From positions 21,783,168-21,847,167 of the forward strand of contig NC_092569.1 of the NCBI RefSeq assembly GCF_037975245.1: a stretch of 64,000 bases of DNA. The letters run 5' to 3'. How positions within the stretch are numbered: the first letter of the stretch is position 1; each line of letters opens with the position of its first letter. Positions 1-64,000 of the stretch are shown one piece after another. This stretch comes from Apostichopus japonicus. Lineage: Eukaryota; Echinodermata; Holothuroidea; Aspidochirotida; Stichopodidae. The notes under the pieces are model-generated. The model did not search any database. It saw only the letters and a program-made list of their open reading frames with translations, and was not told the DNA's origin. Position numbers and translations under genes: made by a program.

Positions 1-220
1 TAACATGATGGCAAGGTTTTCAAACTGCAATGCACTCTACGGACCTCAGATTACGAAATGTTCACCTCCATGAAAACCTTGAAGTGGATCTTAATACTAA
101 ATGCAAAGGTCAACTTAACATTGTAGTTGATGTTAACATGTTTGCAAGGTTTTCAACCTGCAATGCATTCTACGGACCTCAGATTAATACCAAATGTTCA
201 CCTCCATGAAAACCTTGCAG
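1..220. repeat. Tandem pair of ~133-bp repeat units, each bounded by a short inverted repeat
   Basis: Two similar copies begin near 2 and 135. Each contains GCAAGGTTTTCA near its start and the inverse TGAAAACCTTG about 60 bp later, so each unit can fold on itself. The stretch between (CTGCAATGCA, CTACGGACCTCAGATTA, TGTTCACCTCCA) is nearly the same in both. The array may continue left of the window. Weaker relatives of the CACCTC / GACCTCAAATGA part recur up to about 1050. Confidence 0.75.
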
Positions 221-2530
221 TTCCATATTGTGTTCAGTGATAGAAATGCTCACACTATACAGAGTTCAATCTGGCTGTGCTATTGGCATTTTCATGTTTA
301 CTGGGTATAAGAAAATTTACATGTCAATATTTAGAGATATCGGTTTTCATACATAGATGGGCCTAAACATCTACCTTCTTTACAGGACAAGGTTTTAAGA
401 CTTTCACCTCTGTTGACCTTCAATGAACTTTGACATTTGTTAAAGGCCAGAGGGTTGTTTTGATGTAAAATTTATATGTGAAGTTCACCTTTTCATTTGT
501 TGTTCTTAGGTATGCATCAATTATGAACAGTGTTTAAACTAAGACCAACTTGAATGCAATGATCTTAAAGGGACTTAAAACTTTGAGGCATAGTGATAGT
601 TTCAACATTTCTTATGACTTTGTTTTTCAAACAGAACTATACAGCTTTACTCTCTATACACAATGTTTGCAGATTTCTGCAAACATTTTCTGGATCACTG
701 TGTACATGCAGTCCATCCTACCTTTAAGTTTAAGTAATCTTGTTATCAAGCTGTTCACCTCTTCTGATCTCAAATGAACTTTGATTGCCACAACATGCAA
801 AAGACTTCTTCTAAAGGCAGCAAATTTATGCAAGGTAGGGATCTCATCCAATCAATTACTTTCTGTTTACATGATCAATAGAATTAGACCTAGAGCTGTT
901 ATACTCAAATGATCTCTCACATCTACAAACACAATGGGGTCTTGTACTCCTTAAAGTGGTTCTACAGACCACATTATGAAGTTCAATCAGCTTTACCTCT
1001 TTGGTTTCAGACTTTTACCTCTTGATCTCAAATGACCTTTGACCTCTACAAAATATGTTACAATTCATAACCTACTAAGGTCATCAACATATGATATATT
1101 GAATTTCGTCAAAACTTTACTTCTGGATTAAATTGTTTATAAGGTTGCCCGATTTTCAGCTGTTTACCTCACCAGACCTTATTTTACAACAAAAAAAACA
1201 CAACAGCAACAGTTCTTGTACTCACCAAGTTGGATCTACAGTACCAACTCTAATCAAACAAATATGAAGTTTGGTAAAGCTCCACTTTGTTTGCAAGAGT
1301 TGTCACCTACTGTATGTGGATCACAACGTATCTGCAACTACATAGATTCCCAAATTGTCTTCTGCAAGGAATGAAAGTAATGATGCTTTTAATGTCAAAT
1401 TGTTTGAGTCACTTAATACACAATGCATTATGATATGCCCTTAACATGGGATTTAGCGATGGGAAACCTCTACAATATACCTTAGTGTATAAGTATTACA
1501 GTAACTTATCATACGATACCAGGTGTAATTTGAAACATACTCCTTATAAATATTAATCTCAATTATTGTAACACCAAAATAAAATCTTTTCTTCAGATAA
1601 ATAACATTCTCTCTCTGTTGTGAAAACAAAAAATTGGTATAAAAATTATATCTGAACTTGGCCTACATGATTACAAAAATACTTCCAAAATTCTTTTAGG
1701 CATATGTTAAATATGATGTTCCGTATTCGGTTTGCTTCTTTAATTTATACTTCTTTGCATCTACAGTGCCTTCAAAAGGCTACATACACATATTGCATAA
1801 ATTAATGAAAGAAACCGAAAAAATGCCAATTAACACTCATGATCATTTAGCACTCACCAACTGCAGTTCTTGTATGAAATTGCTCCTGTAGGAGATTTTG
1901 TTAAATTGCAGAACCCTTTGAGCCTTTCTCAGTGCTATGCAAAGAAAGTCCTTGCTTGGCCTGCATGTGGAAATAACAAAGTTACAAGTAAATACATACA
2001 AATGCATTACATGCTGTGTACAGTAGACCTTTAAAGAAAAGAAAAAAATAATATTGATTGCAAAATACTGTCACAATTAACAGGAAATAAATTACATGCA
2101 GTATTTCTGGCATGTAGGATACTGCTCTGTGCACACAAGACAAAAAATGTTGAATCAAGTGAAAAGATGCAGCCTAGCATTTTGTGCAAACTTGTTCACT
2201 ATTGTTTCTTTAGCCTCTTCCCTAGGTAATTGAAAAAAGAAATCTAGCCCCCCTCTGTGATGACTGTTTGTTGCAAATAACTTGTTGTTTATAATGCATT
2301 TATGCCTATACAGCTTTGCCCTATAACTGGCACCAACATGGAGTGTGAAACCATGGAGCCAATAGCTCCTCCTTGTGTTATATATCCGAAGATCCTGCTA
2401 TTAGTGATCAAGTAAGCAACACAGCATGCATGTTTTCCACTACATATAGGCCTAGCTATATTGTAATATCCTGTTTGTTAGTCAGTGGGAGGGGCTGAAA
2501 TCCCCTTGATTATTTTCTGGGTGGGGATGG
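221..2530. other. Non-coding stretch, no gene seen
   Basis: No open frame here resembles a known protein. The first 800 bases hold degenerate copies of a motif like CACCTC...CTCAAATGAACTTTGAC (near 400, 750 and 1010), probably old relatives of the repeat at the window start. The rest is AT-rich without recognisable structure. A TATATAAAG sequence at 2537-2545 lies about 300 bp before LINE ORF1 and could mark the LINE 5' region, but I cannot place the 5' end of the element. Confidence 0.5.
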
Positions 2531-2837
2531 GAGAGCTATATAAAGTCCCACAGAATTAGTATAATTGTGCCCCTGCAGCTTGGCATACATACATTTTTAC
2601 AAATTTACGGCTATTTTTTTTACGATTTGAACAGCTTTGTATTAATGACTACGTTTGTTGTTATAATACCAATGGTTTGGACGTTTTTAATATATATTTG
2701 AACCATAATTTTTAGAGAATCTTAAGCAATAGTCTCAGTGCAATACAGGAATAACTCATCCTAACAGGCCTACACACAGTGCCTACCGTAGCAAGCAGTG
2801 CTCAATAGTATTACAGTGAATTAGTGTGTACATCACA

Positions 2838-4229
2838 ATGGAAGCAGATCACACACGCTACGGGATTACCACTCAAATCAATTCAGAGTGTCAGACAGAG
2901 CCGTCATTAATCGACCCATGCTCAACAAACTGCTGCTACCCCAATGGTGAACTAGCCAAGCATGTCGCCTGTGATTTCTGTGGTGTAGTATACCATCTCT
3001 TATGTGTTGGTTTGGAAAAACAGCCTGTTAAAGGAGCGAAATCAAGATGGTTTTGTCAGGGATGCCTTAAAACTCCAGGTCTGCTTCAATCAACGCAGCA
3101 GCAACTCAAAGAGGCATTAAGAACTATTATATCTCTGCAAGCTGAACTGGCGAAACTTTCAAGCCCAAGGCCAAGAAACACAGAGACTGGTAATGTACAA
3201 TCAGATAACCAAAATAACATAGACACTCCCGATCAAGTCCGCCATAACACCTACGCCGAATGCGTCTCATCTAAACCTACACCACCACCCCTAGCCGTAC
3301 GACCAGTAATGATAATCGGGGACTCTATTTTAAAACACGTATATGAGGATGATTTTACTGATGAGATTGTGAAGGTAAATTGCCTGCCGGGAGCCACCGT
3401 CAAGGACGTGAGAAACGCTCTTCTGGCTCAAAGGGAAGATTTACATACATTTAGCCATATTATAATTCATGTTGGAACAAACGATATTAACACACATAAC
3501 CCAAATGTCAACGACATTTCCGCTGATTTCGAGGAGCTCATCACATCTATCCAGCTACTGAACGGGCATAGTCCAAGCATCTATATTTCGGGCCCCTGTC
3601 CGCGGAGTGATGATCATGCGCCACAAATTATAGATTTGAACTCTCATCTGAAGGAACTCACCAATAAGCTGGATTGTAAGTTTTTAGACAATATGGCGTC
3701 GTTCACATACGCAGATGGTGAAATCGACTTATCTTTATATCATGGCGATGGTGTACATCTCAACAGAAAAGGCACCGTTAAACTGATCAACAAACTAACG
3801 ATCATAGGCCCCATCTGCATTCGAAAGAAGAGCTCAAAGATGGAGAATGCCCGGCATATGGGAGTTTCAAATCCCTCCCGCAACTTCTATAGTCAAAACC
3901 GCTCGAATGGGACTATCCACAACAGCATGTCCAGATATGAACATAGGCAGCAACGGATGAGGGGTTTCTCAAACAACGATCACCAACGTGAGTACCACCG
4001 TAGACCAAATCGCCATCCACGAACATCCAACTCATCTCGTCAAGATTGGCAGCGGGAATGCCACCGCAAAGAAAACCGCCAACCAGTTGCTGACCACTTC
4101 AATCTCCGCGGATGTTTCAACTGTGGTGAACGCAACCATGTAGAGGCAAACTGCCGTCTCGAACGGAGGATAGAATGCCATCACTGTCATCGACTCGGTC
4201 ACAAGGCTAGCCACTGCTGGAACCGATAG
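2838..4229 (+). CDS. LINE ORF1 protein: PHD finger, SGNH esterase, two CCHC zinc knuckles
   Basis: The 463-aa protein starts at the ATG at 2838; the frame is open slightly further up but without another ATG. Residues ~28-77 form a PHD-type Cys/His finger (CDFC, WFCQGC). Residues ~82-105 look like a short amphipathic helix. Residues ~157-325 are an SGNH/GDSL hydrolase with its blocks visible: IIGDS at ~159-163, VGTND at ~212-216 and the D-x-x-H pair in DGVH at ~304-307. The C-terminus is basic and rich in R, N and H, then has two CX2CX4HX4C knuckles (CFNCGERNHVEANC and CHHCHRLGHKASHC). By analogy with other LINE ORF1 proteins it probably binds element RNA; the esterase substrate is unknown. 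It ends in a UAG that is in frame with ORF2. Confidence 0.9.
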   Translation: MEADHTRYGITTQINSECQTEPSLIDPCSTNCCYPNGELAKHVACDFCGVVYHLLCVGLEKQPVKGAKSRWFCQGCLKTPGLLQSTQQQLKEALRTIISLQAELAKLSSPRPRNTETGNVQSDNQNNIDTPDQVRHNTYAECVSSKPTPPPLAVRPVMIIGDSILKHVYEDDFTDEIVKVNCLPGATVKDVRNALLAQREDLHTFSHIIIHVGTNDINTHNPNVNDISADFEELITSIQLLNGHSPSIYISGPCPRSDDHAPQIIDLNSHLKELTNKLDCKFLDNMASFTYADGEIDLSLYHGDGVHLNRKGTVKLINKLTIIGPICIRKKSSKMENARHMGVSNPSRNFYSQNRSNGTIHNSMSRYEHRQQRMRGFSNNDHQREYHRRPNRHPRTSNSSRQDWQRECHRKENRQPVADHFNLRGCFNCGERNHVEANCRLERRIECHHCHRLGHKASHCWNR

Positions 4230-4334
4230 GATGCTGGCCAGAAGGAGCGTGCCGTCAGTATATCACCCACACCTAAACATTTTAATGTATTGGGCAAATG
4301 TGACCATTTTATTTTGCCGTATGAGGACCCACTC

Positions 4335-7250
4335 ATGAGTGATGTAAGTCAAGATCTCCCAACTAATTCAATACAACCCCAGAGTAAAGAAGGTAAATAT
4401 GTAAATATAACTAAGGGTATCCAATTCGGATTTATAAACATCCAACACCTTCATCCTAAATTAGATCAAATCCCCACACTTATAAACAGAAATGGAAGGA
4501 ATGTTGATATATTTGGATGCTGCGACACATTTTTAAACGATACTTATCAAAATCTGGAAATCACGGTTCCTCTATATAATACTGTCCGTAGAGATAGATT
4601 AAATAAAGCTGGTGGTGGTATTGCTATTTATATCAATGAAAACATTCCATTTAATAGGAGAAATGAGTTAGAATGTGATTATATTGAAGCCATATGGATT
4701 GAGCTTGTCTTACCATTTACCAAAAATATTTTAGTATGTGCTGTTTACCGTCCACCAAATTCCAGGGTTATATGGTATGGTCATTGTCATGAAATGATTA
4801 GCAAGGCATATAGCTCATGCATGGAGATAATAATGATCGGTGATTTTAATATTGATTATCTACACGCTAATATACCTTCGTGTTGGAATGAGATAATTAG
4901 TCATTTTAACTTTAAACAATTAGTAAATATGCCAACTAGGGTGACGGAGCACACCGCCTCCATAATTGATCATATCTATGCAACTAATGAAAATCATATT
5001 TGTGATATAGATGTTCCAAATATTCGATTGAGTGATCATTTTCCAGTATATTTCAATTGGAAAAACAATCTTATGACAAGGCAGACTATTCCAAATTCTC
5101 ATAAATCTGTTGTATACAGATCAATTGATAATATAAATACATCCTTGTTCTTTAATGATCTTCGTAGCTTTGATAGGACAAGAGGTGAATTGAGCTCTCC
5201 TGATGAAGCCCTTTCCAACTGGGAGAAAAGTTTGAAAAGAATACTAGACAAACATGCACCTAAGAAGCAAAAACGTATAAAACGAGAATCACAACCCTCG
5301 TGGATCAATGCAACCATTTTGAATGCGATGAAAAGCCGCGACTCTGCAAAACGAAATGAACCTGACTTATATCGATTCTGGCGCAACAAGGTAACATGTC
5401 TTATACGATCTGCAAAGCAAAATTATTTCAAAAAGGAAATTTCAAAGAATGTTGGTAACACAAAGGAGATCTGGAAGATTTTAAAAAATGTTCAATCAAT
5501 GAACCATGACACCAACAACGAAGGCCCCAGTATACTTAGAGTTGACGATAAGAACATTACTGGAAATGCTAATATAGTAGAAATGTTTAATTCGTACTTC
5601 ACTTCAGTAGCAAGAAGCTACACTGACACAACTCATTCAAACTTTGATAGTTCGTCTATTGAAAGACATATCTGTCCTAAAATTCCTCCAGATGAAACAT
5701 TCGAAATTCCATGTATATCTGAAAATTTTGTATTTAAATATTTAACTACTCTTGATGCCTCCAAAGCAACAGGAGTTGACGAACTGAGTGCTAAAATTTT
5801 AAAAATGAGCGGCCCCCATATATATGCAAGTATTACTCGTATTATAAACATAAGTATTAGAACAAATACATTTCCATCTAGATGGAAAGTCGCAAAGGTA
5901 ATACCCATTTTCAAGAGTAATTCACGACAAGATTTATCGAATTATCGACCAATTTCTATTCTCCCTGTTTTGTCCAAAATTTTGGAAAAACATGTTCATA
6001 TTGCTCTTACTAGTTTCTTAAAGCAATTTGATTTATTAGAAATTGCGCAATCTGGCTTCAGATCGAAGCACTCATGCGAAACTGCTCTATTACATGTCAT
6101 GGAATTATGGATGGAAGCAATTGATAAAGGACAACTGACTGGGGCTGTTCTATTGGACCTCAGGAAAGCGTTTGATTTAGTAAATCATGATATTCTGATT
6201 AAAAAGTTGAAATTATACCAGTTTTCAAGTGCTACTATTGAATGGTTTAAGTCGTACTTAATGAACAGAAGTCAGTATGTCGTCATGAAAGGGACTGCGT
6301 CCTCATGTATGAATATTAGTAATGGCGTTCCACAAGGGTCAATCTTAGGACCACTCTTATTTTTAATCTACATTAATGATTTTAGCCTATGTTTAACTCA
6401 CTGCAAAGCCGACATGTATGCAGATGATACTACTTTCCATATTTCATGCTCCAATGTTGAATCTCTTCAAAGCAAGTTGAATTTTGATGCTAAAAATGTT
6501 TCCAATTGGTGCAAGAATAATAAAATGGCAATCAATACTAGTAAAACCAAATCAATGTTAATATGTTCCAGACAACGCTATGATAATCTACGAGGACAAA
6601 GAAATATTTCTGTCAAGATGAATGATATCGTATTAGAGAATTCTGATACGGAAAAACTTTTAGGAGTCAGAATTGATGCTCACCTGACATGGCAAGCTCA
6701 GATTGATTACATATGTAGTACTATTAGTACAAGATTAGCTCTGCTACGAAGGATTAAACAGTATTTAGACACTCCCACGTGCATACTTTATTATAATGGA
6801 TACATTCATCCAATACTTGACTACTGCTGTCTAGTTTGGGGAACTACCACTGCCCAAAATACCGATAGAATTATTAAATTACAGAAAAGTGCTGCACGCA
6901 TTATTTTAAATGCTACATATGAAGATTGTTCAAGTGATTTATTTGCCAGGCTGGGATGGAAGACTTTTGACAGACACGTTATGTATAGAAGATTAACCAT
7001 GGTTTTCAAGTCAATTAATGATCAAGGACCGAAGTACATGAACGACATGTTTAAACTAGTTACGAATATTCATAATCATAGTTTAAGATCCTCTACTGCA
7101 CGTAACCTGCACATTACAGGCGGACACACTAATTTTTATAACAACCGTTTTTCATGCATTGCCGCAAAAGACTGGAACAAACTAGATCAAAGAGTAAAAT
7201 CAGCAAGAAATCTTAACCATTTTAAACGCCTTGTATCTGATATTGTTTAG
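4335..7250 (+). CDS. LINE ORF2 protein: APE-type endonuclease and reverse transcriptase
   Basis: The frame is open from directly after the ORF1 stop (4230) and the first ATG is at 4335, giving 971 aa from there. The N-terminal ~240 residues are an apurinic-type endonuclease: GFINIQHL, IMIGDFNIDY, SIIDHIYATN and the catalytic LSDHFPVYF block are all present. The central part is a reverse transcriptase with YRPISILPVLSKILE, SGFRSKHSCETALL, GVPQGSILGPLLFLIYINDF and the catalytic YADD at residues ~695-698 (bases 6417-6428). The C-terminal portion after ~850 is the usual conserved region of CR1-like ORF2 proteins. The enzyme would nick target DNA and prime reverse transcription. All catalytic motifs look intact. 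How it is translated (readthrough, reinitiation or separate start) is open. Confidence 0.93.
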   Translation: MSDVSQDLPTNSIQPQSKEGKYVNITKGIQFGFINIQHLHPKLDQIPTLINRNGRNVDIFGCCDTFLNDTYQNLEITVPLYNTVRRDRLNKAGGGIAIYINENIPFNRRNELECDYIEAIWIELVLPFTKNILVCAVYRPPNSRVIWYGHCHEMISKAYSSCMEIIMIGDFNIDYLHANIPSCWNEIISHFNFKQLVNMPTRVTEHTASIIDHIYATNENHICDIDVPNIRLSDHFPVYFNWKNNLMTRQTIPNSHKSVVYRSIDNINTSLFFNDLRSFDRTRGELSSPDEALSNWEKSLKRILDKHAPKKQKRIKRESQPSWINATILNAMKSRDSAKRNEPDLYRFWRNKVTCLIRSAKQNYFKKEISKNVGNTKEIWKILKNVQSMNHDTNNEGPSILRVDDKNITGNANIVEMFNSYFTSVARSYTDTTHSNFDSSSIERHICPKIPPDETFEIPCISENFVFKYLTTLDASKATGVDELSAKILKMSGPHIYASITRIINISIRTNTFPSRWKVAKVIPIFKSNSRQDLSNYRPISILPVLSKILEKHVHIALTSFLKQFDLLEIAQSGFRSKHSCETALLHVMELWMEAIDKGQLTGAVLLDLRKAFDLVNHDILIKKLKLYQFSSATIEWFKSYLMNRSQYVVMKGTASSCMNISNGVPQGSILGPLLFLIYINDFSLCLTHCKADMYADDTTFHISCSNVESLQSKLNFDAKNVSNWCKNNKMAINTSKTKSMLICSRQRYDNLRGQRNISVKMNDIVLENSDTEKLLGVRIDAHLTWQAQIDYICSTISTRLALLRRIKQYLDTPTCILYYNGYIHPILDYCCLVWGTTTAQNTDRIIKLQKSAARIILNATYEDCSSDLFARLGWKTFDRHVMYRRLTMVFKSINDQGPKYMNDMFKLVTNIHNHSLRSSTARNLHITGGHTNFYNNRFSCIAAKDWNKLDQRVKSARNLNHFKRLVSDIV

Positions 7251-7531
7251 GCCAACTTCTCTTTTATTTGTACCAAATTTCTTAAGTTTCTTTACTCTGT
7301 ACACGTTTCTTAAATACTTTAAAAAAAACTATTTTATTAAGCATTTTTTAATGTATTTACGACTTCTTAAATCTTTATACTTTTTATATTATTATTTGTC
7401 TTTTTTAATAACTATTTTTTATTATTTGTCTTTTTAAAAACTTTTTTTTTTTTTTATACTATTTTATTAAGCATTATTGTATTTATGACTTCTTAAATTT
7501 TCCTACTTTTTATATTATTATATGTCTTATC

Positions 7532-7577
7532 AGAGGGCCTCGTGGAAGATTAGCTATTGCTAAACGAGCTACCCTCT
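7532..7577 (+). other. Compound hairpin at the LINE 3' end
   Basis: Three nested stems can be read directly: AGAGGG (7532-7537) with CCCTCT (7572-7577), CTCGT (7539-7543) with ACGAG (7564-7568), and TTAGC (7550-7554) with GCTAA (7559-7563) around a TATT loop. Small bulges separate the stems. The hairpin sits just before the A/T-rich tail, where several LINE clades carry the structure their reverse transcriptase recognises, so that role is a reasonable inference. Confidence 0.8.
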
Positions 7578-8209
7578 TAAAATAAAGTTGAAATAAAATA
7601 AAAAATACAGCACGGTCCACTACACTGATTGTATGCTACCCTCCTTATTAACTAAGTACAGTACTTTAATATTTCCACTGTTGTTGATCCTGATTAAAAA
7701 TACCAGCCAGTGAGGATAAATAACACTCTACTGTACACAATAGGCATCTTTTGTGTCATGCTTCAATGCACTTTAAAAAGTTTATCTGGAATTTGAAAAA
7801 GGATTCATACTGCTCATACTGTTGTTTAAAAGTAAGTGGGCATGACATTTCGATCCTAGCAGGATCTTCTTCAGAGGCTGAATGACTAGTAACAGTAACC
7901 AAGGGACAAATACAGGCACAGAATGCAGACAGGTTAATGAGCAGGGGAAACACAAAAGAGATATGTAAGATGATTAGTAGACAAGAGATGGAGAGAAGAA
8001 AGAAAGAAACCAACAGGGGAAGAGGAGAGGTAGGAGATAAACTGTAGAGGGACAAAGAGAGGATTAAAGGCAGAGGGTAGGAAATCAAATGCAGAAGGAC
8101 AAAGACAGAAAAGTGTGGAGAAAAAAAGGTAGAAGAGAGCTACGAGACGTGGGGTGATATATGGGGAAACAAGGGGCGATGGAAGGGGGGGGGGGGAAGC
8201 AGAAGAAGG
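7578..8209. other. LINE tail, then non-coding and GA-rich DNA
   Basis: After the LINE tail (to ~7607) there is unremarkable AT-rich DNA. From about 7950 to 8200 the plus strand is strongly purine-rich (GA-rich, then a run of G near 8190). The matching long reverse-strand frame is low complexity and not taken as a gene. The hammerhead-like motif at 7844-7874 is listed separately. Confidence 0.5.
7844..7874 (-). other. Hammerhead-ribozyme-like motif next to the Penelope-like relic
   Basis: On the minus strand the order is CTGAAGA, an extra A, stem GATCC, loop TGCTA, stem GGATC, then GAAA. CTGANGA and GAAA around a short stem are the conserved core of hammerhead ribozymes, which are known in the repeats of Penelope-like elements. 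The extra A before the stem and the lack of clear outer stems mean this could be a decayed or chance copy. It lies about 340 bp downstream of the GIY-YIG coding relic on the same strand. Confidence 0.4.
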
Positions 8210-8790
8210 TTAGTCATGTCCTTCCTGAATGTTGAGACCTTGAGGTTGAATAACTTGCAAAGGCGTTGCATCCACAGTCTCTCTCTGCTGATTCGTACTA
8301 GGTCAGGACGGCTACCTAAGGATTCAATCAGGGACATGTCATTAATGGTATGGTTGGGACGGTTAAAGTGTTCTCCAACCGGGGTCTTAGTCTTCACGGT
8401 GTTGACTGGGATATATGACCATAGAACCGCTTCTCGAGGGTGGTTTTGGCTTCACCAACATACTGGATGCCGCAAACTCTATAAGAGATCAGATAGATGA
8501 CATAAGAGGTTGTACAAGTGATGTTACCCTAATTAGTCTTGCATGTGAGTTGGGTGCTGTGGCTGGTGATGTAATTGGATTCAACAAAGTGGTGGCTGCA
8601 GACGATACATCTCGAAGTACGATCATATTTGAATGTTGTGAAGAGTTAGAAGTTAGAGGTGAAACAGCAGCATGCACAAGAAGACCTGTCCCATAGGTTG
8701 GGTGGGTGTCTGTAGGCGATGGTGGGGTTTGCTAACACTTTTGGTTTGATTTTCAGCTGCTCTGTTACTGTATCCCTTCTGGTGATCATC
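8210..8790 (-). pseudogene. Penelope-like retroelement relic: end of RT region plus GIY-YIG endonuclease
   Basis: Reading the minus strand in shifting frames gives a recognisable C-terminus of a Penelope-like element. First comes NPTIAYRHPPNLWD (like the post-RT region), then RCIVCSHHFV with paired cysteines. Next is the GIY-YIG core YVIYLISYRVCGIQYVGEA with TTLEKRFYGH, and then TKTPVGEHFNRPNHTIND and RERLWMQRL. The final part, ending QPQGLN...D and a stop near 8210, is in another frame. At least one in-frame stop (near 8534) and two or more frameshifts (one near 8400) break it, so it cannot make a protein. No full reverse transcriptase lies upstream. It could instead come from another GIY-YIG-bearing retroelement. 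Confidence 0.78.
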
Positions 8791-11640
8791 CCTATCTACT
8801 TTATATTTGGACTTGTTCTTGTATTTGTATTTTAGTGTTTCAGTTTTTCATTTTCTTTTTGCCATTTACTCATCCCGCTGTTTTCACCATGTCTCACCAT
8901 TTTCTTTTGTCTCAGAAGCTCAAAAAATTGATCATGCAGAAATCCCAGCGCTATTCTTTCCATCTTTACAACTACTTACTGTACTTGTACAGTACACATT
9001 CTCTTACACAGGCTGTTTAGTGGATAAGCAGTCTGCCAACAGTTTTGTTTTATTTTGATGCTTATACTGTCAGTAGAGGTGATCAGTGCAATGAAGCATG
9101 ACATAAAAAGTACCCAACTAGGTGCATCATGAATACTGTATTTATGTTTAAACATTCACTTTGTCACAGCATCACCTTACAAAAGTGGTCAAATTAAATC
9201 ATGATTTAGCCATGAAAACTAAGCTCCAATTAAACTGTGCTGGAGTGGGATTTCCCTCAGTGCACGTGGTTTAAAGAAAGTGGAGTCAAAGACTTGATTT
9301 TGCAAGACCTGCTTTTGCAAGAGTAGATTCAGATCATCATTAGGGCCTATACTCAGTAACTTTTTCTATGTTAGGTAATTCATCTACAAGGTAGAATATT
9401 TTTTGTATAAAAAAAAAAACACCCCAAAAGAAAACATTGAAATATAGGCCTAGGCTACCCCACTAGTACAGTAGTACAGTACTGTAGTATAACATAGGCT
9501 GTTATATCTGGACTTTCCCTTCCATGATCCATCATCCATAATAAGGAATCATAGAAATAAAACTTAGAATAGATATCAGACCGTAATTCGTTTTAGAGCA
9601 TGTTGGTAATTTTTTATTTTATCAAACCTGCAAAGGTGTAGAACTTACCAGTACTACTACGAGGCTACTCCTGTTCTCGGTTCAGCCTAGGCAATGCTGT
9701 ACCCAAATTTTCAGTTCGTTAGGCAGTAGAATTAAGGTGACCAAAGTACTAGTCTACATGGAATCACAGTTATTTTAACTGTGGTGGAATACAGGTATTT
9801 CCTCTTCCTGAAAGTGAAAGTTAATCACCTGAATGCCGTGCCGCGCCCGCAGTGACATCACAATGTCTGTGAGTGAAATTCATGTAGTAAAGTATTCAAT
9901 GCAGGACTGCGATATGAACATTAGGCGCCGCCCAAAATCGATGGGAAAATACGCCACTTTTTGGAATACGAATTTGTAGGAAGGTGGCGTTATCAACATT
10001 CATCAAACTTTCCCTGTAACAACTTTTCTGACCTTCGACCCGTCAATTTGCCTGTATCTACGCAAGTTGCACAGTGGACTCTATCGTTTTATCTGTAATA
10101 TTATCACTCACTAAAGCAGTGGTCCCTATTGTTTTGATGTGGAGGCTCAACACTAGCTCCTTCAGCCTCAAGCTATCGTTAGCGTTGCTTCCGGATACAC
10201 GCCATCCAACCACTGTAAGAATAAATCGTATCTTGAAGTTCTCAACCATTAGTTTATTTATTCCTTTTTTTCAACATGTTAGTGTGCAAATCATGTAGGC
10301 ATGCGTTGGTTATTACATCGCATGCCAATAACATACAATCATTTGCCGTATTAGAACCCTTCCAAATTAGTTTTAATTATAGGGAAAGTCGTTACAATAA
10401 TAATGATCAGAATAATATCAGTTTAACCATTGTAAAACACATAGAAAATTATTTTTCTTTCAGTATATTGACATATTTCATTTGCTTCCATGCATGTATC
10501 GATCGCGTGTGCAGGGGGCCGCTTGGACTTAATAATGATTTCACCTCATTTTGTCTATTTCCGTGTTTCCCGATTTGCACATTAGATATTGCAGTGCTAG
10601 TATATGCATTGTTTACTTGAGGGTGGGGGTGGGGTGGCGTTGATGGAGTGATGTGTATACGCAAATAAGATAATACAATAAGAGTTATAAAGGGTACTAA
10701 ATATCAGGCTGCATCAGTCCAACAGTCCAATCGAATTTCTGCAAAGTGCCCTTCGACGTTGGTGCCCCCCCCCCAGATTAAAAGTGCTTCCGTCGCCCTT
10801 GGCAGAGCCGTATATGTACGGCTCTGATAATCAGTACAAAACGCTGCCCCACATTTTTTTTTTTTACAAGGTGATGTGCGCTGTTGGCTCAAGAGGTGAC
10901 ATGTTTTCATGGCTGCATTTCAAATTTTGATTAGTGCATATACTAGGACTACTTAACCTCTGCGTAATTCTTTACCAAAGGTACTACTCGCAGCCCTGAG
11001 TGTATTAATATATACTTCCTTTTCCCCGCGGATTTCATTGACCAGACTTGAGTATGCCGATACTTTTTTTTTCCAAATAATAATATACCACAATATACCC
11101 CAATATATATCATAAAATCAGCAAAATAAACTAAAATACGCGATATTGGTCCAAAAACAAAACACAGCATTGGACAAGAAAATTTTAATTAGGCCACCTT
11201 TCGGCCAAAAAATTAGCCTATTTTCTTTTAAAAAATCGGACATGACCCTTTTTACAAGAACACTGTTTGTGCTTTTAGTCGAAATAGATACATTTGGTAG
11301 CCCTGATTCAATTTATCTACGTAGTAATAAATTCATGTTGGATATAAATGAATCTTTCATATCATTTACATGTATAGGAGTTCACAAGTTTCGCGAAATG
11401 GAAGATATATACCGTATGTGACAAGAATCAATCTTTAACCAAGTCTTTATGTGTGGCCCGGAATCACGATATCAAAAACGAGATAAATTTCTAACTATCA
11501 TAATGTGACGTCCTTACGGTGGAACCAAAAAGACATTTACCATGATTTTTTTACCATTATTTTTACCAAGGGCCCATGTTCAGATTTAACGAGAATTGGA
11601 AGCAAATGTGCCCTAAAGACAAGGATTTCATTATATAAAG
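8791..11640. other. Intergenic DNA, no gene recognised
   Basis: Open frames are short and lack conserved features. The region contains homopolymer runs (poly-A near 9408, poly-C near 10770, poly-T near 10855), scattered CAGTA/TACTG words and one clean hairpin at 10804-10825. A CAGTGGTCCC...ACCACTG pair at 10117-10215 may be a worn hAT relic. Confidence 0.5.
10804..10825. repeat. Perfect 9-bp inverted repeat with 4-base loop
   Basis: AGAGCCGTA (10804-10812), loop TATG, then TACGGCTCT (10817-10825). The arms pair fully. It lies between C-rich and T-rich homopolymer runs. No promoter or terminator role can be assigned. Confidence 0.7.
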
Positions 11641-12124
11641 TAGTGGCGGAGCGTCCATATAGTCAGGGGTGGGTGCCCCCCCCCCCCCCACGACGGACCC
11701 AAATGGACTGCTGGCGCTCTTTCCAGCTTTTTACCACTTTTTACTTATTCGCGATTATGACTTTGTTATTGCGCTCTCATCTAGCTATTGACATTTGTCA
11801 CATTTTGTTGGTGAAATTTTCTGACAAAATGCTATAATTGCGGTCTTTACCACAGGGATTGTGTTAAGTGCATGTACTTTTAATACGCATATAAACTTCC
11901 GAGTTGTCACAAATGGCAATGACACCTATTTATACTTCGTTTATCTGCAAATAAGCAAGGCCCGGAAAGGGTCATTTTCTGGTGATCTAGGGACTACCTT
12001 TACTCAAAATAATTATGTACGCTCCGCGCTAACCTGTGGTGGCGCTCCGCTGACACAGTTTCGAAAGCGCCCCTAGGCCTACAGACCATTCTCGCCCCTG
12101 ACCAATACCCTAGCCCCGCCATAG
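11641..12124. mobile_element. hAT-type non-autonomous element, 484 bp, perfect 8-bp TSD
   Basis: The element starts TAGTGGCGGAGCG and ends with the near-inverse CCCCGCCATAG, flanked by ATATAAAG on both sides (11633-11640 and 12125-12132). Eight-base duplications and short ends of this kind are typical of hAT transposons. No transposase frame is present. Its inner part near 12017-12050 (GTACGCTCCGCGC, GGTGGCGCTCCGC) resembles inner parts of three other elements in this window. Confidence 0.82.
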
Positions 12125-12614
12125 ATATAAAGCCATATAAAATGAGCTGTAACTTATCTCATTTGCCAATTCTATTTCAAAGTCGCAACTTGACGATTTC
12201 TTAAAGGAGACACAAACCCAACCATCTTTATTGATTTATGCGATAGAGATAATTGTCATGAAGTACCTTACAAGTGTTTCCAAAAACACAGGGCGGTATA
12301 GGTAAATGTTACTTGTTAAGCTATAAAATCAACGAATTGTCTAATGCTGTTTACATTTCTGACAGCTTCTTAATGCTTCTTAGTGATTGCAACATGACTA
12401 CAAAAATGATCGCAACATCTGCACAAAAGCTTACATATTGAGCAGGGTGAAAGGAAATGCTTGAAGCCTTGAATGCACCGCCTATGTACTCTGACAGGGA
12501 TCCAACTTCAAAAAGCATATTATATCTCATTGCTCACGCCACAGTGGCTTACAGATTTCTGTGTCTTGAATGTCTTGTAAAATGTTCAAATAGTTGTAAA
12601 AATGTCATTTTGAT

Positions 12615-12984
12615 CAAGGGCGTAGGAACCGGGGGGCTGGGGCGCCAGCCCCCCCCCCAGTGAAAAATATGGAGGGGCGGAAGTATCATTCCGCCCTCCC
12701 GCCGCTTCGCAAGTCAGAAAACCCCTTTTTCATTCCAAATGAGAAAAAAAATCATATTTGGAGCACCAAATTGCATCTAAGGCCAGGTGAAAATGCAAAA
12801 TTATATACAAAATGGAGTGGGTGGGTTGAAGTGTGCTATATTGCACCAAATTGCATCTCAGGCCACCTGGAAATGCAAAATAATTCCAAAGAGGAGGGGG
12901 CCCCCTCCCCTTAGACCCCTCCCCCAGGCCGGCCATCAGTCTTCAGCCCCCCCCCCCACTCAAAAGTACCTTCCTACGCCACTG
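12615..12984. mobile_element. hAT-type MITE, 370 bp, perfect 8-bp TSD
   Basis: It begins CAAGGGCGTAGGAACC and ends with the near-inverse CCTTCCTACGCCACTG. ATTTTGAT flanks both ends (12607-12614 and 12985-12992). Just inside each end is a C- or G-rich run. No coding capacity. The same family reappears as the outer element at 47399-48665. Confidence 0.88.
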
Positions 12985-13330
12985 ATTTTGATATCATTGG
13001 CTTTCGGTTGTTTGATTTAACTTAGTTCACTCTCAATACCGCGGGTAGGTGGGAGCAAAATGTTGAAAGGCGCTGCAATAAATTTGTATAAGCCTGTGGT
13101 CGGTCTGCATGATTGTTATATTTCGTTTTGGCGTTCCATGCATTCGTCTTGTTTGGTCTACACAATAAATTAATGACAAGTACAATGAGTTGAACTCAAA
13201 ATAAGAGAAAACACCGCGCGCCGTAGAATTAACATTACACGACTTTGTTACACGTGTGGCATCTGCTGGAGAATTTCGTCTTTCAAGCGAAATTTGCTAA
13301 GTTTTAATTGATGAGAAATCCAGAAGGGCT

Positions 13331-13441
13331 ATGGGTGCTTACCTCTCACATCCAAATCTTGAAAAGGTCTCGGAGAACGGGGAAAATGATCGTTTAAAAT
13401 ACGGTGCATCGGCAATGCAAGGTTGGCGATTAGCGCAAGAG
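13331..13441 (+). CDS. PPM1G exon 1 (start codon)
   Basis: It encodes the first 37 residues, MGAYLSHPN... to ...GWRLAQE, and ends in phase 0 at GAG|GTACAG. The MGAYLS N-terminus is conserved in PPM1G; Gly2 is a possible myristoylation site by sequence. It is too short to stand out as an open frame but joins exactly to DDHNC in exon 2. About 80 bp upstream is an ACACGTGT E-box-like palindrome (near 13250); no TATA box was recognised. Confidence 0.92.
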
Positions 13442-16400
13442 GTACAGAATCGTTTGGGTCACGGTTGTGATAGGGTAGATGGTTATTAGGCCTATGTGCA
13501 TCTGCACAAGACTAACTGTAGGAAATGGCATCGGCATCTAGGCCTAGGGGCCTAGGCGTAAATTAGTTCAGTAATTTTGATATGAGCTTTCTGTTTTGGA
13601 GGCTCAGTAGGATGATGTCACTTTTCTGAAAACTGTTACATTGTAGGCATAGAATTTCCCATCTTTATCCATTAAATTCAAAGGTCTAACAAGTAACAGT
13701 AACAGAAGTACTAACAGTATAGTAACACTAACAAGTAAAAACAGTAGGCCTAGTACAGTGGAAGGCCCTAACACTTAGTAACACTTAAAGGAGTAACAAA
13801 TGGAATCAAGAAAACAACTGGCAGTAAATTTCCTGACTTAAAACACACATTGTGTCAGTTACTGTACCTAGATTTGGTAACAGCACAATAATATTTGCTA
13901 TATAATAATCACTTCTAGGCTACAGCCTACAGGGTTACTGTTTGCCTCGGCCTACTGTAGGTATACAGTAGGTCGGAAGTCATGTGGATTGTGTGTTTGA
14001 CGATTGAAACTTAACCTAGGCTTAGGCTAGATCTGTAATGTATTCACATTTTGTTCATTACTGTAAACAATTTTATCAACATAACTTCAATTTCTTGCCA
14101 TAAAATTGACAATTTTTTTCTCAAAAGTTGTAGCACTACTAGCCCATCAAGATTTTTGTCCTGAGATTTTTGTACCCTGATAACATTTTGAGGGAGCCCA
14201 TTAGAGTATAAACCTTGTTCAATCTTTCGTACCCATATAGCAACTAAATATACTATCAAGATTTGCTTCCAGGCGGCCTTACTGAAGTGGGTAAATAGCA
14301 TATCGTAAAGTCAATCGTAAAGTGCGTACATCGTTTGTAGCCAACATAGCGTGCCTGCACACATCATAATGTTAATGGGGCAATGAAACCTAGACTTTTC
14401 TGCTTAGAGACTACCATTTTGCAGTATGCTCTTCACGACAGAAGCAAAACGAATGCTTGAAAAATGAAAACCTTCCTTTCTACCATAAAAATCTATTTAA
14501 TTGTCACCCATGGCATATACCATTTCGTTTGAATTCAGACAGTGGTATCCAGTCAAAACTTCCCTTTACCAAAACGTCCCCGCTTTTTTAAGACCAAAAC
14601 GTCCCCGCTTTTTACCAGAACGTCCCCGCAGTCAAAACTTCCCCGTGAGTCAAAACGTCCCCGCTTTTATAGTCAGTTGGAATGCAAGTGTGGATGTTTT
14701 TAGTTCAAATCAAAGAGTAAGGATAAGTATAGTTTAGGTTGAAAACACAGTTTTTAGGAATGGGAATTGACTGTTATGAGGGCGGAAACATTTTTGAGTA
14801 TAATTTTTAAGTAAAACATTTAACGTTACCACTCTAAAGGTAATCGAACGATATATTCTATACTTCAAAAGGTCAAATATCAACAGGGGCACGTACCCGT
14901 GACAAAATTTTACTTCGTAAAAATAAACGATAAGTGATATCACTCAATTTAAAATATATATATTGTATAGTATATGCATCCAAATTGTTTTTAATTCCTC
15001 TGGCATAATATGTTTTGTTTTCCTTAATTCGTAAATTCACTGGAAAACATAGCGTATACCTTTTTCATACCAAATATAATTAAACGATATAGTCCTTCAT
15101 GATTTATTTAGCGACTGTAATCCAATTTGTATGCCGATTACTTAAGCCAAATTATAACTTAAAATTAATATATATTCACAACTGTGAATAAATGTGATAG
15201 TCGGGGACGTTTTGACCAACAGGGATGTTTTGACCAATGTCGAAGTTTTGACCAAAAGCGGGGACGTTTTGGTACAGGGACGTTTTGGTAAAGGGACGTT
15301 TTGACTGGTAAGCCAGACAGTTCCCCTTGTTTTGTGGCGTAAGCAAGCCACTTATCGCATTTCAACACATACATTTCCTACGCAGGTTTCATGGGTACTA
15401 TGTAATATGCAGTGTTGTTAAACAGTTTGTTACAAGCTTTTTCAAATCAGTCTATCATGATTTCAAGAAAACCTGACAGGTGTTTACTTTTAAATCTATT
15501 TTGAGCAATGGAGAGTAGTTGCTTTGTTTCCCCCTACTCCATTAAAAGCACTAACCCAATAGTTCCGTAACTGTTGAACAAGTAACACAGATTCCATCTA
15601 CTGTACAGATTCATTGTAAATATATACTGTACAGTTTATCTGAACAGAAGATCTATAGTACAGTCGAGTATACATACATGTCTATACCATGTAGCACACT
15701 AACTGTAAACATTTAAATACAATGTACAGCAACATCAGTATAGGCTTACTGTACAGAGTTATGAAACATAATACATAAAACATACAATTTGAATGTCTAG
15801 GCTGGTCTAACACAATCCCAATGGAAATACTCATTAACTACAGTACTTCTATTTAACCCTACGACATATGGTTGCATTAACTTTAATATATACGTTGGGT
15901 TGGTTGGCAACTATCTTGGCACAGAGTGCTCTATGTCAGGCGGATAGAGTGAAGTAGTTGAATAAGTAGAGAATTAGTTGAAACTAGTAGAACAAAAGTA
16001 GTTGTTACACAGAGTTTCACATGTGGAGCCATCATCAGACAACTGATCAGTTGTCTGATGATCGCTCAATGCTTGAAACTCCAGAGTAACAACCACTACT
16101 GTAGTGTTCCACTAGACAACAAAGTTGTCTGATGATTGCTCAATGCATGAAACTATGAGTAATAGCTACTAGTGTTCCACTAGTCTCAACTACAGTTGTC
16201 TCGACCTATATTCCGCTCTGTCCACCGGCCGGACATACAGTAGAGCACTCTGGGCTAAGATAGACGCAAACCAAAAATCTCTATATTAATGCCATTTTGT
16301 AACATTTCATTACTTTGAAACTCAACAACTTTCTCATTGATATCAAACTGCTCAGTACTGTAAGACAGAATAATGTATCCATTATTGTATGGCAAAATGA

Positions 16401-19400
16401 TATGAAAATACTATGCACAATTATCAGTCTGCTAGATACAAGTGCAAAGATAGCAGTTTTGGTACATGTGTAATTTTTTTATAATTTTTTATAATTTTAG
16501 GTTAACAGTCTTGTTCAGGGCCAAGGTCCTCTCACACGACTTTACAACTTAACCCTGGTCATTGGTAACTTGTCACACCTACACACCAAATTGTTCACAA
16601 TTCAATCAATCTGTCCTGGGGCACCACAGTGCACCACAACCACATGTCCCCCGGGGGACTTCCCATAGGGTGCAGCCACAAACCGGCACAAACAACTATA
16701 TTTACAAGTTACCTCCCAAGTCCCCATTTACTGTATACACCTGGGTGAAGAGAGGCAGTGGAGATAAAGCGCCTTGCCCAAGGACACAACGTAATGATCT
16801 GGCCAGGGCTCGAACCTGCAATCCTTAGATCACAAGTCCACTGCCTTAACAACTTGACCACAATGCCCTCATGTACATATAAACTATAGTAAAGAGAGTA
16901 AATGTACCATAGAAATTGCCACAGAAAATTTGAAAATAATGTTATTCCCTGTTTAAAGATAACTCCTGTCTAGTGTGTACAGTACATCATGTATAGTATA
17001 CATATATTTATTTTGTTACTCGTTGCATTTTGATCTTTTTATGCTTAGGATGATCACAACTGCTTGTCACTGTTCGCTGAGGACACAGAGTTATTTGGGG
17101 TCTATGATGGTCACGGCGGCCCGGAAGTTGCCATCTACTGTGCAAAGCATCTACCGAAGCTGATAAAGAGCTCAGAAACTTTTAAAGATGGCGACATAGA
17201 GAAAGCACTGGAGGAATCTTTCATGAAGTTTGATGCTACCCTCAAGGAGGAGAAAGTGATCCTGCAATTAAAGGAGATTGCCGGCCTAAACAACTGCTCT
17301 GATGCAGGTACTGTATGATGAATGCATTGTGAGAAATATTGTGATTTTAAATTTACTTCACAGCGGATTTAACTGACTACAGTACAGTATTCCAGGATCA
17401 TTCAGTTTTAAGCAACTAGATGATATTCTTGGGCTTTCATAGCGCTGACAGTATCACAGTGTGTAAATTTAGCGGTCGTCCGGTCGTCCGAGACGACCAA
17501 ATTACCTGCCGGACAACCAAAACTTGTCAAATCGTGAAGTACTGGTTGCCCGGCGGACAACCAAAAACTTTCAAAAAGGCTGGTTAATGTTCCGTGAAAC
17601 AAACGGAAAAAAGACACGAAACAAGCGTGAAACCAAAAACTTAAAATGGCATTTCAAATAAGAAGAAACTCATTCCAAACTCCGCCTTCATCTAATAAAT
17701 ATTATACGTAGGAAGGCCAAGCCCTAACATTGACATGAACGACTCAAACCAAGCTTCATGGTATTTTCTGTTCCGTCCGTTTGTCAACAAAGGCCAATCA
17801 GAGTTCAGGTTTACCCCCACAGGCAAAGACCCCGCCCATCCACCACATTTTTTTGAGAAACATACACCAAGTACACACTCACAACTAGGTCAACGGAAAA
17901 CAACAAAACACATTTTGAACGAACATCTTTCATTATTTCTTTTCAAAAAACCACAACTTCTTCTGACAAGAACCAAAATTCTCCTACTCCTACAGATCAT
18001 TATATTTGTTTGAAAATAAATATATCATAACAATCAACTGCAAGGTACAGGGTTACCAAAACTTCATTACAGATATTTTCATGCTAAAAATAGACAATGA
18101 TGCTTTACCAAGATTCCCGTGATTGATTGGCTAATAGTCCGAACCGATTGTTTGCAAACATTCTTGCATTTTCAGTGCTCAATGAACAAGAAGTAAGTTG
18201 TTTAACAACAATTACTTGCAACGTTTACTTTCCCTTGTGTAGAGATATCAAAGTTTGTGGCAAAGGCTATCATATGTGAGCACTCAAATAACATAACGTT
18301 AGGCCTTGTCTCATATTTGTTACGTACATTTTGACAACAATCACTTGCTGGTACGAAGATGCACTTGAACTGTTTCTGAAACTATCACGTAATATTTTAA
18401 TCATTGTTTTGATCAGAAAATGTTATGAGTTTTGTGGGAAGCTTACATATCTGATCCGGAAAGGATATTTTATCTCACAGTATGTTTCTTTTCTCTGCAA
18501 TAAGAGTTGCTAATGTGAAATGTGCATTCATACCACAGTAGTTTCTGTTGCAAACTTTTTCGCGGCTCAATTGACCACGTGCTTCAGAAAAGTTTATTTT
18601 GGAACAACATTCGTGTATAAACTTACTTCTGTATTTTAAAACATTGAAGTTTCGCACAGATGATTGTTTGCAAAGAACCCAGGATAAATGTTGCATCAGA
18701 TTTTAAAGATTTGCGCAAGTGTAGTTGAAAATGAAGTTCGAACAGGCCTATGTAAATGCAGTAGTACAGTATGGAATTTAGCGAGAGATATGCACACTGT
18801 AGGTACAGTGATTTTGAAGAGTTTGGCTGTTGGAAGCGCTGCAAGGTCAAAGCATGGAGCTACTACTGAGTTGGCGAGTAGGGAAGTACAAGGGCGGATG
18901 GAGGAGGGGGCTGGGGGTATTTTTTTTAAACGGCAGGGTGGGCGAAAGGAGGAGTCGGCCGGGCCGCCCCTGTCAAACACCGAAGCTAAGACACTGAGCC
19001 ATCTGCCCTATAATATTGTGTATAACATTCACAAAGTATAGGCAATGATACTACACTAGTATTAGTACAGTAGGTCACACAATCAACGCAATTGGTGTTC
19101 GATTGGGGTGCAAGCTTTTTTTACAGGACGCAAACTTTTTCGGGGGCTCGCGTCCCTGGGACGCAAACTTTTTTTGGCTAATAACATTACTGAAACTGAA
19201 AAACTAGACCAGTACTATGACGCACCTACAGCTTACCACGTGGTTATTGTATCGTTACGCCCTGCAGCAAAACATCGCATACCTAACTAATGTACACAAT
19301 CTTTGCTACAGTCAGCATTATTAGAAAATAAAATCCAGCAATGCCGCTGAAAGAAACACAGAATTTGATCTAGAATCCATGAAATCGCTCAACATTCATG

Positions 19401-22400
19401 GTTTCTTAGGAGTCCCAAACAAGTATTTTTTTCTGAAGATAAATTACTATATAGTAGCTTTACAGGACGACCAGAATTTCAGCAGGACAACCAAAAATTG
19501 GTGAGCTGGTTGTCCTGGGGACAACCACTCCAAATTTCTTAAATTTATACACTGATCATGCATGCAAACTATTCTTTATTCCAATGTTGAGTATGACTTG
19601 ATACAAATGAAAAGTTACTGTGCGTGATTGGGCAAGCAGACTGCCCTACAGTAGCACTGTATGTTACTACTACAAAGTACTACCCATGTCAAGGTTGACA
19701 TATAGCTAAATTGTCAGGATGTTTTGTGATGATGACTCATTCTGCAAAGTAAGCCTTCCATGTTTTGTGACAATTTTCTTTCCAAATCAACCTCTGATAC
19801 TGAATGTGTGGTTTATCACACAGGTCTCTTTGTAGCAAGAGCTTAAAAGCGATCAGTTCACCCTTTGGCGATAAAAGCTGCAATCAGAAAATATCAGAAC
19901 ATTGTTGGTTAATCCAGACATTTTTGGCTAGACTGTACATTAATTCTATTCAGAACAGGGTTAAGATAGCAGTTTCTTTTTGTGTCAGAAAATGGTCGCA
20001 AGCGTCAGATAACCAACCATTAATGGTTTCGGTCAACTTTTCGGGTCAGCTATGAATTATGGAGTTATAAAAAAAGGATCAAGCTACTGTATTATTAGTT
20101 TTTACAGGATATACTTTCCTACTCATACAGTACTTACAGTAGTTCAGACTTCAGTACTGTACAACATATGGTTATGTATCCATATACATTAAATTGATTA
20201 GCCGCATGAACGATAAACTGAGGGCTTAAACAAGAGGACGTGAATGACAATTGGACTTCTCACTATACAGGAACTGGTGGTAATTTCACTCTCCAACAAC
20301 ACAAGTTATATCGAATAACTGTACACATACTGTATACTGTACTGTAGCTGACAATCTTGTGCAATTATTCCATAGGTGTCTGGGCTAGTTGTCAATTATC
20401 CACTAGTACAGTGCTCTGCTGAACCTACAGTATATATTACTTGTAGCTCTGCTATTCCACCATGAAATACTCACGTAATCCCACCCTTCGTCCACCAAAA
20501 TATATTGTATAGTGTATACACTTATATTTTACAGTATTAGTATACACACTTGTACAGTACAGTATATCGATAGTTTGTGTTAGTCTGTTAGACTTCAAGA
20601 AAATGCTCAGGACTACAGGGTTATTTCTGTTTGCAATCTTTACCATGAAATGTTTGATATTTAAACTGAGAGATTATAGTTACTGTACAATGTATCTGTG
20701 CATGATGTTTCCCTCGATACATGTATGCACGTGTGTGTTAAATGTGTACATTCATCTGACAGAAAGTGTCTCAATCAATGCCAGGACTTGATGAAAACCG
20801 GGAATCACCCAGTCCCTGTACTCGCTCTGTTATGATGACTGTATGGACCTCATACACTTACAATAAATATACCAGTATGCCAACAAAGTCATATTAAGCT
20901 TCTCTGTCTGAATGTGATAAATTGTATATTTAACAATATAGGCCTACAGTAGGCCTATAATTTGAAAATCATATTTAGCCATGAGTGTGTGTGCACAGCC
21001 CATGCGTAGGCTCTGCAGTCTGTAGTGTACTATACTGTAGTGTACTGTACTGTACTACACAGGCTGTACTGAACAGATTGTATATATGCAGATCTATGCT
21101 CCTGGAGAGTACAATCTGCTGCATTGATCAACCTATCCATACAGACCTGAAGGATGTTATGATTAGGATCACAATTATTCTTGCCCTGTGCATATTGGCC
21201 AAAAAGAAAATGATGAGAATTCACTATAGGTGGCCAAATATTTTGCAAACTTTTTGCCAAATCTGAATATGTTCTGCTCATAGTGGGAGGGAAAGGGGTT
21301 GAGAAGTGATGTTCAGATGAATACTACACTATCTGAGTGATTGTCAATACTGTACAGTCGGTATCAGGTATACAGTACAATAAAAAGTGATTTCAATAGT
21401 TGGGATCTTCGTGGACTAAATTATAACATACTGTACATAAAGAAATGTCACTATGAATAAGACAACATGCAAGTGTTGTGTACTATGCTCTGTGAGAATG
21501 CCAGAAGAATGAGAAAAAAATAGAAATTTAGGGAAGAATGATTTAGTGTCCAACTTTTGTGTACTGTACATATAGCAGCTTTGAAGGCTCTGAATGTGTC
21601 TCTAATTCAATACTACGGTTTCTGTGTTAAAAGCTCTGCCATACATCTTTAGACTTGTACAATTATTTAACCATCTTGCGTAACGTTTCGCGATGAGATA
21701 CTGGATAAGTTATTCCCCAAAATCGTCTGGCTTGAAATTTCATCCACCAAATTAATAGATACAGTATGCTACCACTGCCTCCATTAAAGATTTTTTGATA
21801 TTGATGCTACATATATTTATAATTAATATACATAAGTACTGTGGCAGGGGTATATACGTATATATTCTTTCTACAATTTTCTTTTGTATCACAGAAGAGG
21901 GTGAAGTGGACAATCTACATGAGGAGGCCAACCTACCGTTAGGCGAACTTTTGACTAAGTTTGGCATGCCCTCCAACAAAAACCAAAGATCCCTTCGGAA
22001 GAAGGTCCACCGTGAAGATCTCCTGTCTCCGGTAGTGAACAAGAAGAAGCCGGTGTTTCCACTACTGAGCAGTAACGACGACAAAACCGTCACCAACGGG
22101 TCTGAGGTAGCGAGAAATGACAGATCAATCTCCGAAATAGAATCAGAAACAGTCAAAACTGAAATAAAGTGTGAGGAAGAGAAATCAGGGAAATTAGTTC
22201 AAAATGGAGAAAAGAAGGGAGAAAAGAATGGAAACAGTGCTAACACCACGTGCGAGAGTCATTCCAAGGATGCCAGTCCCACGGTAGACCAAGAATCCAG
22301 TAAAAATTCTGAATCTGAAGCAGTTTGTAATGGAAAACCAGAAGATGGTAAAACTCAGGAAGGTGAGTTTATGAATGATGTGTTCTTGTCATTTCCCAAC

Positions 22401-25400
22401 AGGTTTTTTTTTAATGAGATAGGGGATTCAGCCTTTATAAACCTGAATGTGTTTATATACAACAGTGTACATTAAATATTATAGTACTGTAGTTTTTTAA
22501 GTTGTTAAAGGTGTTGTCATGTACAGTAAGAACTGTACTGTGGACACTGCACTGGGTGATCTTAGACCTGTAGGTAAACAACACCCAACAGAGGTGGTTA
22601 CAGAGTGTTCATTTTCCTTTCAAATTGTGGATTTCTTTGCTTATAATATTCTTGTTCATAGTTCTTAACACAGCATGATTGGTGTTTTCTACTTGTAAGG
22701 CATACTAGAATATATATTATGATTGAGTGAAACAGAAAGTCACAAAACATTGGTTACCACATGTATGCACAGTTCAGTATACATGCAGTGATAAATACAA
22801 AACAACAGCAGATTGCAGAAGTGAAAGTAACACAATTCAGGGACCCGTGTAAAATGTATCAAAATATGTATACACAGTCTACAGCATTTGCTCCTGTGTA
22901 TGTTGATATACACTACGTACAGTAAAGGAATAATTCATCCAGTATCGCATGGCACAATGCTAGATCTGCAAAATGGTCAAGTTGCTATACCAGTGTTGCA
23001 AAGGTGTATAGCAGTTTTCTACACAGGGACTACAGGTATGGTACATACTGTACTCAGTGTATGTTGATATACACTACGTAGAGTAAGGGTATAATTCATT
23101 TTGTATCACATGGCACAATGCTAGATGCAAAATGGTCAAGTTGCTATACCAGTGTTGCAAAGGTGTATAGCAGTTTTCTACACAGGGACTACAGGTATGG
23201 TACATACTGTACTCAGTGTATGTTGATATACAGTACACTACGTACAGTAAGGGTATAATTCATCCTGTATCGCATTGCAAAATGCGAGGCAAAATGGTCA
23301 AGTCGCTGTACCAGTGTTACAAAGGTGTATAATAATAATAATTAATAATTCTCAGTTCTTATATAGCGCAACTTATAATAAAGTCTCACCGCACTGTACT
23401 TAACCCTGGTCATTGGTAACTTGTCACACCTACAGTACAGTACATACCAAAGTGTGCACAATTCAAACAATCTCTCCTGGGGCACCACAGTTCACCACAG
23501 CCACGTGTCCCCATTGGGACTTCCCATAGGGTGCAGCCACAAACAGGCGCACTCAACTATATTTACAAGTCACCTTGCAAGTCCCCATTTATACACCTGG
23601 GTGAAGAAAGGCAATGGAGATAAAATGCCCAAGGACACAACGCAATGATCTGGCCAGGGCTTGAACTTGTAATCCACTGCCTTAACCACTTGACCACAAC
23701 GCCCCCAGCAGTTTTCTACACAGGGACTACAGGTATGCTACTACATACTCAGTGAAAGAAACAACTTTAGAGCATTTGAGAAAATGCTACACACAAATTT
23801 ATTAACACAATTAAATACCATGTTCATACACAAGTGACACAAAATGAAAAACAAATTCCGATGGCTTAGTTTATAGATCTAGCATATATGTGTGTCATGA
23901 TAAATTAAAATAGCATGTTGGATACAGTTGTTGCTGTGGTTATTATCAAGCAAATGACACACTATATTGTATTCTTACACCTTAAGTACATCTTAGCATT
24001 TCTCTGCTTACTGGGGGGTATGCATACTTTACTGTACATATCTGTGGCCAGAGAAACTTTTAACAATTCATAGCAAATCGTTATTGTGCAAGCTGTCAAT
24101 TTCCGTTGAGTGTGATCAATCATAGGGATTAGTGATATCATAAAATTATAGATACAAAGTTCTACAGAAGAAGGCGGACCACAAAAAGAGAATAAATAAT
24201 TATCCTCAAAATGTAAACTGTCTGTTACATTTGGTAAGAAATTTCATAGACAGTTTTTATTATGTAAAGTATGTTGTACTGTACTTTCTCAGTTTTCCAT
24301 GGTTGGTTTTTTACTGTTTGTACATGATGTTTTGATGACAGTTTTTTAGTCTTTGTGACTGGAGAGAACATACTGTATTAACTTAGAAAGAAGAGCCCCA
24401 CAATGGAATAACAGTACAGTAACAATACAGTATAGTCAAGTGGGGTAAAAAAAAACAATTTACCTAAAGTTTGCTCTAAAAATTGATGAGTAAGAGGTAT
24501 TGTTTTGGTTCCAATGTTCAAGTGTGTGGAGTGGGATTCTCTTAAAGAGAATCTAACAAAAATAACTTTTTTGTAAATGGAAAGTGTCGTTTTTTGCGAA
24601 AAATGTTGTTTTTTTTTACCCCCAAAATTTGCTTAATTCGGGGTAAAAAAAAACAATGCCGGGGTAAAAAAAAAACAATGCTAGAAAACAGTTATTTTCT
24701 TCATGAATGTATCTTAAAATCATGTTTGCATATAATTACATCTAAGTATGAGCTACTACCTTTACATGAAAAAGGAAAAAATGTTGTGAAATTGTCTTAA
24801 TTCGTAATTATGTATGGCTCGTGTCATATGATGCTACACAAATGTGGTGTAATATAGTAGAAACATTAGAGTTGAGCCAATTTCAGTTACTTCTGCCCAA
24901 TTATTTAACATTTTTGACACATGACAGACATGAAAACTATTTGCCTAACCTTTAACATCAACATTATGGAAAAATGTATTCATTCGGGCAAAATAGGGAG
25001 TACATTGTAGCCGGAAAGTACTTGTTTTTTTTTTACCCCATTCGCATCATTTTTTGGGGGTAAAAAAAACAAGGCCCCCCCATGAAGCGTGAATGAAGTT
25101 GGAGTAATTCTACCATGGGGGAGTGTAATATCACTAACTGCTATGCTGTAACTGCTGGAATAATCTCCACATCATATAAGCTGGGTATGCAGGAGAAAGT
25201 TTCGGATATGTTGTACAAACTTCAAATTTTGCTAGTTTAGCATTCGCTTGATTTGATGAAGCGGTGATTGGCAGCGAAGTGACATAGAGTTCCAGAAATT
25301 ATATAATAATAAACTAGACATAAAGGACTATCACCCAAAATAAATTGGAACTTTGGCTAATATTCCCCTTCTATAAAAAGGGGTTGTTTTTTTTTACCCG

Positions 25401-28400
25401 AACTACCCCCTTGTTTTTTTTTACCCCAACTGACTATACTGTAAGTGTTTGTCTTAAATTGTAATTAATCAGGCCTCAAGATTCAAGTTATTTACCTGAA
25501 CAGTACTGGCTACTGTTAATGCCAACTGTGGGTATTCTCTCTTAGCCAGTTCTGTGGAATTTACCGTAATTAACATCACGTTTCACAGAAAACCATGCAT
25601 TATCATCGCAAAAAGTGGTCAGTGATGATGTCGTAAGTAAGGAGGAAGAGGAGGAGGAAGAAGCATATGAAGATGAAGAGGATGATGAGGAAGATGATGA
25701 GGAAGATGATGATGAGGATGATGAAGAGGATGATGATGATGAAGATGAAGCAATGCCACACAGCAGCGGTCATGAAGAGGTATATATAAACTGTAGAGAC
25801 CTGTAATACCACATTCCAAATATGTATATTGCAGAAAAGTCCTGATCATGCAAGTTGCCCATACATCTCAAACTGACTTACTGCATTTTTGTTTGTATTC
25901 TGAGACAATTAGAATTCCCCATGTTATGCACAGTTACTGTAGCATAGATACATTTCTCAAAAGCAGAATGGTGCACACTTTTAAGGCTTGTACATGGGTC
26001 ATTCCATGTCAAATCAACAGATTTTGGATAAGTTTGTAGTTCAATTTCTCCAAAAATCATCACCTTCTTGCATGATTAGAGCACCAAGATAGGACCTTAC
26101 AAAGTCACTTGGCCAGCACGTTACAAACTCTCAAACGGTCATTCATTGGACAGTTTTGAAGCAGTGTGACTTATGCTTTCTTCATGGTGTTATAATCATG
26201 CAAGGAGGGTGGTAAAAATGTTTGAGATGGTCTAGCAATAGCCATCTGTGGTTGACATGGAATGACCGATGAGTCGTGCTGAGTTGAACATTGTAATCCC
26301 CTTGAAGTAATGAGAAAGGTCACAAATGCAGGATGGTAGCAGTTAATACATTGTGTATGGTACTCTGCAATATATAAGTCTGGTATTAGTTATATATGTT
26401 ACAATCACCCTGGCAGAAATCATAATCATTGGATCATAACAACCTGTAGCAAAAGTACCTGGAATCAAGAGTACTTATCTACATACTGTATGTTATGAAA
26501 GGACACTAGCCTGATATTTGGTTGATGTCCATATTAGTAATTAATTCAATGTGTTCAAACCTGCAATGCCCTGTCTGCCATTTAATTATGTTCATGTGCA
26601 TAGTGTTTTTGCATAGGAGGATGGTGTGGGGGAGGGGACATGTGGGGTGGGGGGACATGTGGGGGAATATGTGGGGGCGACATGTGGGGTGAGGGAGAGA
26701 GGCAAGAGGAGTGCTCTTGAGTACATTGCTAAACACAACCAGTTGCTTTCAGCTGTCAGGTACTTTGTTCATTGCAGCCTGGCAGTGACAGCGGCACCAC
26801 AGCCTGTGTGGCCATTGTCAAAGGAAATGAAGTCATAGTGGCCAACATTGGTGATTCACGGTGTGTACTATCCAGGGACGGTGAGGCTGTGGACCTATCG
26901 GTGGATCATAAACCCGAAGATGAGGAAGAACTGCAGAGAATAGAGGAAGCTGGAGGGAAAGTAACTCAAGATGGAAGGGTCAACGGAGGCCTCAATCTCT
27001 CTAGAGCCTTTGGTAAGTTATCAGTACTTTTATCAAGACTACCCATTGAGGCTTTATTAGTACTACCCATTGCCCTGTTATGGGTCTGTATCAGTACTAT
27101 CTAGGCTTTATCAGTACTATCCAGGCTTTATCAGTACTATCCAGACTTTATCAGTACTATCTAGGCTTTATCAGTACTATCTAGGCTTAATCAGTACTAT
27201 CTAGGCTTTATCGGTACTATCTAGGCTTAATCAGTACTATCAAGGCTTTATCAGTACTATCTAGGCTTTATCAGTACTATCTAGGCTTTATCAGTACTAT
27301 CTAGGCTTAATCAGTACTATCTAGGCTTTATCAGTACTATCTAGGCATTGTCAGTACTACCTAGGCTTTATTAGTACTACCCATTGCCCTGTTATGAGTC
27401 TTTATCAGTACTAACCAGGCTTTATTAGTACTACCCATTGCCCTATTATGAGGCTTTATCAGTACTACCCATTGCCCGTAAGTTATGTAATTCATGTTTA
27501 TTCACAGATCTCATTAGCATATAAGTCACATAGTTGTACACCTTGCAAACAGTTGGTTATGGTTAATAGATTTAGTCTACCAGTAGACGCACATGAAGCC
27601 GGACTCCTTAATTCCTCAGGAGCATCTAGGTATGTGGCTTCATTTAATCGCCAACATAGTAAGAGTTACATTGGTAGTCGACAGGATGCAGACCGCTTTA
27701 CATCTTAACAGGTCACAGGATTAGAATTTCAAAATGTTAGCCACTTGATAACATGAGGCAAGTGCCTGAGTGCTTAAAATATCTATTGGCTAAAATCAAG
27801 TTATGTGCATTTTCCTGAAATACATCAAACATCAGACACTGCAGGCTTATAATGGAAGCAGCCCAATAATATTTCCGGGTAATAAGCGGTTCAACTAAAG
27901 GGCTTAGGCTAATATTACATATAAAGAAGTCATGGTTGGTTTGGACTGATGTATTTTACCACACTTATCATGTGTTTATGTTCTTAAAGCAGCATTTTGA
28001 GTTGGGTCGCTTTTTTCCACCTTTTTAAAATGTGGATCGATTTTTTTACATGTATCAATCATAAAACAGCAAACTAAGATACCATTCAAGTTTCACCCTG
28101 CCAAGAGCGTTAATTAGCGAGTAATTAACGATTTATATCGATAACGAGTAAAAGTGTCCTCGACAAAGTTTTCATATCTCCAAATCCACTAGTTTGAATT
28201 CCACCTATCAGTGAATAGTATGTTTATTCATGAGCATTTTGCGTTTAGTCGCCGTTTTCTACTTTTTTTGACATGTCCATCGAGTTTTTTACATACATCA
28301 AATCACAAAACAGCAACTTAAGATATTAGCCAAGGTTTTCCCTGCCAAAAACTTTAATTGGCGAGTATTCCACATACAAAATTAAATCACATTCAGTTCC

Positions 28401-31400
28401 CAAACCCACTAGTTTGAATTCAACCAATCAGAGATGCAGGTTTAGTTATGAGCCGTTGCTAAAAATAGATTCAAGACTTTGCGTTGGGAGTTGTTATGCA
28501 ACTCCCTGGTACAACTGCCATATAGACTGTACACAAATCAAGCGTGGTGTAAATATTACTTATCTGTCAATGACGTTCGTAGTGTTTAAATATTCATATT
28601 ATGGGCGAGGTTTATTGGGTTCCCAACGGAAAATATCTTGGAGAACAACAAAGTGTGAAAGTTGCAATTTTTTCGACTTTTATGCCACCATTTGAAGTAA
28701 AATATAAATAGATAAGCTAGTTATGTATGTCGTTATGGCATAGTGGAGTCAGTGAGGTTGAGAAATATCATAGTCGAGGACGCAAAATGCTGCTTTAATA
28801 TATTGACTTTCAGCAAAAGTGCAAGTGCCCTTTTTTTACTTGCAAATTGTAATTCACTGGCATTTATCCAACAAGTAAGACTGAGTCATGTCATCAATGT
28901 AATTATACTTTGTAGAAATGAGCAAGAACTCATTACTGTAAACTGTGTGTACAGACAATTATATTCACAAATTGAGAAACAAGTTTAAGATAGACAGGGA
29001 TTGATAATCAGTAGTATACAGTATATAAGCTGCTACAATATTCACTTCATACCAACCCACTCATATTTTGCAAAGATAAACATTTATGCTGTTTCCTAGG
29101 TAACAAATTGCACCAAGAGGAGTTATATATAGATCTGACATTGTGCTACAGTTGTTGTAGTTTTTGTCTTGGAATTGATATCATGGTTATAATGTTAGAT
29201 AAATAAAGCAGCAAACTACATACATGTATACAGTACAGTATGTTGGGCGAGCATTTTACAGCCATGTACTGTACTGAGTACAGTTGCAGGCTACCTTAGA
29301 GGTCTATGCTGTTTTTTTGCTCTAGTGTTTTGTTTGTGTGAAACAAGCTGAAATGTTTGTAGTCATATTGTAAAGCAGTTATTGAAAGTTATTTTTTATG
29401 TTTCAGGTACATGTATCATATATGTACATACATGAACACATGTATACATTAATCTCAAGTTACAACATGCGGGTACAGTAACTTTGTAAGCTCATTTGTT
29501 CAAATTTCAAAATCACGACAATTTTTTTTTTTTAAAACATTTCTGGGACATATATATATATATTTGTCTTCTTTGGGAGGGGGAAGGTCATAATTTCTTT
29601 CCTGTTGTTATTGGCTCCATGATTGGACAACCAAACACAAAGATACAAAATAATTAGTGAATGTGCTTAATTCTGCCCTGCGGTTTTTGACCAGGTCCTT
29701 TGTTTAATAGAACGTAATCAGTGACTTTTTTGGTATTTTTGGGATGTTTTTTTTTAAATATTTCTGGGACATACATATTTTTGGAGGGGGGGTCATAATT
29801 TCTCCTGTTGTTATTGACCCCATGAGTGGACAACCAAGCACAAACATGCAAAATAATTAGTGAATGTGCGTAAGTCCACCCTGTGGTTATGTCCTTTGTT
29901 AACACGTCACCAGTGACTTCAACCGGGCGAAACACTGCTCATCTCGAACCTGACCGGACTTCACTCAGCCTGAATCCAAAGTCGTAAGGTTAACTTGTGG
30001 AAGCTCAGCATGTAGTATTTACTTTGCTCCTCGCTTACCTGTCTCCTCACAACCTTAGCACCTCGTTCTACAGTGCCTATAAAGTCCTAGTAAAATAATA
30101 ACAGCAATAATAACAAGTTTAACTTGTGGAATTTCAACATGTAGTATTCCATGATTGGTCAGCTGTGTGTGCAGCAGTTTAGGACTCAAAACTGCCCCCT
30201 CTTAAATTCTCAATGCATGTGTCCAATCACCAGGAAGTAATTTTGCATGTGACCTTAGAAATAGACATGTATCTGTCTTTAATGCAAAACAGTTGTTTTG
30301 TGCACTCATCATTGTGTCTTGATAACTATTTTAAACTACAATGTCCTAGTTGATCTGGGCCGGGATTCACTTCAAATGGCAGTGTCTGTGACCGACTTTA
30401 TATAAATACAGTATGCATGTGTCAATTTGAGAGATATGTACAGTAGAGTGTGTTCTTACAGTTAGTGTTTTTTTCGAGGTTCGTATTCAGGAGGTTCTGT
30501 GACCGTTTCCTGTGGGTTTTGATTTTGCCAGGTGATCACTGCTACAAGACAAATGAAGATTTGCCACCAGAAAAACAGATGATTTGTGCCTTCCCAGATT
30601 TACAGAGAACAACTTTGACTGCTAAAGATGAATTCATGGTAATTGCCTGTGATGGAATATGGTAATTATATACTTTTCTGTGTTTTACTATCTTTCTTTT
30701 TCTCTCTTTATTTTCTTCTATAGATATTTCTTTTCAAATGAAAGCATTTGTGAAGTTTTGTATGTGACAGTTAATTCATCCATGAAGTTATGATATTGTT
30801 GCATAGTAGGCCTATGTCTGTGAGGTGATCAATGGTGTGGGTGAGAGATCATATGATAATCACCACTGTACAGTAGTAGTGTCTGCCAGGTGTAATTTTC
30901 TCCATTGTATAGCACATGCATACTGAAACATGGCATTCGTGCTTCGGTGAACGTGAATTTGAAGTAATTAATATCTGCATAGTACGGTGTAGAAGCTTGC
31001 ATGGTGATAATAAAATCCATGCAAGGCATGAAAGAATCCTCACTGAAGGGCAGACATAGAGATTTTAATAACATATTAATTATTGGGATAGATATATTTA
31101 TGGTTCAGACTCCTATTTTGAGAAGTAAACATTGTGGGTGTGGACGGAAGACCAGATAATTATCAAACAACATTTTGCTGTATAATCTAAAGAATCTGAG
31201 GGGGCTAACATCTGTCGTCAAACCTACGCCTACTTCGTTGCTTTCCTGATAAAAACAGAAATATAAATTCCTTCTACCATCCTGTGTGTTCCGTTTCCAC
31301 TTTTGTTCAATGACTTTTCATTGCAATGCCCCAGATACGCATTATTTTACAAGATATGAGGGCTTTTTTCATCCAAGTTATATGCAAAGCTTAATGGTCG

Positions 31401-34400
31401 GGAAGAATAATTTTTCACTTAGAAAAAGTACTGTACAGTTGTTTTTTTTTTCCCCCAAATCATACATCCAATCTAGTACTGTTCATATTCAGTATAGCAG
31501 ATTACTGTATGTGATTACTGTATTCAAACATGAAAAAACAATGTTAGTTTTCATGACATTAAAGGACTCGATGCTCTCATTGCATGCTTGTTTCCAACAG
31601 CAGACTTCATTAGTAAACATTTCACTTGTTTCAGTATTTTCCAAATTTTAATTGAGTACAACATCTATTGTTCAATTGTTAATTAATCCTGTGAGAGATA
31701 GTTTGACCTTCACCTCACCTTCATCACTCAGTCTGAGTTTGGACTATACAGTGGGTGAATCTTCAGCACTGCAGACATGTGCTGATGTATGTTACACTGT
31801 CTTAATCTATATGATGTTCCTTCATCCTACATTAGGAACGCCATGACTAGTCAAGAAGTCATAGACTTTGTTAAAGAGAGACTCGATGAAGGTGGCAAAG
31901 ATAACTTGTCGGGTATATGTGAAGAGGTAAGTCCTTAATCCCCCCCTCCCCCCTCTTTTTGTGGGGGAAGAATTGAACTGGACCGAATAAACAAAAATGT
32001 ATGGATTTTACAGACAGAGTTGGTATTGATCAATTTACTTCGCTCCTCGCTTACCTGTCTCCTCACAACCTTAGCACCTCGTTCTACAGTACCGCTTTTA
32101 AGTAAATTGGAAAACCGCGCTCTTAATCGCGCTCTGTGCGTTTAAACCGCGCTCTATCTTTTGTTAAAACCCGCATTGAAATGCAGTTAATTGCGGGGAA
32201 CTGTTTATCAGAGCGCAGATTCCGTCGGAAGGCTTCCCTAATTCTATTCACGCCAGCTAAAAGTGTGAAGTTCATTGTTACCGTCAGACGGTCAATGGCT
32301 GTAATCCTACTTAATTCCTTCCAATCCGGTAACAAAAGAATATCGATCGTCGCCGGTAGAAAGAAGACCGAGGGTTTATACTCGGTCAAGGGAAGGGATA
32401 GTGTATAAGCACGTATCTTATACTGTTTAAATTCAACGTACAATACAAATGTTCAAGTGGAAGCAAAACAGTTGGTTTGATGAGTGAAACGTTAGCAAAC
32501 AGAATTCCCGCGATTGCTGCGAACAATAAAAATTGCCGTTTAATATTCAAACAGTTCTCAACGTCAGTTCGGAAATAACAATATTCCTGAAAATTATTCA
32601 GGAATCATGATTTTTCCTAACACAGATTAAGTGAGAAAGCCGAATTGATCATTTCTCGAGGCTAGAACAGTACAGTATAATGTTCTTGCAAGTAATACGG
32701 GCTATTCGCGCACATGTTACATTACGGAACTGAGTTGGTACTCATTTGTATACTGCACTGAGACATTGCACGTTGTCACTGCCCTTGGAATTCTCAAAGT
32801 ATACAGCTTCTCGGGCACTGTTCAAAACAACACTGCAAACGTTTTTGCACGTTCTCATTTAGTATGCATGGGCCGATCCTACCTCTAAGCCTACATCGAA
32901 AGTTACGCCGTATACACCTCGCAAGAAAACCACGATAACCTTAAATGAAAAAACAATATTTTGCACTTAAAGATCTGACTTCCCTCAAAATGCAATGATA
33001 GGGTCTACCCCCAGTACTTCTTGATACATTGAGTTTCCAATTACTAGTCAAAAATATTTTCTGCAAAAAAGTACGATATTTTTCACAAAAGTTGATGATT
33101 AGATAAGTGCTTCCTCACAATCAACGAGCCGCCCCGAATTCGCTCCGCTTACGTAAAACTTCTATATATATTGCACGTGGAAAACCCGAGTTTTTACACA
33201 CAGAATTCCCATTGACATTGGTCACGGAACATAAGTAGGTCATCGACATTCGAACTTGGCAACTTGCCCAAGTTCATTGCACCATGGGAACGACACAAAT
33301 TGTACATGATTGTACATTTTCTGAAAAACGTACGATATTTTTCACAAAAATTGATGATTAGATAAGTGCTTCCTCACAATCAATGAGCCGCCCCGAATTC
33401 GTTCCGCTTACGTAAAACTTCTATATATATTGCACGTGGAAAACCCGAGATTTTACACACAGAATTCCCATTGACATTGGTCACGGAACATAAGTAGGTC
33501 ATCGACATTCGAACTTGGCAACTTGCCCAAGTTCATTGCACCATGGGAACGACACAACAAATTGTACATGATTGTACATTTTCCCGCCAGCTGGACGCCA
33601 AGTTATAACTTTTGGTGTAATATGCAAAGTATGAATGGTAGTGTACTGCGCGGTTAAAACTTAAACTATTGCGACACACACAAATTCTGTGTGTTGTAGA
33701 AGTAACTTTTGTATCAAATGTAAAGTACTGTATGGTAGGCCTACTATAATTTATAAAAGACGGTTTTCCTCAGGGGATAGGGAAAAGGGGTGTTTCGGTG
33801 AACTCGATCTCTTTGTATAATAATTGGATACTTAAAATGACCATGTACATGCAGTTTCTATTTCTCTTTAGTAAGCTCTAATCATCATTTTTATCCTTTG
33901 CGGATCTTTATTGGAATAAATTCGAAATGTATTACTTGACGCCAGTATTTAACGGTAAGCATTTCTTAAATTGTTGACAGAGCTTCAAAATCCATTTTCA
34001 AACAAGTCTGTTAATTTTCATGAAGGTTTTATAAAAAATCGACATACAGCTAGGGAACGAAAGCTGTTCTCTAGTATCCAAATAAAATACATGTTTCTCG
34101 TACTGAGATCTGAAAAAAACGGGCGGCCATTTTTCTTCATTTCATGCGCTGCTACTAGTTTGGAATATGTTCCAACCTTTACAAAATAATTTTTACGGAT
34201 AGTTTAGATTTCTTGTAATCCGAAAAGAAACTCGGGAATCAGGAAAAAAGAAGGCCCATCAATTGCGCGGACGAGAAACATGTTTTGAATTTAACCGGCC
34301 CTGCTTCAAATTTGTTGGGTGGAAATTCTTTTTTCTTTTCATTCTGCTAGAACCAATGGTAATTTATATAAAAAATTCACACAAGAAACGCTTAGTAACA

Positions 34401-36669
34401 CTTTATTATTTCTTCAAAATGTTGCCAACTATTTAAAGTAAACTTATCCTCCGTCATAACAGAAATAAGACCTGAAGTTGTGCTGTCGTCTCTTTCTGAA
34501 CAGGGAGATCCATGTGGTCTTGCCAGATATTTAATGCGTAAAATATTTACACCATATGAGGTTTTAAATTGTAATGTTAATGGGATTAAGAAAAATGCAC
34601 TTGATAAGGATAGGGTATTTGCAATTAGGAAATGTATTATGGAGCAGTTTCATGTACCACTTCACATTCAGAAAAGAGCTTGGGGACAGTGCGTTAAAAA
34701 GATGGACACAGCCAACAGAAATGCTAAGAGATACTTAGCAATGGCAGTCAAATCTTGAAGTACAGTATTTTTTGGTATATTCCATTTTCCTCTATTTTTT
34801 GTCATCATATATTTAAGTTATTCTTGATGTGAAACCTTTGAAGACTGTAGTAAAAAAGAACTACATGTTTATTTTGATCCCTTGCATGGTAATTTTAATA
34901 TTTTACTTATTGTATTTTTCAATGTTGTTGCCTTTGTAAGTGCAATGTTTCCTAGTCTAATAGACAGTGTGTTGCTTTTAGTTTGCTTTTCTAAGCGTGA
35001 CACTGTTGTACTGTTTTCTTTTATAGTATTAATTAATTTGCTTTGTGAGTGCAAAGCTTCCTAGCCTAATGTGTGCCTAACTTTTCTTTTAGCATTTTTA
35101 AAAGATTTACAGAAAATACAGACTGTTTGTTTCTTTTTAGCTTGCATTTCTAAGCTTTAACACTGTTGCATCATTATTCTCATTTTATAATAATTTGCTT
35201 TTTTTTAAAACAAGCATTTGTGCTTAGAATTCTTTTTCATTTTGGTTTCCAGGATATAACTACAATTATTCTCTTTTCAGCTCCTTTCAGTTAGTGACAA
35301 CCTTCGTATTCGTAAGCCTATGAACAGAACTCTATAAAAAATAAAATAAAATCAGTGCAACGTTTCCTGGCCTAATGTGCCTAAAGTTCACACAAAACGT
35401 GGGACCTAATGTTACTACTAAAAATGATATGTTACCCCGAAAGGATAAGGCACGAAGTTTCCTTCTTGCTTTTTATGGTAACCATAACATATCGGGGAAT
35501 AAAATAAAAACGTATAAAAAAAGGTTTTGCCCTTCAACACGAAACTATTCTCGTTTAAAACTTTCAGTCGAAGTCGTGAACTTCGTACTCGTACACTGGC
35601 CTAATGTGCCTAAACTCAACACAAAACGCGAGGCCTAATGTTACTACAAAAAATGGTCCGTTAATGCTACGGCCAAAGGATAAGACACGAAGTTTCCTTC
35701 TTGCTTTTTATTACTTCTGGTTACCAGAACATATCGGGGAATAAAATAAGGTTTTTAAAAAGGTTTTGCCCTTCAACACGAAACTATTCTCGATTAAAAC
35801 TTTCTTTCCGTCAAAGTTGGTAAACTTCGTTTAAAATTGTGATGTTTATAACAGGTGTTGGTTACAAGCGATAGGTTTACACTACCTCCACGCTATGAAT
35901 AGCGTTGTATCGATCGGTTCACTCCCATTGTGTCGGTGGTGAATAGCGAGCGAGGGGAATTCGCGTTCCTTTGTTTGGAACGCGGGGAAATCGCGTTCCT
36001 TTATTTGGAGCGCGGTTAAGTACAGTTAAGCTGCGTTTTGCGCTGAATCGCGCTAATCTCTTCCAATTTACTTAAAAGCGGTACTGTACCTATAAAGTCC
36101 TGGTAAAATAATATCACTGTGCGCCTTTTATGACCGGACCCCCTCCGGTCACTGCCCTTCCTTCTCATGAGACCACTACTTCTCATGAGACCACTCCTTT
36201 TCACCGACAGCACCATCATGCCTCTCCACACTTAGAGACAAATTGAGAGCTGTAATGATTGGAACATGTTTTTTACTGCAATGGATGATATTTTTACAGA
36301 CAGAAATTGCCATGGGTCACGTCTACACTCCAGAATTCATTTTAACACTGTACTTAAGGAACATTTGAGATGCTTACCTGTAGTTTAATGTCACAGACAT
36401 CATGGTCATCGTCATCCTCTACAAATCACTTGTATAAGTCTTCATCTGATGTGTTTTATTATTAATTAATGTGAACATTTGTGCCCCGTTTATTTCAGTT
36501 GTTTGACATCTGCTTAGCGCCAGACACCCAGGGAGATGGAACAGGCTGTGATAACATGACATGCATCATCGTAGTATTCAGTCACGACCAACTTGATCCG
36601 AGGGGAAAGAGGAAGGCCGAGACAGAGGAAGCAGCCGGAGTCCCCGAGAGCAAAAGACCAAAGCTTTAA
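13331..36669 (+). CDS. Protein phosphatase 1G (PPM family, Mg2+/Mn2+-dependent), 8 coding exons
   Basis: Coding exons, joined by eye with GT-AG borders: 13331-13441, 17049-17307, 21895-22362, 25589-25779, 26778-27012, 30532-30661, 31836-31926, 36499-36669. They add up to 1656 bases, 551 aa plus stop, with all phases matching; vertebrate PPM1G is about the same length. The protein starts MGAYLSHPN, then SAMQGWR, the metal-binding VYDGHGG (Asp57), and an acidic/low-complexity insert typical of PPM1G. GSDSGTT (~345-351), NIGDSR, DHKPED and [10 protein letters not shown] follow. VIACDGIW (~458-465) and GTGCDNMTC supply the remaining metal aspartates. The C-terminus is basic (KRPKL), like a nuclear signal. 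Known role: nuclear Ser/Thr phosphatase acting in splicing and histone exchange. No catalytic residue seems missing. Confidence 0.95.
14549..15308. mobile_element. Fold-back element with ends made of tandem CAAAACGTCCC motifs
   Basis: Left arm (14549-~14670) and right arm (~15200-15308) are inverted copies. Each arm consists of about six repeats of a motif like CAAAACGTCCCCGC with variable spacers, and both ends read CCAGTCAAAAC inward. The ~530-bp centre is AT-rich and non-coding. Long inverted ends built of short tandem repeats are the mark of Foldback-type elements. TA is present near both ends but a clean target duplication is not. It lies in PPM1G intron 1. Confidence 0.75.
15900..16273. 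mobile_element. MITE-like element with long imperfect terminal inverted repeats
   Basis: The ends share TTGGTTGGC, CTATCTTGGC and CAGAGTGCTCTA and stay similar for about 100 bp when one is inverted. Inside are a perfect palindrome (16031-16062) and two direct copies of GTTGTCTGATGAT-GCTCAATGC-TGAAACT about 72 bp apart. No coding capacity and no clear target duplication. It is in PPM1G intron 1. Confidence 0.65.
16031..16062. repeat. Perfect 32-bp palindrome
   Basis: ATCATCAGACAACTGA is followed at once by its exact reverse complement, with no loop. Part of it recurs as a direct repeat at about 16124. Confidence 0.9.
16510..16868 (-). mobile_element. tRNA-derived SINE, copy 1
   Basis: On the minus strand the head starts GGGCATTGTGGTCAAGTTG and has a tRNA-like A box (TGGTCAAGTTGTTAAGG). 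A good B box, GGTTCGAGCCC, follows at 16806-16816. The body contains GTGTCCTTGGGCAAGGCGC, a stretch seen in many invertebrate SINEs. It is the same family as the copy at 23329-23706. The 3' end is less clear here. Confidence 0.8.
17049..17307 (+). CDS. PPM1G exon 2: first catalytic motif
   Basis: It follows the acceptor TTTTATGCTTAG. It encodes [24 protein letters not shown] and the following helix ([11 protein letters not shown]), up to a phase-1 donor at GATGCAG|GTACTG. The DGHGG aspartate and glycine coordinate the catalytic metals in PPM phosphatases. Confidence 0.94.
17457..19554. mobile_element. Possible 2.1-kb element with CAGTGTRTAAATTTA ends
   Basis: Left end CAGTGTGTAAATTTA and right end TAAATTTATACACTG are inverse copies with one difference. 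Just inside both ends lie GGTCGTCC / GGACAACCAAAA words in inverse order. Only ATCA matches outside the ends, so a target duplication is doubtful. No transposase seen. It spans part of PPM1G intron 2. Confidence 0.4.
21895..22362 (+). CDS. PPM1G exon 3: non-conserved insert
   Basis: It begins after ATCACAG and encodes [20 protein letters not shown], a segment that also occurs in vertebrate PPM1G, then a Ser/Glu/Lys-rich, probably disordered stretch. It ends in phase 1 at GGAAG|GTGAGT. The frame continues into the intron for about 110 bases, which is not coding. Confidence 0.9.
22897..23755. repeat. Three ~160-bp tandem units, the third split by a SINE
   Basis: Units begin with TGTATGTTGATATA at 22897, 23058 and 23217. 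Each contains a CACAATGCTAGAT-like segment, AAATGGTCAAGT, CAAAGGTGTATAGCAG and TTTTCTACACAGGGACTACA. In the third unit the sequence after GGTGTAT is interrupted by the SINE and resumes with AGCAGTTTTCTACACAGG at about 23706. It lies in PPM1G intron 3. Confidence 0.9.
23329..23706 (-). mobile_element. tRNA-derived SINE, copy 2, with (ATT)n tail
   Basis: Same family and orientation as copy 1. On the minus strand it runs from GGGGGCGTTGTGGTCAAG through a decayed B box and ends GCGCTATATAAGAACTGAG followed by ATT repeats (23329-23350 on the plus strand). It sits inside a tandem unit whose neighbours give the empty site. Confidence 0.85.
24428..25441. mobile_element. TA-flanked element with CAGTATAGTCA ends and GGGGTAAAAAAAAACAA motifs
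   Basis: Left end CAGTATAGTCAAGTGGGG and right end CCCCAACTGACTATACTG are near-perfect inverse copies, continuing into (T)GGGGTAAAAAAAAACAA. TA lies directly outside both ends (24426-24427, 25442-25443), as in Tc1/mariner elements. Further copies of the poly-A motif occur inside at about 24645-24678, 25022-25072 and 25385. No transposase is visible. It is in PPM1G intron 3. Confidence 0.8.
25589..25779 (+). CDS. PPM1G exon 4: Asp/Glu-rich acidic domain
   Basis: The acceptor TTTCACAG is followed by a short neutral segment and then about 40 residues that are almost all Asp and Glu. It ends in phase 0 at GAAGAG|GTATAT. A long acidic run inserted inside the phosphatase domain is the hallmark of PPM1G. 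The GA-rich codons look like a microsatellite, but splice phases on both sides fit the neighbouring exons. Confidence 0.88.
25997..26267. mobile_element. Short MITE with GGTCATTCCATGTCAA ends
   Basis: GGTCATTCCATGTCAA at 25997-26012 is exactly inverted at 26252-26267. The 270-bp unit has no coding capacity. A target duplication is not evident. It is in PPM1G intron 4. Confidence 0.65.
26778..27012 (+). CDS. PPM1G exon 5: phosphatase core
   Basis: It encodes [44 protein letters not shown] and [20 protein letters not shown], the most conserved part of PPM1G. Acceptor CATTGCAG; donor TTTG|GTAAGT in phase 1. A 20-bp minisatellite begins only a few bases after the donor. Confidence 0.96.
27017..27475. 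repeat. 20-bp minisatellite next to a PPM1G splice donor
   Basis: The core unit is GGCTTTATCAGTACTATCTA, repeated about fourteen times with few changes (27087-27372). On both sides are looser copies joined to a longer unit containing TACTACCCATTGCCCTGTTATG. The array begins within about 10 bases of the exon 5 donor. Confidence 0.92.
27988..28794. mobile_element. TTAA-flanked non-autonomous element with internal ~250-bp tandem copies
   Basis: The ends AGCAGCATTTTG and CAAAATGCTGCT are inverse, with TTAA directly outside each (27984-27987, 28795-28798). TTAA targets are used by piggyBac and Kolobok transposons. Inside, two diverged direct copies (~27995-28235 and ~28240-28470) share GTCGC-GTTTT-CACTTTTT, CACTAGTTTGAATTC and AAACAGCAA words; a third begins near 28480. 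No transposase seen. Confidence 0.72.
29519..29920. repeat. Tandem duplication of a ~220-bp unit
   Basis: Two copies share TTTCTGGGACATA, GGTCATAATTTCT, CCTGTTGTTATTG, TGGACAACCAA-CACAAA and AAAATAATTAGTGAATGTGC. The copies differ by several substitutions and short indels, so the duplication is not recent. It lies in PPM1G intron 5. Confidence 0.8.
30016..30105. repeat. Repeat copy matching the target of the 4-kb element
   Basis: This ~85-bp stretch (GCTCCTCGCTTACCTGTCTC, CACCTCGTTCTACAGTGCCT, ATAAAGTCCTAGTAAAATAA) matches the DNA on both sides of the 4000-bp element at 32087-36086. Here the two halves are joined by CAGTG instead of the element. Confidence 0.8.
30532..30661 (+). CDS. PPM1G exon 6: catalytic DGIW motif
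   Basis: It encodes [20 protein letters not shown], then [20 protein letters not shown] and DGIW. The aspartate of DGIW is a metal ligand in the family. It starts in phase 1 after TTTTGCCAG and ends in phase 2 at ATATG|GTAATT. Confidence 0.95.
31836..31926 (+). CDS. PPM1G exon 7
   Basis: This 91-base exon encodes the W of DGIW plus [20 protein letters not shown] and [10 protein letters not shown], matching the C-terminal helix of the phosphatase fold. Acceptor CTACATTAG; donor GAAGAG|GTAAGT in phase 0. Confidence 0.93.
33061..33560. repeat. Tandem duplication (~258 bp) inside the 4-kb element
   Basis: The segment beginning GTACGATATTTTTCACAAAA and running through GATTAGATAAGTGCTTCCTC, GAGCCGCCCCGAATTCG, CACGTGGAAAACCCGAG and CATTGCACCATGGGAACGAC occurs twice in direct order with only a few differences. 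The near identity suggests a recent duplication. Confidence 0.9.
34504..34758 (+). CDS. BEN-domain exon within the 4-kb TIR element
   Basis: The frame encodes [40 protein letters not shown] and IRKCIMEQF, then [20 protein letters not shown] and a stop. The pattern (Leu/Phe helix, G-kk-aLd, I-k-c, W-qCv-kmdtanR) fits a BEN domain, a DNA-binding module of chromatin and transposon-linked proteins. A good acceptor (TCTCTTTCTGAACAG) sits directly before GGAGAT, so this looks like a terminal exon. The frame is open further upstream (to about 34459), but those residues look unrelated. No earlier exon of the same protein was recognised. It lies in the same orientation as PPM1G. It may be a captured host exon, part of the element's own gene, or dead. 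Confidence 0.6.
   Translation, partial: GDPCGLARYLMRKIFTPYEVLNCNVNGIKKNALDKDRVFAIRKCIMEQFHVPLHIQKRAWGQCVKKMDTANRNAKRYLAMAVKS
35368..35825. repeat. Second tandem duplication (~230 bp) inside the 4-kb element
   Basis: Copies start GGCCTAATGTGCCTAAA at 35368 and 35598. They share ACCTAATGTTACTAC, AAGGATAAG-CACGAAGTT, ACATATCGGGGAATAAAATA and AACACGAAACTATTCTCG. A shorter related motif (GTGCAA-G-TTCCTAG-CTAAT) recurs near 34940 and 35048, so the whole right half is built of related repeats. Confidence 0.82.
36499..36669 (+). CDS. PPM1G exon 8: last metal ligand and C-terminus
   Basis: It encodes [20 protein letters not shown] and [11 protein letters not shown], then a charged tail ending ESKRPKL and a TAA stop. 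The CDN aspartate (~513) is the final metal ligand. The basic tail resembles a nuclear localisation signal. Confidence 0.95.
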
Positions 36670-37237
36670 AATATAACAGACTTTGGAAAATTGGCAATTG
36701 TCCAAGATTTGGTATACAACAGCTAGTAATCTCCCACCTTTTCTCTTTGTTGAATTATGAGAAAGGTATTCAATTGTAATCTACACATTTATCCTGTAGA
36801 AAGAGTGCTGCATTGTAAGAAAAGAGAGTGGGAAAAATGTGCTGGCTCTCAGACAACTTTGATATGGAAGATTGTAGATTGTCAATGGCAAAAGATGGCT
36901 ACTAGCAGGGTGTTTTTGGAGCATTCCTGCCTTTTTCTCGTTTGTTGTATATAAGTCCATTTCCAAATATGAAAATAATTGAAATATTCTACAACCAGTC
37001 ATGGAGATTCTAGGGTAGGTTTTTGATATGCGAGTGAAATGCCTCTTAATGCAGACTCAGGAAAATTTCCAAAATCGCGATTTGTGCCGGCCAAAAACGG
37101 AAAAAGAACAAGAAAATGTCCTCGATGGAAGGCCTTCATAACATTTCCATCCTCATCCTCATAATACAATCTGCACTATGAAAGTCCATTTTATAGAAAT
37201 TTGTGTGGAAATGCCTATCAATGCACTATTTTTGTAT

Positions 37238-37243
37238 AATAAA
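37238..37243 (+). promoter_or_regulatory. Candidate PPM1G polyadenylation signal (AATAAA)
   Basis: This is the first canonical AATAAA after the PPM1G stop, about 570 bases downstream. A second lies at 37783-37788 and others further on, so the actual cleavage site is uncertain. Confidence 0.4.
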
Positions 37244-40200
37244 TGAAAGGGGTTCCTAAGAGGAAATACCCTTCAGGTTTCAACTATAACCTACAAGGAG
37301 AGGGTTTGCGGGAGGGTGTGGAAGATTGGTAGTGTTGGCACAGATGTCAGATTTTCTTTTTCACAACAATTGGTCGAAGAGGGTTGAAGTAGAAATAGAA
37401 GAATTACAAGATGGTTTGTTCACTTATCATTACTTATTCCAGCAAATTACAGCAGCTTTTTGAACTTTCTCTTTCGTCCACCATTTTGCCAAACCTATCA
37501 ACAAAGATTCCCAAGTGAGCAGTTGATCGAGGTAGTGCGCCGTCCTTGATGTTGTCACAAATTAAAAGAAAAAGTCATCTGTTGAAGGAAAGTGCTGCTC
37601 AAACTTTTGACATGGTCGTCTGGCCATCCGAAATCACCACATTTTCTTTTCTGAAAGCCAAAGTCAGCTTTGGGGGTCATCTGGTGAACTAGTAGTTGTT
37701 TAGATCAAATTCAGATTGCAATGTAACTAAATATGTAAAATTATGAATTTGCACGACACTCCTCCAATACTTGTGATCCGGTAATAAAAACGAAAATAGT
37801 GGTAGTTCTCAGATCCACCAGAAATAATCCAAATGGTTTGTTACTATTTATACTTGAGGTAGTTAGGCTGGCTTATTTATACTTGAGATTGTTTTGTCAT
37901 TTGCCATGGGAGAACCATGAGTTTTTTTGTGGCAGAAAGAGTGCCCGGCAACCAAATGGTGAAAGACTAGTTTTATTTGCCCCAGAATTTTTGGAGAATA
38001 TCCAAAAATTTGGATGAGGTGCAAGATATCATCTTACTAAATTTGTTGCAAGACTGCTAATGCTGCCCGCTCAAATCTCCTGTGCACCTACAAATGAAAA
38101 GAAAATTGATCTCTTGAAGGACCCCGGAACTCTTTTGGCTATCTGCCACCCTCACCCTCCCCCCTGGGCCCACTCTAAGGGAGCTTCTAACACCACTGTG
38201 GGAGGTATCCCCTTGCGACACACCAGGCAACAGTCGGTGTAGACAGCTTGCCAATTACCAGCAAAGTCATGTTTGGGATATCTGAATGAGAAACATTTAA
38301 GTAAGCCCTCAAATTAGTTCTAATTCTCTTTTATGGAACGATAGATCAAAGTAGGAAAGTGAACCATTTTCTTAAAAAGGATGTTTCTATCTATAGCAGT
38401 GTTGTTACTAAATGATAGAAATCTGTAAATTGTTCTTGTGAAGATGGATTGCTATTACATTGGATGTGAAGGAGCATTCCTCTTCCACTCTTGTTTGATG
38501 GAAGAAGTACAGAGAGTGTATGAGGTCCTTTCAATTACAACTTTTTTTAAGATAACGGAGCTTTTTGTTATCGGTGCTCTGTTCATACGATTGATACATA
38601 GTTTGTACCTACTTTATGCTAGCACTGTACGACATGCACTGTGGTCTTAGGTCCTTCTTTCTCTTCATCCACATGTCTGTGAACTTAACTAATTATCGAT
38701 ATAAAATGACCGACATCACTCCACGTTCAAAATTTCTTGATGTCAGTTCCCGCTGTGTTTGCCTTCTAGTGGATATTGATGGAATAGAAGGTACAAGCAA
38801 CAAATGATCCACATCCCTGACCACCAAATGAAACAAGGTTATGTTCATCTCTGCGAACCATATATGCATTATCGTGGTTGTTTGTGCAAATGACTTCTCT
38901 TTTGGATACACCTTTACTCTTAAGCCTTACTGTGATATTAAGGTAGTCAAAGCAGAATTTTCTTAACCCAGATGTGCTTAGACATGGCCTGTAGTCGTTA
39001 AGTTTCATTTTGTTAAACTGTCATGTATTTAACACTAAAAAATGTGGCTGAAGTTATTCTTCAAAGAAGTTAACTGTCTCCCACAATCTCTTATGCTACA
39101 CAGACATTGACACAAATGGTCTGTTAATTGTTAACGTGCCACAACAGGAGCTGTACTATGATTTGGTCTGAAAGATTAAAAAGTATCTGTGAAAACTTAA
39201 ATCCCTGGTCTGATACAGTGAAGTAGAAAGCAGCAACCTGGTACCTGTGCAACAATACAAATGGGGCCTCAAAGGAGATAAGACATTCACTCAAGTCGAC
39301 AGACCATGATTGGGGCCTTGGTAGGAATTTGTTGATATTTTGGCATCTCTAGACACACAGGTACAGGATTTTGTTTGGATTTCCATTTTGGTGGATAGTG
39401 GGAGAGAACTGGAACTGTACTGAATAGTATTTTAGACATGAGAAAAAGAATAAAATCTTATTTCAAAACTTGTCATCAGCTGATTCTAGGTCACATATAT
39501 GAGGTCCTTGACTGAGGGAACTTTGACAGCTAAACAAACATTCCAAATGTATCCGGTTTCAAGGATAAATAAGATTAAAATAGCCTTAGTAAACCGTTTG
39601 AAAAACGGTTGACCAGATGACATCACAGACTGCTGCGATCCACTGTGGTCCAAGCCAATCAAAATAGGTAACATTGAGTTAAGGACAAGATATTAGGACC
39701 AGGGTTTCAACTAGCCTTGTGAAGAATTTCTCTCTTCAATATAAGTTTCAGTGTTTCACATTCTTTGTCACTAGAAATTTCTTTAAAGAAACTCAGCCTT
39801 TCGGCTGTAAGCAGAGAAGGTTCAGATATTGCACTGGGGAGTTGAAGCGCTTGAACATAAACAACTAGCAATAACTCTCTTTAACCTATTTTGTACAGGG
39901 CTCCCTTGGAAGAAAGAAATGATAAAAAAAAATTTAGAAAAACGTAGACATGTTCTCAGGGCTTAGTTTACAAATTACCATGTCAATGTTGGGATTTTTA
40001 CCAGCTTTGAAAAGATTCAGTGTGTAATATTTTTGCTCTTATCAGGGACTTACTACTGCATACCACAATTTTGTTGAGATTTCTTTACTTTTGTGGGTGC
40101 ATCATATTGAACATGGTTAAGACTTTGATGAAACATTTTGGACGTAGATTTAATTGATTCTCAATCAAAAGAATATTAGAATAAAAATAATAAACAAGGT

Positions 40201-41239
40201 TTAAACAGACTGTTGTGCATTTTTTGTCATTATTCTTACCGTTTCTTGTGCTTAAAGCAGTTAAATAGCCAGGGATAGTTCTCTCAAATTAGAACTTTCT
40301 CATTTGTCCCGCTTCTCCCCCCCCCCCCACTCCATTGAAAACGTAACAACAAATGAGTACATTTGAGCAAAGAATTCTATCTAATAGGAATGTATTTACA
40401 AAGTCCTTTCTAAGTACATAACATGTAACATGCACATTGTACACCAGTCAGCCAGTTGAAAAGATATTTAACTTTGAGCACTTGCATTCTAAAGAAAATA
40501 ATTTTAAGGTTTGGGGGGGGGGGGGTTAGGGGGGAGCAACAACATTCTCCTGAGCCTGACCAGGGTCTTGTTGTTTCAGCCAAAGCCACAGCAATATGTT
40601 GCAGTGAAGGCTGTGTTTGATCTGGGACATTACACTAAAACCATGGCTGTGATTTGCTTTGATTGCCCATGTTTGCTGTGACATATTTTGTTCAACTCAC
40701 TAGTAGTTTTGATTTCGTTTAAATTACACATTTATATGTATGCATGTAATTTTTTAACTGCAATCTCATCACAGAGCTGTTCCATTTCAACCCTTGTCAT
40801 AAAAATACTGGTTCTTCTGGAGCAAAGGACACATCTGCTATGCACACTTCGCAACAGCAACTTTTGTCAGCCATGTCAAGCGGAACTGATAAAATAAGTA
40901 TGCACACTTGATAAGTGTGCTGCATACTTGAACATTATATACCATATAACCGAAATGGAAGTTGGCGAGGGAATTTAAAAATTGAATTAAAATAAAAGTA
41001 TTTCATTCTGTATTTCAAAACATAACTGTGGAATAAAATTGCCTTTACTGGAAGCCTTGGCCTTTTGATACTATCATTAATATGCCCATTCTTAAAAGCT
41101 AAATTTTGAAATTACTTTAATACTCTTCTTTATACATAGCAATCTGAGCTTAATTTTACTGGTCAACAGTTTGAAATTGCTATACAATCTCTTCCCTGCA
41201 CTTAAGGAGTTCCCTGAGCAGTCTTTTGATTATGAGCTA

Positions 41240-41245
41240 TTTATT
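41240..41245 (-). promoter_or_regulatory. Candidate polyadenylation signal of the ankyrin gene
   Basis: TTTATT on the plus strand gives AATAAA on the minus strand about 255 bases after the ankyrin-gene stop codon. Confidence 0.45.
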
Positions 41246-41498
41246 AAGTTTGACAGACTTTATCTTTGAAACATGCATATCAAAGACCACAACACCAGAA
41301 CTTGCAGAGGAATTACCATTATAATATTGAAATTCCGTCTCTAGTTTATAATCCCATTACCCAAGTTAATAAAATACCTTACTAATATAGCACCTGTAGA
41401 ATAAGAATAAACTATATCTAAAATATTTACTCAAGATCTTTTCAAGTTCCTTTTAAATGCCAATTGCCATGCTACCAACAGAATCATTTCTTGAGGTA

Positions 41499-44400
41499 TC
41501 ACAGACCAAAAGGAAAGCCAAAGCCTGTCTTCTTTTTCGTCCCCATCTTGCCCTTCGCCGTCAGCAATTGCTTAACTGCTGCTTTGGCTCTCGCTTCTTT
41601 TAGCTCAATTTCTGCTCTGCAAGAAGATAAAAGAAAGTAACATTGCAATGGTCTGTTGAGGGAAACGGACATTAAAGGGTGTAAAGACTCGCGCAAAATG
41701 ATATATCTAATGCCGGTAATATGACCTAGTTTCGAATGAGGTGTAACAGAAGTGTTAGACACCACCATCGATCCCAGAAAGTACACACACAGCTTGCTAC
41801 CGCCGGTAATTAGACACTAGTGTACAGTCAGTACATACTGTACAGCTGCGGTCAATACCCACAGCACAGTGTGCAAACAATACAATGATGGACATCTCAG
41901 GTCCAGCTAAAGATAACAAGGTATCACGTTCATTACTGTACTGTCTGCATTTTGTAGCGACAGGAACAAAACGTCACATGCAAGCAACGGAAAGATAACT
42001 TTTTCAGATGGCCGCACACGGTTTGGGGCGAGTCTTCAATGCCTTTCAGACAAAAACAGAGCAATCACAATGATGTGATGCTTCCCACTAAGGCTACCTA
42101 AGCTAAGAATGATTGTAACTTTTTAGCGCAAATTAATTTTTTTTATTGTCATCTTTAATGAGGGTAGTCCTGCTCAGTGCAGAATCACTACTTCACAGAG
42201 GAGCCCTCAAATGTTGTTTAAAATATTCTGACAAATATTGAGATTTATATTTAATCGCATCCCTTATATAGAAATCACTACAAAAAAGAAATTGTTAAAG
42301 ACATATGTTTTATTGTGGATGTTAACTGCACAACTAGCAAGTCTAACAGGAAAATGGAAGTGTGAAATTGCACAGCTGAGGTGACAGATGTCTTGTATTC
42401 TACAATATAAAGAATAAATTTCATGAACCAACATAAAGAGAGACGAATACTACCAATTAATAGATGAAATGACAAGCAATGTAGCAGCAACAATTATAAA
42501 ACTTGGAAAGATCTTTGAACAAGCTGAATGCTAATTCCTAATTTTATAGTCTGGTGGTAAACAATGTAACACTACTTATAATGAGAAAAATATTTCCACA
42601 AGTTTGTGATGTGAACCCCATTCTCAATTATCTTGTCCTACACTCAATATATGGTTGATTGAAATGTAACATTTTGCGATGGGCTAAACCTCTCGCTGAT
42701 GTATCCTTGATATGTATACACATAGTGCAGCTGTCAATGTGATTGTTCTTGGTATGTGGAGCTGATCAAAATTCAACTCGTCCACTGTGGTAAAATGATA
42801 TAAATAAATTATGAAAAATGTACATTTTCAGCACAAGCTGTTGCCATATATGCAATTTGCAAAATTATCTTTCACACAGACTGCTATGAGGATGTATAGT
42901 TTTGATTTGAAGATGCAAACATTGTTAAAGCAATCAGCTTCAGTCAGTATTCTTTAAACAAACCATGATTTCTGGGAGTACGAGAAGGGACAGATTAATC
43001 CTCCAAGAATGTGCTTTTATCAACTTTTTCACACTTTTAGCATGATAAAAGAAAAATATGGTGCTTGTTTGGTGATTTTGAGGTTGTAGAAATTTATTGT
43101 ATACAACTTTGACACATGACAACCTTGAAGAGAAGAGATGCAGGCACGTAGCCAAGGGGGGAGCGGGGGGGGCGAAGGGGGCAACCGTCCCTCTTGAGCA
43201 TTTGTTTTTTTTTGGTTTTTTTGGTATGTTTTTATGATATCACTAGTAATTTCAAGCTTAGATGCAACTTACAAGGCATAGGAAGTGCCATTTCCAGCGA
43301 TCTGGGAGGCATTTTCAGACAAAATTTTCTTGTACGAGTAGCGCCAACCCATGGTGGCGCTACGTTTAGATAGTTTTCAATGCAGAATCTACGGCTCTGA
43401 TAGTTTGCCTACAGGTTCGCCCCTCCCATGGCAAATTCCTGGCTACGCGCCTGAAGAGTAGAATGTTTCCCTTACTGTTGCAGGAACTCTGCACATTCTG
43501 TTTGACCATTGATCTCTGCCACCCGTTTGGGGGTATCTCCATAAATATCACACATATCGATTGGAGCCTCTAACTTCTGCAAGGCCCTTAGAGCCAGGAT
43601 CTTGCCACCCTCTGCTGCAAAGTGTGCAGGGGTCCAACCAACATCTGTGACCACATCAAGTGTAGCACCATATTCCACTAACAGTCGGATGCTTTCTGAA
43701 TGGCCTGGCAAAGAGAAAATTAGGAAGGAAGGAACAAAAAAATGAATCTCTTCCTTTTATGATAAATTGTACAAACATTCAAGCAAAAGAAAAATAATGA
43801 AGGCAAGCTTCACATATAGCATATATGGTAAATACTATCAGGTTAAAAGAGGTCAGGCGGCCGGGGGTTCGGAGCCGTTGAGACAATAAAGTTAGAGATA
43901 GACAATCTTACATTTAGAAACAATCATGTTTTGTCTTTTATGTTTGTCAGTGGAATGCTGTGTACTACCAGCATTTATGATCATTAATGAAAAATAATTA
44001 CTGTTTTAATTCATATGCCTCTACTACTTGTAGCACCATAACTTTACTTTCTTGCATATCGGAATGTGTATACTGTATAGGTAACAGTTACCTAAAATGT
44101 CAATGCACATTTGTAGTGCACTAGAATTAAAGTGGGAGTCAGTACTGATTAGTAACTACTATACTTGTATCCTACAGTAGAATAGTTGCATGTACACATT
44201 TGCAGTGCACTAGAATTAGAGTAGGAGTCAGTACTGATTAGTAACTACTAATACTTGTATCCTAGAATCGTTGCATGTACACATTTGTAGTGCACTAGAA
44301 TTAAAGTGGGAGTCAGTACTGATTATTAACTACTATACTTGTATCCTAGAATAGTTGCATGTACACATTTGCAGTGCACTAGAATTAAAGTGGGAGTCAG

Positions 44401-45349
44401 TACTGATTAGTAACTACTATACTTGTATCCTAGAATAGTTGCATGTACACATTTGTAGTGCACTAGAATTAAAGTGGGAGTCAGTACTGATTAGTAACTA
44501 CTATACTTGTATCCTAGAATAGCTGCATGTACACATTTGTAGTGCACTAGAATTAGAGTGGGAGTCAGTACTGATTAGTAACTACTTGTATCCTAGAATA
44601 GTTGCATGTACACATTTGCAGTGCACTAGAATTAGAGTGGGAGTCAGCACTGATTAGTAACTACTATACTTGTATCCTAGAATAGTTGCATGTACACATT
44701 TGTAGTGCACTAGAATTAGAGTGGGAGTCAGTACTGATTAGTAACTACTATATACTTGTATCCTAGAATAGTTGCATGTACACATTTGCAGTGCACTAGA
44801 ATTAGAGTGGGAGTCAGTACTGATTAGTAACTACTATACTTGTATCCTAGAATAGTTTCATGTACCTGTTCTTGCCATTGTGGGTTTTTACTCCAATATG
44901 GGCCATTCTGAAAATTTGTAGACGCTAGTGTATGTTTTAGAACTGGCAATTCTAGCCTAGCTTGTACAAACTTGTACGCACACCAAGGGAAGTTCTCATC
45001 CCACTCCTGCTACCATGTACTCCAGGCCTGAACATCACCAGGGATAAAGAGCTGAGGAAGGGGGGGAGGGGTAAGGTTGTGCAAGGGCAAATTGTAGACA
45101 TGGTACAATTTTACCAATGCCGGTAGTTATTTACAGCACTGTAAAAACTTGACGCACTATACCTTTAATAGCAGCCCAATGTACTGGTGTCCTATTATGC
45201 CACTCGGGATCAGGACCATTGACATCGTACTTGCCAGTATCCAGCAATGTTTCAATCAAAGTGCTGTCTCCTGCAGCAGCTGCCTCGTGGACCTCAGTCA
45301 TGTCTAATTGCGTAGATGGTGTTGCATGAGGTGTACATCTTTTGCTCAT
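41499..45349 (-). CDS. Small ankyrin-repeat protein (ANKRD66-like?), three exons, 177 aa
   Basis: Exons on the minus strand are 45349-45163, 43704-43476 and 41616-41499. They sum to 534 bases with matching phases and GT-AG borders (AAAG|GTATAG, TTTGCCAG|GCC, CAACA|GTAAGG, TTGCAG|AGC). The protein starts MSKRCTPHATP; a second Met at residue 17 (MTEVHEAAAAGD) could be the real start. Three or four ankyrin repeats follow: RTPVHWAAIKGHSESIRLLV, GWTPAHFAAEGGKILALRAL and GDTPKRVAEINGQTECAEFL. A charged tail (ELKEARAKAAVKQLL) ends FGFPFGL. Ankyrin repeats mediate protein binding; the partner is unknown. The likeness to ANKRD66 is from memory of the repeat pattern and is tentative. The gene converges on PPM1G. 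Confidence 0.88.
43141..43453. mobile_element. hAT MITE in ankyrin intron 2, 313 bp
   Basis: The ends CAGGCACGTAGCCAAGG and CCTGGCTACGCGCCTG are inverse copies. Flanks AAGAGATG and AAGAGTAG look like a slightly decayed 8-bp duplication. It belongs to the same family as 51584-51875. Its right end is only 22 bases from exon 2, just beyond the splice donor. Confidence 0.85.
44102..44870. repeat. 85-bp tandem array, about nine copies, in ankyrin intron 1
   Basis: The unit contains GTTGCATGTACACATTTG, AGTGCACTAGAATTA, GTGGGAGTCAGTACTGATTA and CTTGTATCCTAGAATA. Copies are nearly identical apart from single changes and a few short indels, which points to recent expansion. Confidence 0.93.
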
Positions 45350-46170
45350 AGAAGGCAGCCGGCACTCACCACTAGAGTTTCACATGGTAGTACCTTACAG
45401 AATGAAGACAAGAGAAATATCAGTGTGGTCATATACATTCAGAGGTATCTATGGAGAAAACGTGTATAATACAGTGGCAAGCATTGAGAAAGAAGATGTA
45501 CTAGCAAATTTCATTGTACTGTCAGCTTCTGTGAGTTTTTTTTTTTCTCATCCATTTTTTATCTTTAATCGCCAAGTAGATTACACGAATAAGGCTTTAT
45601 CACCCATAATTTATCTGGTAGTTACTGAACCAATCAGGGTGAAGAATAAACAATTTTATCTCTACATGAGAGAAAGCATTAAAACTTTCAGTTTTAAGAT
45701 GATCCTTATTCACATTACAGTTTGTTAGAATACCTTTACTCTTATTCCTTGGATGCCAGGTGAGTAGGGTTGTGCAAGATATTAAATTTAGCTTTAGTAC
45801 ATAACTGGTTTTCACTTCTCTTCTGTTAGAAACATACATGTACCAGATTAAATTTTTGGAAAAAGTTCTTGCTTCAATGGCTGATGAAGCATGAAGGTAT
45901 TGGCTAGCTACTATTTTAGTCAAGGGACCTATTATGACACTGGGCATATAATGATGCACTTTCAGAAATTTCATGATTTTTTCATAGCAATGGAAAGTAA
46001 GCGAAACTCAGTACTGTAGTTGTGTTGGTAGCTAGCCTTATATACAAACAGACAACATAATACTATACAGTAGGCCTAGGCTAGGCCCAAATTTGAGACT
46101 TTAGTATAGCTATCAGGCTTGTGGTATAAGGATTTTTCATAATTATATCACCGTCAAGGCAAAACATGTT

Positions 46171-46443
46171 CAAAGTGGCGATTCTTACGACTATTCGTAA
46201 GAATAATTTCCGATTACGCATGCGCAGTTGCTATATTTATGACAGGAGTACTATTTTTACGACCAGGAGTAACAATAATTTCCGGTTAGGGTTAGTGTTA
46301 GGATTGGGGTTTAGGGTTAACGTTAGGGTTACCCCTACTACATGCGCAATTGCTTTATTTACTTTACTGCGCTTGAATTCGCCTTTGTCGTAAGAATAGT
46401 TTATAAATAATTGTTACGACTAGTCGTAAGAATAGCCACGGCC
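46171..46443. mobile_element. MITE with 9-bp TSD and internal telomere-like TTAGGG words
   Basis: Inverse ends GTGGCGATTCTTACGACTA and TAGTCGTAAGAATAGCCAC lie four bases inside a perfect 9-bp duplication AAACATGTT (46162-46170 and 46444-46452). Nine-base duplications suggest a Mutator-like origin. At 46284-46332 there is a run of TTAGGGTT-like words (TTAGGGTTAGTGTTAGG and similar). No coding capacity. Confidence 0.75.
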
Positions 46444-47398
46444 AAACATGTTAGTTCATGTATGGATGCAAGACTTAAATGCTAGTCTTGTAATTGTATT
46501 GTCACATTAGCGTGTCTAGTCTCCATGGAAACAGATATCGGATAGGCCTAGGCTAGGCCGAACACAGTACACTTCACTCCTAGGCCTAGTAGCCTAACTT
46601 ATGTTCTGATAGGCCTGCGTTAGTGCCTAGACGAAATCACAAACCAACTATTTTAATACTCTGTTCTACTATACTGTAATTACAAGCTTAACGTTATATA
46701 AGACTGTTCGTCACAGTAAATATATTTCATGAAAATGAAGTCAATCGTAAAACAAAAATGCAATACCGTTTCAGTTGCAAACAAACTTTCAGGAATCGCC
46801 GAGATATTGACAGTGAAATTAGTGATTCGTGATCAAGGTATAGAACCAACCTGAAGCTATCACAGGATTCATCCCAGGATTCAGATTGGTGGTATAGATT
46901 GCACGATCGAGGTAGTAACAAACTAAACTGAGACCATATAGAATCAGGCCAGTTGAAATAACTACAGTTTCGTTCCTCTACCAGCCCTATCCCCCCCCCC
47001 CTCCCCCACGCTTATATTCCTCTCCGGTTTTTCTCTCGAAACCAACTGCAATGGAGAGAAATGGTGGGGAAAAATTAAGTAAGCTTTCAGTAATACTTTT
47101 TACGCTCATAACTAAAAGCATTGCGCAAACAAAAGGGAAATATATGTTCTTAATACGTACCAGCTGTGTCCTCTGAAGCCAGATTTGAACACCAAGACCC
47201 ACATGATATGTTATAATCCACAGCGAAGTAAATGAGGCTGTTAAATATGTTCCACCCACCGTAGGATGGCAAAATTTCTGTATCGGGTAGGAGCTGTATG
47301 CTTCTTGATCCCCATCACTCTCTCAGTATTTTGAACCACACTGGACCAAGGGACGGAAGGAAAAGACCAAACCAGACTTTCTAAGATATACTTTTACC

Positions 47399-48665
47399 CA
47401 AGGGCGTAGGAACCAGGGGGCTGGGGGGCGCCAGCACCCCCCCCCCAGTGAAAAATGTGGAGGGGCGGAAGTATCATTCCGCCCCCCCCCCCCCCCGCTT
47501 CGCAAGTCAGAAAACCCCTTTTTCATTTCCAAATGAGAAAAAAAAATCAATTGGAGCACCAAATTGCATCTATAAGGCCAGGTGAAAATAAAAAATTAAG
47601 TTTAAAAAATGGAGTGGGTGTTGAAGTATGCTATATTGCACCAAATTGCATCTGAGGCTACCTGGAAATGGAAAAAATTCAAAAGGGGAGAGGGACACCC
47701 CCTCCCCTTAGACCCATAGACGTACGAGGCGGGGGCAGACTGCCCCCATAATTTCAAGAGGACAAGAAATTCTGGCAAAAGTCCTGAAAAATTCGGGCAG
47801 CCTAAGAGGAGTTTTTTTTTATATATATATATAAATATGCAGTAGCTTGCCCGGATCTTTTTCAAATTTTTGCCCGACAATTCCATGTTTACTTTATTTA
47901 GCATCAGGATGCCCGAATATTTCCGTGTAACACAACCGTAAGCGCAGCTCATCTGGGCTACCACGCTTTTTGCACGATCAACTTTTTTTTTCTAACTAGT
48001 CAACTGTACCTGGACATTTCCGACATGAGTGTATATAAGAAACATTTTCCCTTTTTCATGGATGGTAAGGGGGTGGGGAGGGGGGGGGGCTACAAGCCTA
48101 GAAGTATAGCCTACAAGTTTATCATATTCTTTGTTATATTTTATACTTTTTTTGTGAGACAAATTGCAGTCTCACCTGACACAGCGACATTATCCCGCCT
48201 ACGTGTCGTTGAACAATGTATGTTTTTCTGGAGGTAGCTGAGTACTGTGTTAAAATAATAAATACGGTAACTAAAAAGGAGCTTACAAAATATACTGTCC
48301 TATTTTTCCCCTTCAAAGTGATGTTACCATTTTTCTTCTTCTAATTTACCAAATTTTTGGGGAAGTGTAAATTTTTAAAACGTGAGGTTATAAAATAAAG
48401 AATGTTTTGATGCAACTTGCAAGGCCTCAGAAGTGCCATTTCCTGCAATCTGAGAGGCATTTTTTGCCAAAAATTTTCTTGTACGCTACGCGCCAACTGA
48501 TGGTGGCGCTCCGCTTAGATAGTGTCACGGGAACTTTCGGGCACAAAAATTTCTGCCCCCCAAACTGAAATGGTCCCATACGCCTATGCTAAGACCACTC
48601 CCCAGACCGGCCATCAGTCTTCAGCCTCCCCCCCCCCCACTCAAAAGTACCTTCCTACGCCACTG
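47399..48665. mobile_element. hAT-type element (1267 bp) with perfect 8-bp TSD, hosting a second element
   Basis: The ends CAAGGGCGTAGGAACC and CCTTCCTACGCCACTG match the 370-bp element at 12615-12984. CTTTTACC flanks both sides exactly (47391-47398, 48666-48673). Outer parts align with the short copy; the extra ~880 bp is a nested insertion at 47715-48588. Confidence 0.9.
47715..48588. mobile_element. Nested hAT-like element with CATAGRCGTAYG ends
   Basis: It starts CATAGACGTACGAGG and ends CCCATACGCCTATG, which are near-inverse. The flanks CTTAGACC (47707-47714) and CTAAGACC (48589-48596) differ at one base, fitting an 8-bp duplication. It interrupts the outer element. Its right part (48409-48535) resembles the inner part of the CAGGCGCGTAGCC family. 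No transposase recognised. Confidence 0.82.
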
Positions 48666-51583
48666 CTTTTACCGGTGTTGTCCCAGCAGTCCAAACCGAA
48701 AGAAACTTTCTCTTTACATATGTATGATGTTTAGGAAAGATCATTATAACTCTACTTCTTATAATTCAATATTAAATTCTTGTGATGAAGCAGACTTTTC
48801 AGTTCCTCAGAGTCATACAGAGTAGCCTATACTATTAGTCAAATATCTTTGACAGTATATATTTAATTGTGCCTTAAAAAGTTCGATAATAAAGCAAGAA
48901 GATACATACGATGCAAACAAAAGCCCCTGTGATAAAAGTCATAATACGATATTATAATGTGACAATATCTATTATAGCAGCTACCCTGCACAGAATGAAA
49001 GTTAATTAAATAACATAATTACAGTTCGTTACTTCATGTACACGTAGGCCCTATACCTATACCATACGTACAGTCGTTATAAGCAAAGATAAGGAAGCAA
49101 TTAATACGCTGTAATGAAATATAGCTTACACCGTGAAAGGCATTTGAAAATAAACAGACTATGTTAATAAATTACAAGTTGATATACGTACCACGCCCTT
49201 GCCAAATGTTCATATGGCACGAAAGGAATGAGAATGTCGATCTGCTTTAATTTCGTACTAGTAGGAGACCTGATGTGACAGACTTTTGAGAAAACGTGAA
49301 TTTTAAGTTTATACTGTTATTAGTTTTCCTTTTTCGAATGAACTTACTCTTAAGTGTTAGCAAAAGCGCTGAAAGCAAAGGTAAGTAGACGCCTCCATGC
49401 AGTGGGCCCATATCTATCAATGTGAGGGTGAAACTTCGTCCACTGTTTCTCTCAACCCAGCTTTTTACGCCACTGCCGATTGAAGTTTGCCCACTGACAA
49501 TCGTTTCCTAAAGCCGCCCGGGTTGTTCAGGCCCCGGGAAATTTTGTGGAATAGGAGTACAAACATACAATATCTCGCCTCTTAATTCTTGTAACAATGG
49601 AAACCTGTACCGTGCGGTGTTTTAACGACAGACGAATCGAGATGCCGATGTCACTTTGAACATAACAATTTTAATTTGTATAGTTGTGAAACAAATGATG
49701 CTCGTGTAATTTTTTTTTCTTCAAAATTGCAATGACGATTTTTTTTAAATCTATTACATTACACTGTTAAACTTACACACCTTTCAATATCTCCTGTTAG
49801 CATTAAGAAAAACACCAACTCGATAACATGCATGCACTTACATATCGGTCTATATAAGTGTAGTGAAGGACGTACAATTCTCTATACTACCATATTCGTT
49901 TACTTTTAATTTGTTGAAAAATCTTCTTTACGAAAACAAGTACATCGTTCAGTATAAGAATGCCCTGCTGTCACACTACAACTACCTATACCAGACGACT
50001 AACGGTTAAATATGACAGATATTTATTGAGGGTTCATTAACTGAAAGATTTTACGCTCTTTTTGCGGAATTTGAATTGATTACTTTTGGCTTATAGTTAA
50101 TGTGTTCGTAACCATGTAAAGTACAACACTGTATAATATTGAAAAAAACAAAACAATGAGAGCTGGCTCTTTGAATTTGTGTTATTTACTGCTTCCGCTA
50201 ACCTTGTTTACATGTTTAAGGAGAGGACTAGAATATTCTTCGTTATGCCATTCATTCCAAAATCTGACAAAAAAAGGTCTTGATCTATAATTACAAAATA
50301 TCAGGTTAATACATATACATTGAAGAACATCGATTGATAGAAACTAAACACGACCATCAAGTTCAATTTTTTTTTGTATAATGTAACATTTCAAAAAACA
50401 ATTTATTTTGACAAGAACTAATCTAAGCAATCACTGTAATAATGGCTTGGTTAGCAACATAATCATTAACGGGAAAATATGGAGTGAAGAAATTGCAATT
50501 TGTGTAATTTTGACGAAATCTAAGTAACCACAAAACTTACTACAAATCTCAAGAAACCTTTGCTACATCACTATCAATACCTTAAATTTAGCGATACATC
50601 AACCATCCTAATCTCACTTTATCTCACATGGACCTAGAATATCTGTAGACCTGCCATGATATCTTAGCAGGGAAAGATTGGAGGGCTTTACAAAAAGAGA
50701 AAAGGGAATGTTTCAGCCCCCTCCCCCTTCACGCACTCGCCGTCTCTCTACTCATTAACTTGTCCGTCTACACTGGGGTGTCGCTTCTCCTTCTTAATCT
50801 ACCTTTTGTTTCCTACTCCAGTTTGCTAACTATTTTTTTTACCCTCTTATATATTATCCAGTCTGTTATTTCCCTAACCTTTTTGTTAAACTACCTACGT
50901 CTATTCTATTCTTCCTTCAGTTTCCAGTCTACGTATCTATATATCTCTCTATTCTATACTTCTCTCAAGAGATTCCTTTCACATGTATACTCACGAAATT
51001 TATTTCAACTATTTTGCAATGCTTAAATAAGTCTTTATTTCATGGTGTGTGCTTACCACACAATCATGCAAAAGATGTCATTGAAATCGTGACTAAGTAG
51101 CCTAACAAAAATCACAGATAGAAATATATGACACTTATCATCAGTTTGCTGTGATCAAATCTATTTGGCCCCATGAACATTGGGTGCACTGGGTCAATAA
51201 CCGGGCATGTTGCTGCACCATCGATAATTCCTTCTTATAAAGTGAGATATGGATGGACTGGTCAGTAACAGTTCATATACCGGCGTTTAACGTACGATCA
51301 TCCTGGTACTTGCTAAGTGTAGAATATGCAATGCAATATGCAACTTTGATAGTAGAATAAAAGTTAGATTAAACATATAACAGATAAATATGAATAGAAT
51401 GAAGTACCAATAATTCATCAATTTCACAAAATCGGAAATCCCGAATGCAAACTTTTAATAAACTCCTAGATGACAGTTCAGCTAGTAACAGGTTCCCGAA
51501 AAAGGGGTTTCCCGATGATACTGTAGTAATATAACCATTATATATTGACCTGCCTAACGCATATTCCGTTATAGAAGAACATA

Positions 51584-51875
51584 CAGGCGCGTAGCCAGGA
51601 ATTTGCCAAAGGAGGGGCGAAACTGTAGATTCGGCATTGCAAACTATCTAAGCGTAGCGCCACCATAATTGGCGCGAAGCGTGCAAGAAAATGTTGGCTG
51701 AAAATGCCTCCCAGATCGCTGGAAATGGCACTTCCCAGGACTTGTAAGTTGCATCTTAGCATTTTCTCTTTTGAAAATACTAGCGATATTATAAAAACAT
51801 GAAAAATTTAAAAAAAAATGCTCGGGGGGGGGGGGCGGCTGCCCCTTCGCCCCCCCCCCCTTGGCTACGCGCCTG
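51584..51875. mobile_element. hAT MITE, 292 bp, perfect 8-bp TSD
   Basis: The ends CAGGCGCGTAGCCAGG and CCTTGGCTACGCGCCTG are inverse, and AGAACATA is repeated exactly on both sides (51576-51583, 51876-51883). It ends about 160 bases beyond the stop codon of the fibrinogen gene, so it may be transcribed in its 3' UTR. Inner part is inverse to that of 43141-43453. Confidence 0.93.
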
Positions 51876-52033
51876 AGAACATACACATGTAGTTTAAGTT
51901 TAGCAAGCGGAAATGAGATCCATAATCAACAACATATAGTTTGAAATGGCATAGGCCTAAATATAATGCTCGCTTACTGATAACTGAGGTTAAAATCATA
52001 TCTATAGAAATGTTTCCTTGTACATGGACACGC

Positions 52034-54139
52034 TTAGGTTGGTTTTATCTTCATTGTTGTCTGCGTTACGTCGCATTCACTTGTCAGTTGATTCTTGTCA
52101 TAAAGGCAAATACCGTCGTCCGACTGGTCTCCGTATCGACCGTTGAGGTTCAAGGTAGTGCAATTATTAAACCACCATCCACTTTCATAGATATTTGCAC
52201 AGCCGTCAGCGATATTGTTGTCATTATCTTGGTCATAGGTAAAGAAGTTCATACCTTGGTGGTACCTCATGTAATCGTATTCTATCAACCAAGAATAAAG
52301 AAATAATAAGTCACTTTGAAAATTAAGACAAGAAAAGAAAAGAACGACTGTTACTTATGCGATTACAAAACAAGTTGCAACTTATTAAAGAAACCAACAG
52401 TACAGACAGCAACCTCATGATTGGTATCATATTATTATCTTCTACGTTGCTCTAGTTACATCCGTGTTCAAAACAGTGATCAGATTGATTAAGCAACCAT
52501 TTTATACCATAGGTCTTTCTTACATGAGTAGGATCATCACGTTATTTTGACTTTTAGGCAGTTAAAAATTGATGTGTTTACATACCAAAACTTCCTGAGT
52601 ATTTCCCAAGTGATTCCAGTCTGTATTTGCTCTCCTCATTACCAATGCGGAAATTATCATAGTGTAGGCTCTCGTTGATAGTGATGGATATAACTATTTC
52701 AATCAGAAGCTGGTATTCCCTTTGATTAGAAATTACATGTACTTTGTCGTTTCCGAGCCAAAAGCTTCCCATTAGATCACCAAAGCCATTCTTGTAGCTA
52801 TTCCAATCTCTGAAAAAGCCACTGGAATCATTAATTTGGCGCTGAAATATCTGCAAACGAAGAAGCAATATAGTAACAGAAATTAATTTAACAACATTAA
52901 ATCGTACTTTCTTTGCCCACAAGAAAGAAGAACATTTTGTTTGTTGCAATACTGTTTCATCATTATTTGAAGCAAGGCATGAAATGATTACTTACTGTTA
53001 ATTAATTGAATGAGTTTAAGTAATTTCTCACACTGAAATATTGCTTATTCACATGTATGGTTTGCTTGTTTATATTATTATTTTAGTTTTATGTATCGTC
53101 AACATGGGCTGTAAATGTTATTAAAAGCCTTGTTTTTTAGTGTTGGGGAGTTCGATAAGTTGGATTTCCGAATTGTCGGCTTGGAGGCAGGAGCCAATGG
53201 GAAGGGTAGTTACCCTCCATTTTGAGAATTGTTTGTTCCAATAAGGTGCCTAAATGAGAATTGGTGCAATATTTTTCAATTTGCAAAAATATTTATTATG
53301 AAGAAATTTCAATATGTCATTAGATCTGTCAGTAAGACTGCCAGATGCTAGTGTCAGATGTACAGTGCCGATAGAGGGCGTTTCTCTTTATTTTTGCTAC
53401 GCATTGTTGAAGTGGTGGACTACTGGGTTGGGTAATTGTCTGGTACGTAGTAGTTGGTTGGCATGAGGCATGATTGCATAGTTTACAGTGATTTAATAGC
53501 ATACATGACATATTGTTGACGCAGTACCTGCATGGATATTTTCCATATAACGGGACAACCATTTGTTTATGTAAGAACGATTCAAAATAAAACGCATATA
53601 AAGTATATAAAACATCCACTGTAACTTCTATCTAGAAGCATTGACAGAAACAAACGACAATAACTGATTTCAACAGCTGCTGCATTGAATGTTGTAAACT
53701 GTTTGCCCACGGTAACGGCAACAATGTAAATATGCAACGCAAGACCATTTGAATCAATTTATCCCTGGTCCACTACTTAATTGAATTGATAAAACTTTTG
53801 ATTTTTGATCATATTGATTCAACCTAATTGAATTAATACATGACTCACCGTCCATCCTTCCTGACAATAAACGTCAAACGGACCATACGGCCATGAGATT
53901 GGCTCAATCGTGTACACACCATTATTGGTATATCCACTGTCGTATACATCCTGGCAATCTCTAGGTACTTCACATACAGTGCCATTGCCCATGTAGGACT
54001 GTATACAGATACAAACACTGCCAAACGTCTTTCGTACGCATCTTGCATGAGAACCACATGAATAGCTTTCGCAGGATAAAATGTCATCTTGACATGAGCA
54101 GCGCATCGTGCAGTCATCATTTATATATGACGTTCCATT
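52034..54139 (-). CDS. Unit 3: EGF domain and fibrinogen C domain (exons 14-16), C-terminus
   Basis: Exon 54139-53849 encodes NDDCTMRCSCQDDILSC, a six-Cys EGF and RDCQDVYDSG...VYCQEGWT. Exon 52850-52586 gives IFQRQINDSSGFFRDW and GSFWLGNDKVHVISNQ. Exon 52281-52034 gives FFTYDQDNDNNIADGCANI, GWWFNNCTTLNLNGRYG and ends IKPT with TAA. It is the most diverged unit, and its Ca2+-site region reads YDQDND instead of YDRDND. Confidence 0.88.
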
Positions 54140-57100
54140 CTTTGAAAAAAAAATGAGATAAAACGAAGGTAGTCTGACCTCCTGAAATTATATCACAATG
54201 AGGTGATTTATAAATTGACTTTGAAGAAGTTAATTGAATGCAGTATATTTGTGAGCATATATATGTATATTATAGGAGAAACCATGAAAGCAAACTCAAT
54301 GTACCAAAAACCAATATTCGAACGCATATCCTAACTTTTATATCATATTGTTGTCTTTACTTTCTGCAAAATTGCTGAGAAATTACCGGAATCACACCAA
54401 CATGTTGTTGATAGCATCCGCACTCTTCCTGTTGAACACAGTCTTCTCCCTTCAGCAAATACCCATCTGAACAAATACATGAGTAACCAGAGGCGCAGTT
54501 GTTATAACAACCGTACATCCCGGTTGGGTCATAGCAAGTGGCCTGACAGGAGCAATTCTGCCACAGAGTGTTGATTGGACATGTAGCTACATAAATGGGG
54601 TATAAATGGCAAAGAGTATCCTCTCATTCATCGGCGAGAAATGAATAACCATTCAAAATCATGAACACAATCATCTGGAGTAGTCGTCATTTATTTATAA
54701 ATTTAAACTAGATATTAATCACAGTCCTCTTTCCTACATACTTTTGGTTAAGATAGACTAATCAACAGTAAACCTGCAAGGATTAACGAGTGTAAGCAAC
54801 CGACAGTCTGTATAGTACATTAATATGTCCAGGTACGTTAGCAGGTACCGTTAACCACTTTGTACATTCCCTAAATGTTCCGAAACAATAACCAGACTAG
54901 AAAATCTGAAGTTTAGAAATGTATTTAGCAAACGTTCTGTGACTTGACAGATGTGACATTATGCGACATGCTGCAAATACATTGAGACGGCTCCAAAATA
55001 CTATGATAATGTTTTTGATGTAGATATTACATTGTTGACCCATTTATGTGGATATTATTTTCTTCGGTTGTACACTACTTTACACACTTGTTCAGTATAA
55101 TTCCAAGGTCGCAATTTTCACACTTTGTGGGTGCTTTTATTAGATTGTTTGTTCGCACAATAATGGGAAACAGCAATTTATGTACAGAGGAAAACCACAA
55201 ACAGATAACTTTAGTTGGCATAAATTAAAAACAGCATATCAACATTCAGGATGCTAAGCCATTCATGGAAACATAAGGCCTGAAACTTCACTTTTGCACT
55301 GTTCAACGTACGGCACGATTGATGTCATCGTGAAATTTATACCGTGAGAAAGTAGTATGGAACAATGGAAAGCCATCGAAAGTGAAAAAGAAAAACAAGG
55401 AAACACCTCTGTAACTTTGCTAAGTAAGACCTCTATCACCGATGAGAAAATGTTACATTATGTTACCATAGGAACCACTTACCACCTAGTGGTGACGTTG
55501 TTGTTGACTTCTCGACTAGTTCACCCACTGGTTTAATCTCCATCTTCGTTTTGGAGATGTCACATCGTACAGTACCTGCTTCTTTTCTGTTGTGCATGCA
55601 GATACCAGTATCCCATGGATCACCGTACTGACCATTGAAATTTACTTCATAACAATACGTGTACCACCAGCCACCTTTATGGGAAATTGCGCATGAGCCT
55701 CTTGATAGTTCATCGTTGTCGCGATCATATGTTGAGAACTTCTGATGACGATGAAAGTCCATATAATCATATTCTGCAGAATGAAAGAAACCATGCTATA
55801 TAACATAAGTTTTGTTTTATGTTTGCACGACGTTTACATCTCTAGATTAAAGATTTGTCATGAACGGTTCAGAGAATTGAAATCAGCTTGAAACATGTAT
55901 TTTAAATGACCAAAACTTACAATGGAATGACATTTACAAACCTACATAAGCATAACAACATGCTATCATAATATCTATTCACCGAGCTTACGTAGATTAA
56001 TGTTCGCACTAAACTTGCTGTTATCGTTTTAGAGAACGGGATTTCGTATGAGTGGGGTAGGTGGTGGAATTTTTTACAAAAATATGACACTACACAAGAA
56101 TTTGTAACACAATTTATGTGGGCACATCATACTATAGGGAACACGTTCTGATGGCCTTAGTCAGGTGCATTTTCCACACTGGTTATCTCTCTATGTAGGT
56201 GTTAACACTGATTTTAGGGCTACAGAACAGTGTTTGAGTTAGGTATACAGGTAATTAGAGAATAGTCAAAATCACATCAGAAGTGAAGAAATTAAACAAC
56301 CCGTATGAAACTAAAACACAACAGTGAATAGGTGGTAAACGAAATTTACCTGTATTAGATTTAGTTGTTAATAAATCGCAACGCAGGATCAAACAAGTTA
56401 GTACAACTACATATATATCTCTTAATTATGAAATGTTTTCTTCATATTGCAACCTTTACTGGCCCCGAAGTTACATACCCAAGCTGCCATTGTAGATGCC
56501 GAGACCTTCTAACATGAATTCGGTTTCTTCATCTTCAATCCAAAAGCGGTCATATTCCAAAACGTCGCTTTCACCAGAACTATAGAACAAACTAACTTTC
56601 AGCGCGTAATGTCTTTGATTTGATATGTAATGAACCTTTTCATTTCCTAGCCAAAATTCCCCACTCAGATTACCAAATCCATTGGTATAGTCATTCCAAT
56701 CACGATAAAATGAGACTGAACCATTGAAACGATTCTGGAACACCTTTGACAAAAAAAGTTAGAAAGATACGGTACGGTATCTGTCTATAAATATATCACA
56801 GATTGTTTTCTTCACATTCAGTTCAATATAATTCAAACCATTACATTCACAAGTATCGTTATACACCTGAAATTAAAGGACTGAATACTATTTCAATGGT
56901 ATGGCAGTCTAACACACTGTTAGTCATCACGATCGACAAATATCCCGGCAATGAGGAAAACCCAACAGTGATATCTTTATGATATATAATAATAAGAAAA
57001 TAGTTTTCCTTTCTGTACCCCTTTAATAAACCATTTCAAGGTTGAAGACTAAAGGGATCTTGAAAAAAGTAAACATTTTTGCGATATGTTCTCACATTTT

Positions 57101-60100
57101 TAATCGATCTTTACTCACAGTACTCGAGATATTGTCAAAGTTTCCGTCACAAAAGTTCTGAGATACTTACAGTCCAACCATCTTCGCAATAAACCGGAAA
57201 CGGATTATGAGGCCAAGATCCTGGGTAAATCTTGTAAACGCCTTCTTCTCTGGACAAATTGTTGTAAATATCCTGACAATCTCGTAACGGTGTGCACTTC
57301 GAACCATCTCCCATGAATCCTTCATTACAAAAGCAGGTCTGATTGGCACAGGAGGTACTGTCATTACATTGAGAATCTTGGCAACTGTGATCTTCTCCGA
57401 AACATGTACAGTTAATTGCACCATAAGAGAATTAGATCGTCAAGTTTAAAGATGAAGGAAACAAGAGATGGAAGGAATTTTTTTTTTGTGAAAGATATCC
57501 GATGAAAAAAAAAATTTCACGATCATCAATAAAACAAATAAAAACACGTCTTAAAGCCACCAATATAATTTCCAACACTATTGTTTAACAAGATGTAAAT
57601 TTAAATATTTTGAATTGACGTTAATGAGTTGAATTAAGCAAAATAGTTAAAGCTTGATGAATTCATTATGCAGTGATGAATACTTTGTGCCAGTCATGTG
57701 ATCATGTAGAGTTGTGAGAACAAATGATGTAATTCATTTTTGAGTGCTATAAAATCCCCGAGGTATTTCAAAAAGTACAAAGTATAATGATTTAAATATT
57801 ATGTGACACCTTTTGGCCATTTTAACACGTATTCTGTTTCTTCATTATATACTTTATTTTTCAATATGTATTCATTATTATACTAAATTGGACGAAGATG
57901 TCGGTACTTTCAATGCAATTCAAACCAGCGCTGCAATGATCTTAATTATTAGATGATGTTTAGGAGGTGATACTTATTGCATTAAATTTTAAAGGGACGA
58001 ATCGTGATGAAGAACTGCAAGATAGCTACATGTTCGTTATCGTCACTGGCGAAAGACATAATGACCAACACTAGGGTGACCTGCTTATGTAATCGCTATG
58101 TTAGTTTTTATCATTCAGATATCGAGCAAGCAGGCTAATTGTCAATATATGACAATAATTTAACACTGACTTGGAATTGTGCTGCTGCCTCTCTTTCTCT
58201 GATACGTGCACTGCTAATGTTCGATGACCCTTTCACAAATGCTTATGCCAATGGAATTATAGTTCCATCAGATGCTTTAAATGATACCATCTTACCAACT
58301 TGTCCTGACACTGTAGTGGTCTTATCAGACGGTTTGATTTTCATTGTCGTCATGGTGATATTACACAGGATGGTATTATTTTCTTTCAAGTCGTGCATAC
58401 AAATGCCAGTATCCCAGGGATCTCCGTACTGACCGTTGAAATTGACTTCATAGCAATGGTTAAACCACCAGCAACCCTTATGGGACGTAGCGCATGAGTC
58501 CCCGGATAGGTATTCGTTATCGCGATCATAGGTTGAGAATTTCATTTGACGATGAAAATCCATGTAATCATATTCTGCGGAAGGGAACCAAATTATTACA
58601 TTTCATGAGCATCTCCAATAATTTAAAGGAACAAAAATTCAGCCTATAACATACATGTGATATGTACATAATATTATACAAATTGTCAACACACAGATAA
58701 ACCTTTTGCAAGTGGAATGTTTAATTTGATTCAAACGTAATAATCGAGAACTAAATTTACCTCCAGAATTAAAACGTTAATTATTCCCTCCATTTGTGTA
58801 ACAAATGTTTCCAGCTTCATACATATCTTAGTAGTGTTGCACTCTGGTTTCGAAAAAACCTATTTGAAAGGGAATGCAGTGCGAATTTTCTTTATGAATT
58901 CTTCACCCCTTTTAGGCGCACAATTTAATCAATTTAGTTCATATAGGATCGAAAAATAACTATAGGTCTTCACGACGCTCGATTTAATAGCCTGCGAAAA
59001 TGGTTGATGAAAGTGAAAACTTAACATTCGAAATTGAGGTCATTATAAAATATTCTGCCTTTTCAGATCAGAAATTTATCTTTAAAGTTGTACTTTACTT
59101 CCTTTTCCTGTGTGTAATTACTGCCCAATTTGAACTAACTGTTGAAAAATGGAGTATGTACACCAAGACTATTCGGAGTCCTAATATCAGCATAGTGCAT
59201 AATGATAAAATGTGAAGAATTGGTAGTTTATTCAGTTTGTGTACATAGCTAATTTTGAATCCATTTGTTGGTTCCTTTATTTCCAGTCCCGTTTTGCTTG
59301 GTCTGATAAATATATTAGAAACTTACTAACACTTTGTTATCGTATTATTCATTTCGCCAGAAAGCTTGGTAACCACAAACAATTTGAAAATCAAGACAAT
59401 TGGAATAACGTTGTAAAATTAATATCCTGCGATAGCAGTTGATCAGTATGCGTACCAGAACTGCCAGTGTATTCTCCAAGGACCTCTAACTTGTATTGGG
59501 TTTCCTCTGTCCCTATCCGAAATGGGTCGTACCGAAAGTATCCGTTTTCACCGGAAGTAAACTTGAAATTCATTTCCAGCATGTAATCACTTTGACTTGT
59601 TATGTAATGCACCTTTTCATTCCCGAGCCAAAATTCACCGTTCAGATTACCAAATCCATTTCTGTATGTATTCCAATCACGATAAAACGAGACTGAACCG
59701 TTGAAACGATGTTGAAAAACCTTTAAGAACAAGACAGCGAAAGTATTGTAATTTAATTCTCAGTTGTATATATGTTATTGTTGATAGTTTAACGGACATT
59801 TATCAGTATGATGTCTTTTAAATTAAAACTTAAATGATAACCTTACTCAGTGTATTAGTATTGATACTTCATATTAGAAGGAAAAAAAAAAGTTAAAGCT
59901 GAGTGCTAGAAAAGTCTCTATTACTATTGAGGTTTCCAAGACATTCAGCAGAATAATTTGTTATAAAATCTAGAATGTCGATTACAGCTAACTAGATGGT
60001 GGCGTCGAATCCTAAGTGCAGAGCTAGCTGTTAATGTTATACCATTGTTTACATATGTTAATAACTCAAACCAAACATGTTCTTGTAACTTTTATATAAA

Positions 60101-61822
60101 CAAACGATTGGATGATATTCAACACAATTTGTACTTGTCAACTTTGTAATGTGCTGTAAACATTTCACTTGCGATCTTGAAAACATTATGTTTTTTATTG
60201 AAGTTTGTGTTGCATTTTAGAAAGGGACGTTGCACAGAGTATTGGACTTTGGACTTGAAACTAAAAGTATAATGGAACTACATAATGGACTGATAGCAGG
60301 GTCTTTCGACGGTGTACAACATAATAAAATGAATAAATATATTTGTTTTTTGGGTTCATCCTCTGAAATATTGGAAAGTTTCTCACATACACGACTACGA
60401 TTGCGTCTGTTTTTTTTTTATACCGAAGTTAGGCAATACTACTAGTTCCGATAGTCAACAAAAAAATATTTCACATAATTATATAGCATAGTTCCAAATA
60501 CTTGTTAACATAATTAATGGAAGTAAACTTACAATCCAACAACTTTGGCAATAACGTGAATAAGATTATGCGGCCAAAAGACCGGATTTTTATTACTGTT
60601 TCTTCAGCATATTTACAATAATGTTTTAAGATAATAAAACATGATCACTTACAGTCCAACCATTTTGACAATACACCAGAAATGGATTATGAGGCCAAGA
60701 GTCTGGGTAAATCTTGTAAACGCCTTCTTCTCTGGAAACATTGTTGTAAATATCCTGACAATCTCGTATTGGTGTGCACGTCGAACCATCTCCCATGAAC
60801 CCTTCATTGCAATGACAGTGTTCTATACCAGATTGGCTTACACAGGTTGCATTAATACCACAGGAAAAGCTTTGACAGGACAGTACATCATCATGACACG
60901 TGCAATGTTCGGTACAGTTTGCTGTTATCAGAGATATTCCATTCTGAAAAGTAAAAAATAAAACATTTTACGTTTCTCAAAATATAGTATATGTACGAAA
61001 GATCTGCCGTGTGTTCACTTTGATAAAATCCAATCCTTGGCATTGAATCAGAAACGTCTAATAGGAAACTCTGCAACAAATTAATTACACGATTTCTTAT
61101 GGCTTAGCAACAGAAAGTAAGTTCATGTTCTTAATTCGGGATAAACCTCAAGCTGAGCTTTATCTTGTATAATTTGGAGAAGATTAGTAATAAAGATATA
61201 AAAAAGATAGCTATGTCCAGTCGAATTGACGATGTAGAAAAGTACCTTTTGTCGTAAGTAGACTCACCGGTACAACACCGTATACGTGATGATAGCAACC
61301 GCATTCTTCACGTGAGATGCATTCATTTCCTTTCAACATGAACCCATCAGGACAAATGCAACTTTGAGCTCCAATACAGTTGTTGTAACAACCATACAAT
61401 CCAGTAGGATCGTCGCATGTCACCTGGCAGGAGCAGTTTCTCCAAATAGTATTCACAGAACATTGTGATTGAGTTGTAGACTCTGCATTGTTCAAGAAAG
61501 GGGATACGTGATGGTGAAATGGTATGAAGCATAAAAACAACATTGATGGGTAAACGTAGGAACGCAAAAATGTAAAATATGCAAGGATCAATGTTCCATT
61601 CTGATATATACCCAAATAACACTACGAGGAAAACTACAATTGATACGGTAAAATGTGGACATAAGCAATTGTTAACATGATACAAAAAAGACAACAATGA
61701 AGGCTCATAGCGAGGAAAACTCAGTGAATTTGTAACTGACACTTCTCACAAAATTTCTGATGTGACGCAAACGTGCGGTGGGTACTGCATTAGAAATGGG
61801 TTAAATAAATGAATCCTCATCA

Positions 61823-61866
<44 letters not shown>

Positions 61867-63742
61867 TTATTATATTTTATATATATCAGACGTGGGATTT
61901 ATCTTGATTTTAAACATCTACTACATTTAAACGTGAAAAATATACAGTTCTTTCAAGTTATAATTTTAAATGGAGTGTGTCAATTATTTAATAGTTACCT
62001 ATAGTACTTCCTTTCGTGACTGGTCTGGTTGCCAATGACGCTTTTGAAGTTTCCCTACCTGTCAAAGCAAGATCTCAAAAAATTATTAGAATACATTAAC
62101 CCTGATATTTATTAATTTATTCCACGACAAACGTTGGCGTTATCTTGATTACTCAAAATTTATCATATTTATATATGAAAAATGTGCAATTCTTTCAAAT
62201 TAAATTTCAAATGGAGTCAGTTATCTATATGTTACCTATAGTAGTTCCTCTCGCGATTAGATTCGTTTCCGATGACGACTCTGGCGTTTCCCTACCTGTC
62301 AACAAAAGATCGCAAGATTATTATAGAACATTAATCCTGGTAATTATATATTTATTTGACAACAAACGTGGGAATAATCTTGATTATTCAACATTGATTG
62401 TATGTTTAACGTTAAAAATCTACAATATTTCTAATTGAATTTCCAGTTAAGTCAATTATCTTTATGTTACCTATCGTAGCTTCTTTCGCGATCAAATTCG
62501 TTTCTGATGACGACTCTGACGTTTCCCTACCTGTCAACGAAAGATCACAAGATTATATTATACTGTCACACTAAAGCTACTTTCGTCTTTAAGATGTAAT
62601 TAAAGATACAATATTACACCAGTGGGTATTTTCCCAACCATTCCTCGCAGTCATAAAATTAAATCTCGTTTGTTCATCATCAATTAAACAAATAAAATGC
62701 TGTTAACAGTATTTAATATTTCTATTACACGAATTCTAATTGATTTGGTAAAATGTCGAACCGTGCTGGAATATCGTCCAATGTATCAGATTTGGCACGT
62801 AGCATTATCATAAACAGTAAAGAAAAAAAAACACATATGTATCATGGAGTGGAAATGGTTGCAGTTGATCTACTGGTAGTTTTCACGAGTGAAGTTGCAT
62901 CTAAACACAAAATTGAAGTAAAATTATGATACATTGCATATCAGTTACGCTGAGCAAATCCCTGATTATGATAGCTTAAAGTTGTAAAGCAAATAGTTAT
63001 GTGGGACGTTACAGTGTCCGGATTTAACGTTTTAAGCTTGTGAGACTCAATTAATATAGCTGGATTATTTAGCCTAACACATACGGTCATGTCCCCAGAT
63101 GCAACATAAACGTCAATATAACATCATATAACATAGGCTACATATGAGGCGTTTTAACAAATTTATCAAGAAAAAAAAAGAGTAACTAAACTTGTAATAT
63201 TATAACAATTTCGTAAGGCACTATACAGTATTCATTATGACATATATAATCAATAAAAACCTTAGTACACTCTTTGAACGTTCTACTGTTACTTGAGCTT
63301 ACACATTTTGAAATAGAAAGAACAGATTAAAAGACTGCGATATGTTTTATGATGTCGTTTTTTATACTGTTAGTTACTCACCCTGCATACTCTCGGTAAA
63401 TGCCTGCGTACCACAATCATCTTTGCACAACGATATATCTCTGCCTTGCCCAGCGTTGGTACACTTGAAAAAACCTAAGAAAAAATCTTTGCTCAAGCCT
63501 GAGTACTTTTTATCGCAAAAGTGAATTAAGATAGCACACCATTGTCTGAAATCAACATCTTTGGCAGTTCATAAATCAAATTATATGCTATAATACAAAC
63601 CAAAAGCCAAAAAAAAATATATATATATATATATTAATACAAGACAACAAGAAGCATTCTTACCCACAGCAAGCACTTTACAATTAGGCGATAAGAAACA
63701 AATCAGAAACAGAAACGAGAATAGCAGGTTTATCTTATCCAT
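52034..63742 (-). CDS. Secreted TIL/EGF/fibrinogen-domain protein with three fibrinogen C domains, 16 exons
   Basis: Exons (minus): 63742-63664, 63474-63382, 62530-62471, 62295-62236, 62058-61999, 61482-61268, 60943-60653, 59720-59456, 58574-58296, 57394-57171, 56743-56479, 55773-55483, 54586-54387, 54139-53849, 52850-52586, 52281-52034. They total 3186 bases, 1061 aa, with every phase matching. Order: signal peptide (1-26), short Cys-containing part (~27-57), three Ser/Thr-rich repeats (~58-117), TIL (~118-189), EGF + FReD 1 (190-467), EGF + FReD 2 (468-727), TIL (728-794), EGF + FReD 3 (795-1061). FReDs keep the family's WTVFQ-R-NGS, FWLGNEKVH and NFNGQYG blocks and a Ca2+-site-like YDRDND. 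No membrane segment follows the signal, so it is likely secreted. FReD proteins often bind sugars or act in immunity, clotting or matrix; the role here is inferred only. The exon 10 start is the least certain join. Confidence 0.88.
54387..54586 (-). CDS. Exon 13: second TIL domain
   Basis: It encodes CPINTLWQNCSCQATC, YDPTGMYGCYNNC and CICSDGYLLKGEDCVQQEEC, ending VGVIP, clearly a paralogue of exon 6. Phase 1 in, phase 0 out, the same as exon 6. Confidence 0.86.
55483..57394 (-). CDS. Unit 2: EGF domain and fibrinogen C domain (exons 10-12), no TIL exon
   Basis: Exon 57394-57171 encodes SCQDSQCNDSTSC, CFCNEGFMGDGSKC, RDCQDIYNNLSREEGVYKIY and CEDGWT. Exon 56743-56479 gives VFQNRFNGSVSFYRDW and GEFWLGNEKVHYIS. 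Exon 55773-55483 gives KFSTYDRDNDELSRGSCAIS, GGWWYTYCYEVNFNGQYG and a linker VGELVEKSTTTSPLG. The homologous acceptor used in units 1 and 3 is absent here (the site reads TTATGG at about 57425). The acceptor TTTCGGAG at 57395-57402 restores frame with exon 9. Confidence 0.82.
58296..60943 (-). CDS. Unit 1: EGF domain and fibrinogen C domain (exons 7-9)
   Basis: Exon 60943-60653 holds an EGF domain (SCQSFSCGINATC, CHCNEGFMGDGSTC) and the start of the FReD (RDCQDIYNN, EGVYKIYP, VYCQNGWT). Exon 59720-59456 holds the middle (VFQHRFNGSVSFYRDW, GEFWLGNEKVHYI). Exon 58574-58296 holds the end (FSTYDRDNEYLSGDSCATS, WWFNHCYEVNFNGQYG). The usual GGWW is GCWW here, adding an unpaired-looking cysteine. 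A linker SDKTTTVSGQVG follows. Confidence 0.88.
60533..60623 (-). pseudogene. Relic of an EGF/FReD-start exon inside intron 7
   Basis: The 90 bases resemble the 3' half of exon 7 about 120 bases away: TCCAAC-A-TTTGGCAATA, GATTATGCGGCCAA-AG and TTCTTC...ATTTACAATAAT on the plus strand align with the real exon, and the splice donor GGATT|GTAAGT is kept. The reading frame is broken by a stop (TAATAA) and indels, and the 5' half is not recognisable. It records an extra, decayed cassette copy. Confidence 0.75.
61268..61482 (-). CDS. Exon 6: first TIL (trypsin-inhibitor-like) cysteine-rich domain
   Basis: It encodes STTQSQCSVNTIWRNCSCQV, then TCDDPTGLYGCYNNC and CICPDGFMLKGNECISREEC, ending GVVP. 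The spacing of about ten cysteines and CICPDG-ml-g-eCi match TIL domains as found in von Willebrand-type proteins. The exon enters in phase 1 and leaves in phase 0. Confidence 0.85.
61826..61878. repeat. (TTA)n microsatellite in intron 5 of the fibrinogen gene
   Basis: About fourteen TTA/ATT units, interrupted once by TTTTTA, followed by a short TATATAT stretch. Confidence 0.9.
61999..62530 (-). CDS. Three tandem 60-bp Ser/Thr-rich exons
   Basis: Exons 62530-62471, 62295-62236 and 62058-61999 are each exactly 60 bases, phase 1 at both ends, and begin GTAGGGAAAC after a TTGACAG or similar acceptor. Each encodes 20 residues of the type GRETSESSSETNLIAKEATI. The third copy is the most diverged. 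Introns between them are also similar. The segment looks like a flexible, possibly O-glycosylated linker between the N-terminus and the first TIL domain. Confidence 0.88.
63664..63742 (-). CDS. Fibrinogen-domain gene exon 1: signal peptide
   Basis: The first ATG of the open frame gives MDKINLLFSFLFLICFLSPN followed by CKVLAVG: a basic start, a hydrophobic core and a likely cleavage after VLA. The donor GTGG|GTAAGA leaves phase 1. No clear TATA box was seen in the ~250 bases upstream. Confidence 0.85.
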
Positions 63743-64000
63743 GACGTAGAGCTTAATGGATAATTTTTTGGTCAGTGTGGTACTTTGATCATATTGAATC
63801 TCTAATAATAACGTCGCTATACAAAATTCTGACCGCACGGTAATTACATGATTTATATTAAATTATTGCTTTATCTATCGGAACAATAATGTTACTCTGA
63901 TTTTAAAGTACTTGTTTATTTGCTATTCATGGTAGAAAATCGATATCCGGAGCTTCCAACGGCACGTAATTACTAGTCACAATATTATGCCTTCTCATAA
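63743..64000. other. Upstream flank of the fibrinogen gene
   Basis: This probably contains the promoter and 5' UTR of the minus-strand gene. No other feature was recognised; an upstream in-frame extension exists but has no ATG. Confidence 0.4.

Follow-up and report, generated by a model that had tools for sequence, protein, structure and literature searches.

FIBCD1, ficolins, tachylectin 5A (TL5A), tenascins and angiopoietins carry a single fibrinogen domain (FReD) per chain together with other N-terminal parts, such as the collagen-like region of ficolins or the fibronectin III repeats of tenascins. Many FReD lectins reach avidity through the assembly of chains by collagen or coiled coils. 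In gel-forming mucins of the VWF type, TIL-TILa is preceded by VWD-C8. The FReD genes of the holothurian Apostichopus japonicus were described in 2017 as greatly expanded, tandem and clustered (PMC5638244); the available part of that paper reports the same tandem expansion as seen here and mentions neither TIL, EGF nor multiple FReDs per chain. Chains with several FReDs are on record elsewhere; an earlier note on this DNA had remarked that most fibrinogen-related proteins have one. The sea star Patiria miniata has a skeletal protein with four FReDs, PMI_010282, which its authors suggest may be cut into single domains (PMC5460417), and some FREPs of Anopheles gambiae contain two or three FBG domains, most of them incomplete (PMC1242226). 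PMI_010282 is likewise a multi-FReD chain of an echinoderm, but it is skeletal, and TIL and TILa go unmentioned for it in the available text. The mosquito FREPs are also predicted chains, but their domains are mostly incomplete and TIL-TILa-EGF is not mentioned in the part of the source at hand. A TIL-TILa-EGF-FReD architecture did not turn up in searches of open-licence PMC papers, which is weak evidence of absence.

The stretch of A. japonicus DNA analysed here (64,000 nucleotides, hereafter the window) contained a three-FReD gene model on the minus strand. It comprised 16 exons running from 63742 to 52034, with a spliced length of 3186 nt encoding 1061 amino acids:

63664..63742, minus strand: E1, predicted signal peptide exon (MDKINLLFSFLFLICFLSPNCKVLAV), donor GTAAGA, phase 1 at its end (gene model)
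63382..63474, minus strand: E2, short Cys exon (GFFKCT...CKDDC) after the signal peptide, phase 1-1 (gene model)
62471..62530, minus strand: E3, Ser/Thr-rich repeat 1, phase 1-1 (gene model)
62236..62295, minus strand: E4, second Ser/Thr-rich repeat, phase 1-1; together with its intron it forms a tandem unit of ~236 bp that shares 80% identity with unit 1 (gene model, repeat comparison)
61999..62058, minus strand: E5, third Ser/Thr-rich repeat, phase 1-1; its unit shares ~70% identity with the other two (gene model, repeat comparison)
61268..61482, minus strand: E6, cassette 1 TIL domain, phase 1-0 (Pfam TIL 25.8 bits, cut-off 24.5)
60653..60943, minus strand: E7, TILa, EGF-like region and FReD1 start, phase 0-0 (Pfam TILa 33.7 bits, cut-off 27; EGF_3 24.5, below its cut-off of 28.5)
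59456..59720, minus strand: E8, FReD1 middle exon, phase 0-1 (gene model, Pfam)
58296..58574, minus strand: E9, FReD1 end exon; no stop after the KP motif, the frame running on to GTAAGA, a donor in phase 1 (gene model, paralogue end-exon comparison)
57171..57394, minus strand: E10, EGF-like region (six Cys) and FReD2 start, without TIL or TILa; weak acceptor (gene model, Pfam)
56479..56743, minus strand: E11, FReD2 middle exon (gene model, Pfam)
55483..55773, minus strand: E12, FReD2 end exon; the frame runs on after the KP motif to GTAAGT, a donor in phase 1 (gene model, paralogue end-exon comparison)
54387..54586, minus strand: E13, cassette 3 TIL domain (Pfam TIL 28.1 bits, cut-off 24.5)
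53849..54139, minus strand: E14, TILa, EGF-like region and FReD3 start (Pfam TILa 35.1 bits, cut-off 27; EGF_3 19.9, below its cut-off)
52586..52850, minus strand: E15, FReD3 middle exon (gene model, Pfam)
52034..52281, minus strand: E16, FReD3 end exon, KPT then TAA, as in the end exons of the family (gene model, paralogue end-exon comparison)

The joined exons kept the reading frame, as the earlier note had stated. All 15 introns were GT-AG with matching phases and no internal stop occurred in the 1061 codons; the exon boundaries were set by hand, and the agreement of splice sites and phases is therefore fitted rather than independent. With a stop-triplet frequency of 0.058 in the window, the naive chance of 1061 stop-free codons is ~10^-27, a figure that ignores the choice of exons. 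The signal peptide of E1 was assigned on the strength of a hydrophobic stretch and of a simple filter. The weakest junction was the acceptor of E10 (tacatgtttcggag): upstream of it part of the homologous exon (FSYGAINCTC) was still readable, but in an open stretch without a preceding AG. Exon queries gave no match in the 8 kb beyond the window (L001) that would extend the gene upstream.

A Pfam scan of the predicted protein, run as three pieces, returned three Fibrinogen_C domains above the cut-off of 22 bits (174.8, 170.6 and 169.3 bits; E 2.9e-51, 5.9e-50 and 1.5e-49), two TIL domains and, in addition, two TILa domains, the latter four in cassettes 1 and 3. Neither TIL nor TILa was found by Pfam in cassette 2, the EGF-like region of which retains six Cys. 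EGF_3 scores in cassettes 1–3 (24.5, 11.6 and 19.9 bits) were all below the cut-off, which a paralogue, L014, exceeded (30.3 bits). The domain order given by the earlier note (TIL-EGF-FReD, EGF-FReD, TIL-EGF-FReD) thus held for the three FReDs and for TIL, present in cassettes 1 and 3 and absent from 2, while TILa had been missed and EGF stayed below its cut-off. The same scan listed neither a collagen-like region nor fibronectin III, and no member of the Ig family, the IgSF being the criterion for molluscan FREPs. The adjacent TIL and TILa are shared with the modules of VWF and mucins, but VWD and C8 were not found by Pfam.

A large tandem family in the A. japonicus genome typically had TIL-TILa-EGF-FReD as its unit and was located chiefly on the same chromosome (C9; 128 of the 150 TIL matches listed). 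The four exon types (TIL; TILa-EGF-FReD start; FReD middle; FReD end) were all present in 27 of 32 paralogue loci selected for having matches, i.e. 26 loci plus L034. The TIL-EGF-FReD architecture on which the earlier note had remarked is therefore not singular but the standard unit of this family. Cassettes 1 and 3 matched the exon order of the family, and cassette 2 was without TIL and TILa. It is the chaining of three cassettes in the predicted gene, not the cassette, that sets it apart from its relatives. Among the matches listed (216 distinct places), same-strand pairs of FReD middle exons less than 4 kb apart comprised the two intervals in the window and one pair on C17, the latter (3006 bp apart) being a near-identical duplication of ~2 kb. 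A FReD middle exon lay at most 8 kb downstream for 34 of the 128 C9 TIL matches, again among those listed. On C20, L014 had a truncated FReD, with a start and a middle exon but lacking the end exon, which was in phase with TIL-TILa-EGF-FReD when the junctions were placed by eye; this extra FReD was absent from the matches listed, and further multi-cassette cases may exist. Also on C20, L034 had five TIL matches upstream of one EGF-FReD.

The exons preceding the first TIL gave few matches elsewhere. A genome-scale search with E2 matched only itself, and the Ser/Thr exon was found in two places, both within the three-FReD gene. With a motif pattern composed after inspection of L006 and L008, an E2-like exon was detected before TIL in these two of eight single-cassette loci (weak matches, E 0.005 and 0.012; 0/8 in reverse-complement controls) and was absent from the other six. 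A Ser/Thr-rich frame directly entered TIL in one of the eight (L006).

In the family the FReD forms the terminus of the protein, a rule broken by E9 and E12. In all 25 of the paralogue FReD end exons whose motif could be read, a stop came no more than two codons after it, whereas E9 and E12 read on to GTAAG donors. The KP-type pattern also admits KS (L026), and six motif-less matches were left out of the comparison (the second of L009, two of L013, L016, the first of L028, and L029). Since each cassette starts and finishes in phase 1 (phase 1-1), joined copies stay in frame. Single-cassette paralogues form tandem arrays, as would be expected if two or three neighbouring genes had been wrongly joined here or if a second start preceded cassette 3. 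The between-cassette gaps are only ~0.9 kb, compared with ~2.9 kb from a start-like exon to TIL in L008, and a filter for signal peptide plus donor, passed by E1, was failed by all 11 ATG frames in the gaps. The frame MPTKVICLWFSSVHKLLFPIIV..., situated before TIL2, fell just short on the signal peptide and is accompanied by a phase-1 word resembling a donor; cassette 3 might therefore have its own start. Given the phase continuity, the missing stops and the short gaps, we consider separate genes very improbable, even with this near-miss in the second gap.

Several genes, or stops at the junctions, were the outcomes that the earlier note had named as contrary to its model; the continuous phase, the absence of the family stop from E9 and E12 and the failure of all gap ATG frames speak against both. 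Phase continuity, the read-on of E9 and E12 and the short gaps support its claim that repeated cassettes place three FReDs on a single predicted secreted chain, and one such chain, made from a single transcript, is probably the product.

Cassettes 1 and 2 are under purifying selection relative to each other (dN/dS 0.23, dS 0.90, 254 codons), and this dS suggests that their split is old; for cassette 3, dS was saturated and dN/dS gave no estimate. The conservation of cassette 2 relative to cassette 1 and the strong donors of E9 (GTAAGA) and E12 (GTAAGT) argue against a locus that yields a mixture of one-FReD forms (read-through at the E9 donor), two-FReD forms (skipping from E9 to E13) and full three-FReD forms. 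Such a mixture would be consistent with the weak acceptor of E10 and with the joining of E9 to E13, which is allowed by phase (both phase 1). Read-through at the donor of E9 or E12 would reach a stop 28 or 21 codons beyond the motif, respectively, and both gaps contain AATAAA words, so shorter transcripts are possible. We regard the mixture as rather unlikely and retain the single three-FReD chain as the predicted product.

How the cassettes came together concerns the past of the gene, not its product. Trees were built from 26 paralogue loci and the three cassettes; L010 and L028 were dropped for stops and L004, L012, L013 and L015 for missing exons, and L034 stood outside. In the concatenated tree, cassettes 1 and 2 were sisters (100) and fell into a group with the single-cassette loci L002, L003 and L016 that left out cassette 3 (89), and all six together received only 67, as expected if neighbouring genes of different sublineages fused. 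Copying of one cassette within the gene is favoured by the middle-exon tree, which united cassettes 1, 2 and 3 (0.785), and by the TIL tree, which united cassettes 1 and 3 (0.55). The chances of fusion and of internal copying appear evenly balanced.

By sequence, the FReD (FReD1 was used for the comparison) resembled those of FIBCD1, ficolins, tachylectin 5A, tenascins and angiopoietins. The TL5A pocket residues are Tyr210, His220, Tyr236 and Tyr248 (PMC1242226, in the part of the source available), of which the first two were placed by counting from two conserved Cys. The place of Tyr210 was occupied by His, His and Tyr in FReD1, 2 and 3, and that of His220 by Tyr, Tyr and Thr; none of the three FReDs kept both. 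The place of FIBCD1 Asp393 was Asp in all three, and that of Asp395 was Glu, Asp and Asp in FReD1–3. The tested acetyl-pocket residues thus differ from those of acetyl lectins of the FIBCD1, ficolin and TL5A type, and a classic acetyl lectin is therefore not predicted. The binding of sugars or microbes that the earlier note proposed is at most a prediction.

The best reading, to which we assign a probability of about 0.6, is a multivalent secreted lectin-like protein, for which the domains and the gene model were observed and multivalent binding is what we infer. The family unit is TIL-TILa-EGF-FReD; some members, at least, have a short Cys exon and a mucin-like stretch rich in Ser/Thr ahead of it, and ordinary members have one cassette terminated by a stop. 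Loss of the stop at its usual place in two FReD end exons, with use of phase-1 donors, would have linked three cassettes, of which the second retains only EGF-FReD. The product would be soluble or borne in mucus, with three FReD heads, Cys-rich spacers and an O-glycosylated stem. Through avidity, its linked heads may hold on to ligands that are weak but repeated, whether on microbes, on damaged tissue or on matrix, in an immune or tissue role, the third head carrying a different pocket. Cutting into single FReDs, as suggested for PMI_010282, would abolish multivalency.

The same gene could instead encode mainly a protein of the matrix, of mucus, of an adhesive secretion or of the ossicles. The changed pocket residues of FReD1–3 would fit such a protein, and TIL-TILa with Ser/Thr-rich stretches resembles mucins, though VWD and C8 were not found by Pfam. 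The skeletons of sea stars and brittle stars are rich in FReD proteins, among them the four-FReD one (PMC5460417), and A. japonicus FREPs rise during visceral regeneration (PMC5638244), according to the available parts of these papers; the rise in regeneration also agrees with the lectin-like reading. Against a structural role, what is available of the holothurian literature concerns other members of the family: FReD proteins are listed among the extracellular components of coelomic fluid, and one FREP increases after LPS. A mainly structural role is thus possible but less probable than the multivalent lectin-like protein.

The expansion of FREPs in A. japonicus and multi-FReD chains elsewhere were known already; distinctive here is the three-cassette chaining of the TIL-TILa-EGF-FReD family unit. 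With three FReDs on one predicted chain and a family cassette that is usually single, the species offers a natural comparison of one head with three heads within one animal. Symmetric phase combined with stop loss would be a simple route from a tandem gene family to longer recognition proteins. More tentatively, and with considerable doubt, the chromosome may be a factory of phase-symmetric TIL-TILa-EGF-FReD cassettes, joinable into multi-headed recognition proteins through one stop loss and a donor. Holothurians would then build oligovalent lectins in one chain rather than as collagen or coiled-coil oligomers, and the three-FReD gene would be an old, selected example with a different third pocket.

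On the minus strand, 16 exons (E1–E16) between positions 63742 and 52034, with boundaries placed by hand, gave a coding sequence of 3186 nt. The predicted protein (1061 aa) contained no internal stops, and all 15 introns were GT-AG with consistent phases. It began with a hydrophobic leader, a short cysteine exon (E2) and three Ser/Thr-rich repeats (38% S+T), the exons of which were carried by tandem units of approximately 236 bp that were 70–80% identical. With its leader, the predicted chain had 70 Cys, 19 N-glycosylation sequons, a mass of approximately 121 kDa and a pI of 4.7. Three cassettes followed (E6–E9, E10–E12 and E13–E16). In a Pfam scan of the protein as three pieces, every cassette had a Fibrinogen_C domain, and cassettes 1 and 3 also had TIL and TILa; EGF scores fell short of the cut-off. 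The chain of three fibrinogen-related domains (FReD1–3) that the earlier note had read from hand-joined exons was thus borne out as a gene model. Its domain reading agreed with Pfam for the TIL of cassettes 1 and 3 and for all three FReDs, with EGF scoring below threshold.

The cassettes were spaced by approximately 0.9 kb, and joined units keep the frame because the TIL-to-FReD-end unit starts and ends in phase 1. Among paralogues, 25 FReD end exons had a readable KP-type motif, and in all 25 a stop followed it within two codons; six end-exon matches lacking the motif are not in this count. E16 had its stop in this same place. E9 and E12, the end exons of cassettes 1 and 2, remained open for 28 and 21 codons beyond the motif, with the phase-1 donors GTAAGA and GTAAGT, respectively, inside these stretches. 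Stops at the junctions, which by the earlier note would have counted against a single chain, were absent. None of the 11 ATG frames (≥20 codons) in the two inter-cassette gaps passed a simple filter for a signal peptide (hydrophobic run of 10) plus a phase-1 donor; E1 passed. One near miss, MPTKVICLWFSSVHKLLFPIIV... (55075–55221, minus strand), in the gap before the TIL exon of cassette 3, had 11/18 hydrophobic residues, a longest run of 9 (10 required) and, at codon 33, a donor-like word in phase 1; cassette 3 may have an alternative start here. The E10 acceptor was the weak point of the model; the homologous cassette 1 exon is longer. An E9-to-E13 splice, omitting the whole of cassette 2, would likewise preserve the frame.

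In 12 paralogue loci (L002, L005, L007, L018, L023–L028, L031 and L033), the terminal stop lay inside a donor-like word, e.g. TTGTGAGG or GTGTAAGA. These words were in phase 2 and TIL acceptors use a different phase; the pattern may be due to chance.

Single-exon searches with TIL, FReD end, FReD middle and EGF-FReD start queries each returned at least 150 scored genome matches. The chromosome of the window (C9) carried 128 of the 150 TIL matches listed, and in an array at 21.02–21.18 Mb TIL exons were spaced 8 to 21 kb apart. Among the 32 paralogue loci fetched (L002–L014 and L016–L034, selected for having matches; L001 and L015 are flanks), 27 had all four exon types; in L028, several exons were interrupted by in-frame stops. 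The TIL-TILa-EGF-FReD cassette is therefore a common family unit, shared by many paralogues. A listed FReD-middle match lay within 8 kb downstream of 34/128 TIL matches on C9, a lower bound on TIL genes carrying a FReD. The triple chain looks exceptional within the family, because same-strand FReD-middle pairs closer than 4 kb were limited, among the matches listed, to the two intervals of the window and one pair on C17 (216 distinct places, typed from two lists of matches and a lower bound). Upstream of TIL, an E2-like exon was found in 2/8 loci scanned (L006 and L008) and 0/8 reverse controls, with a motif composed after inspection of these two loci. A Ser/Thr-rich frame (41% S+T) continuous into TIL was found in 1/8 (L006).

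Other arrangements were also observed. At L014 (3311–7127; C20, ~22.63 Mb), a truncated first FReD with start and middle exons and no end exon was in phase with a TIL-TILa-EGF-FReD unit, a second two-FReD arrangement; it was the single locus read among four TIL matches spaced approximately 20 kb apart. At L034 (1576–6826; C20, ~32.56 Mb), five near-identical consecutive TIL matches preceded one EGF-FReD. L013 (C17, ~14.74 Mb) contained a tandem FReD-exon duplication, 3006 bp apart, with ~2 kb almost identical.

Between cassettes 1 and 2, dN/dS was 0.23 and dS 0.90 (254 codons), and both have therefore long been maintained as protein; dS was saturated in comparisons with cassette 3. Their FReD-start exons shared a 166-bp stretch of 91% DNA identity, which may reflect gene conversion, and two other matching stretches were 75% and 81% identical. 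The three cassettes may have arisen by fusion of neighbouring genes or by copying inside the gene. In a concatenated tree, cassettes 1 and 2 were sisters (support 100) and adjoined the single-cassette loci L002, L003 and L016 to the exclusion of cassette 3 (support 89); support was 67 once cassette 3 joined this group. Single-exon trees conflicted on the cassette relationships.

Elsewhere, the window contained the following features:
2820–7247, plus strand: LINE-type retrotransposon carrying two long ORFs
26733–27101, plus strand: PP2C protein phosphatase exon (Pfam PP2C, 107.5 bits)
34399–34755, plus strand: BEN domain match (28.9 bits, cut-off 23.2)
ORF1 of the retrotransposon encoded a GDSL esterase domain with weak PHD and zinc-knuckle matches, and ORF2 an endonuclease and reverse transcriptase. 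An acidic open frame (21759–22472) had no Pfam match and may be part of the same gene as the PP2C exon.

A large expansion of fibrinogen-related proteins (FREPs) in A. japonicus (PMC5638244) and multi-FReD chains of a sea star (PMC5460417) and of a mosquito (PMC1242226) have been published. Literature searches of open-licence PMC papers returned no description of the TIL-TILa-EGF-FReD unit or of its triple chain.

By sequence, the relatives of FReD1 in the PDB were FIBCD1, tenascin-R, MFAP4, angiopoietin-1 and ficolins. The place of the FIBCD1 calcium ligand Asp393 was Asp in all three FReDs, and that of Asp395 was Asp in FReD2 and FReD3 and Glu in FReD1. At the tachylectin 5A (TL5A) Tyr210 place, FReD1–3 had His, His and Tyr, and at the His220 place Tyr, Tyr and Thr. 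Since no FReD keeps both of these residues, two of the four TL5A pocket residues (the others being Tyr236 and Tyr248), a canonical acetyl pocket is not predicted. FReD proteins have been reported in holothurian coelomic fluid, one FREP was upregulated after LPS in the intestine of Holothuria glaberrima, and FREPs were upregulated during visceral regeneration in A. japonicus (PMC5638244). Because these data concern other family members, any role of the predicted three-FReD gene is an inference. Its single FReD sites may be weak and altered, and would become effective through the linkage of three heads.
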